Below, piece by piece: positions 1 to 64,000 of a stretch of 64,000 bases of DNA (the first letter of the stretch is position 1; each line of letters opens with the position of its first letter). Made by a program: the position numbers and the translations under genes. The stretch is from Chloropicon primus. Taxonomy: Eukaryota > Chlorophyta > Chloropicophyceae > Chloropicales > Chloropicaceae. Under the pieces are notes generated by a model. The model did no database searches and was not told where the DNA came from. It saw only the letters and a list, made by a program, of their open reading frames with translations. The DNA is taken from contig CP060756.1 in assembly GCA_023205875.1 (NCBI GenBank), forward strand, positions 1,364,001 to 1,428,000, read 5' to 3'.

Positions 1-376
1 GCATCCAACTCGAGGAAGAATCGGATTCCATGCTGTGCAGAGCTTCATACGATACCTCGAGAAGAAGACGTTGGTGAGGATCCATCCAACACGCCTCAGA
101 GCGAGATACGCCAAAACATGGTATATCGAAGAGCTCTATGCCGTCAAGGAAACCACCAAAACGGATTGGCACAATGGGCGCACCATCCTTGTAATCCTCA
201 TCAGCGTCCCAGCGCATGTGTGGAACCCTCCAAATACTGTCCCCAGCATTGGAAGTCTGGCAAAGATTGTGTTCAGGAGTGGGTAACCGTGCCGCAAGAC
301 TCAACATATGAACACTCACAGATCCTTCAGAGACTGTCCGAATGCCTGTCGATATTGCAGCAGAAGCCAAAGGCAC
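1..376 (-). other. PKS module 8: N-terminal part of KS8, cut by the window edge
   Basis: The sequence matches the first third of the other KS domains (DPHQRLLLEVSYEALHSM) up to the edge. Its N-terminal patch is of the long KS4/KS6 type, as expected for a KS that follows a short module. Confidence 0.8.
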
Positions 377-3300
377 CTGCTTCGGACCAAGCAAGGTCTC
401 TGCGTATTCAATGATAGCATGAACGCTTGGATAGTCAAAGATCAGCATCCCAGGCAAATCAATACCAAGGCTTTGCTCAAGAGATGAACGCAACTCCATC
501 GCACCAAGGGAATCAAGACCTGCAGCCATCAATGGATCGTCTGGGCTCACCTCATGACCCACGACAGCATGCACAGCTTCCTTGACCTTCTGCTGTAATA
601 CGTCCGCATCCAAAGTCATGCCGGATGCAGCGCTGGCAGATGTGTTGGACATTCTTGTGGCATCGATAGAAGAACCGTGACCATGAGATGCAGTGTCATG
701 CATATTTGAGAATAGTGGAGGAACATGTGTCATGCGAGAGAGGAATCTATCCCACATGAAGCGCTGAACAGCAACTTGGGCGTGAGATGACCACATCGCA
801 TTGTCCAAGCAACCACCACCACCACAAACACGACCTGCAATACTCTGCAAGGCGAACAATCCTTCATACGGAGACAACATGTAAAGACCCATCTGCTCCA
901 TGCGCTTGGCATGCTTGACTGCCATGCCACCAGATGCCCAAGGACCCCACTGGACACTCACAGCACTCACGCCTGCATTCTGCCACATGTGAGCTTGGGC
1001 ATCCAATACAGCATTGGCTGCAGCGTAATTCGTTTGTCCAGCTGATCCAAGCAAAGCAGCAACAGAAGAGAAGAGAACTTGAGCACCCATGGCTTCCATT
1101 GCAAATGTCTTCGCCAGCTGATGCAAGCCCACAACCTTGGGAGCAAATACTTGCTTCACAGATTGTGCTGTCTGGTTGCTGAGCACAGAATCAGCAAGGA
1201 CTCCGCCAGCATGCATCACACCTTGTACGCCAAGACCTCCAAGCAAGTGACAATCTTCAGCACAGGACACATCGCAATGCAGTATTTGCACCTCCGCACC
1301 GCAACTGTGACCACACAAACCCTTGCTCATGGACTTGATGTGACCAGTGCGACCCAACATCAACACGCAATCGATTCCGTGTTGAGTGAGATGCTGTCCT
1401 GTCAGCAGTCCAAGAGCACCAGTGCCTCCCGTCACAACCCATGATCCTGCCACGGAAGACAGTGACTGAGAAGAATGAGGGAAACATGGAACCATAGCTG
1501 CAGTCTCCACCATGCTCTGATCCACATATACACACCAGCCTCCGCCATTGTGAATCTCACTTAGAGGCAAACAAGACTCATCAACCTTATTGCTTGTGTC
1601 ATGAGATCCAAAGTGCAGTGAAGTGGATTGTACGCCACTCAGAGCACAAGCTCGTAGAATGCCGTATATCATAGCATTTCCCTGGTCCCCGACAAAAGGT
1701 GCAGGAACACCACAAGAGGTGGATGTGGTTGATTTGGAAACCAACTTGAGGTCGCAAGAGCTCATTTGGTTGTATTTGTCCTGAAGGACAGCAATTGTAC
1801 TCAGGGATAATGCCACAAGGGACGCAGGGTGATCGAGCAAGCACGATTTCTGCTCAACAAAAGAGTCAGCGTCTCCTCCGCTCCATACGTGGCATGAAGA
1901 TGCACTCATGTCATCCAAGACTTGCGCAGAAGAGATCACAGGGCACACAGATTGCCATGACAACGTGTACTGCACTTGCTCGGAGAGGTCCGCGGAGCTT
2001 CTCATACGGCTCAGCGGCACCGACAAGTCTTTCCTATGTAGAGTACCATTCAACTCCACCGCACCGAATCTTGACATCTCCGTACGACTGGACTTGCCAC
2101 GGTTGGCCAAGCATAGCCAATCCCCGGCACTGGAATACGAAGATGTTCCCATCCTCATAGCATCTGCGCCACAAGCAAGTCCACTGAGATGACTCCATTC
2201 ACCAAGTCCCAAACACATTGCGAGATGAACAGGGTTCACCACGTATCCGTCTTCTGAGGAAACCATCTCGTTGATGTTTGGCAACATGTATCCCAAATAG
2301 GTTGCGGAAGGACTGGCATTGCTGAGATCAGTATCAAAGACCCTCGTGTGCTTTTGCACATCGTCTTCACTGTGATGATTTGTTGAGGGTGCCCACTGAG
2401 TTGTGCCTGCTAGACACGTTTTAGACTGAGAGGAACCTCCGCAGACTACACTAATCTCATTCTTCCTCTGCACTAGGACGTTCACAGTTTGCGACGTTGA
2501 ATCATCCAGTACAATTGGTGCGGGCATGGTGAGATTGCGCATCACATATGAATCGGTCTTTTCATTCTTGCCGCCAGATCTTAGAACGTCAATCGTACCG
2601 GCACACATCTCAATCAGGGATCCCATACCTGCAATGGGTCTGCCGTTGAATAAGTGTTGCCAAATGAAAGCATGCTGTACTCTATTCAGCATACCCTCGA
2701 GGCTAATATCTCCACCCTGCGCAAAGGCAACACGTGACAAGAGTTTTGGGAGTTTGCACACATACCAACAACGCTCACGTTGCCACAGCATGACCAAACC
2801 TGGACGAGATACAGTATCAATATTTCCAACAGATCCACTGCAATGGGATAACAGTGCATGGGCATTGGTGCCCTGGAAAGCGAAGCCGCTCACACCTCCA
2901 ACACTTGCATCTCCACATGCCAATGAGCTTGATTGACGACTCAGATCAACAGCAAGACTATTGTTCTTGTCAGAGCCACTACCAAGCATACTCAGTATGT
3001 GATGATTCAGATGTCTCAAGTGACTGATGGCACTAGCTGATTTGTGCATCAGATTGCCTGCGAGCTGAACCATACCAGCCATACCAGCTGCTGCTTCACT
3101 ATGCCCCATATTGCTCTTCACTCCAGACATGTGGACAGGGAAGTCCCGTTTGGTGGCCTCGGAGAGTAACACAGCAGATGCCGCACCGACCTCAATGGGG
3201 TCACCAAGAGGAGTACCTGTACCGTGCATCTGCAAGACCTGTACATTCCAGGCATCAAGGTCTGCCGAGTGCAAGCTCATACGCATCACTTGCTGTTGAG

Positions 3301-6300
3301 AGGGTCCGTGCGGTGCGGTCAAAGCACTGGATCGCCCATCTTGGTTCACAGCAGTGCCACGTAGCATCACCGTATCTTGTTTGGAACCATCTTCAAGAGG
3401 ACCAAGAACGCAAGCGATGCAAGCTTCAGCACGCACGTAACCGTCTGCTGATGCATCCAAGGTCTTGCAACGCCCATCAGGCGCAAGCATGCCTGCTCTC
3501 TGGACAGAACCAAATGTGTCTCGCATGACCATCACTTCACAACCACACGCCAGTCCCTTCGAGACGTCGCCAAGAACAAGGCCCATGTAGGACATGTGTG
3601 CTGCGACAAGAGAGGATGAACAAGCCGTATCAACAGCTGCACAAGCTCCTTGCAAACCATATGTGAAGGACAGTCGCCCTGCAGAAACACTCAAAGAACC
3701 TGACGTAACCGCATGAGCCTCAGACTTATGGCCATAACCAGCATAGATATTGCTGTACTCCGCATGAGAGATTCCTAAAAACACATTGGTTTTGCTCCCA
3801 TAAACCTTTCCAACTAAACTCAGACATTCATACGATACCTCGAGAAGAAGACGTTGGTGAGGATCCATCCAACACGCCTCAGAGCGAGATACGCCAAAAC
3901 ATGGTATATCGAAGAGCTCTATGCCGTCAAGGAAACCACCAAAACGGATTGGCACAATGGGCGCACCATCCTTGTAATCCTCATCAGCGTCCCAGCGCAT
4001 GTGTGGAACCCTCCAAATACTGTCCCCAGCATTGGAAGTCTGGCAAAGATTGTGTTCAGGAGTGGGTAACCGTGCCGCAAGACTCAACATATGAACACTC
4101 ACAGATCCTTCAGAGACTGTCCGAATGCCTGTCGATATTGCAGCAGAAGCCAAAGGCACCTGCTTCGGACCAAGCAAGGTCTCTGCGTATTCAATGATAG
4201 CATGAACGCTTGGATAGTCAAAGATCAGCATCCCAGGCAAATCAATACCAAGGCTCTGCTCAAGAGATGAACGCAACTCCATCGCACCAAGGGAATCAAG
4301 ACCTGCAGCCATCAATGGATCGTCTGGGCTCACCTCATGACCCACGACAGCATGCACAGCTTCCTTGACCTTCTGCTGTAATACGTCCGCATCCAAAGTC
4401 ATGCCGGATGCAGCGCTGGCAGATGTGTTGGACATTCTTGTGGCATCGATAGAAGAACCGTGACCATGAGATGCAGTGTCATGCATATTTGAGAATAGTG
4501 GAGGAACATGTGTCATGCGAGAGAGGAATCTATCCCACATGAAGCGCTGAACAGCAACTTGGGCGTGAGATGACCACATCGCATTGTCCAAGCAACCACC
4601 ACCACCACAAACACGACCTGCAATACTCTGCAAGGCGAACAATCCTTCATACGGAGACAACATGTAAAGACCCATCTGCTCCATGCGCTTGGCATGCTTG
4701 ACTGCCATGCCACCAGATGCCCAAGGACCCCACTGGACACTCACAGCACTCACGCCTGCATTCTGCCACATGTGAGCTTGGGCATCCAATACAGCATTGG
4801 CTGCAGCGTAATTGGTTTGTCCAGCTGATCCAAGCAAAGCAGCAACAGAAGAGAAGAGAACTTGAGCACCCATGGCTTCCATTGCAAATGTCTTCGCCAG
4901 CTGATGCAAGCCCACAACCTTGGGAGCAAATACTTGCTTCACAGATTGTGCTGTCTGGTTGCTGAGCACAGAATCAGCAAGGACTCCGCCAGCATGCATC
5001 ACACCTTGTACGCCAAGACCTCCAAGCAAGTGACAATCTTCAGCACAGGACACATCGCAATGCAGTATTTGCACCTCCGCACCGCAACTGTGACCACACA
5101 AACCCTTGCTCATGGACTTGATGTGACCAGTGCGACCCAACATCAACACGCAATCGATTCCGCGTTGAGTGAGATGCTGTCCTGTCAGCAGTCCAAGAGC
5201 ACCAGTGCCTCCCGTCACAACCCAGTGAGAACTTGATGTGTCAAGGATAGGAGCAAAGGACTCATTGGAGACGATGACTTTACCAATGTGAGCAGCTCTT
5301 GACATTTGCCGCAAAGCTGAAGACACGTGATTCATTCCATGAACGGTTGATGCTAAAGGCCTCGCAGTGCCAAGAGCCAAAGCATGAGACAAATCGGTCA
5401 TGACCTTCCGCACATGTGAAGGTGGTAAGAAATCCAACGCCACCAAGTTGTACGTAAGATCTGGTCTCTCCATCTTCATGGATCTTGTACTCCAAATGTC
5501 TCGCTTGCCAAGCTCCACAAATCTACCTCCGGTGCGAACACAACTTAACGAAGAGGCAATCATTCCAGAGGAAGTCAGAGAATTGATGATCAGGTCAACA
5601 CCCGAGTGGAATGCTGCACTAAATGCAGTCGACCGAGTGCTGCAAACACTCTGTACTCCAAGCGACCTGACATAACCTCTTTTAGCAACATTGCCTGCCG
5701 TGCTCCAAACATTTGCACCCAAGGCATTGCTCACGTTAATTGCTGCGGTTCCAATACCGCCAGAACCTGCGTGAACCAAGATTGTATCACTGACACTAGC
5801 ACCACAGGCCTGCTTCAAAGCAAGCCATACTGTCATGTAAACAGATGGAGTTGAAGCAGCAAGCTCAAAAGATACACCCTTACTAAGGAGGGAGACTACA
5901 GAGAATGGAACATCCACTGTTGTTGCAAAGGAACCTGATGCCAGGGCAAGGACAGCATCACCGACGAGTAGCTCTGTACCGTCGTTGGTCGAAGTACAGC
6001 ATGAATGTACCACACCGGAGCAGTCTGCTCCTGGCGGTCCAGGATCGCCAGGGTATGCACCGAGCACATTCAACACATCACGGAAATTGATTCCAACGCT
6101 GTGAACGAGAATAGAAAGAAATCCTTCCTTCTGTACTGTATCTTCACGTGCGAACTCAACAACCATATTGCTCAAGGAACCCCTTGGGTGTGGTTTGATT
6201 TGATACCTTGCACGGGTCATTGGCAGTTCTGGAACATTGAGAAGTCTTGCGTCATAGTACGCGCCTCCTTTCAAGACATTCCCGCTGTGCTTGCTGGCCA

Positions 6301-9300
6301 TGTCTGCCTCAGTTTTAGCATCCCACGTACTGAAGTGACATGGAACAGATCCCTTCTGTGTCTCTGAGGCAGCACAAGTGTCTCTGACGGACAAGAAGAC
6401 TGATCCGCTGGCAACAACACTCTTCACGATACCCCAAAGAAGTGATGCTTGCAATTGAGAATTTCCAACAACATCGGCTCCGACTGACACTCCTCCCCGA
6501 GAAGAAAAGGACATACTCTGGGACCTGATTTGTGACATGACTTGAACAGCGCCAATAGCTTCTGTACACAATCTTGCCTCATGAAGGGTTCCCTTGGAGC
6601 AGTGCTCTTGGAATGCAAACTGATTGTGACATCCAAAAGTGCTTGACGCTGATAAACCGCTGGTTTGAACTTGCCATTGAAGTCTATACTGAACGGAGTC
6701 TGGCATAAATCGCACAGCCTTCTTTTGGTCAGACGCGTTGGCCTTCAAGCTCTTTGCAATCAGTCCATTTATGCAAAGATCGAAGTTGTGAGAGGTACCT
6801 GAGACCCTGTAGTGTGTTTCTTTCTGTGTGGCCGTGCTAGAAGCAGAATCATAGACTGACAAGGCATGGTAGCTATAGCCACGCATGCATCCGCTGCCAT
6901 GCAAAGCATGGAAGCCAGCGGGAACAAAAGTCGACGATTCTCCATCATTTTGACCAGCGGAGGATACTACGGAGCACATTCCTCTTGCTGCGCCAACCTG
7001 GAGTGAGGCATCGAGCACAGCGGGACATAACTTGAAACCCCTATCTTCAGTAGGGAGAACGTTTTCAACATTACCCACTGCAATGTCAAACTGGGGTTGA
7101 TGGACCTCATTGGATCCAAGCCAAACACTTGACAGCAATGCAAAAGAAGGACCATATTGGAGGCCATGAGCAGCAAAGAAGGGATAAAGATAAGCTCCGT
7201 TCACAAGGGTACGGCTCTTTGATCTGACTACTTCTCTTGAGAAGCCTGTCCTCTCAATGTCACCATTCACCATTTTGTCTTTCGCCTGTTGCATCTGCAC
7301 TTTTCCATGGACATGCAATCTCTTTTGTGATCTGCCTGTGTTCTCCGATGAGAGTGTTAGGCCACCTGTATCCAATTGCAACTCAGCAGTACAATACAAA
7401 CTATTGACCATGTTCTCACCAAGATCCTCCAGAGAAAGAGGCGAAGCAATCACAGAGTCGCACATAGAATATTCACATGCAAGGCCAGAATCTCTCAAAG
7501 CAGAGGCGATCGAACTGTAACCAAGTTCCATGAAGGCGGCGCCTGGCAACAACGCTTGTCCAGAGATGACATGATCCCACAGATAAGCCATTGCCGGATG
7601 ATACATCTTGCAAGTAAAAATGCATGAATTTGGAAGGACACGTGCTGGTGCGCAACTCACCATCAAATCAAAGTCAACAGTGTACCAACAACGCTCACGT
7701 TGCCACAGCATGACCAAACCTGGACGAGATACAGTATCAATATTTCCAACAGATCCACTGCAATGAGATAACAGTGCATGGGCATTGGTGCCCTGGAAAG
7801 CGAAGCCGCTCACACCTCCAACACTTGCATCTCCACATGCCAATGAGCTTGATTGACGACTCAGATCAACAGCAAGACTATTGTTCTTGTCAGAGCCACT
7901 ACCAAGCATACTCAGTATGTGATGATTCAGATGTCTCAAGTGACTGATGGCACTAGCTGATTTGTGCATCAGATTGCCTGCGAGCTGAACCATACCAGCC
8001 ATACCAGCTGCTGCTTCACTATGCCCCATATTGCTCTTCACTCCAGACATGTGGACAGGGAAGTCCCGTTTGGTGGCCTCGGAGAGTAACACAGCAGATG
8101 CCGCACCGACCTCAATGGGGTCACCAAGAGGAGTACCTGTACCGTGCATCTGCAAGACCTGTACATTCCAGGCATCAAGGTCTGCCGAGTGCAAGCTCAT
8201 ACGCATCACTTGCTGTTGAGAGGGTCCGTGCGGTGCGGTCAAAGCACTGGATCGCCCATCTTGGTTCACAGCAGTGCCACGTAGCATCACCGTATCTTGT
8301 TTGGAACCATCTTCAAGAGGACCAAGAACGCAAGCGATGCAAGCTTCAGCACGCACGTAACCGTCTGCTGATGCATCTAAGGTCTTGCAACGCCCATCAG
8401 GCGCAAGCATGCCTGCTCTCTGAATAGAACCAAATGTGTCTCTACTGATTTGAAGGTCAACACCGCACACAAGACCCTTCGAGAGTTGACCTAGAACAAG
8501 GCCCATGTAGGACATGTGTGCTGCGACAAGAGAGGATGAACAAGCCGTATCAACAGCTGCACAAGCTCCTTGCAAACCATATGTGAAGGACAGTCGCCCT
8601 GCAGAAACACTCAAAGAACCTGACGTAACCGCATGAACCTCAGACTTATGGCCATAACCAGCATAGATATTGCTGTATTCAACATGCTGAGTACCCACCA
8701 TCACACCCATCCTCTGTTTCTGATGCATCCAACTCGAGGAAGAATCGGATTCCATGCTGTGCAGAGCTTCATACGATACCTCGAGAAGAAGACGTTGGTG
8801 AGGATCCATCCAACACGCCTCAGAGCGAGATACGCCAAAACATGGTATATCGAAGAGCCCTATGCCGTCAAGGAAACCACCAAAACGGATTGGCACAATG
8901 GGCGCACCATCCTTGTAATCCTCATCAGCGTCCCAGCGCATGTGTGGAACCCTCCAAATACTGTCCCCAGCATTGGAAGTCTGGCAAAGATTGTGTTCAG
9001 GAGTGGGTAACCGTGCCGCAAGACTCAACATATGAACACTCACAGATCCTTCAGAGACTGTCCGAATGCCTGTCGATATTGCAGCAGAAGCCAAAGGCAC
9101 CTGCTTCGGACCAAGCAAGGTCTCTGCGTATTCAATGATAGCATGAACGCTTGGATAGTCAAAGATCAGCATCCCAGGCAAATCAATACCAAGGCTCTGC
9201 TCAAGAGATGAACGCAACTCCATCGCACCAAGGGAATCAAGACCTGCAGCCATCAATGGATCGTCTGGGCTCACCTCATGACCCACGACAGCATGCACAG

Positions 9301-12300
9301 CTTCCTTGACCTTCTGCTGTAATACGTCCGCATCCAAAGTCATGCCGGATGCAGCGCTGGCAGATGTGTTGGACATTCTTGTGGCATCGATAGAAGAACC
9401 GTGACCATGAGATGCAGTGTCATGCATATTTGAGAATAGTGGAGGAACATGTGTCATGCGAGAGAGGAATCTATCCCACATGAAGCGCTGAACAGCAACT
9501 TGGGCGTGAGATGACCACATCGCATTGTCCAAGCAACCACCACCACCACAAACACGACCTGCAATACTCTCCAAGGCGAACAATCCTTCATACGGAGACA
9601 ACATGTAAAGACCCATCTGCTCCATGCGCTTGGCATGCTTGACTGCCATGCCACCAGATGCCCAAGGACCCCACTGGACACTCACAGCACTCACGCCTGC
9701 ATTCTGCCACATGTGAGCTTGGGCATCCAATACAGCATTGGCTGCAGCGTAATTGGTTTGTCCAGCTGATCCAAGCAAAGCAGCAACAGAAGAGAAGAGA
9801 ACTTGAGCACCCATGGCTTCCATTGCAAATGTCTTCGCCAGCTGATGCAAGCCCACAACCTTGGGAGCAAATACTTGCTTCACAGATTGTGCTGTCTGGT
9901 TGCTGAGCACAGAATCAGCAAGGACTCCGCCAGCATGCATCACACCTTGTACGCCAAGACCTCCAAGCAAGTGACAATCTTCAGCACAGGACACATCGCA
10001 ATGCAGTATTTGCACCTCCGCACCGCAACTGTGACCACACAAACCCTTGCTCATGGACTTGATGTGACCAGTGCGACCCAACATCAACACGCAATCGATT
10101 CCGTGTTGAGTGAGATGCTGTCCTGTCAGCAGTCCAAGAGCACCAGTGCCTCCCGTCACAACCCATGATCCTGCCACGGAAGACAGTGACTGAGAAGAAT
10201 GAGGGAAACATGGAACCATAGCTGCAGTCTCCACCATGCTCTGATCCACATATACACACCAGCCTCCGCCATTGTGAATCTCACTTAGAGGCAAACAAGA
10301 CTCATCAACCTTATTGCTTGTGTCATGAGATCCAAAGTGCAGTGAAGTGGATTGTACACCATTCAGAGCACAAGCTCGTAGAATGCCGTATATCATAGCA
10401 TTTCCCTGGTCCCCGACAAAAGGTGCAGGAACACCACAAGAGGTGGATGTGGTTGATTTGGAAACCAACTTGAGGTCGCAAGAGCTCATTTGGTTGTATT
10501 TGTCCTGAAGGACAGCAATTGTACTCAGGGATAATGCCACAAGGGACGCAGGGTGATCGAGCAAGCACGATTTCTGCTCAACAAAAGAGTCAGCGTCTCC
10601 TCCGCTCCATACGTGGCATGAAGATGCACTCATGTCATCCAAGACTTGCGCAGAAGAGATCACAGGGCACACAGATTGCCATGACAACGTGTACTGCACT
10701 TGCTCGGAGAGGTCCGCGGAGCTTCTCATACGGCTCAGCGGCACCGACAAGTCTTTCCTATGTAGAGTACCATTCAACTCCACCGCACCGAATCTTGACA
10801 TCTCCGTACGACTGGACTTGCCACGGTTGGCCAAGCATAGCCAATCCCCGGCACTGGAATACGAAGATGTTCCCATCCTCATAGCATCTGCGCCACAAGC
10901 AAGTCCACTGAGATGACTCCATTCACCAAGTCCCAAACACATTGCGAGATGAACAGGGTTCACCACGTATCCGTCTTCTGAGGAAACCATCTCGTTGATG
11001 TTTGGCAACATGTATCCCAAATAGGTTGCGGAAGGACTGGCATTGCTGAGATCAGTATCAAAGACCCTCGTGTGCTTTTGCACATCGTCTTCACTGTGAT
11101 GATTTGTTGAGGGTGCCCACTGAGTTGTGCCTGCTAGACACGTTTTAGACTGAGAGGAACCTCCGCAGACTACACTAATCTCATTCTTCCTCTGCACTAG
11201 GACGTTCACAGTTTGCGACGTTGAATCATCCAGTACAATTGGTGCGGGCATGGTGAGATTGCGCATCACATATGAATCGGTCTTTTCATTCTTGCCGCCA
11301 GATCTTAGAACGTCAATCGTACCGGCACACATCTCAATCAGGGATCCCATACCTGCGATGGGTCTGCCGTTGAATAAGTGTTGCCAAATGAAAGCATGCT
11401 GTACTCTATTCAGCATACCCTCGAGGCTAATATCTCCACCCTGCGCAAAGGCAACACGTGACAAGAGTTTTGGGAGTTTGCACACATACCAACAACGCTC
11501 ACGTTGCCACAGCATGACCAAACCTGGACGAGATACAGTATCAATATTTCCAACAGATCCACTGCAATGAGATAACAGTGCATGGGCATTGGTGCCCTGG
11601 AAAGCGAAGCCGCTCACACCTCCAACACTTGCATCTCCACATGCCAATGAGCTTGATTGACGACTCAGATCAACAGCAAGACTATTGTTCTTGTCAGAGC
11701 CACTACCAAGCATACTCAGTATGTGATGATTCAGATGTCTCAAGTGACTGATGGCACTAGCTGATTTGTGCATCAGATTGCCTGCGAGCTGAACCATACC
11801 AGCCATACCAGCTGCTGCTTCACTATGCCCCATATTGCTCTTCACTCCAGACATGTGGACAGGGAAGTCCCGTTTGGTGGCCTCGGAGAGTAACACAGCA
11901 GATGCCGCACCGACCTCAATGGGGTCACCAAGAGGAGTACCTGTACCGTGCATCTGCAAGACCTGTACATTCCAGGCATCAAGGTCTGCCGAGTGCAAGC
12001 ACATACGCATCACTTGCTGTTGAGAGGGTCCGTGCGGTGCGGTCAAAGCACTGGATCGCCCATCTTGGTTCACAGCAGTGCCACGTAGCATCACCGTATC
12101 TTGTTTGGAACCATCTTCAAGAGGACCGAGAACGCAAGCGATGCAAGCTTCAGCACGCACGTAACCGTCTGCTGATGCATCCAAGGTCTTGCAACGCCCA
12201 TCAGGCGCAAGCATGCCTGCTCTCTGGACAGAACCAAATGTGTCTCGCATGACCATCACTTCACAACCACACGCCAGTCCCTTCGAGACGTCGCCAAGAA

Positions 12301-15300
12301 CAAGGCCCATGTAGGACATGTGTGCTGCGACAAGAGAGGATGAACAAGCCGTATCAACAGCTGCACAAGCTCCTTGCAAACCATATGTGAAGGACAGTCG
12401 CCCTGCAGAAACACTCAAAGAACCTGACGTAACCGCATGAGCCTCAGACTTATGGCCATAACCAGCATAGATATTGCTGTACTCCGCATGAGAGATTCCT
12501 AAAAACACATTGGTTTTGCTCCCATAAACCTTTCCAACTAAACTCAGACATTCATACGATACCTCGAGAAGAAGACGTTGGTGAGGATCCATCCAACACG
12601 CCTCAGAGCGAGATACGCCAAAACATGGTATATCGAAGAGCTCTATGCCGTCAAGGAAACCACCAAAACGGATTGGCACAATGGGCGCACCATCCTTGTA
12701 ATCCTCATCAGCGTCCCAGCGCATGTGTGGAACCCTCCAAATACTGTCCCCAGCATTGGAAGTCTGGCAAAGATTGTGTTCAGGAGTGGGTAACCGTGCC
12801 GCAAGACTCAACATATGAACACTCACAGATCCTTCAGAGACTGTCCGAATGCCTGTCGATATTGCAGCAGAAGCCAAAGGCACCTGCTTCGGACCAAGCA
12901 AGGTCTCTGCGTATTCAATGATAGCATGAACGCTTGGATAGTCAAAGATCAGCATCCCAGGCAAATCAATACCAAGGCTCTGCTCAAGAGATGAACGCAA
13001 CTCCATCGCACCAAGGGAATCAAGACCTGCAGCCATCAATGGATCGTCTGGGCTCACCTCATGACCCACGACAGCATGCACAGCTTCCTTGACCTTCTGC
13101 TGTAATACGTCCGCATCCAAAGTCATGCCGGATGCAGCGCTGGCAGATGTGTTGGACATTCTTGTGGCATCGATAGAAGAACCGTGACCATGAGATGCAG
13201 TGTCATGCATATTTGAGAATAGTGGAGGAACATGTGTCATGCGAGAGAGGAATCTATCCCACATGAAGCGCTGAACAGCAACTTGGGCGTGAGATGACCA
13301 CATCGCATTGTCCAAGCAACCACCACCACCACAAACACGACCTGCAATACTCTCCAAGGCGAACAATCCTTCATACGGAGACAACATGTAAAGACCCATC
13401 TGCTCCATGCGCTTGGCATGCTTGACTGCCATGCCACCAGATGCCCAAGGACCCCACTGGACACTCACAGCACTCACGCCTGCATTCTGCCACATGTGAG
13501 CTTGGGCATCCAATACAGCATTGGCTGCAGCGTAATTGGTTTGTCCAGCTGATCCAAGCAAAGCAGCAACAGAAGAGAAGAGAACTTGAGCACCCATGGC
13601 TTCCATTGCAAATGTCTTCGCCAGCTGATGCAAGCCCACAACCTTGGGAGCAAATACTTGCTTCACAGATTGTGCTGTCTGGTTGCTGAGCACAGAATCA
13701 GCAAGGACTCCGCCAGCATGCATCACACCTTGTACGCCAAGACCTCCAAGCAAGTGACAATCTTCAGCACAGGACACATCGCAATGCAGTATTTGCACCT
13801 CCGCACCGCAACTGTGACCACACAAACCCTTGCTCATGGACTTGATGTGACCAGTGCGACCCAACATCAACACGCAATCGATTCCGCGTTGAGTGAGATG
13901 CTGTCCTGTCAGCAGTCCAAGAGCACCAGTGCCTCCCGTCACAACCCAGTGAGAACTTGATGTGTCAAGGATAGGAGCAAAGGACTCATTGGAGACGATG
14001 ACTTTACCAATGTGAGCAGCTCTTGACATTTGCCGCAAAGCTGAAGACACGTGATTCATTCCATGAACGGTTGATGCTAAAGGCCTCGCAGTGCCAAGAG
14101 CCAAAGCATGAGACAAATCGGTCATGACCTTCCGCACATGTGAAGGTGGTAAGAAATCCAACGCCACCAAGTTGTACGTAAGATCTGGTCTCTCCATCTT
14201 CATGGATCTTGTACTCCAAATGTCTCGCTTGCCAAGCTCCACAAATCTACCTCCGGTGCGAACACAACTTAACGAAGAGGCAATCATTCCAGAGGAAGTC
14301 AGAGAATTGATGATCAGGTCAACACCCGAGTGGAATGCTGCACTAAATGCAGTCGACCGAGTGCTGCAAACACTCTGTACTCCAAGCGACCTGACATAAC
14401 CTCTTTTAGCAACATTGCCTGCCGTGCTCCAAACATTTGCACCCAAGGCATTGCTCACGTTAATTGCTGCGGTTCCAATACCGCCAGAACCTGCGTGAAC
14501 CAAGATTGTATCACTGACACTAGCACCACAGGCCTGCTTCAAAGCAAGCCATACTGTCATGTAAACAGATGGAGTTGAAGCAGCAAGCTCAAAAGATACA
14601 CCCTTACTAAGGAGGGAGACTACAGAGAATGGAACATCCACTGTTGTTGCAAAGGAACCTGATGCCAGGGCAAGGACAGCATCACCGACGAGTAGCTCTG
14701 TACCGTCGTTGGTCGAAGTACAGCATGAATGTACCACACCGGAGCAGTCTGCTCCTGGCGGTCCAGGATCGCCAGGGTATGCACCGAGCACATTCAACAC
14801 ATCACGGAAATTGATTCCAACGCTGTGAACGAGAATAGAAAGAAATCCTTCCTTCTGTACTGTATCTTCACGTGCGAACTCAACAACCATATTGCTCAAG
14901 GAACCCCTTGGGTGTGGTTTGATTTGATACCTTGCACGGGTCATTGGCAGTTCTGGAACATTGAGAAGTCTTGCGTCATAGTACGCGCCTCCTTTCAAGA
15001 CATTCCCGCTGTGCTTGCTGGCCATGTCTGCCTCAGTTTTAGCATCCCACGTACTGAAGTGACATGGAACAGATCCCTTCTGTGTCTCTGAGGCAGCACA
15101 AGTGTCTCTGACGGACAAGAAGACTGATCCGCTGGCAACAACACTCTTCACGATACCCCAAAGAAGTGATGCTTGCAATTGAGAATTTCCAACAACATCG
15201 GCTCCGACTGACACTCCTCCCCGAGAAGAAAAGGACATACTCTGGGACCTGATTTGTGACATGACTTGAACAGCGCCAATAGCTTCTGTACACAATCTTG

Positions 15301-18300
15301 CCTCATGAAGGGTTCCCTTGGAGCAGTGCTCTTGGAATGCAAACTGATTGTGACATCCAAAAGTGCTTGACGCTGATAAACCGCTGGTTTGAACTTGCCA
15401 TTGAAGTCTATACTGAACGGAGTCTGGCATAAATCGCACAGCCTTCTTTTGGTCAGACGCGTTGGCCTTCAAGCTCTTTGCAATCAGTCCATTTATGCAA
15501 AGATCGAAGTTGTGAGAGGTACCTGAGACCCTGTAGTGTGTTTCTTTCTGTGTGGCCGTGCTAGAAGCAGAATCATAGACTGACAAGGCATGGTAGCTAT
15601 AGTCACGCATGCATCCGCTGCCATGCAAAGCATGGAAGCCAGCGGGAACAAAAGTCGACGATTCTCCATCATTTTGACCAGCGGAGGATACTACGGAGCA
15701 CATTCCTCTTGCTGCGCCAACCTGGAGTGAGGCATCGAGCACAGCGGGACATAACTTGAAACCCCTATCTTCAGTAGGGAGAACGTTTTCAACATTACCC
15801 ACTGCAATGTCAAACTGGGGTTGATGGACCTCATTGGATCCAAGCCAAACACTTGACAGCAATGCAAAAGAAGGACCATATTGGAGGCCATGAGCAGCAA
15901 AGAAGGGATAAAGATAAGCTCCGTTCACAAGGGTACGGCTCTTTGATCTGACTACTTCTCTTGAGAAGCCTGTCCTCTCAATGTCACCATTCACCCTTTT
16001 GTCTTTCGCCTGTTGCATCTGCACTTTTCCATGGACATGCAATCTCTTTTGTGATCTGCCTGTGTTCTCCGATGAGAGTGTTAGGCCACCTGTATCCAAT
16101 TGCAACTCAGCAGTACAATACAAACTATTGACCATGTTCTCACCAAGATCCTCCAGAGAAAGAGGCGAAGCAATCACAGAGTCGCACATAGAATATTCAC
16201 ATGCAAGGCCAGAATCTCTCAAAGCAGAGGCGATCGAACTGTAACCAAGTTCCATGAAGGCGGCGCCTGGCAACAACGCTTGTCCAGAGATGACATGATC
16301 CCACAGATAAGCCATTGCCGGATGATACATCTTGCAAGTAAAAATGCATGAATTTGGAAGGACACGTGCTGGTGCGCAACTCACCATCAAATCAAAGTCA
16401 ACAGTGTACCAACAACGCTCACGTTGCCACAGCATGACCAAACCTGGACGAGATACAGTATCAATATTTCCAACAGATCCACTGCAATGAGATAACAGTG
16501 CATGGGCATTGGTGCCCTGGAAAGCGAAGCCGCTCACACCTCCAACACTTGCATCTCCACATGCCAATGAGCTTGATTGACGACTCAGATCAACAGCAAG
16601 ACTATTGTTCTTGTCAGAGCCACTACCAAGCATACTCAGTATGTGATGATTCAGATGTCTCAAGTGACTGATGGCACTAGCTGATTTGTGCATCAGATTG
16701 CCTGCGAGCTGAACCATACCAGCCATACCAGCTGCTGCTTCACTATGCCCCATATTGCTCTTCACTCCAGACATGTGGACAGGGAAGTCCCGTTTGGTGG
16801 CCTCGGAGAGTAACACAGCAGATGCTGCACCGACCTCAATGGGGTCACCAAGAGGAGTACCTGTACCGTGCATCTGCAAGACCTGTACATTCCAGGCATC
16901 AAGGTCTGCCGAGTGCAAGCTCATACGCATCACTTGCTGTTGAGAGGGTCCGTGCGGTGCGGTCAAAGCACTGGATCGCCCATCTTGGTTCACAGCAGTG
17001 CCACGTAGCATCACCGTATCTTGTTTGGAACCATCTTCAAGAGGACCGAGAACGCAAGCGATGCAAGCTTCAGCACGCACGTAACCGTCTGCTGATGCAT
17101 CCAAGGTCTTGCAACGCCCATCAGGCGCAAGCATGCCTGCTCTCTGGATAGAATGAAACGTCGACCTCATGATAAGGATTTCATTACCGCACACAAGACC
17201 CTTCGAGAGTTGACCTAGAACAAGGCCCATGTAGGACATGTGTGCTGCGACAAGAGAGGATGAACAAGCCGTATCAACAGCTGCACAAGCTCCTTGCAAA
17301 CCATATGTGAAGGACAGTCGCCCTGCAGAAACACATAAAGAACCTGACGTAACCGCATTGCCGTCGTTCTTATGACCCAAACTTCCATAAACATAGGAAT
17401 ATTCAAGATGCTGAGTACCCACCATCACACCCATCCTCTGTTTCTGATGCATCCAACTCGAGGAAGAATCGGATTCCATGCTGTGCAGAGCTTCATACGA
17501 TACCTCGAGAAGAAGACGTTGGTGAGGATCCATCCAACACGCCTCAGAGCGAGATACGCCAAAACATGGTATATCGAAGAGCCCTATGCCGTCAAGGAAA
17601 CCACCAAAACGGATTGGCACAATGGGCGCACCATCCTTGTAATCCTCATCAGCGTCCCAGCGCATGTGTGGAACCCTCCAAATACTGTCCCCAGCATTGG
17701 AAGTCTGGCAAAGATTGTGTTCAGGAGTGGGTAACCGTGCCGCAAGACTCAACATATGAACACTCACAGATCCTTCAGAGACTGTCCGAATGCCTGTCGA
17801 TATTGCAGCAGAAGCCAAAGGCACCTGCTTCGGACCAAGCAAGGTCTCTGCGTATTCAATGATAGCATGAACGCTTGGATAGTCAAAGATCAGCATCCCA
17901 GGCAAATCAATACCAAGGCTCTGCTCAAGAGATGAACGCAATTCCATCGCACCAAGGGAATCAAGACCTGCAGCCATCAATGGTTCATCGGGATTCGTAT
18001 CATGACCCACGACAGCATGCACAGCTTCCTTGACCTTCTGCTGTAATACGTCCGCATCCATGCCAGAGGTTCCAGAGCTTTGTCTTGGCTCAATAAAACT
18101 CTCTGCGTATTCAATGATAGCATGAACGCTTGGATAGTCAAAGATCAGCATCCCAGGCAAATCAATACCAAGGCTCTGCTCAAGAGATGAACGCAACTCC
18201 ATCGCACCAAGGGAATCAAGACCTGCAGCCATCAATGGATCGTCTGGGCTCACCTCATGACCCACGACAGCATGCACAGCATCCTTGACCTTCTGCTGTA

Positions 18301-21300
18301 ATACGTCCGCATCCAAAGTCATGCCGGATGCAGCGCTGGCAGATGTGTTGGACATTCTTGTGGCATCGATAGAAGAACCGTGACCATGAGATGCAGTGTC
18401 ATGCATATTTGAGAATAGTGGAGGAACATGTGTCATGCGAGAGAGGAATCTATCCCACATGAAGCGCTGAACAGCAACTTGGGCGTGAGATGACCACATC
18501 GCATTGTCCAAGCAACCACCACCACCACAAACACGACCTGCAATACTCTGCAAGGCGAACAATCCTTCATACGGAGACAACATGTAAAGACCCATCTGCT
18601 CCATGCGCTTGGCATGCTTGACTGCCATGCCACCAGATGCCCAAGGACCCCACTGGACACTCACAGCACTCACGCCTGCATTCTGCCACATGTGAGCTTG
18701 GGCATCCAATACAGCATTGGCTGCAGCGTAATTGGTTTGTCCAGCTGATCCAAGCAAAGCAGCAACAGAAGAGAAGAGAACTTGAGCACCCATGGCTTCC
18801 ATTGCAAATGTCTTCGCCAGCTGATGCAAGCCCACAACCTTGGGAGCAAATACTTGCTTCACAGATTGTGCTGTCTGGTTGCTGAGCACAGAATCAGCAA
18901 GGACTCCGCCAGCATGCATCACACCTTGTACGCCAAGACCTCCAAGCAAGTGACAATCTTCAGCACAGGACACATCGCAATGCAGTATTTGCACCTCCGC
19001 ACCGCAACTGTGACCACACAAACCCTTGCTCATGGACTTGATGTGACCAGTGCGACCCAACATCAACACGCAATCGATTCCGTGTTGAGTGAGATGCTGT
19101 CCTGTCAGCAGTCCAAGAGCACCAGTGCCTCCCGTCACAACCCATGATCCTGCCACGGAAGACAGTGACTGAGAAGAATGAGGGAAACATGGAACCATAG
19201 CTGCAGTCTCCACCATGCTCTGATCCACATATACACACCAGCCTCCGCCATTGTGAATCTCACTTAGAGGCAAACAAGACTCATCAACCTTATTGCTTGT
19301 GTCATGAGATCCAAAGTGCAGTGAAGTGGATTGTACACCATTCAGAGCACAAGCTCGTAGAATGCCGTATATCATAGCATTTCCCTGGTCCCCGACAAAA
19401 GGTGCAGGAACACCACAAGAGGTGGATGTGGTCGATTTGGAAACCAACTTGAGGTCGCAAGAGCTCATTTGGTTGTATTTGTCCTGAAGGACAGCAATTG
19501 TACTCAGGGATAATGCCACAAGGGACGCAGGGTGATCGAGCAAGCACGATTTCTGCTCAACAAAAGAGTCAGCGTCTCCTCCGCTCCATACGTGGCATGA
19601 AGATGCACTCATGTCATCCAAGACTTGCGCAGAAGAGATCACAGGGCACACAGATTGCCATGACAACGTGTACTGCACTTGCTCGGAGAGGTCCGCGGAG
19701 CTTCTCATACGGCTCAGCGGCACCGACAAGTCTTTCCTATGTAGAGTACCATTCAACTCCACCGCACCGAATCTTGACATCTCCGTACGACTGGACTTGC
19801 CACGGTTGGCCAAGCATAGCCAATCCCCGGCACTGGAATACGAAGATGTTCCCATCCTCATAGCATCTGCGCCACAAGCAAGTCCACTGAGATGACTCCA
19901 TTCACCAAGTCCCAAACACATTGCGAGATGAACAGGGTTCACCACGTATCCGTCTTCTGAGGAAACCATCTCGTTGATGTTTGGCAACATGTATCCCAAA
20001 TAGGTTGCGGAAGGACTGGCATTGCTGAGATCAGTATCAAAGACCCTCGTGTGCTTTTGCACATCGTCTTCACTGTGATGATTTGTTGAGGGTGCCCACT
20101 GAGTTGTGCCTGCTAGACACGTTTTAGACTGAGAGGAACCTCCGCAGACTACACTAATCTCATTCTTCCTCTGCACTAGGACGTTCACAGTTTGCGACGT
20201 TGAATCATCCAGTACAATTGGTGCGGGCATGGTGAGATTGCGCATCACATATGAATCGGTCTTTTCATTCTTGCCGCCAGATCTTAGAACGTCAATCGTA
20301 CCGGCACACATCTCAATCAGGGATCCCATACCTGCGATGGGTCTGCCGTTGAATAAGTGTTGCCAAATGAAAGCATGCTGTACTCTATTCAGCATACCCT
20401 CGAGGCTAATATCTCCACCCTGCGCAAAGGCAACACGTGACAAGAGTTTTGGGAGTTTGCACACATACCAACAACGCTCACGTTGCCACAGCATGACCAA
20501 ACCTGGACGAGATACAGTATCAATATTTCCAACAGATCCACTGCAATGGGATAACAGTGCATGGGCATTGGTGCCCTGGAACGCAAATGCCCCAACTTCA
20601 CCGATGCACACATCTCCACATGCCAATGAGCTTGATTGACGACTCAGATCAACAGCGCCACCAACCATGCTCAGTATGTGATGATTCAGATGTCTCAAGT
20701 GACTGATGGCACTAGCTGATTTGTGCATCAGATTGCCTGCGAGCTGAACCATACCAGCCATACCAGCAGCACATTCAGTATGTCCAATGTTGCTCTTCAC
20801 TCCAGACATGTGGACAGGGAAGTCCCGTTTGGTGGCCTCGGAGAGTAACACAGCAGATGCTGCACCGACCTCAATGGGGTCACCAAGAGGAGTACCTGTA
20901 CCGTGCATCTGCAAGACCTGTACATTCCAGGCATCAAGGTCTGCCGAGTGCAAGCTCATACGCATCACTTGCTGTTGAGAGGGTCCGTGCGGTGCGGTCA
21001 AAGCACTGGATCGCCCATCTTGGTTCACAGCAGTGCCACGTAGCATCACCGTATCTTGTTTGGAACCATCTTCAAGAGGACCAAGAACGCAAGCGATGCA
21101 AGCTTCAGCACGCACGTAACCGTCTGCTGATGCATCCAAGGTCTTGCAACGCCCATCAGGCGCAAGCATGCCTGCTCTTTGGATGCATTCAAACGTCTTG
21201 CGTCTTACGTGGATGTCAATTCCACACACAAGACCAGAAGATAGTTCTCCTGCACGCAAACCCATAAACGACACGTGCATAGCAACTAAAGATGCTGAGC

Positions 21301-23359
21301 AAGCCGTATCAACAGCTGCACAAGCTCCTTGCAAACCATATGTGAAGGACAGTCGCCCTGCAGAAACGCTAAGAGATGCTGAAGTAACTGCATACGATTC
21401 CATCTTCAAGCCCTGATATGACATTTCATTGGAAAACTCAATGTGTTGAATGCCAACCATCACACCCATCCTCTGTTTCTGATGCATCCAACTCGAGGAA
21501 GAATCGGATTCCATGCTGTGCAGAGCTTCATACGATACCTCGAGAAGAAGACGTTGGTGAGGATCCATCCAACACGCCTCAGAGCGAGATACGCCAAAAC
21601 ATGGTATATCGAAGAGCTCTATGCCGTCAAGGAAACCACCAAAACGGATTGGCACAATGGGCGCACCATCCTTGTAATCCTCATCAGCGTCCCAGCGCAT
21701 GTGTGGAACCCTCCAAATACTGTCCCCAGCATTGGAAGTCTGGCAAAGATTGTGTTCAGGAGTGGGTAACCGTGCCGCAAGACTCAACATATGAACACTC
21801 ACAGATCCTTCAGAGACTGTCCGAATGCCTGTCGATATTGCAGCAGAAGCCAAAGGCACCTGCTTCGGACCAAGCAAGGTCTCTGCGTATTCAATGATAG
21901 CATGAACGCTTGGATAGTCAAAGATCAGCATCCCAGGCAAATCAATACCAAGGCTCTGCTCAAGAGATGAACGCAATTCCATCGCACCAAGGGAATCAAG
22001 ACCTGCAGCCATCAATGGTTCATCGGGATTCGTATCATGACCCACGACAGCATGCACAGCTTCCTTGACCTTCTGCTGTAATACGTCCGCATCCATGCCA
22101 GAGGTTCCAGAGCTTTGTCTTGGCTCAATAAAACTCTCTGCGTATTCAATGATAGCATGAACGCTTGGATAGTCAAAGATCAGCATCCCAGGCAAATCAA
22201 TACCAAGGCTCTGCTCAAGAGATGAACGCAACTCCATCGCACCAAGGGAATCAAGACCTGCAGCCATCAATGGATCGTCTGGGCTCACCTCATGACCCAC
22301 GACAGCATGCACAGCATCCTTGACCTTCTGCTGTAATACGTCCGCATCCAAAGTCATGCCGGATGCAGCGCTGGCAGATGTGTTGGACATTCTTGTGGCA
22401 TCGATAGAAGAACCGTGACCATGAGATGCAGTGTCATGCATATTTGAGAATAGTGGAGGAACATGTGTCATGCGAGAGAGGAATCTATCCCACATGAAGC
22501 GCTGAACAGCAACTTGGGCGTGAGATGACCACATCGCATTGTCCAAGCAACCACCACCACCACAAACACGACCTGCAATACTCTCCAAGGCGAACAATCC
22601 TTCATACGGAGACAACATGTAAAGACCCAACTGCTCCATGCGCTTGGCATGCTTGACTGCCATGCCACCAGATGCCCAAGGACCCCACTGGACACTCACA
22701 GCACTCACGCCTGCATTCTGCCACATGTGAGCTTGGGCATCCAATACAGCATTGGCTGCAGCGTAATTGGTTTGTCCAGCTGATCCAAGCAAAGCAGCAA
22801 CAGAAGAGAAGAGAACTTGAGCACCCATGGCTTCCATTGCAAATGTCTTCGCCAGCTGATGCAAGCCCACAACCTTGGGAGCAAATACTTGCTTCACAGA
22901 TTGTGCTGTCTGGTTGCTGAGCACAGAATCAGCAAGGACTCCGCCAGCATGCATCACACCTTGTACGCCAAGACCTCCAAGCAAGTGACAATCTTCAGCA
23001 CAGGACACATCGCAATGCAGTATTTGCACCTCCGCACCGCAACTGTGACCACACAAACCCTTGCTCATGGACTTGATGTGACCAGTGCGACCCAACATCA
23101 ACACGCAATCGATTCCATGTTGAGTGAGATGCTGTCCTGTCAGCAGTCCAAGAGCACCAGTGCCTCCCGTCACAACCCATGATCCTGCCACGGAAGACAG
23201 TGACTGAGAAGAATGAGGGAAACATGGAACCATAGCTGCAGTCTCCACCATGCTCTGATCCACATATACACACCAGCCTCCGCCATTGTGAATCTCACTT
23301 AGAGGCAAACAAGACTCATCAACCTTATTGCTTGTGTCATGAGATCCAAAGTGCAGTGA
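1..23359 (-). CDS. Giant modular type I polyketide synthase, continuation (rest of module 2 to start of module 8; runs off the left edge)
   Basis: From 23359 down to position 1 one minus-strand frame carries the remainder of module 2, complete modules 3 to 7 and the N-terminal part of KS8. I found no sign of a stop in that frame, about 7,780 codons. Joined to the preceding part the protein would exceed 10,700 residues and continue past the window. Short modules (KS-DH-like-KR-ACP, 3,783 bp; 4,035 bp with two ACPs) alternate partly with long ones (KS-DH-ER-KR-ACP, 4,941 bp). The KRs keep the Ser/Tyr/Asn set (SAGQTNYAAAN). Reduction differs by module, so an alternating hydroxyl/methylene chain is expected; the actual product cannot be read from the sequence. 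If the frame break at 23360 is real, this part would need its own start or splicing. Confidence 0.88.
377..4159 (-). other. PKS module 7: KS - DH-like - KR - ACP
   Basis: 3,783 bp copy of module 5. KS7 is at about 4060-2845 (DTACSSS near 3625, HGTGT near 3220). The DH-like His motif is near 2650, GGTGALG near 1425, KR catalytic YAAAN near 1020, and ACP GLDSL near 515. Confidence 0.87.
4160..9100 (-). other. PKS module 6: KS - DH - ER - KR - ACP (fully reducing)
   Basis: 4,941 bp copy of module 4. KS6 is at about 9000-7750. The DH has its His motif near 7565 and Asp motif near 7015. The ER is at about 6190-5245 with its NADPH motif near 5760. KR GGTGALG is near 5210 and the ACP at 4400-4160. 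It differs from module 4 mainly in the KS variable patches. Confidence 0.88.
9101..12883 (-). other. PKS module 5: KS - DH-like - KR - ACP
   Basis: 3,783 bp. KS5 (about 12785-11565) has an altered N-terminal patch, in which SYECLSLVGKVYGSKTNVF replaces the longer sequence of KS4 and KS6. The DH-like His motif is near 11376, GGTGALG near 10150, and there is a single ACP. Nearly identical to module 7. Confidence 0.87.
12884..17824 (-). other. PKS module 4: KS - DH - ER - KR - ACP (fully reducing)
   Basis: 4,941 bp. KS4 is at about 17725-16470. The DH has HVISGQALLPG near 16290 and the catalytic Asp motif PAVLDASLQ near 15740. The ER (about 14915-13970) has the entry motif NFRDVLNVLG and NADPH motif HAGSGGIG near 14485. 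KR GGTGALG is near 13935, and a single ACP follows. All reductive steps look intact, so the two added carbons should leave as a saturated unit. Confidence 0.88.
17825..21859 (-). other. PKS module 3: KS - DH-like - KR - ACP - ACP
   Basis: 4,035 bp, the same architecture as module 2, including the 255-bp second ACP (pair at about 18345-18085 and 18065-17825) joined by a linker that reads EPRQSSGTSG. KS3 lies at about 21770-20560 with DTACSAS, and the DH-like His motif is near 20355. KR GGTGALG is near 19130. Confidence 0.87.
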
Positions 23360-25895
23360 GAGTGGATTGTACACCATTCAGAGCACAAGCTCGTAGAATG
23401 CCGTATATCATAGCATTTCCCTGGTCCCCGACAAAAGGTGCAGGAACACCACAAGAGGTGGATGTGGTCGATTTGGAAACCAACTTGAGGTCGCAAGAGC
23501 TCATTTGGTTGTATTTGTCCTGAAGGACAGCAATTGTACTCAGGGATAATGCCACAAGGGACGCAGGGTGATCGAGCAAGCACGATTTCTGCTCAACAAA
23601 AGAGTCAGCGTCTCCTCCGCTCCATACGTGGCATGAAGATGCACTCATGTCATCCAAGACTTGCGCAGAAGAGATCACAGGGCACACAGATTGCCATGAC
23701 AACGTGTACTGCACTTGCTCGGAGAGGTCCGCGGAGCTTCTCATACGGCTCAGCGGCACCGACAAGTCTTTCCTATGTAGAGTACCATTCAACTCCACCG
23801 CACCGAATCTTGACATCTCCGTACGACTGGACTTGCCACGGTTGGCCAAGCATAGCCAATCCCCGGCACTGGAATACGAAGATGTTCCCATCCTCATAGC
23901 ATCTGCGCCACAAGCAAGTCCACTGAGATGACTCCATTCACCAAGTCCCAAACACATTGCGAGATGAACAGGGTTCACCACGTATCCGTCTTCTGAGGAA
24001 ACCATCTCGTTGATGTTTGGCAACATGTATCCCAAATAGGTTGCGGAAGGACTGGCATTGCTGAGATCAGTATCAAAGACCCTCGTGTGCTTTTGCACAT
24101 CGTCTTCACTGTGATGATTTGTTGAGGGTGCCCACTGAGTTGTGCCTGCTAGACACGTTTTAGACTGAGAGGAACCTCCGCAGACTACACTAATCTCATT
24201 CTTCCTCTGCACTAGGACGTTCACAGTTTGCGACGTTGAATCATCCAGTACAATTGGTGCGGGCATGGTGAGATTGCGCATCACATATGAATCGGTCTTT
24301 TCATTCTTGCCGCCAGATCTTAGAACGTCAATCGTACCGGCACACATCTCAATCAGGGATCCCATACCTGCGATGGGTCTGCCGTTGAATAAGTGTTGCC
24401 AAATGAAAGCATGCTGTACTCTATTCAGCATACCCTCGAGGCTAATATCTCCACCCTGCGCAAAGGCAACACGTGACAAGAGTTTTGGGAGTTTGCACAC
24501 ATACCAACAACGCTCACGTTGCCACAGCATGACCAAACCTGGACGAGATACAGTATCAATATTTCCAACAGATCCACTGCAATGGGATAACAGTGCATGG
24601 GCATTGGTGCCCTGGAACGCAAATGCCCCAACTTCGCCGATGCACACATCTCCACATGCCAATGAGCTTGATTGACGACTCAGATCAACAGCGCCACCAA
24701 CCATGCTCAGTATGTGATGATTCAGATGTCTCAAGTGACTGATGGCACTAGCTGATTTGTGCATCAGATTGCCTGCGAGCTGAACCATACCAGCCATACC
24801 AGCAGCACATTCAGTATGTCCAATGTTGCTCTTCACTCCAGACATGTGGACAGGGAAGTCCCGTTTGGTGGCCTCGGAGAGTAACACAGCAGATGCCGCA
24901 CCGACCTCAATGGGGTCACCAAGAGGAGTACCTGTACCGTGCATCTGCAAGACCTGTACATTCCAGGCATCAAGGTCTGCCGAGTGCAAGCTCATACGCA
25001 TCACTTGCTGTTGAGAGGGTCCGTGCGGTGCGGTCAAAGCACTGGATCGCCCATCTTGGTTCACAGCAGTGCCACGTAGCATCACCGTATCTTGTTTGGA
25101 ACCATCTTCAAGAGGACCAAGAACGCAAGCGATGCAAGCTTCAGCACGCACGTAACCGTCTGCTGATGCATCCAAGGTCTTGCAACGCCCATCAGGCGCA
25201 AGCATGCCTGCTCTTTGTATGATAGAAAATATGTTTTGACACACGTGCAAGTCAATTCCACAAACAAGACCAGAAGATAGCTCTCCTGCACGCAAACCCA
25301 TAAACGACAAGTGCATCGCAACTAAAGATGCTGAGCAAGCCGTATCAACAGCTGCACAAGCTCCTTGCAAACCATATGTGAAGGACAGTCGCCCTGCAGA
25401 AACACTCAAAGACCCCGCCGTGACTGAATACGTTTCCATTTTCAAGGAATGCAATCCCATTAAATCCCGGTATTCGAGATGCTGAGTACCCACCATCACA
25501 CCCATCCTCTGTTTCTGATGCATCCAACTCGAGGAAGAATCGGATTCCATGCTGTGCAGAGCTTCATACGATACCTCGAGAAGAAGACGTTGGTGAGGAT
25601 CCATCCAACACGCCTCAGAGCGAGATACGCCAAAACATGGTATATCGAAGAGCTCTATGCCGTCAAGGAAACCACCAAAACGGATTGGCACAATGGGCGC
25701 ACCATCCTTGTAATCCTCATCAGCGTCCCAGCGCATGTGTGGAACCCTCCAAACACTGTCCCCAGCATTGGAAGTCTGGCAAAGATTGTGTTCAGGAGTG
25801 GGTAACCGTGCCGCAAGACTCAACATATGAACACTCACAGATCCTTCAGAGACTGTCCGAATGCCTGTCGATATTGCAGCAGAAGCCAAAGGCAC
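21860..25895 (-). other. PKS module 2: KS - DH-like - KR - ACP - ACP
   Basis: KS2 (about 25800-24595) has DTACSAS and an NIGHTECAAG histidine motif. The DH-like domain (His motif near 24390) keeps HxxxG but lacks the second catalytic Asp. The KR has GGTGALG at about 23155-23180. Tandem ACPs lie at about 22380-22120 and 22100-21860. This module contains the one-base frame disruption near 23360. Confidence 0.85.
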
Positions 25896-28800
25896 CTGCT
25901 TCGGACCAAGCAAGGTCTCTGCGTATTCAATGATAGCATGAACGCTTGGATAGTCAAAGATCAGCATCCCAGGCAAATCAATACCAAGGCTCTGCTCAAG
26001 AGATGAACGCAATTCCATCGCACCAAGGGAATCAAGACCTGCAGCCATCAATGGATCGTCTGGGCTCACCTCATGACCCACGACAGCATGCACAGCATCC
26101 TTGACCTTCTGCTGTAATACGTCCGCATCCAAAGTCATGCCGGATGCAGCGCTGGCAGATGTGTTGGACATTCTTGTGGCATCGATAGAAGAACCGTGAC
26201 CATGAGATGCAGTGTCATGCATATTTGAGAATAGTGGAGGAACATGTGTCATGCGAGAGAGGAATCTATCCCACATGAAGCGCTGAACAGCAACTTGGGC
26301 GTGAGATGACCACATCGCATTGTCCAAGCAACCACCACCACCACAAACACGACCTGCAATACTCTCCAAGGCGAACAATCCTTCATACGGAGACAACATG
26401 TAAAGACCCAACTGCTCCATGCGCTTGGCATGCTTGACTGCCATGCCACCAGATGCCCAAGGACCCCACTGGACACTCACAGCACTCACGCCTGCATTCT
26501 GCCACATGTGAGCTTGGGCATCCAATACAGCATTGGCTGCAGCGTAATTGGTTTGTCCAGCTGATCCAAGCAAAGCAGCAACAGAAGAGAAGAGAACTTG
26601 AGCACCCATGGCTTCCATTGCAAATGTCTTCGCCAGCTGATGCAAGCCCACAACCTTGGGAGCAAATACTTGCTTCACAGATTGTGCTGTCTGGTTGCTG
26701 AGCACAGAATCAGCAAGGACTCCGCCAGCATGCATCACACCTTGTACGCCAAGACCTCCAAGCAAGTGACAATCTTCAGCAAAAGACACGTTTGTTGATA
26801 TCTGGATGATATTTTCATATTTTCTGATCTTTGTAATCCTTTTGGTTCTTCCCAAGAGATACGTGAAGGCTTTGCATTTTTTTTGTAGCAGGTCTTTGAT
26901 GATATTTCCTAGTGCGCCTGTCCCACCGGTGATCATTGTTGTGCCCTTCATATGTTGGTTGCTGAATGTTGATATTTGTACTGGGCACAATCTAGGTGTG
27001 TACGATATGCTTGCTTTCAGAAGCCTCGCATATTTGTCTTGAACTATTTGTCGCTCATGAGTAAACGATGAATGCCTTGTTCCGTACTCATTGTGAATGT
27101 CATACATGGTGATCATAGCTACTTTTCCAATGGTATTTTCATACACTCTGCACAGTGCTGTTAAAACGGAAGCCATGACCCCTTGCAACCCATCGCTTGA
27201 CGCTGGTCCTAAGACTGGCGGTGCGGAGGATGTGGATGTGAATGTCGATGCGATAGAGTCCTTCATTTGCATTCGCTGCAATAAACTTATGCTTGATAGT
27301 GCATAAGTCGTGATTGATTCGCTTTTGGCGACGTCCATAACTTTCCGACGCGAGGATACCTCTATTTCTTCATCGGTTGAGTTAGCGATCCACATCGAGC
27401 TGTAGACAAATTTGTCTTCTTGTATATTGTCTTTCCGAAGCACCTGCAATTTATAGGAGCTCCCATATTGGACATCGTTCACTTCAGCGAGTACTTCAGC
27501 TGTTGATGAGCAGACTTGTACAGACTTTGTACAGCGGTACCCAGCCTTTCCAAAGCAACCATTTGCTGAATCATTCCTTTCACTCAGTAGGCCTTCTTTG
27601 ATCATTATCATTTTCATGGTCACTGGATTGAGATCTCGATGGTTATTGCAAACCTTGTGAGCTTGTTCGAGTGCTACAAATATATTCGCACTAGCAAGAG
27701 TGACCTTGCTGTGCAAGATCGTTTCCGTGCTTTCCTCGGAATCTAAAGGTTCATTCCTTTTTCCAAGTGTGGCCCTCGATTCAGAGCTAGGAAGAGCACT
27801 TGAAATGAGACTATCTGCAACCATCCTCTGGCTAGATTCATTGCTGAAGATTGAGCACTGACTGTTTGATGACACCTGGATTTTCAGGCACATAGATGGC
27901 ATCTTTCTCGACAGCAAAAGAGACGAGTGGAGGCAACTGTTGGTGATGCACATTTGGTTTCTGTATAATTCATACAAACAAGACCACGCCAGGTTTTGGA
28001 TGAAGAATAAAGAAAAGGCCTCTTTTCGACCATCTGAAAGAACATTGAAGGAATCAGTGTCATTGATTTTCAGATTGAAGTCAAAGACTGCATCATGAAA
28101 AGTATGATGAACAAAGCAGAAGTTTGATGACAACGACACTCCACCAATAGCCCACAGAAAGGTGGGCTCTGAATTCACATTCACTTTGTGAACAAAGTCC
28201 TTGCCAGAACCGCATGAAAATTGGACGTGAGCATTGGTGCCTTGAAAGGCAAAAGCGCTTACGCCACAGCTGCCCGTTGCATCGTCATTTGGAGTCGGTT
28301 GTGCTTGTTGACTTCGAGGAGCACTCAGGTTCCGCGATGTCGTAGTAGAATCCAGCAGGTGTGATACGTGGGGATTCAGCGATATCAAGTGGCATATTTC
28401 TGCATTTTCAGACTTCAGGCCAGCTGTTAGTGAGGTAAGCAACGCAGAAAGCCCAGCCGCTGGCTCACTATGACCATGTTGAGACTTGCCAGCTTGCAGC
28501 TCCAAGGGTCTACCAGATTGATCGTCGAAATTATCCGAAACTGCGAGGATAGCGCCCACTTCAATTGGATCCCCTAACGATGTTCCAGTTCCATGCATTT
28601 GCAGTCTTTGCAAGAATACAGGTGACCTGCTCTCTGTGAAAGCTCTTGATACAACACTTTGTTGAGCAGGACCATTGGGGGCAGTCAGGGTGCTTGATCG
28701 CCCATCTTGGTTTACGGCACTGGACAAAATAACAATGGAGTAAGACCCATACCGCGGATCGCATGAGAGATATGCACTCGCACACTCTTCACTTCTTACG

Positions 28801-31800
28801 TAGCCATCAGCAGATTCATCCAGAACTTTGCACCTTCCATCCATACTGAGCATTCCCGCACTATGGCATGCTTGACTCCAAGTTCTCGCTATCAACAGAT
28901 TTACCCCGGAGATTCCGGCGCTCCGTACGTCATCATTTTTCATTGCATTTGTTGCTAAGTGTACCACAACAAGAGAGGAAGAGCACGCTGTATCGATAGA
29001 AAGACATTGCCCTGTATAACCAAAGGAATAAGACAACCTTCCTGACACTACACTCAAATGGCTTGATGTAGCAGAGAAAGTTGACGTCCCGAGCTTCGAA
29101 TTTCTCAATCTGATGGCCCAAAGCAGTATCGAGTAGTCCAACTGAGATACGCCTACGAACACCGCTGTCTCTTTCGGTATCGACATGGCGTGATGGCAGT
29201 TACTCCATGATTGCAATAACTGCCTCTGTTGTGGATCCATTTCTACTGCCTCAGATTCAGATATTCTGAACAATTGTGGGTCAAACGATTCCACTTCAGC
29301 GAGAAAGAAACCAAAATGAGGCAAAACATCTATGCTATTGTCCCACATGCGGTCCCATCTCCCCGTTGGAACTCTGGAAATCAAGTCCTTCGTACAGCTG
29401 GTCCCCACGACCTGCTTCTGTGAATCCTTTGTCGAGAAGCTTCCAACGAGATAACAAACTTGCGAAGGCATCGAGTCGTGCCTGTTCCCAAGATAAACTT
29501 GTTGGGGTACACTTTCAGCTGTCAGCTTACTTGAAAGCCGTTCCACTGTAGAGCTGACTGCGCCAACAAGGCCTTCCACGTCTGGGTAGTCGAAAACAAG
29601 AGTGCTTGGCAGATCTATGCCAAGCACTGTGTTCAATTTCGACACAAAAGAAACAGCTTGTGATGAATTCAGACCGCTGAGGCCATCATCCACTTCCAAA
29701 CCAGCTTCCTCCTCCAGAGAATCGGCAATGAGTCGCCTTATAGAGGTTCTGCTAGTCCCGCTTTTATTTGGAATAGAGCTGCTTATCTTTTCCTCCAAAA
29801 AGGCACTCACGTCGCTGATTGTTGGATAGTCAAACACAAGAGTAGATGGAACGGCGAGACCAAAGGCCTCCTCAACCTCAACTGCAAATTCAACAGCTTG
29901 ACTTGATGTCATGCCATATTCCATGAGTTGCTGCTCAACATCTACATTTTGTTCGAGCAACTTACCCGCAATCTCTGCTACTCTGCCCTGAAGACTTGAC
30001 CGCATCTCTTCTATGTTCTCGCCGTTCGTCGTCAGCTGTTGAGAGAATTCCTGGTTCAAGCTTGCCAGTCCGTCTAGCATGCTTTCAAAGGAGTTCTGAT
30101 CAAACACAAAGATACTGTTCGCGTTCACCTCAGCGACATGCATGATGAGGACCTCCAAATCTACTGGCAAGGACCTGTCTGAGGTCACATTCAAGGCATC
30201 CAACGATGGTACGACAACCAAGTACAACTGAAAGTGAGGGAAACGATCCACCATGCTCAGAACAGTGTCACTCATGTCTCTGTCTGTGCAGATCACAATC
30301 CTCGCCATGGATAATTGGCTCAAGTCGAGCGCATCAAGGACTCTTCTCAGACAATCCGACTCGCTGGCAATAACAACGGCGCACGACTCCCCTGATTCTA
30401 CGAGGTGGCTGGAAAGCGTTTGTCGATACCCACACACCTCCCAAATAGAACTTCTCATAACAGGTTTGTGGCTATGCTGCTCCATGGTGGGACCAAACAT
30501 ATCTCGCAAGCGATTCTTCATGATCTTTCCTGAGCTCGTAGTAGGCATTTGAAGCAAGAAGTAATATTTCGTCGGAACCTTGTAGGCCGACATCCTTTCC
30601 CTGCAGTATGATCTGATCTCTGAGGTTCGATTGCCCGTCGTCTCTTCATCTTTGAGCACGATTGCAGCATTCACGAGCTCGCCCATGATGTCGTCTTTGG
30701 TGCCAAACACAGCAGCCTGCTTTACGGAAGGATGAGCGTGAAGGACATTTTCAACCTCGACGCAGTACACGTTCTCGCCACCGCACAGTATCATATCTTT
30801 GATCCTGTCCGCAATCGTGATGTAACCCAACGAACTCACATGGGCCACATCCCCAGTCCTGAACCATTCACCGTGAAAGTGTTTCGATTTCGAGTCCTGA
30901 AGCCGAAAGTACCCATCAAACACCGTCGGGCCCTTCACGACGATCTCCCCCAGGGACCGGTCATCCCAAATGACTTCACTGCCGTCTTCTTGCAGGACTT
31001 TCAATTCGATGGAGATGAAGGGACGACCCGAGGTACATATCAGCTGCACCTGATTCTCCAACGACAACTTCCTTCTGTCTTTTGGAAGCAAAGACATCGA
31101 AATTTTGCCGCAACACTCTGTCATCCCGTACGACACAAAGAACTCGCACCCGAATATCGATATGGTCTTCTTCACGTTCGAATTCGACTGCGGAGATCCT
31201 CCGCACGACATTATCCTCAAAGAAGTGTAGTCTCTCCCCCAACAAGTGGGATGGTGTATCAACATCGTCAACATCGTCGATGCAAGGTTTGTGCAACTGA
31301 CGCGTTCTCTCTCCAGCATGTCCAAGACCCCCAGCGCCGTGAACCGCGGGAAGACTACGTGACTGCCTCCAACGTGCGTGATAGCATAGATGGCGAATGC
31401 GTCAACAAGGTGGAACATGGGAGAAATATGCCCCCAGACATCCGTGGTCTGCAGGCCCATCTCCTCGATCGTTGAAAGCGCGTGCAGGCAAATTTGGTCG
31501 TGCCGCAATATCACGCCCTTCGGCTTCCCCGTGGTTCCGCTCGTGTAATACCACTGGTACTCGAAGTCCTCCTTCCAGTGGTGCCTGATTTCGGACATCC
31601 TGTCCGTGCCCGAGTCAATGCAAGACTCGTAGGTAATCCCCTCGCAAGAAAACTCGGCCTCCACAATCCCACCGACGCGCGAGTCCAACCACACGAGGAA
31701 CTTGGGCATGCCCAGCTGGCTGGCGCCGGCGGCGTCATCCACCTCGCTCAGAGCATCCTCAAGGGTTGGCGCGAGGATCGGGTGAGCGAAGATGGCGTCC

Positions 31801-32285
31801 ACCCTCGAGTCCTCGAGAATGAAACGCAATTCGCCAGGTTTGAGGTTCACGTTGAGATTGATCACCGTGGCCTGAAGGGCGGCGGCCGCAAAGTGCACCT
31901 CGATGATGTCATGGCAGTTGGTGCTGAAGATGGCGATCCTCGAGTGCCTGGCCACGCCTCGAGAGAACATGAAGCCCGCCGCGTCTCTTGCCCGCTGGTA
32001 CATCTCCTGGTACGTGAACAGCCTTGCGGTCTGCTCTCCGGATTCGGAGACCTTGACGTCCACGCTGCCGATCTTCCCCCCCCGGACCCTCGCGGCCTCT
32101 GACAGCCAATGCCAAACTCCGCAGTCCTCGAGCACGTCCGCAACGCCGCCATCGGGGACGGCCAGGTCCGTCGTGGACTCGAGTCCCTCCCCGTGCTCCT
32201 CCCTGCTCTTGTCGACGCCGCCCGCAAAGTCGTCCGCCAGCTCCTCCGGAGCGACCTTCCCCGTCCACTTCCTCATCGAGGCCAT
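23337..32285 (-). CDS. Giant modular type I polyketide synthase, N-terminal part (loading domain to module 2)
   Basis: The frame opens with ATG at 32285 and runs 2,982 codons. In order it has an acyl-CoA ligase (about aa 60-600), two ACPs (about aa 760-915), module 1 (KS, unassigned stretch, KR, ACP) and module 2 as far as the first part of its KR. Visible motifs are the adenylation motif YTSGTTGKPKG, the KS triad motifs DTACSSS/DTACSAS and HGTGT, KR GGTGALG and YAAAN, and ACP GLDSL. No acyltransferase (GHSxG) lies between KS and the next domain, so this is AT-less in layout. It would build a polyketide from a CoA-activated starter acid. The stop at 23337 follows one extra base near 23360; six other copies of this sequence lack that base and the protein continues in the shifted frame, so this stop is probably not the true end. 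The first 1 kb is GC-rich like the neighbours, the rest AT-richer. Confidence 0.93.
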   Translation of the reverse strand: MASMRKWTGKVAPEELADDFAGGVDKSREEHGEGLESTTDLAVPDGGVADVLEDCGVWHWLSEAARVRGGKIGSVDVKVSESGEQTARLFTYQEMYQRARDAAGFMFSRGVARHSRIAIFSTNCHDIIEVHFAAAALQATVINLNVNLKPGELRFILEDSRVDAIFAHPILAPTLEDALSEVDDAAGASQLGMPKFLVWLDSRVGGIVEAEFSCEGITYESCIDSGTDRMSEIRHHWKEDFEYQWYYTSGTTGKPKGVILRHDQICLHALSTIEEMGLQTTDVWGHISPMFHLVDAFAIYAITHVGGSHVVFPRFTALGVLDMLERERVSCTNLASTMLTMLIHHPTCWGRDYTSLRIMSCGGSPQSNSNVKKTISIFGCEFFVSYGMTECCGKISMSLLPKDRRKLSLENQVQLICTSGRPFISIELKVLQEDGSEVIWDDRSLGEIVVKGPTVFDGYFRLQDSKSKHFHGEWFRTGDVAHVSSLGYITIADRIKDMILCGGENVYCVEVENVLHAHPSVKQAAVFGTKDDIMGELVNAAIVLKDEETTGNRTSEIRSYCRERMSAYKVPTKYYFLLQMPTTSSGKIMKNRLRDMFGPTMEQHSHKPVMRSSIWEVCGYRQTLSSHLVESGESCAVVIASESDCLRRVLDALDLSQLSMARIVICTDRDMSDTVLSMVDRFPHFQLYLVVVPSLDALNVTSDRSLPVDLEVLIMHVAEVNANSIFVFDQNSFESMLDGLASLNQEFSQQLTTNGENIEEMRSSLQGRVAEIAGKLLEQNVDVEQQLMEYGMTSSQAVEFAVEVEEAFGLAVPSTLVFDYPTISDVSAFLEEKISSSIPNKSGTSRTSIRRLIADSLEEEAGLEVDDGLSGLNSSQAVSFVSKLNTVLGIDLPSTLVFDYPDVEGLVGAVSSTVERLSSKLTAESVPQQVYLGNRHDSMPSQVCYLVGSFSTKDSQKQVVGTSCTKDLISRVPTGRWDRMWDNSIDVLPHFGFFLAEVESFDPQLFRISESEAVEMDPQQRQLLQSWSNCHHAMSIPKETAVFVGVSQLDYSILLWAIRLRNSKLGTSTFSATSSHLSVVSGRLSYSFGYTGQCLSIDTACSSSLVVVHLATNAMKNDDVRSAGISGVNLLIARTWSQACHSAGMLSMDGRCKVLDESADGYVRSEECASAYLSCDPRYGSYSIVILSSAVNQDGRSSTLTAPNGPAQQSVVSRAFTESRSPVFLQRLQMHGTGTSLGDPIEVGAILAVSDNFDDQSGRPLELQAGKSQHGHSEPAAGLSALLTSLTAGLKSENAEICHLISLNPHVSHLLDSTTTSRNLSAPRSQQAQPTPNDDATGSCGVSAFAFQGTNAHVQFSCGSGKDFVHKVNVNSEPTFLWAIGGVSLSSNFCFVHHTFHDAVFDFNLKINDTDSFNVLSDGRKEAFSLFFIQNLAWSCLYELYRNQMCITNSCLHSSLLLSRKMPSMCLKIQVSSNSQCSIFSNESSQRMVADSLISSALPSSESRATLGKRNEPLDSEESTETILHSKVTLASANIFVALEQAHKVCNNHRDLNPVTMKMIMIKEGLLSERNDSANGCFGKAGYRCTKSVQVCSSTAEVLAEVNDVQYGSSYKLQVLRKDNIQEDKFVYSSMWIANSTDEEIEVSSRRKVMDVAKSESITTYALSSISLLQRMQMKDSIASTFTSTSSAPPVLGPASSDGLQGVMASVLTALCRVYENTIGKVAMITMYDIHNEYGTRHSSFTHERQIVQDKYARLLKASISYTPRLCPVQISTFSNQHMKGTTMITGGTGALGNIIKDLLQKKCKAFTYLLGRTKRITKIRKYENIIQISTNVSFAEDCHLLGGLGVQGVMHAGGVLADSVLSNQTAQSVKQVFAPKVVGLHQLAKTFAMEAMGAQVLFSSVAALLGSAGQTNYAAANAVLDAQAHMWQNAGVSAVSVQWGPWASGGMAVKHAKRMEQLGLYMLSPYEGLFALESIAGRVCGGGGCLDNAMWSSHAQVAVQRFMWDRFLSRMTHVPPLFSNMHDTASHGHGSSIDATRMSNTSASAASGMTLDADVLQQKVKDAVHAVVGHEVSPDDPLMAAGLDSLGAMELRSSLEQSLGIDLPGMLIFDYPSVHAIIEYAETLLGPKQVPLASAAISTGIRTVSEGSVSVHMLSLAARLPTPEHNLCQTSNAGDSVWRVPHMRWDADEDYKDGAPIVPIRFGGFLDGIELFDIPCFGVSRSEACWMDPHQRLLLEVSYEALHSMESDSSSSWMHQKQRMGVMVGTQHLEYRDLMGLHSLKMETYSVTAGSLSVSAGRLSFTYGLQGACAAVDTACSASLVAMHLSFMGLRAGELSSGLVCGIDLHVCQNIFSIIQRAGMLAPDGRCKTLDASADGYVRAEACIACVLGPLEDGSKQDTVMLRGTAVNQDGRSSALTAPHGPSQQQVMRMSLHSADLDAWNVQVLQMHGTGTPLGDPIEVGAASAVLLSEATKRDFPVHMSGVKSNIGHTECAAGMAGMVQLAGNLMHKSASAISHLRHLNHHILSMVGGAVDLSRQSSSLACGDVCIGEVGAFAFQGTNAHALLSHCSGSVGNIDTVSRPGLVMLWQRERCWYVCKLPKLLSRVAFAQGGDISLEGMLNRVQHAFIWQHLFNGRPIAGMGSLIEMCAGTIDVLRSGGKNEKTDSYVMRNLTMPAPIVLDDSTSQTVNVLVQRKNEISVVCGGSSQSKTCLAGTTQWAPSTNHHSEDDVQKHTRVFDTDLSNASPSATYLGYMLPNINEMVSSEDGYVVNPVHLAMCLGLGEWSHLSGLACGADAMRMGTSSYSSAGDWLCLANRGKSSRTEMSRFGAVELNGTLHRKDLSVPLSRMRSSADLSEQVQYTLSWQSVCPVISSAQVLDDMSASSCHVWSGGDADSFVEQKSCLLDHPASLVALSLSTIAVLQDKYNQMSSCDLKLVSKSTTSTSCGVPAPFVGDQGNAMIYGILRACALNGVQSTLTALWIS
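25896..29479 (-). other. PKS module 1: KS - unassigned region - KR - ACP
   Basis: KS1 spans about 29440-28190, with DTACSSS near 28985, HGTGT near 28595 and a KSQHGHSE variant of the usual KSNIGHTE (the His is kept). It is clearly divergent from KS2-KS7. About 340 residues (28180-27150) have no recognisable domain. The KR nucleotide motif GGTGALG lies near 26920. From 26781 downward the DNA becomes nearly identical to the other modules, including the KR catalytic YAAAN and the ACP GLDSLGAMEL. Confidence 0.85.
29480..32285 (-). other. PKS loading region: acyl-CoA ligase plus two ACPs
   Basis: The acyl-adenylating enzyme has the core motifs YTSGTTGKPKG, YGMTE, an RTGD-type motif (FRTGDVAHVSSLGYI) and a C-terminal lysine motif SSGKIMKNRL. 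Two carrier domains follow, at about 30005-29790 and 29755-29550. Their serine motifs are GMTSSQAVEF and GLNSSQAVSF, each followed by LVFDYP. Ligase-ACP starters are known from several PKS families and imply priming with a free fatty or other carboxylic acid. About 160 residues between ligase and first ACP (roughly 30480-30010) match nothing I recognise. Confidence 0.85.
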
Positions 32286-32993
32286 CGTAGTCGGGGTCTC
32301 CGGCCTCCCTCACTCCCTGCCGCACGACCAACGGAGTCTCTGGCGCGCTTCAATCCAGCGGAGAACTGGATCGCGAGCAGCTCCCCGGTCCCCTGGTCGC
32401 CGCCAGCCAATCAATCTCCCAACCGATTCCGATGCGAGCGCCGGCACGTCGACTCCCTCCGGACGGCTCACGCAACCCCTCTGCACTCGTCACTCGACAC
32501 TGCGAGGCTCCTCCTCGCCTCCGTCACACTCTCACAACAACAACGACGACGCTCTCACAGCAACGCACACACAAAGGAACACACGCACGCACGCACCCAA
32601 TGAATGAATACACCGCACGCTCTCTCAATCTCTCAATCCCGCGAGAATCGTTCGGGTCTCCCGCTCCGTCGCGTCTCTTTCGTATTCGTTCGCTCGCTTG
32701 TTCGCGCTCTCTCTCTCTCTGCCTCGTCTCTATCGTTCGTTTTCGCGCTTCGCTCCTCCGCTCGCCGGCCGCTCCGCTCTCTCAGCCGTTACTTAAATCC
32801 CCATTTTTGCGCGCGAAGCGTTTCGTTTCGATTTTGGTCAAATTTGGTTGAGGCCAGCAGAAGAGATTGGAGATGCCGGGGGGGAGAGGAGAACCCAACA
32901 AAGACTGCAGTGAGGATGGAATACACATTAAAATTAGAGCAAAGATCTTTCTCCACGCTCTTTGTTCTCTCTCTCTCTCTCTCTCTCTTTTCT
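32286..32993. promoter_or_regulatory. Intergenic: PKS 5' flank and citrate synthase 3' flank
   Basis: About 700 bp between the PKS start and the citrate synthase stop, both genes on the minus strand. It is rich in CT/TC tracts, with a CT microsatellite near 32965-32990. No open frame here resembles a known protein, and no TATA-like element is convincing. The PKS promoter and 5' leader must lie here. Confidence 0.5.
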
Positions 32994-34621
32994 TCACTGC
33001 TTGCAAAGGTCTTCCAAAACACCCATGGTCACGCTCTTTGGTCGCTCGATGGGGAGCCCCAAGGCCCTGTCCCAAACGCCCTGGCTCAGGACTCCCAAGC
33101 AACGCGACACTCCGAAGAGCACGGTGTAGAAGTTGGCCTCCTTGATTCCGTAGTGCTGCAGCAGGGCGCCGCTGTGGGCGTCCACGTTTGGCCACGGGTT
33201 CTTCACCTTTCCGGTCTGCTTCAGGACCTCTGGCACCACCTCGTACAGGAGGGAGACGAGCTTGAAGGTCTCGTCGTCGGGGAGGTGCTTGAGGGCGAAC
33301 TCCCTCTGGCACGTGTACCTCGGGTCCGTGAGCCTCAGCACGGCGTGGCCGTACCCGGGGACGACCTTGCCGTTCTTCAGGGTGTCCCACACAAAGTCCG
33401 TGAGGTCCTCCTTGGTGGGGTCCGCCCCCAGCTCGTTCTTCACGTTGTTGATCCAGAGGAGGACCTCCTGGTTGGCTAGGCCGTGGAGTGGGCCGGCTAG
33501 GCCCGTCATCCCCGCGGCGAAGGACAGGTAGGGGTCCGAGAGGGCGCTGCCCACGAGGTGCGTGGTGTGAGCGCTAACGTTGCCTCCCTCGTGGTCGCTG
33601 TGAATCGTTTGGTACAGCCTCATGAGCTCCATGGCCCCGGTGGAGCTGTAGCCCATCATGTGGGAAAGGTTAGCGGCCCAGTCCAAGCTCGGATCGGCCT
33701 CTATGATCTGGTTGTTGTGGTACGTCCTTCGGTAAATCAGGGAAGCCACCGCGGGCAGCTTGGCGATCAGGTCCATGCTGTCCTCAAAGTAAGGCTTCCA
33801 GTACTCGGACTTGTGGATGCCCCTGGTGTACGCCGCGGCGAACTCGCTGTTGGTCTGAAGGGCAAGAATTGCTTGAGTGAACTGAGTCATGGGGTGGGTG
33901 TCCGCCGGCATGGCGTTCAAGACCTTGGCGACGTGGGGAGGCAGGGCGCTCCTCTTCCTCAAGTCCACCGACAGCTGGTCCACCTGCTCCTTGGTCGGGA
34001 TCTCCCCCGTCATGAGAAGCCAGAGCATCCCCTCCGGGAGAGGCTCCCCGCCCTCCACGGCCGCAGGCAGGGCCTTCTGACACTCCGGGATCGTGTAACC
34101 CCTGAAACGAATCCCGTCCTCCGGGTCGAGCAAAGAAGTCTCCCAGAGCATACCCTGCACACAGAGAGGGAGAGAGAGAAAGAGAGAGAGAGGCGAGTGG
34201 AGGGAGTGAAGCAGACGAAAGCCCCCCAGTCAGTCAAAGCCATCCTTCAAGCTTGAATTTTTCCCCCACACACCTCCCGGTGGTGGACATGGACACGGCG
34301 AACCACATCCCACACCGAGCCCCGGGCTCCCCGCTCGCGGTGACTTACCGTGATCCCACGCATGCCGCCTATGCACATTCCAACGGTGACGTCTCCAATG
34401 ACTTTGTCCCCGTGCGCCTTCTTGATTGCCTTGAGCCTCTCCTGTTGGGCTGGAATCTTCTCCGCGACCACGGACCTCAGGTCGGTGGACGAGAGCCTCT
34501 GTTGCTGGCTCTGCCACGAGGAGGCCGACCCGAGCAGCCCCAGGCGGGGCAACCGGTACGCCAGCGCCGAGTTGCACGCGCTCCCATGCTTCGCCGCCGC
34601 GAGTGTAAACAACAACGCCAT
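32994..34621 (-). CDS. Citrate synthase, mitochondrial type (two exons)
   Basis: Condenses acetyl-CoA with oxaloacetate in the TCA cycle. Exon 1 is 34349-34621 (91 codons, ATG at 34621) and exon 2 is 32994-34154. The 194-bp intron has a GTAAGT donor and a TGCAG acceptor, and splicing restores [19 protein letters not shown], which is strongly conserved. The product is 477 aa, the usual length for plant mitochondrial enzymes. Catalytic residues are visible in [10 protein letters not shown] (His), GYGHAVLR (His) and NVDAHSG (Asp). The first ~40 residues are basic and Ser/Ala-rich, fitting a mitochondrial presequence; I see no peroxisomal tail (it ends DLCKQ). The presequence contains a 12-residue segment encoded by DNA almost identical to part of the neighbouring kinase gene. 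Confidence 0.96.
34561..34598 (-). repeat. 38-bp repeat, copy in the citrate synthase presequence
   Basis: Matches 36400-36437 with one mismatch in 38 bases, in the same orientation and the same reading frame. It encodes [12 protein letters not shown] here. The two host genes are not homologous. Confidence 0.75.
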
Positions 34622-34825
34622 ACTTTGCCAGCCCCTCCTCCCTCTCTCGCTTAGCTTTTGCTTTTTTTTTTAGGGCTTGACCTGGAATGACCTGGAGGAC
34701 GGGGAATCTCGGAGGGAGAGGAGAGGAGGGAGAGGAGAGGAGCGTAACGGTGACTCGGATGGAGAGACAGAAACAAAACATTTTCAGGACTGACTAAATG
34801 CCTTTATTTGAAATACGTGCGAGCA

Positions 34826-36730
34826 TCAAGAAGTTTGGGGTAGGGGTTCGGCCTCCTCCACGCTGCTGGGGGCGTAGTACTCAACACGAGAGTCGTAGTA
34901 ACTCAGGAGATCGATCTCGGAGTCTTGGAGCTCCAGCAGCTGCTTGAACTTGTCGAGCTCGATCGAGGCGTTCTCGGAGGAGCCCAGGCACTTTGCGATC
35001 TCGTCCACCATTTCCAAGGAGCACTCCGCGTCAGACTCGCACACGAACTCGGCCAACTCCTCCAGAGTGAAGACGTCGCAACTGGAGGAGAGCTGGGAGT
35101 ACATGTCCCTAACCCAGTCGTTCCACGAGTCCTGGCGCTGAATCTTGGGCCAGTCCACCAGGAACGGCGCGAGGTCCTTGACCTTGAGGGTCTCGTGGGA
35201 CAGCGAGTCGATCACCTCGCAGATCTGCGTCCACTCGTCCGCCTCGAGGTCGTAGCCGCCCGACGAGAGCATCCAGACCAAATCGTCGACCCGCACCTCT
35301 CCCGAGTTGTTGTAATCCAGCGAGTTCAGGAAGTTCTTCACGCTCTCCATCTCCTCGTCCTCCCTGTCCAGGAGGTTCATGTACTTGAGTATCTTCTGCA
35401 GCAGGACCTGCTTCAGCTTTCCGTAAAGGCCGAACCTCTGGAGCCTCGCCACCAGACTCTCCTCCAGGACGTCTTGGCCTCCCTCCAGCTCGGCCCCGGG
35501 CGCGCTCCCCCCGGAGTTCGCCCCTTTGCCGGCCCCCCCCCTCACCCACGGGTGGCTGAGGGCGTCCTTGGCCGAAATCCTCCTGCCGGAGTCCTTCTCC
35601 AGCAGCAGGGAGACGAACTCCTTGGCGGACTCCGAGATCTGGGGCCACGGCTCCCTCTCAAAGTCGGGCTGGTCGTACAGCACCGACCGCCACACCTCCT
35701 TCGGGACTTTTTGGTTCCCCTCCTCGTCCGAGAAGGGGTACCTCCCCGAGAGGAGGAGGTAGGCCATCACCCCGATGCTCCACACGTCGCAAGAGTGCCC
35801 GTAGTCCTGCCGGATCACCTCGGGGGAAAGGAAAGACACCGTGCCGCACCTCTCCAGCAGCCTCTCCTCCTCCGTGCAGAAGGCCGCCAGGCCAAAGTCG
35901 GTCAGCTTCAGGTGCCCCTGCTCGGTCCACAGGAAGTTCTCCGGCTTGATGTCCCTGAACACGATGTCGTGAAGGTTGCACTGGATCACGCTCCGGAGGG
36001 CGGACCGGAGGACCGCCGCGACCCGCTCCTCGGTGTACCTCGAGGGGGACAGGAAGGAGCTCGTGAGCAGGGTGCCTCCGAGGCACAGCTCCAGAACCAG
36101 GTGGACCCTGTCCGCCTCCTCGAAGGCCTCGTACGCGTACGCGATGTCGAGGCTCTTCCCCAGGCTCAGGTGGGCCCGGAACTCCGCCTGCACCTTCGTC
36201 TTGTACAGAGCGAGCCTCCCCGTGAAGTGCTTCGGCTTCTTCCGAATCGTCTTCACCGCCACCCGCTTTCCAGTGGCCTTGCACACCGCCTCGTGGACCA
36301 CGCCGTAGCCCCCCGAGCCCAATACCTTGCCCACCTCGTAGTGGTCCTCCAGCTTGCGGCCGAAGGACGGGCCGGATGTCGCGGACTTCGAGGACTTCTC
36401 CAGCGCCGAGGTGCACGCGCTCCCATGCTTCGCCGCCCCACCGGCCTTGGTCGCGTCCCCCAGCCACCTGGATTCCAGCAAGAACTCCTCCATGGGGTCC
36501 CTCGGCGTCCTTCCCCTCTGCTCGTACCTCCCCGGGTCGTACTTCCGATAGGCTGCTCCCAATCCCCCTAAATCCCTCCGTCGCAGCCTTCTAGTTTCTC
36601 CCTCCCGACGACGACGACGGCTGAGGCGGCTGAGAGAGAGAGAGAGATCAATCCGCTCGCCCTCCCTCCCGGCGCCGTGGCGCCAGCAGCAGTGTTCCGC
36701 CCTCGTCGTCCCCATCCCCATCCCCATCAT
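34826..36730 (-). CDS. CDPK-like protein kinase with mostly degenerate EF-hands
   Basis: A Ser/Thr kinase of the calcium-dependent protein kinase group. The kinase domain runs from a P-loop GSGGYG through VAVKTIRKK, RDIKPENF, TDFGLA and a DVWSIGV segment. A junction region and EF-hand-like repeats follow. One loop (DYNNSGEVRVDD) is close to canonical; the other three have lost most ligands. The HRD motif reads FRD, with Phe in place of His, while the catalytic Asp and the Asn are kept. The start is uncertain: the farthest in-frame ATG is 36730 (634 aa), but the Arg/Ser-rich stretch below it looks like leader or intron sequence. ATG 36493 (MEEFLLESRW, 555 aa) is an alternative. The gene is divergent from the TTL-family gene, about 140 bp apart. 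Confidence 0.88.
   Translation of the reverse strand: MMGMGMGTTRAEHCCWRHGAGREGERIDLSLSLSRLSRRRRREGETRRLRRRDLGGLGAAYRKYDPGRYEQRGRTPRDPMEEFLLESRWLGDATKAGGAAKHGSACTSALEKSSKSATSGPSFGRKLEDHYEVGKVLGSGGYGVVHEAVCKATGKRVAVKTIRKKPKHFTGRLALYKTKVQAEFRAHLSLGKSLDIAYAYEAFEEADRVHLVLELCLGGTLLTSSFLSPSRYTEERVAAVLRSALRSVIQCNLHDIVFRDIKPENFLWTEQGHLKLTDFGLAAFCTEEERLLERCGTVSFLSPEVIRQDYGHSCDVWSIGVMAYLLLSGRYPFSDEEGNQKVPKEVWRSVLYDQPDFEREPWPQISESAKEFVSLLLEKDSGRRISAKDALSHPWVRGGAGKGANSGGSAPGAELEGGQDVLEESLVARLQRFGLYGKLKQVLLQKILKYMNLLDREDEEMESVKNFLNSLDYNNSGEVRVDDLVWMLSSGGYDLEADEWTQICEVIDSLSHETLKVKDLAPFLVDWPKIQRQDSWNDWVRDMYSQLSSSCDVFTLEELAEFVCESDAECSLEMVDEIAKCLGSSENASIELDKFKQLLELQDSEIDLLSYYDSRVEYYAPSSVEEAEPLPQTS
36400..36437 (-). 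repeat. 38-bp repeat, copy in the kinase N-terminal extension
   Basis: Partner of 34561-34598. It encodes [12 protein letters not shown] upstream of the kinase domain. Identity falls away sharply on both sides. Confidence 0.75.
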
Positions 36731-36872
36731 CTTCGTCAAGCAGTCAGCAGAGCGATCGATCGAAGACTCCCCCTGACGGTGACGATGATGACTCACGCTG
36801 ACGCACCGAGAGGATCGATAAGATCATATCTTCTTTTTTTTGCCAGAAGAGGCGGGAGGGCGGGAGGGAAGG

Positions 36873-38126
36873 ATGATGTGGTGGGACGAGAGGGGGGTGA
36901 GGGGGGTGGAGGGGAGGAGGGGGAGGGTGGCGGTGGTGGACTTGGATTGCGAGTACACGAGGAGGGCGGTGGTGGAGGCGTTCGAGGGGCTGGAGGAGGG
37001 AGGGTGGGTGGTCAGGGTGACGGAGCCTCGAGAGGGGGAGGAGGGGGAGGAGGGGGAGGAGGAGGTCACCCCCGTGAGGGGGGCGCACGTGTACTGGGGG
37101 GAGTACGAGAGGATAGACTGGGACTCTGTCGGGGCGGGGGACGTCGTGGCCAACTGCTACTGCATCAGGAAGGGGCTCATCAGGAAGGCCCAGCTGGCCT
37201 TGGGGGTGTCCAAGTGGCGGTCGAAGAGGCCGGGGAGCCTCCTCGCCCGCTGCGTCCCGGAGACCCACGTCTTCGAGCTGTACGACATCGAGTACTTCGA
37301 CGAGGTCCTGATCGCGGACGTTCCGGAGCTCAGGGACATCAAGCCCGAGGACGTGTGGATTCTCAAGCCGAACATCACCAACCAGGCCTTGGGCGTGACG
37401 GTCTTCAACGACTTGGACACCCTGAGGTCGGTGCTTTCCAGCGACGAGGCGTGGAACCTGAGGGAGTGGGTGGTTCAGAGGTACGTGGACCGCCCCCTCC
37501 TGGTGGGGGGGAAGAAGTTCCACGTCAGGGTGTACGTCCTGGCGGTTGGGGCGGCGCCGATGACGGTCTACGTGCACGACGACATGCTGGCCCTCTTCGC
37601 GGCGGAGACATACCGCCACGCTGGCGGCTCGGGGTCGGTGCGGGAGCTGTCCGACCTGGGGGCCCACCTGACGAACACGTGCAGGGTCGCGAGCGACGGC
37701 TCGATGACGGAGGGCGAGGAGAGCGGGTTCGTCAAGCTCTTCGACGAGATTCGGGACGAGATTCGGGTCGAGGGCGCGAAGGAGGGGATCAGGAAGGTCG
37801 TGGGCGAGTGCTTCGAGGCGGTTTCCTCGGACCTGTCGTTCATGCCCCTGCCCAACTGCTTCGAGCTCTTCGGCTTTGACTTCATGCTCGACGAGGACTG
37901 GGGGCTGTGGCTGCTGGAGGCGAACGCCGAGCCCGACTTCAAGCAGACGGGGGGCAGACTGAATCGGATCATCGGGGACGCGATCAAGGGGGTTTACGAC
38001 AAGGCGGTGGCGCCCTTGACGGGGGCGGCGAGGGGCACGGGAAATTACGACGGGACCAAGTGGCGCAAGGTCTACGAGAAGATGGTTGTGTCGGGGAGCG
38101 AGGCCGTGGGCTTCCAGGTGGTCTGA
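36873..38126 (+). CDS. Tubulin-tyrosine ligase (TTL) family protein
   Basis: An ATP-grasp enzyme of the TTL family, which adds amino acids to tubulin or other proteins. Family features are WILKPNITNQALGV, VVQRYVDRPLLVGGKKFHVR, AHLTNTCRVAS and the metal-binding segment LFGFDFMLDEDWGLWLLEAN. Length is 417 aa from ATG 36873 (a second ATG lies 3 bp on); this is close to TTL itself rather than the long polyglutamylases. The N-terminus has an acidic Glu/Gly-rich stretch at about aa 55-68. It could equally be the TTL domain type seen in fungal PBY1, so the substrate is uncertain. The gene converges on the peptidase gene with 95 bp between stops. Confidence 0.85.
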   Translation: MMWWDERGVRGVEGRRGRVAVVDLDCEYTRRAVVEAFEGLEEGGWVVRVTEPREGEEGEEGEEEVTPVRGAHVYWGEYERIDWDSVGAGDVVANCYCIRKGLIRKAQLALGVSKWRSKRPGSLLARCVPETHVFELYDIEYFDEVLIADVPELRDIKPEDVWILKPNITNQALGVTVFNDLDTLRSVLSSDEAWNLREWVVQRYVDRPLLVGGKKFHVRVYVLAVGAAPMTVYVHDDMLALFAAETYRHAGGSGSVRELSDLGAHLTNTCRVASDGSMTEGEESGFVKLFDEIRDEIRVEGAKEGIRKVVGECFEAVSSDLSFMPLPNCFELFGFDFMLDEDWGLWLLEANAEPDFKQTGGRLNRIIGDAIKGVYDKAVAPLTGAARGTGNYDGTKWRKVYEKMVVSGSEAVGFQVV

Positions 38127-38221
38127 GAGCAGAGAGAGAGAGAGAAGAGAGGTCTGAGAGAGAGCATCTAGTAGCAGCGGTGCTTATTATTATTTTTCCA
38201 AGTAATTTACCTAACCTTAAG

Positions 38222-38911
38222 CTACGACGACGGCGATGCCACGCCGCTCGCCTCCTCCTCGAGCCTGTGGATGAGCCTGGACGCGAACTTGGCCTGGGTC
38301 GCGGCGTCCACGGCGTGGAAGCTCGGCACGTGCACGAACAGGGAGTACAGGCAGTCCCTCTTCTGGAACAGGCTCAGGGACGCAAAGTACGTGTAGTTGC
38401 AGACGTACCTCCCCGCGTCGTGGGAGACCTCGCAGTCGAAGCCGTCCCCCCGCAGCCGCTCCGCCACGCTCTCCACGTCGAGCCTCGTGTGGAGGCAGGC
38501 CCCCTTGTCGTACGAGGTGCTCGGCGGCACGACCGGCTCCCCCCTGGGCTGGAAGCCGTCCTCGTCCGGCAGCCGGAAGTCCGCCTCGTTGAACGCCCTC
38601 CTCTCGAGCTTGAACCCGCCCGCGCACACGTCCACCCCGAAGTGCACTACCACGAACACCCTCCTCCTCCCACCGGCGGCGTCGTCGTCCTTGAGGACCG
38701 TGTCGTGGACCACCCGAAGGTGGTCCTCCACCGTCCTCGCGGACACCTTGAGGACCTCGCACGACGCCAGCTTCCCCGCCGCCTCCTCGTCCTCCCTCAG
38801 CCCGTTCACGAGGACCTCCGTCGGGTTCGCGGGAACCCCGGGAAACTTGCCGAAGCCCGTCACCACGAAGCGAACGTCGGAGGGGGGGGAGGAAGCAGCA
38901 GCAGCAGCCAT
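38222..38911 (-). CDS. Pyroglutamyl-peptidase I family protein (peptidase C15)
   Basis: A cysteine peptidase that removes N-terminal pyroglutamate. The chain opens with VVTGFGKFPGVPANPTEVLV, the family start. Candidate catalytic residues are Glu in RRAFNEADFR, Cys in DAGRYVCNYTYF and His in LFVHVPSF. Length is 229 aa from ATG 38911, usual for the family. The region above the ATG is repetitive and unlikely to be coding. It is a single-exon gene, and the preceding Ala/Ser tract is too short to call a targeting peptide. Confidence 0.88.
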   Translation of the reverse strand: MAAAAASSPPSDVRFVVTGFGKFPGVPANPTEVLVNGLREDEEAAGKLASCEVLKVSARTVEDHLRVVHDTVLKDDDAAGGRRRVFVVVHFGVDVCAGGFKLERRAFNEADFRLPDEDGFQPRGEPVVPPSTSYDKGACLHTRLDVESVAERLRGDGFDCEVSHDAGRYVCNYTYFASLSLFQKRDCLYSLFVHVPSFHAVDAATQAKFASRLIHRLEEEASGVASPSS

Positions 38912-39945
38912 GTTTTTGTTGATTGCCGCTACGATCAGGATAGGACACGATTCGCACGCGACGTCGACCAAGCCCCGGATAGGGATTCGACGCCCTCGTC
39001 GCCCTCGGCGCCCTCGTCGTCCTCGTCGTCCTCGTCGTCCTCGTCGTCTGGTGGGGGACCGGTGTTGGCTCGGCCTGCAATTCGTGTCGGAAATCGTGTT
39101 GGGGTACAAATCGCGAAATGCTCGAAAAAATCAACAGCCGATCTCCGTCGCGGGAGATTGTGACCCGAGTGGGGGCCAGCAGTTCGGCTCGAATGTCCTG
39201 AGAGGTTCAGACGCCTGGCACCGTGCGGCGAGGGCTCGCCCACTGTAAGTGAGGAGTTCGTGCACGTCCCCGGGAGTAGTCCGGGGGGCGGGCAACGATG
39301 AAAGCGAGATGGAACGCGACAGGCCGGCCACGGAGCATCGAACAGTTTCCGCTCTCCACGGTACATGGATCGTGAGCCCGAGGCGGTGACTCCAGAAGGA
39401 GCGCGTGGGCCCCCCAGTGCAGACGAGCCGAGCCCAAATCTTGCTCCGTGAGACAATGGTTCGGTGAGAGACGTTAGTTATACAAGGGTCACAACGAGAT
39501 CGTAACGGCGGAGGACGGCGAGGAGGACGGCGAGGTGTGTGACCTGGCGGAGCTGGAGAGAGAAAGAGAGCCGCCGTAACGCCAGAGCCGCGAACGAGGC
39601 GGCCGACGAGTGGGGACGAGAAGACCACGACCAGAGAGAAAGCGATGAGTTACCTCCTGGAATACTACAGCCGCTGGTTGCCGACGAAGAAGAGGAGACT
39701 GACGAATACTGGGACGTCATGTGAAGAAGGGGCTGGTGGCGCCACCCCGGCCGCGGTTCTCCAGGGGGGTGGCGCCCAAGGATGGCGGGTGGCGCCCAAG
39801 GATTGTGGTGCCCAATGTCTCTGTCTTCACCCACTTGCAGGGCAGCGGGCAGCCGTGCGGCGCGGTGGCACTCGGAACAAGCCTGGACACCAACGCTTGC
39901 ACAGTGGCCCTGGCGATCTCCGCGGGACCTCATAGGGAGCGGGAG
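38912..39945. other. Gene-poor GC-rich stretch between the peptidase and recombinase-like genes
   Basis: About 1 kb. It starts with CGTCGT-type repeats (38990-39055). At 39130-39480 it holds sequence open on both strands but matching no protein I know; I looked for SRP, RNase P and spliceosomal RNA signatures and saw none. At 39730-39815 there are repeated GGTGGCGCC units. The recombinase-like gene's promoter, and possibly an upstream exon, should lie here. Confidence 0.4.
39731..39815 (+). repeat. Short imperfect direct repeats of a GTGGCGCC-containing unit
   Basis: The core GGTGGCGCC appears three times (near 39735, 39768 and 39787) and a worn fourth copy follows. The last two full copies share the 16-base unit GTGGCGCCCAAGGATT or its near match, spaced 19 bp. 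They lie just upstream of the recombinase-like reading frame. Confidence 0.5.
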
Positions 39946-41817
39946 ATGGCCGCCATCGAGGAGAACGTGGATCCGACGACGCTTCTCAATGCGGATGGAC
40001 TTCTTGCCTCTCTTCGCTTCGCAGACGACGAATCAGCTGGCCCGCGGCCCACCCTTGCACGCGAGGGTACACGGGCGGAGCGAACTCGCCAGCCTGAGGA
40101 GCTGACCCTGGTCCGCGTGGTCCGAGGCCGTGGCGGAGTCCACCTGGAGCGCGTTGAGGGCTTGAAAGAACTGACCCACTGCATCGTCTTCCTCCGCGAG
40201 TCCCTTGCGCAGGAGGGGCTTGGGAACAAGCTCGCTGGTCAGGCGGCCACGATCTCAAGCGCGTTGCTCGGCAAAGATCTTCCTAAACAGGTGAAAGCAT
40301 TTCGTTTCGTGGAGCTTGGGACCGCCAGCCGCTCGCGATGCCTCAAGGACCGCAAAGTTCTTACGAAAGCTCTTGCCCTTGCGAAGGAGAAGGGCGAGCC
40401 TTGCGCGCTTCTTGTAGCTGCCTTGTCGCGATTGTCGAGACGGTCACAAGCTGACGAGGACCTCGACTACCTTGCTGAGCGCGCAGGGCAGGCCTCTATA
40501 CTGGCGTGTATCCCGACGTCCCATGCAGCAGCTTTGATTGGGGAGGAAAAGAAAGAGGAGCTCAAAAAGTACATGAGCAAGGCTGCAAGCACCTCGGACG
40601 GGCACGCCGTGTACTCGGCGTCGCACTGCATGCTCAAGTCCGGCGCCACCCGTTGTTCTGTAGCATCGGGCCAACACACTTCTGAGGAACTTTGTCTCCT
40701 CGTCGAACACGTCGAGCACGTCCTGAGGCACAAGCTGGAGAATCTGGAGAAGCCGGGGGAGCAGAAGCACGGGAAACCCCTTCTCCTCGTAGGTATTGCC
40801 CGTACGTCGCCTGGAACTGACGTCGCCAAGTCTACTTCGATATATGTCCAACGGTGCCTACTCCTCCACGTCCTCCTCAAGGTGCGCGACAACCTTCAGA
40901 AGGATGTTGCGCTAAGCGGGAAGCTGCCGGTGATTGAAATCACAATTGGGACCTTTGCAGAGAAGTGTGGAGGCTCGACCTCGGAGGAGGCTGCCGTCCA
41001 AGAATGGGTGAAGAAGGTCTGCGACGAGGGCAAATACGCAGGAGGCGTTCTACTCTGCACCCGTGCAGATCGGCTTACAAGGGAGCTTGCGACGCTCGGG
41101 ACGCTCTTGGAAAGGTGCTGTAAGGCGAACATAGCAACGGTTGCGTGCTTGACAGAAGTGGATGCCGTCGTCACCGAGGAGAGACACGTTCAAGAGGCCG
41201 TAGCCCAGGTTCTCGCTGGAGATGAGGAGTATCTTCTTGGAAAGCGCTTTGTGGAGCAACGGGCGAGTGATCTCGTCCGCGCATGGAAGAACCAACCCAC
41301 AGTTCGTGTGCTCGTCGCTGCTTGTTCCATCACGGAAGCGAACTACGACATCATTCTTCGCGAGGAGCACATGGTGTTCCTGGAGACCTACAGGCAATAC
41401 TGCCACGTTCACTCCGTGAGGGACGAGTTGTTTGAAAACCGTGATGGACACGGCTTGGATGAAGACGCATTGAGCAGAGTCTTTGAGTACTTTGCGGATG
41501 CACTAAAGGGAGAACATGTCGATGTCGTGTTTGAGAATGAATGTTTCCCAAACACGGCGATCTCTGTGACTCAAAAAGATTTCTTCAAATGCTCCTGCGC
41601 TGATAAATGCTCTCGCAAGTCGTCCAGGACAACAGGCACCGCGAACACCGCTCCAGCACATACTCGATGCCTTTGTGCTTGTGACATGTGCAAGAGGACT
41701 CGTCCTTGCATTCTCTGGTGGACAGCGACGCCGAGGACGGCGGGGAGAGGGAGAGAGAGCTTCGCAAATTTGATGCCGCTGCATGTCCCTGTGAACGTTG
41801 CAGCAGCAGCCCCTTGA
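39946..41817 (+). CDS. Serine-recombinase-like protein with two tandem catalytic-type domains and a Cys-rich tail
   Basis: From ATG 39946 the frame gives 623 aa. The second domain (about aa 280-440) matches the serine recombinase/resolvase pattern: GIARTSP (nucleophile-type Ser after Arg-Thr), VQRCLL, then LCTRADRLTREL and NIATVACLTEV. The first domain (about aa 40-205) repeats only the later part (SRCLKDRKVL, VAALSRLSRR) and lacks the Ser motif. The end is Cys-rich (FKCSCADKCS, CLCACDMCK), like a zinc-binding region, and seems to continue in the overlapping frame at 41688. Function is inferred only: a DNA recombinase of a mobile element, or a host protein derived from one. The upstream start is unsure because the frame stays open to 39721. 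Confidence 0.6.
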   Translation: MAAIEENVDPTTLLNADGLLASLRFADDESAGPRPTLAREGTRAERTRQPEELTLVRVVRGRGGVHLERVEGLKELTHCIVFLRESLAQEGLGNKLAGQAATISSALLGKDLPKQVKAFRFVELGTASRSRCLKDRKVLTKALALAKEKGEPCALLVAALSRLSRRSQADEDLDYLAERAGQASILACIPTSHAAALIGEEKKEELKKYMSKAASTSDGHAVYSASHCMLKSGATRCSVASGQHTSEELCLLVEHVEHVLRHKLENLEKPGEQKHGKPLLLVGIARTSPGTDVAKSTSIYVQRCLLLHVLLKVRDNLQKDVALSGKLPVIEITIGTFAEKCGGSTSEEAAVQEWVKKVCDEGKYAGGVLLCTRADRLTRELATLGTLLERCCKANIATVACLTEVDAVVTEERHVQEAVAQVLAGDEEYLLGKRFVEQRASDLVRAWKNQPTVRVLVAACSITEANYDIILREEHMVFLETYRQYCHVHSVRDELFENRDGHGLDEDALSRVFEYFADALKGEHVDVVFENECFPNTAISVTQKDFFKCSCADKCSRKSSRTTGTANTAPAHTRCLCACDMCKRTRPCILWWTATPRTAGRGRESFANLMPLHVPVNVAAAAP

Positions 41818-42500
41818 GCACTGGTACGACAAGGAAGACACAGGCCAAGACCAACACGAAAGGGAAGAGGAAGGCCAAAGCAAGGAAGCCGATGAAGGAG
41901 TTTCCTCGACTTCCTACTACAGACGGTACTCAAACCCTGCGCTGCATCTGCTGTGATTATCTTGGCCACGCTGAGTGCCCCTTGGTCAAAACAGGAGCTC
42001 TGACCCCGGTTCCTGGGGAGGAACGTGATCGAGCTGGGCACAATCCCAAGTTCCTCCTCTCGGACTGGTGCTGGTACTGCCATCGTTTCATATTCAAAAG
42101 CGGCTTTAACCAGTGGTGTTCGTTCGGATGCTTCTTGAAAGCCACGAAGTTCGTGGACAAGAAGGAGCTTTGGGACATGAGCAAGGAAATTGGCATGACA
42201 CAACTGAAGAACACGATTGGCTTCTGGTTTTGTGTTCCGTGTACAAAGAAACCTGAGTCCGAGAAAGCCTTGATCGAGAAGATCCCCTCGATCCCCTTGA
42301 TCCCAACCAACGGTTCAAAGGGCTTGAGGTGCTTGTCCTGCAGTCATAACGATTGCAAAATCGGCAAGGGGTACAAGGAGAACGCAGAAGGAGGCGGCGT
42401 GAACGTTGGCTCCGGCCGGCAGAAGTCCGAGAACAGAAAGGCCAAAGAGGTAGTGACCCCGCATCCAATGCTCGTCAACATGATGCTACAGGACTCCTAA
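41688..42500 (+). CDS. Cysteine-rich zinc-finger-like protein or C-terminal exon of the recombinase-like gene
   Basis: 270 codons overlapping the end of the preceding frame. It has several paired cysteines: CPCERC, LRCICCDYLGHAECP, DWCWYCH followed by QWCSFGCFLKA (similar to MYM/FCS-type fingers), FWFCVPC and LRCLSCSHNDC. The tail is basic (KGKRKAKARK). The preceding protein ends CLCACDMCK in the other frame just where this one begins, so the two may be one product joined by an unseen intron or a frame change. I know no named family for the whole chain. Confidence 0.5.
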   Translation: MQEDSSLHSLVDSDAEDGGERERELRKFDAAACPCERCSSSPLSTGTTRKTQAKTNTKGKRKAKARKPMKEFPRLPTTDGTQTLRCICCDYLGHAECPLVKTGALTPVPGEERDRAGHNPKFLLSDWCWYCHRFIFKSGFNQWCSFGCFLKATKFVDKKELWDMSKEIGMTQLKNTIGFWFCVPCTKKPESEKALIEKIPSIPLIPTNGSKGLRCLSCSHNDCKIGKGYKENAEGGGVNVGSGRQKSENRKAKEVVTPHPMLVNMMLQDS

Positions 42501-43353
42501 GCCGATCCTAAAGACTATCCTAATCCTAATCCCCAAAAAGCAATCCTAAAGCTGAAATATTCTATCCTCCTCCACCACACTATGTATGTCTCCGTTGACC
42601 GCCGGCACATCGTTCGTTCGTTCGTTCGTTCCATCCTAAAAACGTCGTTCAGGTGACCTTCCTTCCACGATCATGGAACTTCGCATCAACAAACGAAACT
42701 CGGGGAGAGACAAGATTCAGTGAGGGACTTGCAGAGTGTCTCCGCTGGACGCATCTCGCAATTCCAGCAGCAGCAGCAGCAGCAAGAAGAGGTGGCACCT
42801 GGCATCGATCGATCGATCGAGGAGCCCAGGTGGAGGGAGAACGAAGACCAACAGGAACAGGAACAGGCTTGTGACTTGTGGGGTGGCGTTGCGAACAACG
42901 GACGATCGGGCGGGAAGGGCGGGAGGGGGAGAGGGGGAGAGGGGGAGAGGGAGAGGGGTCACACCTTCACGCCGGTGGAGAGGCAAGGCGCGACCTTGGC
43001 ACGCAGCATGTGATAAAGTCTTGCTGAGCTGGGTGTGGCCTCTCTCTCTCTCGATCTGCTGGGACTACGAAAGACGTTTCTTTTCCAGGGAGGGGAATTA
43101 TGGGTCCTTCGATTGTACGATAGTCTCGTTTTTCAGATTAGATTAAGCTCTCGTCCGTCGATATTCCGGGCGTGTGAACAAAGATCCGATTCGCGTGAGA
43201 CCGTCGCACCCATCCCTGCACTCCTGCTGCGATACCATGCCACCAGCCTTGCCATACTCGCAGTTCATGTCCGTGACAAACTCATAGGTGCAAGGTGTGC
43301 GGCGGATGCACCGTTCCCCAAGCCAAAGGTGAAGACGGAGGCTCGAGAGCAAG
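42501..43353. other. Intergenic, low-complexity sequence
   Basis: Holds six or so ATCCTAA-like heptamers (42503-42560 and 42633-42640), a TTCG tetranucleotide run (42612-42632), a CAG/CAA run (42768-42788) and GGGAGA-rich purine tracts (42920-42958). I see no gene in it. Confidence 0.5.
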
Positions 43354-44165
43354 GCATCTCGCTCTGAGGCGTGTTGGATGGATCCTCACCAACGTCTTCT
43401 TCTCGAGGTATCGTATGAAGCTCTGCACAGCATGGAATCCGATTCTTCCTCGAGTTGGATGCATCAGAAACAGAGGATGGGTGTGATGGTGGGCATGTAC
43501 ACTCACTCAGCATGTTGAATACAGCAATATCTATGCTGGTTATGGCCATAAGTCTGAGGCTCATGCGGTTACGTCAGGTTCTTTGGGTGTTTCTGCAGGG
43601 CGACTGTCCTTCACATATGGTTTGCAAGGAGCTTGTGCAGCTGTTGATACGGCTTGTTCATCCTCTCTTGTCGCAGCACACATGTCCTACATGGGCCTTG
43701 TTCTTGGCGACGTCTCGAAGGGACTATATACACAATATGCACCGTGGCGTTCTCGGTCCTCTTGAAGATGGTTCCAAACAAGATACGGTGATGCTACGTG
43801 GCACTGCTGTGAACCAAGATGGGCGATCCAGTGCTTTGACCGCACCGCACGGACCCTCTCAACAGCAAGTGATGCGTATGAGCTTGCACTCGGCAGACCT
43901 TGATGCCTGGAGTGTACAGGTCTTGCAGATGCACGGTACAGGTACTCCTCTTGGTGACCCCATTGAGGTCGGTGCAGCATCTGCTGTGTTACTCTCCGAG
44001 GCCACCAAACGGGACTTCCCTGTCCACATGTCTGGAGTGAAGAGCAATATGGGGCATAGTGAAGCAGCAGCTGGTATGGCTGGTATGGTTCAGCTCGCAG
44101 GCAATCTGATGCATAAATCAGCTAGTGCCATCAGTCACTTGAGACATCTGAATCATCACATACTG
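43354..44165 (+). pseudogene. Dispersed, rearranged fragment of a PKS ketosynthase (KS) domain
   Basis: The plus strand carries KS coding sequence in order: SRSEACWMDPHQRLLLEVSYE, then DTACSSSLVAAHMSYMGLVLGDVSKG, then GPLEDGSKQDTVMLRGTAVNQ, HGTGTPLGDPIEVG and HHILS. It is more than 90% identical to the PKS modules at 1-25 kb but in the opposite orientation. An insertion of about 10 bp lies near 43497, and an internal deletion removes the stretch between DVSKG and GPLEDG near 43728. Reading frame changes twice, so no KS can be made. The first part is KS6/KS8-like and the later part KS5/KS7-like, so the source may be a module outside the window or a recombinant. Confidence 0.9.
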
Positions 44166-44181
44166 TCAGTATGTGATGATT
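44151..44181. repeat. Perfect 31-bp foldback palindrome at the end of the PKS fragment
   Basis: Fifteen-base arms (44151-44165 and 44167-44181) are exact reverse complements around a single T. The left arm is PKS sequence and the right arm is its inverted copy. The intact PKS has a natural 13-bp quasi-palindrome at the matching place (CATACTCAGTATG near 2988). Confidence 0.9.
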
Positions 44182-44250
44182 GCTGCAAACACTTCGTCTC
44201 TAACCTTCACTGCGGGTAATATCGGCGCGAGGTCTTCGTTCTCCAATGAC

Positions 44251-45756
44251 ATGATGTCGTCCATGTCCATGTCTCCACGCATGCCGCCGCTCTGCTTTGC
44301 TTTGCTCTGCTTTGCTCTGCTCTGCTCCGTTCGTTCCTCCCGCTCCTCCGTAACCGCCCACCAGAGAACAACGTCTCTCAACAAACCTGGTACCCAGACA
44401 CCTTGGTGCAATCGGATCGGAGAGGGCGGACGAAAACCCACACGAAGAAGAACAACGCGATCGACGCTTGTTGTCGCCTCGACGACAAGTAAGATGGGGA
44501 TGGAGGCGAGGAGGAGAGCGACGGGACCTCGTCGTCCTCTTCGTCCTCGTGGCGGTCGTCCAACGACGAGGACGATGACGACGAGGAGGTCGTCCTCGTC
44601 CCCCTCCCCCTCCGATCCAACCAACGCACCACCAACGTCGTCGTCGTCGTCGTCGTACGAGGAGCTCCGCCTGCGGGTGGATCGGGTGACGAGGGAGGCC
44701 CTCGAGCTGACGCGGGTGCTCCAGGGGTACGACGACGCCACCTCCTCCACCACCTCCACCTCCACCTCCACCTCCACCTCCACCTCCAATGATAATGCTG
44801 CTCAGAATGTTGATCTCACCTCCACCGAGGCCGAGCACCTCCGGCAGCTCCTCGTCCTCGTGGCGGAGGTGGTGGGCCTGCCCCAGGACGCCCTGGACTT
44901 GCTGTGCGCGGCGGGGTACATCAGGCAGGACGAGTGGGCGGACCTGTGGCCCAGGATGAAGGAGAGGCAGAGGCTGGCCAAGGCCCGCAGGGAGGAGGCC
45001 TTCCGCGAGGCCAAGGCCCTGGTGCTGTCGGGGGAGAGGGAGAGGGAGGACAGCCTGGGCTACGAGGGCCAGGACCCCGAGGAGTTCCTGGCGAACGTCA
45101 GGGAATTCTACGAGGAGGTGAAGTGGCACTACGACAAGGGGACCTTCCGGGACCTCCACCTGGCGGACACCCTGAGGGACCGGTCCACCAAGCCCAAGAC
45201 CCTGGAGGACCTGAAGCGGTCGGTGACCTACACCATCCCGGCCCCGACCAGGCCCGCGGAGGAACAGAGGCACTACCGGAGGGCCGAGAGACTGCTGTAC
45301 GAGATCGAGGACGCGTACGCGGGGGGGGACCACCTCGGCCGAGTCTTCGAGGCCCTGGCCCGGGGGGACTTCCTGGAGCCCGGGCTGAGGTACGAGGACC
45401 CCGTCGTCGCCGCGAGCCTGGAGGGCATGGAGGCTGTGGGCCGGGTGTACCGGAGACTGGGGGAGGTCCCCCTCGCCGCGGAGGTGGAGTTCGCGTGGCT
45501 GGAGACCGACATCGACGGCAGGGGCAACCGGGAGGGGAGGGACCCGAGGGTCGTCCACATCGACTACCGAGCGGTGGCGGAAGGCGCGGGCGCGAACCTC
45601 GAGGCGCGGGCGGAGGCGGACTACGTCATCAGCCCCCGAGGGAGGGTGAGCGAGATCAGGGTGGGCTGGATCGACCAGCCGGGGGCGGAATTCCTGGCAC
45701 TGTACTCGGAGGCCCTGGCCGGCCTGGGCGACGACGACGACGACGACGACGCGTAG
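44251..45756 (+). CDS. Hypothetical protein, possible plastid-targeted, with NTF2-like C-terminal domain
   Basis: 501 aa from ATG 44251; ATG 44494 (420 aa) is a possible alternative start. The first ~130 residues are Arg/Ser/Thr-rich and look like a transit peptide or a poorly conserved leader, with a Ser/Thr repeat at 44755-44795. A helical, charged middle part (LWPRMKERQRLAKARREEAF) follows, with a segment DLHLADTLRDRSTKPKTLED. The C-terminal ~150 residues (YEIEDAYAGG... to VRVGWID-like RVSEIRVGWID) have the size and strand pattern of an NTF2/SnoaL-like fold. The end is a run of Asp. I do not recognise the family. The first in-frame ATG (44173) sits in the PKS fragment's foldback and is unlikely to be used. 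Confidence 0.6.
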   Translation: MMSSMSMSPRMPPLCFALLCFALLCSVRSSRSSVTAHQRTTSLNKPGTQTPWCNRIGEGGRKPTRRRTTRSTLVVASTTSKMGMEARRRATGPRRPLRPRGGRPTTRTMTTRRSSSSPSPSDPTNAPPTSSSSSSYEELRLRVDRVTREALELTRVLQGYDDATSSTTSTSTSTSTSTSNDNAAQNVDLTSTEAEHLRQLLVLVAEVVGLPQDALDLLCAAGYIRQDEWADLWPRMKERQRLAKARREEAFREAKALVLSGEREREDSLGYEGQDPEEFLANVREFYEEVKWHYDKGTFRDLHLADTLRDRSTKPKTLEDLKRSVTYTIPAPTRPAEEQRHYRRAERLLYEIEDAYAGGDHLGRVFEALARGDFLEPGLRYEDPVVAASLEGMEAVGRVYRRLGEVPLAAEVEFAWLETDIDGRGNREGRDPRVVHIDYRAVAEGAGANLEARAEADYVISPRGRVSEIRVGWIDQPGAEFLALYSEALAGLGDDDDDDDA

Positions 45757-45879
45757 TCACCGCAAGCGCGCAAGGAAACGAAAAGAAACGTCGAAAAAAT
45801 ATTTAAATAACACCTCTCTCTGTGTGTGTCGTGTGTGTGTGTGTGTGTCTAATTCTAATCCGCATGATGATCATCATCG

Positions 45880-47513
45880 TCAGTTTATGTTACAAAAGGA
45901 GGCGACCGTGGACATGAAGTCCTCGAACTGCAGCCGCTTGTCTCGCGTGCAGTCGGTCAGGAGCTTGTCCAGGAGCTCCACCCCCAGCGCCGAGGCGGTG
46001 GGAATCGCAGCGTCCACGCACAGCTGCCTAAGCTGCTCCGGGTAAATGTTGTTCCCACTGTCGCTCAAGCCCGTGAAGGCGTTCTTGAGCTTGGCCAGGC
46101 TGACGTCCCCGAGGGTGCCGCAGTTCTTCTGGGCCGCCCTGGACGACTTTGGGGACTCCACCGAGGCCCTCGTCCGCCTGACGTCGGACCACTTGTCGAA
46201 CAGGATCTTGTTTGGCGTGGCCAGCTCGATCTGCGGCAGCTGCATGGTCTCGGGTATCTTGATGGTCAGCTTGCCGCTGTCGCGACCCTCCGGCTCGAAG
46301 GAATTCTCCAGCTCGAAGATCGCCTTCAGCTTGGGGTTGCTGTCCAGAATCTCGTTCAGGATGCCCTCCGGCAGGTTGCTGAGGGCGTCGACCAACTCGT
46401 AGGACTTTGCAGGCTTCACCTCCCCACACCTGACTTGGTCCTTCACCCACTCTCCGACGTACTTGTAACCCGAGTCGGTCCAGAAGATCGTTCCTAGACC
46501 CTCCCTGGAGTCCTCCGACCAGAAGCCCTTGAAAACGTTGCAGCGCTTTCCCTTCACCACCAAGACGCCCTTTCCTTGCTTCTTTCCATTGTACCACTCT
46601 CCGTAGTGCACGTCCCCATTGGCGTAAGTGTACTGCCCGAGGCCGTGACACCTGTCCAGCACGAAGTCCCCTTTGTATACCTCGCCACTCCTGTAGTACA
46701 GCGTCCCCTTTCCGTGCCTCTTCCCTTGGAACCAATCCCCTTCGTATTGAAGACGCCAGCTGGGGTCCGCCTTCTTCGCGCCCTTGCCCGAGGTCGTGCT
46801 CGGCCTAGCGATCCAGTACGTCCCCCAGCTATGGGGCTTGTTCGCAAGCAAGTTGCCCACGTACTTGTTGCCGCTTTTGAATATTATCTGCTTCTCTTCC
46901 CCCTCGCCAGTGATTTGCATCCAGGTGCCGCTGGAGCCTCCTCCCCTGCTTCCTCTCCCCCTGCTCAAGCCTCTGCTGGACCGGCTGCTCCTGCTCGCGG
47001 TGCTGCGAGTGGCGGGTCGCAGAGAGTGCGTCGCTGGACGTTTGGACAAAATTGGGTTCGGGGGACTGCAAGCTCTCCTGAGAACCGTCGAGGACGGACC
47101 CGTGATCTCGGGATACTTGCAAGAAGGTGGCGAGAACAGCTTCCAAGAGTGCGTGAAAGGCTGCTGGTTGAAAGGCAGGGGCGGCTTCCCCCCGCCAAGA
47201 CTCGTTGTTGGCCGGCCTTCGAACACGGAGTCCTGCCAAAGACGAAAGGAAACAGAATTGAAAAGGTTCAGTCTTCGATGATCCTCTCTCAATTGGCCTT
47301 TGAAAAAAAAAAAAAAAAAAGTGTCCCAAGGCAGAACAATTTCGCTACAAGTGCGCTCCTCTCTTTACGAAGGACGAGTCCCTTGCTCCCTCGGGAAGGA
47401 ACGCCGAGTCAGTGGCCCTCCGAACTCACCTTTTCTTGGCTTTGATTCCTGACATCGTACGAGGTGTTGGGTCTCGGTCCGGCCCTGGTGCTCCCTCTCG
47501 CTATCGCAGCCAT
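45880..47513 (-). CDS. MORN-repeat protein (two exons), possibly flagellar or axonemal
   Basis: Exon 1 is 47430-47513 (28 codons, MAAIARGSTRAGPRPN...) and exon 2 is 45880-47232. The 197-bp intron has a GTGAGT donor and GGCAG acceptor with a long T tract on the coding strand. Splicing is in phase and gives 478 aa; without exon 1 the long frame has no ATG near its start. Five or six MORN repeats lie at about aa 160-300 (YEGDWFQGKRHGKGTLYY, YKGDFVLDRCHGLGQYTY, YGEWYNGKKQGKGVLVV and similar). The C-terminal ~150 residues include a helical segment ending in LLTDCTRDKRLQFEDF, which may be EF-hand-like. MORN repeats bind lipids or act as scaffolds; a MORN3-like ciliary role is a guess. Confidence 0.85.
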
Positions 47514-48388
47514 CTTGGTCTGCCTCACTTCTACACGACTTCAAGTCCCTTCCAGTCGTGTTCCGTTTCTCATGCAGTCTCAATCCTATGTTTTGTGGTC
47601 TCAGTACTGCCAAGGCGCCCCCTTGCGTACTTCGCGCCCATACCCAGGACGAGTAAGAGCCCCTCGTGTGTGTGTGTCAAGCCCGCCTTGGGTTGGGTTA
47701 TATCGAGTCCGCCAGACGACGACGCTTTCAGGTCTCAGGTCTCAGGTGGTCTCAGGTCTCCCTCTCCTAAATGCCAACAAAGAGAAGAGAGGGAGAGAGA
47801 GAAGCGGAGCCACAATAACATACACAATGAACAATGGGTTGTACGACACGACACGACACGACGGGAAAGAATAAGGAACGAACAAGGGAAATGCAAATGC
47901 ACCAAAAAAAAAAGAAAAAGGAAGACTCTGTTGAGACAATATCAATACCATCCCAATACCCAATCAACAAAAACATGAGAAAGAGAAAAAGAGGGGGTTG
48001 ACAACGAAAGACATTTGACGTCTTCTGTTGTGCTGGTGGTAGGAGGAGGGGTATTGGAGGGGGGATAGTGAGGGGGGTCTTTCTGTAGGGGCGCCGTGCA
48101 GAAACCATGTTGAACGACAAAAGGATATAATCATTATGCGACCCCAAACACTCCAGGGTGGTGTGTGGTGTGTACAGGCAGTTCCCATGCCATGATTGAC
48201 TTCTCTTGGAACTCTCGGTTCGCGGGAAAAATATCTTAAGAGATTTCCATCCTCCTCTCTCTCTCTCTCTCTCTCTCTCTGGAGACACGCCCCTCTAACG
48301 CCTTGGCCTTGGGCGGGAGGGAAGGCAAAGAAAAAAAATCATGGTGGATTACAATATTGTGTGCGTATAGTGATCGGACACAAAGACT
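47514..48388. other. Intergenic: RecQ 3' flank and MORN-gene promoter
   Basis: 875 bp between two minus-strand genes. It contains a CT dinucleotide run (48255-48282), an ACACG pentamer run (47845-47862) and A tracts. No coding sequence is convincing. Confidence 0.45.
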
Positions 48389-50347
48389 CTATTTTTTACA
48401 TTTACAGTTGTCGCAAGAACCTTGGCACTGGTGCTTGGTGAAGGTCTCGCCAAAGTAGGACAGGATGAGTTTCCTGCGGCAGTCGAACTGGTTCTCGCAG
48501 TATTCCTGGCGACGAGACACGACAGGAGGGTCAGTGTTTGCAACTACTGCTTGAAAAAGGGAGGGGATCCGCAACCTTACCTTCATCTGGTCCACCAGGT
48601 CGACCTGAATCTGTTTGCTCTTCTTCTTCGCCTTGCCAGACCATATCAAGCTCTTGACCCTTCCCACGTCCCGCCTGCTGTACAACAAGAGGGCTTCCGA
48701 GGGCTTCCCGTCCCTCCCCGCTCTTCCGGACTCCTGGTAGTACCCCTCCACGGACTTGGGCATCGTCTGGTGGACCACGAACCTCACATGGGCGTTATCG
48801 ACCCCCATCCCGAAAGCCACGGTGGCGCAGATCACCGGCACCTTGCCCGCCTTCCAAGCGAGCTGAATCACGTTCCTCTGCTTCGGAGTCATCCCCGCGT
48901 GGTAGTGCCCAACGTTCAGGCCGTGCTCCTCCCTCAAGTACGCTGCGGTCTCCTCCGTCTCGTCCCTCGAGAGGCAGTAGATGATCCCCGAGCAGTCGAG
49001 CCAGCGCGTTTTGATGTACTCGGCGATGAAATTGACGTACTGGGGGATCCCGTCCTTGTCGTTCTTCATGTTCTTCGGCAAGACTCTCCAAAAGATGTTC
49101 GGCCTGTTGAAGCTCACTTTGAAGAACTTGGTCTTCTTCTTGTCCATTCCCAGCGTCTTCATGATGTCCTTGCAAACGTCCTCCGTGGCCGTCGCGGTCA
49201 GGGCCATCGCCGGAAGCCCAGGAAAGAGATTCTTCTTCACCGACCCGATGTTCTTGTAGTCGACCCTGAAGTCGTGCCCCCACTGGCTTATGCAGTGCGC
49301 CTCGTCCACGATCAGACGAGAGAGCAGCCCCGCGTCAAAGAGAGCTCGAAGGACGGACTGGAGGTGCTGGGACTTGACGAACTGCTCCGGCGTCAGGTAC
49401 AGCAGCTTGCACGTCGGGAGGCTCTTTTTGAGCTCCCTGAAGACCATCTTTTTCTCCTTCTCCGTCTGGCTCGAGCTCAAGTACGTCGCCGGGAAGTCCA
49501 TGTCGATCAGGGCCTTGACCTGGTCGTTGATCAGGGAGAGCAGGGGAGAGATGACGATGGCCAAGCCGCGGTCGACGGCCGCGGGGAGCTGGTAGCACAG
49601 GCTCTTGCCTCCCCCCGTCGGCATCAGCACGAACACGTCGTGCTTCTGCAAGGCGAGAGCGCAGATCTTCTTCTGCTCGTGACGGAAGCCCTTGTTCCCG
49701 AAGATCTTCATGTTCGCGAGGTCGAGCCGGTCCAGATCCTGCCACCGGCCGTACCCACCGTCCGCGCACACGGTCTCGTCCGTGACCGCGAACGAGGTCG
49801 ACGTCCTCTCGAAACCTCCCCTCAAGGAGGCCCCACGCTGGCCAGCGGGCCGCTTCCTCTTGGAGCCCCCCGCGATCCCCGCGTCGGCGTCGTGCCTCTC
49901 CAAGCCGAAGAGCCCGGGTATCGCCACAGGCGCCCCGGAGAGGTCCTCGAGCTTGCCCCCGTCGCTCCTCCCCTCGACGTACTGGACGAGCCTCTCCCTC
50001 CTCGTCGTGTGGTTGCTCTTGTTGTTGTCGTTGTTGTTGTTGTTGCGTGCGTACGCCGAGGCCGCCTCGCTCTTGGACGCTTCGAAGGCATGCTGCAGGG
50101 ACCGCCCGCCCGGATTCAGTTGGACGTCCCTCAACGCCGTCCTCTTCTTCTGCATCTGTTGCTGCTGCTGCAAAAAGTCCAGAAAGGCGTTCACCAGGTT
50201 GTCATCCAGGACGATTTTCGCTTGCGCCCTCAAGTCGCTCCTCATCCACAGGAACTTCTCTATCCCCCTCCTGGTCGCTTGCCCTTCCAGTCCGAGCCTC
50301 CTCGCGAGGTCGCTAAGTTCGCGGACATGACCCTGCGGCGCGTTCAT
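48389..50347 (-). CDS. RecQ-family DNA helicase (RECQ1-like), one short intron
   Basis: A 3'-5' DNA helicase for recombination and repair. Exon 1 is 48581-50347 and exon 2 is 48389-48505; the product is 627 aa. Helicase motifs are LMPTGGGKSLCYQLPA, VDEAHCISQWGHDFR, TATATEDV, ATVAFGMGVDN and ESGRAGRDG. The RQC zinc site is YCENQFDC...CDNCKCKK. The 75-bp intron (48506-48580, GTAAGG...GCCAG) is a multiple of three without a stop; removing it gives QMK-EYCENQFDCRRK, matching the family. The N-terminus has a Gln/Asn-rich linker (QQQQQ, NNNNNDNN). Start ATG 50347 (MNAPQGHVREL) is preferred, because longer versions run into the divergent HEI10 start only 262 bp away. Confidence 0.93.
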   Translation of the reverse strand: MNAPQGHVRELSDLARRLGLEGQATRRGIEKFLWMRSDLRAQAKIVLDDNLVNAFLDFLQQQQQMQKKRTALRDVQLNPGGRSLQHAFEASKSEAASAYARNNNNNDNNKSNHTTRRERLVQYVEGRSDGGKLEDLSGAPVAIPGLFGLERHDADAGIAGGSKRKRPAGQRGASLRGGFERTSTSFAVTDETVCADGGYGRWQDLDRLDLANMKIFGNKGFRHEQKKICALALQKHDVFVLMPTGGGKSLCYQLPAAVDRGLAIVISPLLSLINDQVKALIDMDFPATYLSSSQTEKEKKMVFRELKKSLPTCKLLYLTPEQFVKSQHLQSVLRALFDAGLLSRLIVDEAHCISQWGHDFRVDYKNIGSVKKNLFPGLPAMALTATATEDVCKDIMKTLGMDKKKTKFFKVSFNRPNIFWRVLPKNMKNDKDGIPQYVNFIAEYIKTRWLDCSGIIYCLSRDETEETAAYLREEHGLNVGHYHAGMTPKQRNVIQLAWKAGKVPVICATVAFGMGVDNAHVRFVVHQTMPKSVEGYYQESGRAGRDGKPSEALLLYSRRDVGRVKSLIWSGKAKKKSKQIQVDLVDQMKVRLRIPSLFQAVVANTDPPVVSRRQEYCENQFDCRRKLILSYFGETFTKHQCQGSCDNCKCKK

Positions 50348-50609
50348 CCTCCGCTCCCTCTCTCTTCGATCGATCTGTCGATTTTCATGAGAGCGGGAAA
50401 AGCATCGCATCGCGATCGATCGAGGCGCTGGGGATGGAGGAGCGGCGTTACGAGTGATCGCAGGCGATCGGCGTGGGGGGGAAGAAGGGGGAGGACGAGG
50501 GGGCGTAGCCGAGGACGAGGGGAACGCTTTGGACGGGTCTCCGGCGAATTTCGGGTCGGGGATCGCGTGGGGGAGGGGGAGGAAGAGGACGGACCGAGGG
50601 GTAGGGGCC
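50348..50609. promoter_or_regulatory. Shared bidirectional promoter of RecQ and HEI10
   Basis: 262 bp separate the two divergent ATGs, so both 5' leaders and promoters must fit here. It has several CGATCG-type motifs (GATCGATCG near 50411) and purine-rich tracts. No TATA element is clear. Confidence 0.55.
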
Positions 50610-51641
50610 ATGAGGTGCAACAAGTGCTCCGAGCCGTTCGGTCCGAGCGATCAGATGGCCCTGAGCAAGTGCGATCACGTTTTTTGCCTCAACTGCGCCA
50701 AGGAGATCGTCGACGCGGGCGAGGGCTGCGTGGTCTGCGGCCGAGCGCTCTCCAAGGCGTCCTTCAAGGTGGCCGTCTACCAGAGGGACCTCAGCGACGC
50801 TAGGTACATGCTTTGCGGGCAGAGCCCGGAGTTCATCCTCCAGAGCTGCGCCTCGGCGCTCCACTTCTTCCAGGAGCAGAGCAGGATCGAGGTGGCAAGG
50901 GCAGCGCAGGAGGAGATGGCCTCCTTCCAGCAGGCCGTGAAGGCCAAGCTCAGCGAGGTCCACAGCGCCTACAAGCGCTACAAGGCCAGGTGCAGCGAGT
51001 TCGCGGAGGACCAGGCCAGCATGCTGAGGGACAGGAGCGAGCTCCAGGAGAAGTACGCCCATAAGACCGCGCAATCGAGGAGGCTGCAAGAGATGTGCGA
51101 GAAGCTGCAGAACGAGAACGAGAGGCTGAAGAAGGTGAGAGGAGCCCCGTTCTTCGAAGGGAAGCGGCCTCAAGCAAGCGAAGACAGGCAGAGAATGGTT
51201 CCCGCGCCGCCGAGGAACAGGAACAGCTACCGGCCAGAGGTGTACCCGAAGGGCAGGGGCTCCTTCCTGAGTCATCAGCCCCATCAAGTGAGCGAGGAGT
51301 CCGAGGGCCGGAGGAACGGGCAGAGGATCGTCGCGGCGTCGTCCGCGATGCGGAAGAGGGGCAGCTACCAGCACCAGCAAGCGGAGACCCGCCCGAGGGT
51401 CAAGAGAGCGATATCTGGAGCGAGCTCCTTCCAAACGCTGCCGAGGGCGACGGTGTCCGCGGGGTTCAGGGCGAGCAAAAGGAGGATCTTCGAGATCACA
51501 AACGAGCGAAGAGGGGGCGATTGGGACAAGCAGTGGTCCATCAACCCGGGCGGGTCCCAAGGCCGGGTGATGGAAGAGGTCAACCACACGCACAAAGACC
51601 CCTTCGCGATCAACCAGAGCGCATTCAGCTATCTAAACTAG
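50610..51641 (+). CDS. HEI10: HEI10-like meiotic crossover RING protein
   Basis: Predicted SUMO/ubiquitin ligase that marks crossover sites in meiosis. A C3HC4 RING lies at residues 3-43 (C3, C6, C21, H23, C26, C29, C40, C43), starting MRCNKC as in plant HEI10. Next comes the SPEFILQSCASALHFF segment and a long coiled coil (about aa 90-175, ending MCEKLQNENERLK). A basic, low-complexity Ser/Arg/Gln tail follows. Length is 343 aa (plant HEI10 is about 300). The order RING, short motif, coiled coil, disordered tail is that of the HEI10/RNF212/Zip3 group; the sequence fits HEI10 best. Presence of this gene argues for a sexual cycle. Confidence 0.85.
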   Translation: MRCNKCSEPFGPSDQMALSKCDHVFCLNCAKEIVDAGEGCVVCGRALSKASFKVAVYQRDLSDARYMLCGQSPEFILQSCASALHFFQEQSRIEVARAAQEEMASFQQAVKAKLSEVHSAYKRYKARCSEFAEDQASMLRDRSELQEKYAHKTAQSRRLQEMCEKLQNENERLKKVRGAPFFEGKRPQASEDRQRMVPAPPRNRNSYRPEVYPKGRGSFLSHQPHQVSEESEGRRNGQRIVAASSAMRKRGSYQHQQAETRPRVKRAISGASSFQTLPRATVSAGFRASKRRIFEITNERRGGDWDKQWSINPGGSQGRVMEEVNHTHKDPFAINQSAFSYLN

Positions 51642-51707
51642 GTGACAAGACAACAACGAGTCCTCCTTTTAGTCTTCTTTATCTTCTTTATCTCTTTATT
51701 TCCATTT

Positions 51708-53556
51708 TCACCACCTCTTCTTCGTGTAGGAGTGCATGTCGTGGATTCCGCCCTCGTGCTGGGCTGCCCCCGAGCGCGTTTCCATCCTCAGGCTTCCGTC
51801 GCCGAGCATGCCGTGCGCCATCTTGACGTCCTTGGCTCCGAAATCCTGGAAGCCCTGCTTCACGGCCTGAGCGAAGAAAGGAATGAGATTCCTCACGGAT
51901 CCCTTGTCCTTGACGGTTCCAGAGACGCCCTGGGCGATCTGAATCCTTTGCGACTCTCCCAAGTACCTGGTGCTGCTTCCCTTCTTCATGGCATCCAAAG
52001 AGCCCATTCCTCTGTAGAGCTTCACCCTCACGCCGTCCTCTGTCATCATGTACCTACCAGGGGCCTCCGCCGTGCCAGCGAACATGGATCCGCACATCAC
52101 GGTGCTGGCGCCCAGGGCCAAGGCCTTGGTGATGTGCCCGCTGTTCTGGATTCCGCCATCAGCGATGACGGGGACGCCGTGCTCGGCCGCAAGCTTGCTG
52201 GTGTGGTACACAGCCGTGGCTTGGCCCCTTCCGACAGCGCAGACCTCCTGGGTGGTGCAGATGGACCCGCTTCCCATTCCCACGCGGAGGCCGTCAGCCC
52301 CGACGCCGATGAGCCTCTCCGCCTGCCTGGAGGTCACCACGTTGCCCGCAATGACCTGCAAGTCAGGGAAACTCTTCTTGATGTACTTTATCATCTCCAT
52401 CTGGTACACCGAGTCGCCCTGGCTCGAGTCCAGGATCACGGCATCGACGCCCTCCTTCACGAGGGCCTCCAGCCTCACCTTGTCGTTCTCCCTGGTTCCC
52501 ACGGCGCAACCGATGCAGAGCTTGCCCTCCTTGTTCACGGTGGCAGTACCCATGGGGGTAGGGTACTTGAAGAGCTGGTCCTTCAGCAGCCCGCGCTCGA
52601 CCACGCCCACGAGGGCGCCGTCCTCGCCGACGACCGGCAGGCGCCCCTTCTTGCTCGACGCCAGCTTGGCCCTGACGGCCTCCTCGCCCTCCGTCGCGGA
52701 AACCGTGACGAGGTCTCCCGCTTTCGTCATGACCTCTCCGAGCTTCACCTCCGCCGTGCTCTTCCCCGCCAGCATGTCAACGTCGCTCGTCGTCACGAGG
52801 CCGAGGAGCTTCCCTCCAAGCTCCCCAGTCTCCGTCACCAGCACGGTGGGGTACTTTCCTGCAGAGAGGCCCAGGCCCTCGCACTCGTCCTCCACCTGCC
52901 CGAGCGTGGCGTCAGCGGAGAGCACCAGGGGCTCGAAGGCCGACCCGGTGCAAGGGACGTACCGCTTCGCCTGCCTCACCATCGCGGCCTGCTCCTCCAC
53001 GGTGCAGTTGTAGTGGATGAACCCCATTCCCCCCTGGAGCGCCATGGCAGCCGCCATCTCGGCGCCAGTCACGGTGTCCATGGGCGAGCTCACCACCGGC
53101 ACGCTCAGGCTGATCCCCTTGGTCAGCTGCGTCTTCAGGTTCACGTCATGCGCCGCGAAGTCGATGTGTCCGGGGTGGAAGATGATGTCATCGTACGTGT
53201 ACGTGTACCCCTTGGTAAATATCGTGAGTCCCGTGAATCCTGTGCCGCAAGAGCCAAAGCCGAGTCGGGTCGTCCCAGTCCAGCGCAGACCGGGCACGCG
53301 CAAGCCGAGCGGAGCGGCCAAGAGATCACCGAGCGAGCGACACCGTCTGTCAGAGCTCCGATCACCCCAACCGTGTTCCAACCGTGTTTTCCACAACACG
53401 TTCTAGGGTTCGCTTTTTCGGATGGATTCCGGATCCAAGGGAGAGGCCCGAGGAGTGCGCGTGAAGAAAGAAAGTATCTCCTCGTGCGTGCGCTCTTTCT
53501 CCCACACTTGCGTTCTCTTCGTACTCACCGTCGACGTAATTGTTATCGTCCGCCAT
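51708..53556 (-). CDS. Inosine-5'-monophosphate dehydrogenase (two exons)
   Basis: Oxidises IMP to XMP, the first committed step of GTP synthesis. Exon 1 is only 28 nt (53529-53556, MADDNNYVDG) and exon 2 is 51708-53239. The 289-bp intron has a GTGAGT donor and GCACAG acceptor. The join gives VDGFTGLTIFTKGYTYTYDD, as in plant enzymes, and 519 aa, the usual length. A CBS pair sits at about aa 115-230. The catalytic Cys loop GMGSGSICTTQEV, IADGGIQNSG and the flap RYLGE are present. The gene is divergent from RPT5 (411 bp) and convergent with HEI10 (66 bp between stops). Confidence 0.95.
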
Positions 53557-53967
53557 ACTTTCGTGTCTTGTCCTCGTGTGTCTTGTCCTCGTCCTCGTGT
53601 GGTGTGTTTTGTGTTCCCCCCCGACCGACAGGTGCCCCCACGTTTTATGCCTTTTTCTCGCCCGACATTTCCATCCATCCCAGGAGGAGGGTTTCAAAAA
53701 AAGAAACGGAGCGCACGAGAGAGAGAGAGAGAGGGAGGAGCGCGAGCGAGCGGACGAGAGGAAGAAGAAGGGGAAGGGGAAGGGGACTGGACTGGACTGG
53801 ACTGGGCTGGACAGAGGGGGTTGGGGTTGGGGTTGGTGTGGTGTGGTGTGAGACAAGGAAGAGGGCTTTGGGAAGAGGAAGAACGACCCGCCAGAGAGGA
53901 GCGTGCGTGTCTGTCGTAGATCAACAACGACAACAACAAACGAGGCAACGACGACGACGACGACAAC
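53557..53967. promoter_or_regulatory. Shared intergenic promoter of IMPDH and RPT5
   Basis: 411 bp between divergent ATGs. It has AG-rich tracts (53708-53735) and a GGGGAA / GGACT tandem run (53768-53812). No TATA box is obvious. Confidence 0.5.
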
Positions 53968-55454
53968 ATGTCTGCGATGGATCTGGAGAAGGAGATATTC
54001 GACAGCGTGGAGGAGATCGATGAGGAGATCTTGAGGATGACTGCGGACGAGATAAGCCGGAGGACGAGGCTGCTGGAGAACGAGATCAGGGTCTTGAAGG
54101 ACGAGAGCACGAGGCTGTCGCTCGATCTCTCCAGTACCAAGGAGAAGGTGAAGGACAACAAGGAGAAGATCAAGTTCAACAAGCAGCTGCCGTACTTGGT
54201 CGGAAACATCGTGGAGATACTCGACGCGAACGCGGAGGACGAGGAGGAGGACGGGGCCAGCGCCGACCTGGACGCGAAGAGGACGGGGAAGAGCGTCGTG
54301 CTCAAGACGTCGACCAGGCAAACGATCTTCCTCCCAGTCGTCGGTCTGGTCGACCCGGAGACTCTGAAACCAGGCGATCTCATCGGGGTCAACAAGGACA
54401 GCTACCTCGTCCTCGACACCCTCCCGCCGGAGTACGACGCGAGGGTCAAGGTGCGTGTCGTGTCGTGTCGTGTCGTGTTTTTTCTTTCTTTCTTTCTTTT
54501 TTTGGTCCCGTCCTCTCCCCTCTCTGGAGGAGGAGGAAGGAAGGAAGACGAAGCTGCAACGAAGCCTCGTGCGTGCTTGCTCGTGCCCGTGTCGCGCCTT
54601 CGAGCCTGCCTCGCTGACTTCTCTCTCTCTCTTTCTCTTTTCCTTCTTCGCAGGTGATGGAGGTGGACGAGAAGCCCACGGAGGACTACTCGGACATCGG
54701 AGGCCTGGACAAGCAGATCCGCGAGCTGGTGGAGGCGATCGTCCTGCCCATGACGCACAAGAAGCACTTCGAGAACCTGGGGATCAAGCCGCCCAAGGGC
54801 GTGCTCTTGTACGGACCCCCCGGGACGGGGAAGACCCTGATCGCGAGGGCGTGCGCCGCGCAGACCAACGCCACCTTCCTCAAGCTCGCCGGGCCCCAGC
54901 TGGTGCAGATGTTCATCGGAGACGGCGCCAAGCTGGTGAGGGACGCCTTTGCCCTGGCCAAGGAGAAGTCCCCTTGTATCATATTTATTGATGAGATCGA
55001 CGCGATCGGGACCAAGAGGTTCGACAGCGAGCTCAGCGGGGACAGGGAGGTGCAGAGGACCATGCTGGAGCTCCTGAACCAGCTGGACGGGTTCAGCTCC
55101 CACGACGAGATCAAGGTCATCGCCGCCACGAACAGGGCGGACATCCTGGACCCGGCCCTGATGAGGAGCGGGAGGCTCGACAGGAAGATCGAGTTCCCCC
55201 ACCCCAACCAGGAGGCGAGGGCCAGGATCCTGCAGATCCACTCGAGGAAGATGAACGTCCACCCGGACGTCAACTTCGACGAGCTCGGGAGGAGCACCGA
55301 GGACTTCAACGGCGCCCAGCTCAAGGCCGTCTGCGTGGAGGCCGGCATGCTGGCCCTCAGGAGGGACGCCACCGAGGTCAACCACGAGGACTTCAACGAG
55401 GGGGTGATCCAGGTCAGGGCAAAGAAGAAGGCGAGCCTCAACTACTACGCGTGA
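53968..55454 (+). CDS. RPT5: 26S proteasome AAA-ATPase subunit RPT5 (two exons)
   Basis: One of six ATPases of the 19S proteasome base that unfold substrates. Exon 1 is 53968-54450 (161 codons) and exon 2 is 54654-55454. The 203-bp intron has donor AAG|GTGCGT and acceptor TTCGCAG. The product is 427 aa. The N-terminal coiled coil and OB-type region are followed by DIGGLDKQI, Walker A GPPGTGKT, Walker B IIFIDEID and the second region of homology [17 protein letters not shown]. The end, NYYA, is the HbYX tail that opens the 20S gate and is diagnostic for RPT5. The start is the first ATG of the frame. Confidence 0.97.
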
Positions 55455-55982
55455 GAAAAAGAGAGCGAGAGCGAGAGAAAGAGAGAAAGAGAGCATGTCT
55501 TCGTGTTGTGGGTGGGTGGGTGCGTTGCTGCGTCCTCCGTCCCCCCCACAAAAAAAGTCTTTTGCTTGCCTCCGGGAAAATGCTAACGCTTGAACTAATA
55601 CCTTCACCTTTGTAACAAAACAAACAAACACAAGAAAAAGATCATCTTGGTGGAGGATTGCTTGGGAGGATTGCTCGAGACAAGAAAGGAAACCCTTGGA
55701 AAAGCGTCGGTCGTTCCCGATCTCTTGCTCCTCCCCTCCCGTGGGATTGGAATGCCCACAGCCACAGATTCTGTGAAAAATCCGAAACCAATAGAATCTC
55801 CGTGTTTCCGATTGCGATAAGACGGGAGGAGATCACGATAAGCCAAAGGCGCCCTTGCGCAGGGCCGAGGGACCGACGACGCAAGGAGCGGGAGAGGGAG
55901 AGGAGGGGGGGCGGGACAGGACAGGGAACCTTGCCTTGCCTTGCCTTGTTGCTGCCTTGTTGCTGCCTTGCCCACGAAGAAG
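55455..55982. other. Intergenic: RPT5 3' flank and promoter of the START-domain gene
   Basis: 528 bp between two plus-strand genes. It holds a GAGA-rich run (55455-55492), A-rich stretches (55610-55640) and TTGCC repeats (55930-55965). Nothing coding is seen. Confidence 0.45.
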
Positions 55983-57638
55983 ATGAGGGTGACGACGACG
56001 AGGGGCCCAGGGGTGGCGAGGAGCCAGAGCGGAGTTTCCGTGGTCACGACCATGTCCGAAGGGGTCAAGGAAGGGATAGTTGTGGTGTGGCCGTACGCGG
56101 TGGTGCTGACGGCGGTGGCGGGGATGTACTACGGCCAGGTCATCTGGTTCATGGTGGAGCAGCTGGCGGCGAGCCCGACCGAGTCGGCCGCGGCGGCCCT
56201 CTTCGCGGTGTTCGTGGCCTTCCGGTCGGGGTTCCACGGCCTGCCTGCACGGGGGGAGGCCGGGGGCGCGGGGGGGAAGAGGCGGGGTTCGTTCGAGCTC
56301 GAGGCGCCCTCCCCCCCCGGGGACGCGTACGCGTACCTCACCGAGGCCGGGGGGAACCTCGCCGCCTCGCTGGACAACCTCAAGGACACCGCCGAGTTCG
56401 TCATGGACCAGATGCGGTACACGAACAGCTACATCAACCAGCAGTACGCGGAGTCGCTGCAGTACCTGCAGAGCCAGTACCTGTCGCAGCAAGTCGTCCT
56501 GGAGAAGCTGAACAGCCTGTCTCAGTACTATTGCAGCGAGCAGCAGCAGCAGGAGGAGGCGGGGGGGGAGGCCCAGGCGTTGTTGCTGGACGACGACCGC
56601 GAGGCGAGGTGGGGGGACGAGGCGAGGGAGAGGGAGGCCGTGGTTCGCCACAAGGGCCTCCACTCCTCGTTCGTGTCGTGCCTCAGCGACGTCCAGGGGG
56701 ACGGCGGCCTGCCCGACTTCGAGGCCGTCTCGAGCCTCTTCCGGTCGGCGGGGGACCCGACGACGACGACGGCGACGACGACGGCGGCGGCGAGCCCTCC
56801 GACCTGGAGCAAGATACTGACCAAGGAGACGGAGACGATGGAGTACTCGGCGTGGAGTATGCCGCTGAGGCGCGGCTTCAACGTGTACAGGACGGAGACC
56901 GTCTTCAGGGACGCCACGGCGGGGGAGTTCATCCGGTTCATGACGGACGACGCGTTCCGGAGGAAGTGGGACGAGAACTCGACGGTGTGGGACGCGGAGA
57001 GGGGCGCTTGCGTGCGGGAAGGCCTCGCGGAGGGCAGGGACGAGACCCGAATCAGGGACCTGTACTGCAGGATGAAGATTCCCCCTCCGTTCCGGGCGAG
57101 GCAGTACTTTTTGCAGAGGAGCCTGTGGGCCAACTCCGAGACGGGGGACGGGGAGATCATCATCTCCACCAGGCCCCCGGCCGAGGCCGCCGGGGAGGCG
57201 GACAGGGGCATCGGGAACGTGACGGTGGACGACTACCTGTCCCTGTGCTCGGCCAGGACGCTGCCGGCCGCCGACGGCGAGGGGGGCTCGAGCGTCAAGG
57301 TCACCTTCATGTACTTTGAGGACACCAAGCTCCCCTCTCAGCTCGTGAACCAGATCGTCAAGTGCCGGATGGGCAAGACCCTGGCGAAGACGGAGGAGGC
57401 GATGAGGTCCTACATCAGGAGGGCGAGGTCCAGCAAGGCCGGGATCCCCATGCCGCCGGAGGAGGAGAGCGAGGAGGAGGGGGTGAGCGCGGAGGGCGCC
57501 CCGGGCAAGAGGGCCCTGGGGAGGATAGCCCCGATGTTCACGATGGTTTGCCTCATGCCCTACAGCGCGAGGTGGGTCGTGCCGGTCCTTCTGTCCGAGT
57601 ACACCAAGTCCAAGCAGCAGTCGAGGTGCTGCAAGTAG
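55983..57638 (+). CDS. START-domain lipid-binding protein with N-terminal membrane segment
   Basis: 551 aa from ATG 55983 (ATG 56052 would give 528). A hydrophobic stretch at about aa 33-50 (VVVWPYAVVLTAVAGMYYG) is a likely membrane anchor, with another weaker one near aa 65. A Gln/Tyr-rich segment with repeated YLQSQYLSQQ follows. The START fold occupies about aa 275-475: NVYRTETVFRDATAGEFIRF, DAFRRKWDENSTVW, YFLQRSLWAN and SSVKVTFMYFEDTKLPSQLV. Such proteins carry or sense lipids at membranes; the ligand cannot be told. The tail has another hydrophobic run and ends CCK. It is a single exon and convergent with the phosphatase (212 bp between stops). Confidence 0.8.
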   Translation: MRVTTTRGPGVARSQSGVSVVTTMSEGVKEGIVVVWPYAVVLTAVAGMYYGQVIWFMVEQLAASPTESAAAALFAVFVAFRSGFHGLPARGEAGGAGGKRRGSFELEAPSPPGDAYAYLTEAGGNLAASLDNLKDTAEFVMDQMRYTNSYINQQYAESLQYLQSQYLSQQVVLEKLNSLSQYYCSEQQQQEEAGGEAQALLLDDDREARWGDEAREREAVVRHKGLHSSFVSCLSDVQGDGGLPDFEAVSSLFRSAGDPTTTTATTTAAASPPTWSKILTKETETMEYSAWSMPLRRGFNVYRTETVFRDATAGEFIRFMTDDAFRRKWDENSTVWDAERGACVREGLAEGRDETRIRDLYCRMKIPPPFRARQYFLQRSLWANSETGDGEIIISTRPPAEAAGEADRGIGNVTVDDYLSLCSARTLPAADGEGGSSVKVTFMYFEDTKLPSQLVNQIVKCRMGKTLAKTEEAMRSYIRRARSSKAGIPMPPEEESEEEGVSAEGAPGKRALGRIAPMFTMVCLMPYSARWVVPVLLSEYTKSKQQSRCCK

Positions 57639-57851
57639 TGAAGAGGCGAGAGAGGGAGGGGCGAGGTGGAGGTGTGCAGGGGCGCAGAGGAAGAGACTTA
57701 ATTAGCCGAAATAAAATGAAAAATACACGTTTGTTTCAATTCGCACACGCCGAGGACGACGATGACGACGAGTTTTGGTATTTTGGTTTTGTCCTCCAAA
57801 CTCCCCTCGTCGAGCTCTCGCTACCATCAAAACATACTACTACTACTACTA

Positions 57852-58997
57852 CTACTGCTGGTTCATCTCCGTGAGAGCGGGAAGCAAGTCCGCGAGCTTG
57901 GAGGTGTAGAGGTCCGGGTGGATCGTGTTCTCCTCGCTGAGCAGGGTCTCCTCCCTCGTGACGCCGCTGAGGACGAGCATGGTCTTCAGCCCCCCGTTCT
58001 TGCCGAACTGGATGTCGGTGTCCAGCCTGTCCCCCACCATGCAAATCTCGCTCTTGTCGATCTTGAACTGCTCCGCGATGTCGTCCAGCATGAAGGTGGA
58101 GGGCTTTCCCACGGTCGTGGGCTCCCTGGCCGCGCTCCCCGCGATGGCCCCCACCATGGACCCGTTCCCGGCCCACTCCTGGGCGTCCGTCAGGTGCGTC
58201 ACGGCGTCCCTGTTGGTGGCGATGAACTCGCACGACTCGTTCTCCCTGATGCAGAGGGTCGCGTACTGGATCTTGTAGTAGTTGATCTCGCGGTCGAACC
58301 CCACGATGACCGCGGAGACGTTCTCGTCGTGGGGCATCTTCACGCCCTTGCCCAGGGTGATCTTCGCCTCGGCGTCCTCGGGCCCCCCAAAGTGCGGGAT
58401 GCCCGCCAGGGTGAGCTCCTCCATGATCCCGACCTCGCCCACCACGTAGACCTTCTTGGAGCCGTCCGTGGGGAAGTTCTTGCTCTTCAGGTACGCCGCC
58501 GCGGCGTACGAGCTGCTGTAGATCTCGTCCGCGGAGATCTCCAGGCCGAGGGAGAGGAACTTCTTCAGGTACCCCTCGCGGGACTTGGTGGAGTTGTTCG
58601 TGACGAAGATGAGCTTCTTGCCCGCCTCCCTGAGGCCCTCGATCGTCTCCGGAATGCCCTCGATGAGCTTGTCCCCGCGCCAGATCACCCCGTCGCAGTC
58701 GAAGATGAAGGCCTTGGCGCTGCTCAGCAGGTCCAGGGAGGAGGAGGGGGACAGCTTCGAGGTCGGCGCCTGGGACAGCGCGGTGGTGCTCATGGCGCTC
58801 GCCCTCGTCGTCGCCAGCAGCTTCTGCTCGTGCTGCTGCTTGGCGGACAACGACGAAGCAGAAGCACCTGGGTTGCTGCCGAACAAGGTGGAGGCGTTCG
58901 AGCGAGGGGAGGAGGCAGGGCTCTTCCGGACGGCCCCAGGGCCCTGGAAAGGTCTCGTCGTCGTCGTGGTTCTCAACAAGGCGGTGGTGGCCTTCAT
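57852..58997 (-). CDS. PGLP1: Phosphoglycolate phosphatase, plastid type (HAD family)
   Basis: Dephosphorylates 2-phosphoglycolate in photorespiration, normally in the chloroplast stroma. HAD motifs are FIFDCDGVIWRGD (nucleophile and acid Asp), FVTNNSTKS, the Lys in VGKPS and the Mg-binding MVGDRLDTDI. The C2-type cap lies between. The product is 381 aa from ATG 58997; the first ~85 residues are Ser/Thr/Ala-rich and basic, fitting a transit peptide. The best match is plant and algal PGLP rather than the related pyridoxal phosphatases. It is a single exon and is good evidence for a photosynthetic host. Confidence 0.93.
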   Translation of the reverse strand: MKATTALLRTTTTTRPFQGPGAVRKSPASSPRSNASTLFGSNPGASASSLSAKQQHEQKLLATTRASAMSTTALSQAPTSKLSPSSSLDLLSSAKAFIFDCDGVIWRGDKLIEGIPETIEGLREAGKKLIFVTNNSTKSREGYLKKFLSLGLEISADEIYSSSYAAAAYLKSKNFPTDGSKKVYVVGEVGIMEELTLAGIPHFGGPEDAEAKITLGKGVKMPHDENVSAVIVGFDREINYYKIQYATLCIRENESCEFIATNRDAVTHLTDAQEWAGNGSMVGAIAGSAAREPTTVGKPSTFMLDDIAEQFKIDKSEICMVGDRLDTDIQFGKNGGLKTMLVLSGVTREETLLSEENTIHPDLYTSKLADLLPALTEMNQQ

Positions 58998-59235
58998 GTC
59001 GCGATGCCGATGCCGATGTCCAACTCAATCAGGAGGAGGAGGTCGTCCGTCGCCGTCGTCGCCCGTCGTCGTTCTCTTCTTTCTTCTTCTTCTTCCTCTG
59101 GCGAGCGAGGTTGGGTGCTGTTCTGGGCCGCTCGTTTCCATCCAAAAAACAACGTGGACAATCGTGGAGATCCAGATCCAGAGATGCGATCTACCTATAT
59201 TTATGCGCAAAATTGTCTCCTGGGAGGAGAGTAGA

Positions 59236-59322
59236 GTTCGCGTGGTGTAGTCGGTTATCACGTTCGCCTCACAATGCTGAGAAGCTCGCGAAAGGTCCCC
59301 GGTTCGATTCCGGGCGTGAACA
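59236..59322 (+). tRNA. tRNA-Val(CAC) with a 13-nt intron
   Basis: The acceptor stem GTTCGCG pairs with CGTGAAC and is followed by discriminator A. The D arm is GTGTAGTCGGTTATCAC. The anticodon stem TTCGC/GCGAA encloses CTCACA...C, with anticodon CAC at 59270-59272. Thirteen extra bases (59274-59286) sit between positions 37 and 38, the canonical intron site. The T arm is CCCGG-TTCGATT-CCGGG. The spliced length is 74 nt, and the body matches eukaryotic tRNA-Val closely. No CCA is encoded. Confidence 0.95.
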
Positions 59323-59323
59323 C

Positions 59324-59338
59324 TTTTTTTTTTTTTTT
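59324..59338 (+). terminator. RNA polymerase III T-run terminator of tRNA-Val
   Basis: Fifteen consecutive T two bases after the mature tRNA end. It leaves less than 50 bp to the next gene's ATG. Confidence 0.85.
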
Positions 59339-59385
59339 ACTCCTCCTGGACTCCGCTTCGATCGACGACCCTACAGAAACAGACC

Positions 59386-60432
59386 ATGGTGGCGAGCGCG
59401 AGCGGGATAGGGCCCTCGGAGGGGCTCGTGGGGGCCCTGGCCTCGGCCTTGGCCTCCGAGGAGATCATGGTGGCGATCGTGGTCGCGGTGAACGACGAGG
59501 AGACCGAACTCGTCGCGCGGAAGGTGGTTCAACTCGACAAGCTGGACTCCTCCTCCGCGTCGTCGTCGGCCTTGGCCAAGCGGGTGTGCTCCGAGCTGGA
59601 ACACGACCAGGCCGCGTACGTGCTCGCCAAGTACGCCTCCTCGGATGATTTGTACCTGCTCGTGACCCACATTCCCGAGGCGTGCGCGGTGCGCAAGAAG
59701 ATGATCTACGCCTCGACCCAGGGGAAGCTCAAGCTGACGGTGGGCCTGGACAACATCGCGAGGGACGTCCGCACGGACTCCCTCGAGGAGCTCGAGGCGG
59801 AGCTGGTCCAGGGCACCGAGGACCCCCTCGAGGAGGAGGCCTCCTCGGCCCCCCCGCTGACCGAGGAGGAGGCGATGCTGCAACGCAAGAACTGCAGCGT
59901 GCACTCCAAGTCGAACGCGTCCTACTTCGAGGACAGGCGCGCACTCCAGCAGTCGACCGAGACCAAGACCACGACCTGCCTCGCGGTGGACCCCGCCGTC
60001 GCGTCCGGGGCCAAGGACCTCGGCGAGGGCGACGTGCTGCGGGTGGTGGTGAGCCCCGAATCGGAGACCCTGAAGCCGGACGGGTCCGACCTGCCGGAGT
60101 CCGCCGGCACGAGGACCTGCTTCCTGATCGCCAGGCGCCGTCACGCGGCGGCCTCCCCACCCCTGCTGCTCTTCCTCCTCTGCACGGGCGAGGCGACAAT
60201 CAGGGAGAGGATGGTGTTCTCCATCGCGACCCAGTCGCTGCAGGACGCCCTGAGGAGCGCCGCGCTGGACTTCGAGTCCAGGGCGGTGGACAGCGCCGAG
60301 GAGATCTCCGAGGCCCTCGGGTCCGCCGACGACGGTGGGTCCGCCGAGGCCAAGAAGGCCTCCGGGTTCTCGAGGCCGAAGCGACCGGGGAGGGGAAAGA
60401 GGGGCCTCGTCTCCAAACCCGCTGCTGCTTGA
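59386..60432 (+). CDS. Twinfilin-like actin-monomer-binding protein
   Basis: 348 aa from ATG 59386. Two ADF-H-like halves are seen: the first at about aa 1-145 (AYVLAKYASSDDLYLLVTHIPEACAVRKKMIYAST), the second at about aa 160-300 (CFLIARRRH... LLFLLCTGEATIRERMVFSIA). The tail after the second half, FSRPKRPGRGKRG, resembles the basic tail of twinfilins that binds capping protein and phosphoinositides. Twinfilins sequester ADP-actin and control filament ends. Assignment rests on the doubled ADF-H layout and the tail; a diverged two-domain coactosin/ADF protein is the alternative. It converges on the acyl-CoA dehydrogenase gene with 85 bp between stops. Confidence 0.75.
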   Translation: MVASASGIGPSEGLVGALASALASEEIMVAIVVAVNDEETELVARKVVQLDKLDSSSASSSALAKRVCSELEHDQAAYVLAKYASSDDLYLLVTHIPEACAVRKKMIYASTQGKLKLTVGLDNIARDVRTDSLEELEAELVQGTEDPLEEEASSAPPLTEEEAMLQRKNCSVHSKSNASYFEDRRALQQSTETKTTTCLAVDPAVASGAKDLGEGDVLRVVVSPESETLKPDGSDLPESAGTRTCFLIARRRHAAASPPLLLFLLCTGEATIRERMVFSIATQSLQDALRSAALDFESRAVDSAEEISEALGSADDGGSAEAKKASGFSRPKRPGRGKRGLVSKPAAA

Positions 60433-60517
60433 AGACTCTTTCGGGGATCTCCAAAAAAGAAAAAAGTATATTTATTACTATTAGCTTTTGTCTTCCGCCG
60501 CTTTTGCAGCCTGCTGC

Positions 60518-62012
60518 TCACAGCCTGCTCTTCAGGACCTGGCCGTACTTCTTCTGGGCCATCTTGACGGCCAAGTCGAGCATGATCTCCTCGGATCCTC
60601 CCGGGATCGCAAAGGCTCTCACCTCTCTGTAGAGCCTCTCCACCTTTTCGCCCTGGCCTCCCCTGACGTAGCTCGATCCGCCGAAGATCTGGGCGGCCTC
60701 CCTGGCGCAGAACTCAAACGTCTTGGTGGCCTGGACCTTGAGGAGGGAGATGTCCATGATGAGGTCGAGGTGGGTGAAGTGCTCCTCCCTCGGGATGGTG
60801 TTGAGCTGGTGCGTGATGAACTCGAGGTGGGCGTGGGTGCTCTCCACCTGCCTGGCCATCTCGGCGAGCTTCCACTTGATCATCCCGTGCTCAACGAGCT
60901 TCTTGCCAAAGGTCCTCCTCTTGTTCGCGTACTTGAAGGCCTCCTCGAGGCAGACCCTCGCCAGCTTGGTGGCCTGGGCGATGATGCCCCACCTCTCGTA
61001 GTTGAAGTTGTACATGATGTACATGAACCCCGCGTTCTCCATGCCGATGATGTTCTCCTTCGGAACCTTGACGTTGTCGAAGGTGATGTACGTCGTCCCG
61101 CTGGGCCACACGCCCATGCAGTCCATCTGCACGCACTCGATGCCGGGCATGGTCTTCTCCAGGAGGATGAGGGAGATGCCACCGATGCCGGGGCCGCCCG
61201 TCCTCGCGGCCACGGTGAAGTAGTCCGCGAACACCCCGTTGGTGATCCACTTCTTCTCGCCGTTCACGATGTAAAAGTCCCCGCTGGGGTCCTTGGTCGC
61301 CGTGGTCCTGATGTTCGCCACGTCGCTCCCGGCGTAGGGCTCGGAGATGGCCAAGCAGATGAACTTCTCGCCCGTCAGGCAGTCCCTCGCCACCTTCTGC
61401 TGCAGGTACTCGGATCCGAAGTGGAGGACCGGGGGAAGGCCGATGCCCATGCCGCCCATGAGCGCCCACAGCACGCCGCCGCTTCCGCACCTCCCGAGCT
61501 CCTCGATGAAGATGAGGGAGTGGAAGGCGTCAAAGTCCTGGGGGCCGCCCTCGCCCACGAAGTCGGTCGGCCACGGGGAGCCCACGATCGCGGGGAGCAG
61601 GCCCGCCCTGTACATCTTCTTGTAGATCTCCTTCGGCACCTTCTTCTCCTCGTCCCACTTCCTCACGTTTCCCTCGATCTCGGACTCCACGAAGGCCCTC
61701 ACCTTCATGCGCCAGTCGTGGTGCGTCTTCCTGTAGTACGGGCTGTTGTACCTGAGTCAGGGAGCGGGTGGGTGGAGCACAAGAAAAAAGAAAAGCGGGC
61801 GGGCCAAGGGAAACCAAAAGTCAGAAACGAGGAGTCCGGAGCCGTGCGCCAACGTTGCCACGACGAAACAGCGTGGCACGCACGACGAAAAAGTGCACGA
61901 AGGAGGGAAGGAAGGAAAGCAGGCCCACTCACCCCCTGTACCACGCTGGATCCCCCCAAGGCACCAACTCCCCAAACTCCTTTGGGAACTCTTCGTGATC
62001 TTCCGTCGCCAT
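60518..62012 (-). CDS. Acyl-CoA dehydrogenase with C-terminal SRL tail (two exons)
   Basis: FAD enzyme of the acyl-CoA dehydrogenase family. Exon 1 is 61933-62012 (MATEDHEEFPKEFGEL...) and exon 2 is 60518-61751. The 181-bp intron has donor GTGAGT and acceptor ACTCAG. The join PAWYRG-YNSPYYRK restores frame and gives 437 aa. Family motifs are LAISEPYAGSDVANI, KWITNGVFADYF, the RRTFGKKL segment and a final IPGGSEEIMLDLAV. The catalytic base position is in that last helix region (GGSEEI). The chain ends KSRL; SRL is an accepted peroxisomal PTS1. I see no mitochondrial presequence. The substrate is unknown. Confidence 0.9.
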
Positions 62013-62484
62013 CTCTCTCTGTCTCTCTGTCTCTCTGTCTCTCTGTCTCTCTCCTTTGCTCCTTCGTGGCGTTTCTCGCGCTTTTGCCTTTTTTGGCGCT
62101 CTGACGTCGTCGAGTCGAGTCGACTGCCTGGGACGGACAAAAACCAAAATCATGGGAAGTAATCTGACCTGGAAGCTCAGGATGGGGAGGGGAGAGGGGG
62201 AGGGAGGGGGAGGACAAACACCGGAGTTTAGTTCCCAAAGGGAGGAGCGAACAAGAGCAAGTGAGAGGGATGAAAACCCTTGGACCACATGTTTATTATT
62301 CACTTTTACGCAAACAAGAGCAGACACAGACACAAGGGAAAGAGAGGAGTCAGATCAGATCGGGTTCGCACACACCCACGCACGCACGCACGCACGCACA
62401 TAAAAAAACAAGAGGCCCGTGGAGCTGAATTGCGATCTTTTTGCGGTCCCCAGCACGCTGCGCTGACGCAATCCCAAAAGGCAC
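62013..62484. other. Intergenic between the GT29 gene and the acyl-CoA dehydrogenase gene
   Basis: 472 bp, both neighbours on the minus strand. It has CTGTCT repeats (62015-62052), GGGAGG tracts (62182-62210) and a CGCA run (62380-62398). A last exon of the GT29 gene may lie here (see that entry); otherwise nothing is seen. Confidence 0.4.
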
Positions 62485-64000
62485 TTACCCGTACATACAA
62501 AAATGGCCGTGAATCCCCGTGGCCATCCAAAGCCTGTACACAAAATTTTCCGCCCGGATCGGGTGGGCGCTGCTCACTTTCATTCTCGGGATAAAGTACT
62601 TGCCGCCCCCCGAGGAGAAGCCGTACATGTCGACCCTGTCGCAGACCCCGAGCCTCAGCAGCTCGATGATGGCCCTCACCCTGGTCACCCCCCCCGACGC
62701 GTGCTGCTGCTTTTCCTTCCCGTACGCCCTGATCACCACGTGGATGTTCTTCGCCTCCTTGTACAGCTCGATCATTTGGTTGGCGTCCCTCCTCCACTGC
62801 GAGAGGAAGGGCGCGCCGTACAGCAAGGGCTTCTTTCCCCCCGAGAGCTTGGCCGGGTTCAGCTCGTTTGGGATGTACTTGGGGAAAAGGTTGTAGGTGG
62901 TCGGCGTCGTGTCCGGCGCGAACTCGGTCCCCAAGTAGTTCATCTTGTCGAACAGGCCGTCCGACCTGCTGCCCACGGCCTCCTGGAAGGGCTTGGTGAT
63001 TACGTTGTAGCGTATCACGAAGTCGTGCTCGTCAATCTCCTCGCCGAACTTCCCCTTGATCACGTTGTCCGCGTTTCCGACAACCGCGCAGGTTCCCAGC
63101 CTCAGCTTCTTGAAGTCCTCCAGCTTGCTCAGCTTCTCCTCCCACTTCATCTTGGACTTGACGAAGTAAGCCTTCTCGTACCACTGCCTGAGCTTCTTCG
63201 CCCCCGAGTTGTACGTCTCGTCAAAGCAGTCCTGGTGCAGGATGAGGCACGGGTACTTCTCAGCGGACACGTGGAGGATCTCCCTGGAGACGTTCAGGGG
63301 CAGGACCGCCCAATCTGGCGGAACCCTCTCGCCCCCCGTGGAAGCTCTATTCTTCTGCCTTTTCCTCCTCCTCCTCCTCAGGAGGGTCCTCCTGCCCGCG
63401 GGCGCCCCGGACGCGACGTCTTCCTTTGGCCGGGCGGCGTTGCCCTTTGGAGACTTGTAGCAGTACTCTGGAGGCTTGAGGGAACCGTCAAAGTCGTCCA
63501 CTACTTTTTGCACCTCTGGGTCCAGGACGATCTTCCGGCCGGCCTTGGACTCCTCCATGTGCTTCTTGATGGCCTGGTACTTCTTTTTCCGCTTCTTCTC
63601 CCTCTCCCTGTCGTACTTGTCAGTCGAACCGGTGGCCGCCCTGAACTCTCTCTCGAGCTTCTCCACCTCTCGCCTATCGAGTTCGTACTGTCTTCTCTCC
63701 TCGCCCGTCCTCCGCTGGTTCTCCGCCATGCGCTGCTTCCCCGCCTTGATCTCCTCCGCCAGCTTCGCTGCCTCCGCGCTCAGCTCCTTGGCCTCCTTGC
63801 CCCCACTGGCACTACTGGCGCTGTCCCCCTTGCTCTTCTTCTCCTTGTCCTTCTTCTTCTTCTTCTTCGTCGCCGCTGCCAAGGCCTCCTCCACCTCCTC
63901 CTTCCGTATCTCCTCCTCCACTTCGAACTCCACCAGCGCCGCTTCCGCGTTCACCAAGTCCCGCTTCACCTCCTTCTCCACCATGTCTCCCACCTTCACC
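62485..64000 (-). CDS. GT29 sialyltransferase-like glycosyltransferase, 5' end beyond the window
   Basis: The frame enters from the right edge with no ATG in the first codons, so the N-terminus (and any membrane anchor) is missing. The first ~200 residues are Lys/Glu-rich coiled coil with a Lys run (KKKKKK). The catalytic region has sialylmotif L (GTCAVVGNADNVIKGKFG...HDFVIRYN), motif S (GGVTRVRAIIELLRLGVCD) and later HPIRAENFVYRLW. GT29-like proteins occur in plants and algae that lack sialic acid, so the acceptor and donor are unknown. The stop at 62485 lies inside GGGTAAGTG, a perfect splice donor, so the real C-terminus may be encoded further left. Confidence 0.85.
   Translation of the reverse strand, partial: VKVGDMVEKEVKRDLVNAEAALVEFEVEEEIRKEEVEEALAAATKKKKKKDKEKKSKGDSASSASGGKEAKELSAEAAKLAEEIKAGKQRMAENQRRTGEERRQYELDRREVEKLEREFRAATGSTDKYDREREKKRKKKYQAIKKHMEESKAGRKIVLDPEVQKVVDDFDGSLKPPEYCYKSPKGNAARPKEDVASGAPAGRRTLLRRRRRKRQKNRASTGGERVPPDWAVLPLNVSREILHVSAEKYPCLILHQDCFDETYNSGAKKLRQWYEKAYFVKSKMKWEEKLSKLEDFKKLRLGTCAVVGNADNVIKGKFGEEIDEHDFVIRYNVITKPFQEAVGSRSDGLFDKMNYLGTEFAPDTTPTTYNLFPKYIPNELNPAKLSGGKKPLLYGAPFLSQWRRDANQMIELYKEAKNIHVVIRAYGKEKQQHASGGVTRVRAIIELLRLGVCDRVDMYGFSSGGGKYFIPRMKVSSAHPIRAENFVYRLWMATGIHGHFCMYG

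Follow-up and report, generated by a model that had tools for sequence, protein, structure and literature searches.

Ketosynthase differences concentrated in five blocks within a homogenised module frame of a giant green-algal polyketide synthase

How can a polyketide synthase (PKS) whose modules are nearly identical in DNA keep its ketosynthase (KS) domains different, and what might those differences do? This question is raised by the 64,000-nucleotide stretch of DNA analysed here (the window), which carries a giant multimodular PKS gene of the trans-AT type on the minus strand of green-lineage nuclear DNA. KS1-KS7 and part of KS8 are spread over two open reading frames, ORF A and ORF B, which overlap by 41 bp in different frames (Table 1), so that the several KS-bearing modules of a trans-AT PKS are present. 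A domain scan of ORF A, of ORF B up to residue 2792 and of modules 4 and 5 beyond their KSs gave no match to an acyltransferase family; modules 6 and 7 are also taken as AT-free because they are near-identical to modules 4 and 5. A full-length match to the plant-type SRP RNA assigns the window to the green lineage, within which we infer an alga. Kinase genes and a GT29 sialyltransferase gene lie in the flank of the PKS, and GC content is 50% in the PKS and 55-65% in the surrounding window DNA. In its low-GC PKS and GT29 sialyltransferase the window resembles the PKS loci of Chloropicon primus, for which a mean GC of 57.5%, lower values at PKS genes and a large sialyltransferase family have been reported (PMC6731263; this and the other papers cited are represented by excerpts).

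Outside the KS and the reductive loop, modules differ from one another by 1-10 bases per pair (8 of 15 pairs compared). After the KS, modules 4 and 6 show 3 differences in 3631 aligned bases, and the last 1125 bases of module 5 (KR-ACP) show 1 difference from module 4. Modules 2, 3, 5 and 7 differ outside the KS at 3-10 bases in about 2490-2750, plus a double ACP in modules 2 and 3; these last two are separated by 3 bases and one gap, module 2 being one base longer. Both module length and loop type follow a fixed alternating pattern. The DH-like domain of module 5 lacks the Asp that aligns with that of DH and is probably inactive. KS backbones of different modules share about 99% identity.

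The first-pass annotation had described KS2-KS7 as near-identical except for two patches. Sharp blocks do lie where those patches had been placed, but there are five blocks rather than two, the smaller P3, P4 and P5 further downstream having been missed. P1 (columns 92-143 of the KS alignment) begins well before the GVMVG motif; P2 covers columns 169-207, P3 columns 338-343 (IGHTEC/MGHSEA), P4 columns 379-390, with an 8-residue indel, and P5 columns 405-412, immediately ahead of FAFQGTNAH. Variation was not spread evenly over the KS: the blocks span 117 of 433 columns and hold 106 of the 120 variable codons (106/117 in blocks vs 14/316 outside, 7 of those 14 away from block edges). The densest 39-codon stretch contains 38 variable codons; the maximum over 5000 shuffles was 25. 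KS5 and KS7 share identical patches, as had been claimed, with 3 base differences over the whole KS and 0 in the blocks. The long N-terminal form, noted earlier for KS4, KS6 and KS8 after short modules, was confirmed there and occurs likewise in KS2 (after module 1) and KS3; KS8, with 104 residues in the window, was typed for the first part of P1a only.

Table 1. Positions in the window of the PKS reading frames, modules, KS domains with their variable blocks, and other features.
Feature	Position	Strand	Content
ORF A, 2982 aa	23337..32285	-	First part of PKS: AMP-ligase (about 30525-32027), ACPs, KS1, KR, ACP, KS2, DH-like domain
ORF B, at least 7791 aa	2..23377	-	Extends past window edge: module 2 KR and ACPs, modules 3-7, start of KS8
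KS2 core	24561..25835	-	P1 25407-25562, P2 25215-25331, P3 24807-24824, P4 24690-24701, P5 24624-24647
KS3 core	20525..21799	-	P1 21371-21526, P2 21179-21295, P3 20771-20788, P4 20654-20665, P5 20588-20611
KS4 core	16466..17764	-	P1 17336-17491, P2 17144-17260, P3 16736-16753, P4 16595-16630, P5 16529-16552
Module 4 after KS	12824..16465	-	DH (about 15626-16354), ER (about 13994-14842), KR, ACP; upstream of KS5
KS5 core, short P1a	11546..12823	-	P1 12416-12550, P2 12224-12340, P3 11816-11833, P4 11675-11710, P5 11609-11632
Module 5 after KS	9041..11545	-	DH-like domain, KR, ACP; upstream of KS6
KS6 core, mosaic	7742..9040	-	P1a 8678-8767, P1b 8612-8677, P2a 8465-8536, P2b 8420-8464
Module 6 after KS	4100..7741	-	Same length as module 4, domains inferred from it; upstream of KS7
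KS7 core	2822..4099	-	P1 3692-3826, P2 3500-3616, P3 3092-3109, P4 2951-2986, P5 2885-2908
KS8, N-terminal 104 residues	5..316	-	Long P1a form; remainder outside window
Plant-type SRP RNA (Plant_SRP)	39137..39434	+	Full-length match, 125 bits vs threshold 105
Broken solitary KS copy	43356..44173	+	Strand opposite PKS; about columns 71-377

The contrast extends to silent sites. In 14 of 15 KS pairs, pS was 0.156-0.735 in the blocks and 0.004-0.045 outside, i.e., 12-80 times higher in the blocks; the 15th pair, KS5-KS7, had zero silent divergence in the blocks. This concentration of silent divergence suggests that the blocks are old alleles inside a recently homogenised frame. Recent positive selection by point mutation was rejected, since pS exceeded pN (blocks pooled) in 14/14 differing pairs. 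For comparison we used bacterial KS pairs from 8 loci, restricted to P1 and P2. Among the 57 of 141 pairs listed, silent ratios of block to backbone ranged over about 0.5-4.4, compared with 13-92 in seven of the eight window pairs listed and zero for KS5-KS7. Backbone pS was below 0.1 in two of the control pairs listed, and the more homogenised of these had the ratio of 4.4; given this raised value, the window may be the extreme of a continuum.

Homogenised modules have been described previously. In bacterial assembly-line PKSs of the rapamycin family, for which concerted evolution was reported (PMC4256081), modules are homogenised within one cluster, as in the window, and KS variation clusters mainly around the substrate site and dimer interface; there it is a trend among domains of related clusters, whereas in the window PKS five blocks hold nearly all variation, silent included, with mosaics at the sub-block level. 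The mycolactone PKS genes of mycobacteria have near-identical modules, ascribed to gene conversion (PMC2569948), and their KSs are 98.9-99.1% identical in DNA over the full length with changes independent of substrate, unlike the strongly diverged KS blocks of the window. Whole-KS homogenisation of the mycolactone type was thus rejected, given the block pS values above; only KS5-KS7 are near-identical throughout. The trans-AT PKSs of green algae such as Ostreococcus and Micromonas (PMC4661987) share with the window gene its many modules, absence of AT domains, near-identical repeated modules and green lineage; KSs of the duplicated modules 1-3 of OluPKS3 are 98-100% conserved, and the excerpt of that paper does not mention variable KS blocks. 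GRINS, repeats in PKS genes defined by GC and TA skews above 25% and thought to convert (PMC10394414), also place long high-identity DNA within a PKS gene, and this PKS has regions of ~1 kb with >90% identity to another part of itself; a GRINS assignment was rejected, as 0 of 640 300-bp windows reached 25% in both skews. Module homogenisation and pocket-centred KS variation are therefore already known in bacteria. The sharpness of the blocks and their mosaicism look new, in that no description of the block pattern was found among the titles and abstract openings that searches of a limited library gave, or in the excerpts consulted.

A second species carries one of the block alleles. The evidence is one contig, L001, from a bacterial bin, which we treat as foreign to that bin because its GC is 0.494 vs 0.625 and 0.673 in two bin-mates (L003 and L005); L003, a second PKS piece, had a far lower score and contributed to the control one KS that formed no pair. 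L001 has the KS5/KS7 allele at dS 1.10-1.14 from the window KS backbones, and the KS2, 3, 4 and 6 backbones lie at dS 0.01-0.03 from KS5, so that identity within the gene exceeds that between species. In P1b, KS5 and L001 have 21/22 residues in common (dN 0.02, dS 0.89); KS4, KS3 and KS2 share 12, 10 and 9 with it. At the columns that separate KS5 from KS2, KS3, KS4 or KS6, L001 agrees with KS5 36 to 8 (neither 10), 30 to 6 (neither 11), 28 to 5 (neither 6) and 19 to 6 (neither 5), respectively, counts in which columns are not independent, so that their p-values give only a rough indication, and which come from one relative and one allele. A protected allele is thus common to two species, on this one relative and the KS5 allele, and together with the 12-80-fold silent contrast it lends good support to the earlier proposal that cassettes are kept apart while the rest is homogenised. 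Not all alleles need be equally old. Blocks of KS4, KS5 and KS6 differ among themselves by pS 0.16-0.35, below the backbone pS to L001 (about 0.58), and may therefore postdate the species split; only {KS2,KS3} vs {KS5,KS7}, with block pS of about 0.73, look at least as old as the split. The two contig ends overlap exactly over 131 bases, within the KS. This overlap first suggested identical modules in tandem, a reading not claimed here, since a single module flanked by two near-identical KSs would yield the same contig. Two viral-contig scans gave no further relatives, and one genome scan gave L001 only.

To relate the blocks to KS function, they were positioned by alignment to the control KSs and by the numbering of PMC13347036, whose pocket positions were mapped, by motifs and spacing, to columns 118-120, 135, 138 and 139. 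Columns 118, 120 and 135 vary, and 119, 138 and 139 are invariant. P3 is the KSNIGHT region; none of the pocket positions named in the excerpt of that paper falls in P4 or in the left part of P1a. An AlphaFold2 model of KS5 (7 sequences) reached pLDDT 29 and pTM 0.25, and the mapping onto the pocket accordingly depends on motif alignment. P5 presumably lies at or beside gating loop 1 (an approximate placement). The proposal that the patches line the acyl pocket is partly supported.

Altogether, the reading we prefer, with a probability of about 0.62, is a recently homogenised frame in which KS blocks are kept as old alleles, most likely by selection for differing incoming chains. Modules 2-7 share one frame (KS backbone, KR, ACP), recently made near-identical, probably by short-tract gene conversion and/or by recent module duplication. 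The only differing slots are the reductive loop, which holds either DH-ER or a DH-like domain that is probably inactive, the number of ACPs and the five KS blocks, several of which contain or border known positions of the acyl pocket and active site. The blocks would have escaped overwriting most likely because each KS takes a different incoming chain, converted versions presumably being selected against; substrate choice is accordingly a putative block function.

P1 and P2 are themselves mosaics of sub-blocks, P1a/P1b and P2a/P2b. KS6 has P1a in the KS4 form save one codon, P1b in the KS5/7 form save one base, P2a as in KS4, and a P2b combination of its own. The broken solitary copy, in which columns 193 to about 230 are missing, is KS6-like in P1a (89/90 bases, plus 10 gap positions), identical to KS5/7 in P1b (66/66) and of KS5/7 type in P2a (65/66, plus 6 gaps). 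P1 and P2 also moved between KSs piecewise, in tracts estimated at about 50-150 bp. A possible but doubtful extension is that the blocks are a small repertoire of DNA-diverged cassettes of that size, shuttled among modules by very short gene conversions that re-specify the same frame stepwise, with dispersed fragments such as the broken copy as relics or donors, in the manner of variable genes diversified from a cassette pool.

The suggestion of the first-pass annotation that upstream reduction state determines the block type of a KS appears unlikely. P1a does fit ER status in 7/7 KSs, being short in KS5 and KS7 after ER modules and long in KS2, KS3, KS4, KS6 and KS8 after modules without ER, and at the pocket-A columns 118-120 KS5/7 have SHA, and KS2, 3, 4 and 6 have QHL, QHI, QHL and QHV. 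However, KS5 and KS7 are one duplicated allele, which makes the 2/2 vs 5/5 split weak, in effect a single observation, and P2 fits upstream type only in that these two share one allele. The remaining blocks do not follow: KS3 and KS4 differ in P1b-P5 despite their near-identical upstream modules 2 and 3, P3-P5 separate {2,3} from {4-7} whatever the upstream type, P1b of KS6 is the KS5/7 form, and in L001 the SHA form sits after a KR-ACP module without an ER match. The link is therefore partly, and weakly, supported.

A heterology barrier without selection, in which diverged blocks no longer pair for conversion and stay different passively while the similar backbone keeps being evened, is quite unlikely. 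It would account for the sharp edges and the heavy silent divergence of block DNA, and reduced recombination between diverged sequences has been named as an exit from concerted evolution (PMC4256081). However, P1b is found with 0-1 changes in KS5/7, KS6 and the broken copy while its neighbours P1a and P2 differ, so blocks can be exchanged; the near-unchanged P1b protein in L001 argues for constraint; and a purely passive process would be unlikely to leave several distinct blocks in or close to the active site. Distinctly improbable is that the blocks tune KS dimer contacts or ACP docking and not the acyl chain. In its favour, the bacterial variation cited above surrounds substrate site and dimer interface alike, and a length-variable part of P1 is probably a surface loop, but docking partners hardly differ, since ACPs are near-identical in the modules compared, columns 118, 120 and 135, which vary, belong to the pocket positions named in PMC13347036, and P3 is the KSNIGHT region. 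An assembly artefact, with repeats collapsed or over-polished and true differences left only where reads map uniquely, is highly improbable. Near-identical repeats are hard to assemble, and the ORF A/B frame break could be an error (module 2 has one base more than module 3), but lengths and loops alternate in fixed order, half of the outlying variable codons are away from block edges, and L001, an independent assembly, has the end overlap expected of near-identical modules.

How to change the substrate of one KS without breaking the remainder of the assembly line is an open engineering question, for which five small blocks varied on a constant frame show at once which residues to test. Should KS preference be set by the blocks alone, they would be natural exchange units far smaller than the domain. 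The gene is also a clean case for how gene conversion and selection partition a protein.

Codon alignment of the ketosynthase (KS) domains KS2-KS7 of the giant PKS gene gave 433 columns with 120 variable codons; within five blocks (P1-P5) 106 of 117 codons were variable, compared with 14 of 316 elsewhere. The first-pass annotation had placed this variation in two patches, and both were found as described (P1 and P2), but it had overlooked P3-P5. Silent-site divergence (pS) in 14 of the 15 KS pairs was 0.156-0.735 in the blocks versus 0.004-0.045 outside them, a contrast of ~12-80 times, and KS5 and KS7 showed zero differences in the blocks. The block divergence is old and does not derive from recent point mutation. 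Outside the KS, comparisons covering 8 of the 15 module pairs showed 3-10 base differences per pair among modules 2, 3, 5 and 7, 3 differences in 3631 bases between modules 4 and 6, and 1 in 1125 bases between the KR-ACP segments of modules 4 and 5.

Features of the PKS gene, its flank and the second-species contig (block positions are KS alignment columns)
Feature	Position	Strand	Remarks
P1	columns 92-143		seen in first pass
P2	columns 169-207		seen in first pass
P3	columns 338-343		missed in first pass
P4	columns 379-390		missed in first pass
P5	columns 405-412		missed in first pass
ORF A	right end 32285	minus	2982 aa
ORF B	runs to left edge of window	minus	at least 7791 aa
Overlap of ORFs A and B	23337-23377		41 bases, different frames, inside module 2
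Resolvase-domain ORF	39721-41817	plus	Pfam: serine resolvase N-terminal domain, E 1.6e-10
Solitary broken KS copy	43356-44173	plus (opposite to PKS)	own block-allele combination
tRNA gene	59236-59323	plus	called by Rfam and ARAGORN; ARAGORN: Cys, unusual anticodon ACA
L001	JABSQW010000202.1, 3929 bases		one module of the window PKS kind; filed in Myxococcales bin

Pfam matched AMP-ligase, ACPs, ketosynthases, ketoreductases and dehydratase-like domains in the PKS, and no acyltransferase domain in ORF A, the N-terminal 2792 aa of ORF B or the post-KS parts of modules 4 and 5, which makes this a trans-AT-type assembly line. Modules 2, 3, 5 and 7 contain KS, DH-like, KR and ACP domains (ACP doubled in 2 and 3; module 3 is one base shorter than module 2), and modules 4 and 6 contain KS, DH, ER, KR and ACP, module 4 by Pfam and module 6 by extension from it. 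The frame overlap inside module 2 may be a genuine split, a frameshift or an error in the sequence. The DH-like domain scored under the Pfam cut-off and is without the Asp aligned to that of DH, which we take to be catalytic, suggesting that the short modules probably leave a beta-hydroxyl.

GC per 4 kb was 0.48-0.51 in the PKS region (1-32285) versus 0.55-0.65 in the flank (32286-64000), which carries a full-length plant-type SRP RNA and genes for a protein kinase, RecQ and a GT29 sialyltransferase. In the available part of PMC6731263, the green alga Chloropicon primus has a mean GC of 57.5% that drops at PKS genes, and its PKS and sialyltransferase families are large; the window features fit such an alga. 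A coding-strand T-over-A skew of at least 0.1 occurred in 18 of 26 1-kb steps of the repeated modules and was mostly missing in the initial 6 kb of ORF A. GRINS were ruled out for the window PKS by skew. The resolvase-domain ORF is perhaps derived from a mobile element, and the Cys/ACA naming of the tRNA may be a mis-call.

Some KSs are mosaics of block alleles. KS6 equals KS4 in P1a (except one codon) and P2a, equals KS5/7 in P1b except one base, and across the full length of P2b is neither. The broken KS copy, whose longer C-terminal stretch shares 96.5-98.4% identity with the modules, is KS6-like in P1a (89/90 bases plus 10 gap positions), the same as KS5/7 in P1b (66/66) and KS5/7-like in P2a (65/66 plus 6 gaps); columns 193 to ~230 are missing. 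The 75-base island separating P1 and P2 has 2 of 25 codons variable, both close to its edges, and such near-invariance amid differing blocks suggests that exchange tracts would be short, or block mismatches restored.

The second-species contig L001 has a GC of 0.494, deviant for its bin, and its module is alga-like. Its ends share an exact 131-base overlap. It is likely contamination of that bacterial bin. Silent distance (dS) to L001 was 1.10-1.14 for the window KS backbones, and dS to KS5 was 0.01-0.03 for KS2, 3, 4 and 6. L001 shares 21 of 22 P1b residues with KS5/7, 20 with KS6, 12 with KS4, 10 with KS3 and 9 with KS2. At positions in columns 1-315 where KS5 differs from the compared KS, L001 had the KS5 residue, the other residue or neither in 36, 8 and 10 cases for KS2, 30, 6 and 11 for KS3, 28, 5 and 6 for KS4, and 19, 6 and 5 for KS6. 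Given this siding with KS5 despite the backbone distance, the KS5/7 allele appears to predate the species split, and the backbone was homogenised afterwards. The KS4-KS5-KS6 block differences (pS 0.16-0.35) may be younger than the split.

It had also been proposed that block type follows the upstream module. For P1a this held in 7/7 KSs, being short after ER modules (KS5, KS7) and long after non-ER modules (KS2, 3, 4, 6, 8), with KS5 and KS7 counting as a single allele, but it failed for P1b, P3-P5 and L001. KS3 and KS4 differ in P1b-P5 despite upstream modules (2 and 3) only 3 bases and one gap apart outside the KS, P3-P5 group as {2,3} versus {4-7}, and in L001 the KS5 form follows a module with KR and ACP and no Pfam match to ER (post-KS part 68% identical to module 5). 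Upstream reduction state by itself does not account for the blocks; the whole incoming chain, in its length and earlier groups, still could. P3 corresponds to the KSNIGHT region; P5 presumably lies at or adjoining gating loop 1, an approximate placement. PMC13347036, in the part available, defines KS pocket A as residues 111-113 and pocket B as 128, 131 and 132, relative to Cys160, which map by motif and distance to columns 118-120 and 135, 138 and 139. Columns 118, 120 and 135 were variable and 119, 138 and 139 invariant (KS2 to KS7: QHL, QHI, QHL, SHA, QHV, SHA at 118-120; T, S, G, A, V, A at 135). The left part of P1a, and P4, match none of the pocket positions named in that part of the paper.

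According to partial texts, near-uniform PKS modules are known from mycolactone (PMC2569948) and from algae (PMC4661987), and KS variation in the rapamycin family clusters near the substrate site and the dimer interface (PMC4256081). A limited search of partly available literature found no precedent for equally sharp block-wise protection with sub-block mosaics and a cross-species allele.

Finally, the control comprised 49 KSs (141 within-locus pairs) from eight PKS regions on bacterial plasmids (L008-L015), aligned to the window KS columns and scored for P1 and P2 only. The 57 of 141 pairs with lowest backbone divergence (at most eight per locus) had block/backbone silent ratios of ~0.5-4.4; the control holds few strongly homogenised pairs, and the two of the 57 with backbone pS below 0.1 gave 4.4 (0.293/0.066) and 2.3 (0.152/0.067). 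The same score was 13-92 in seven of the eight window pairs listed and zero for KS5-KS7. At the protein level, the blocks were more variable than the backbone in 55 of these 57 control pairs; a mild form of this block-centred KS variation is therefore a general feature, with the window as an extreme example.
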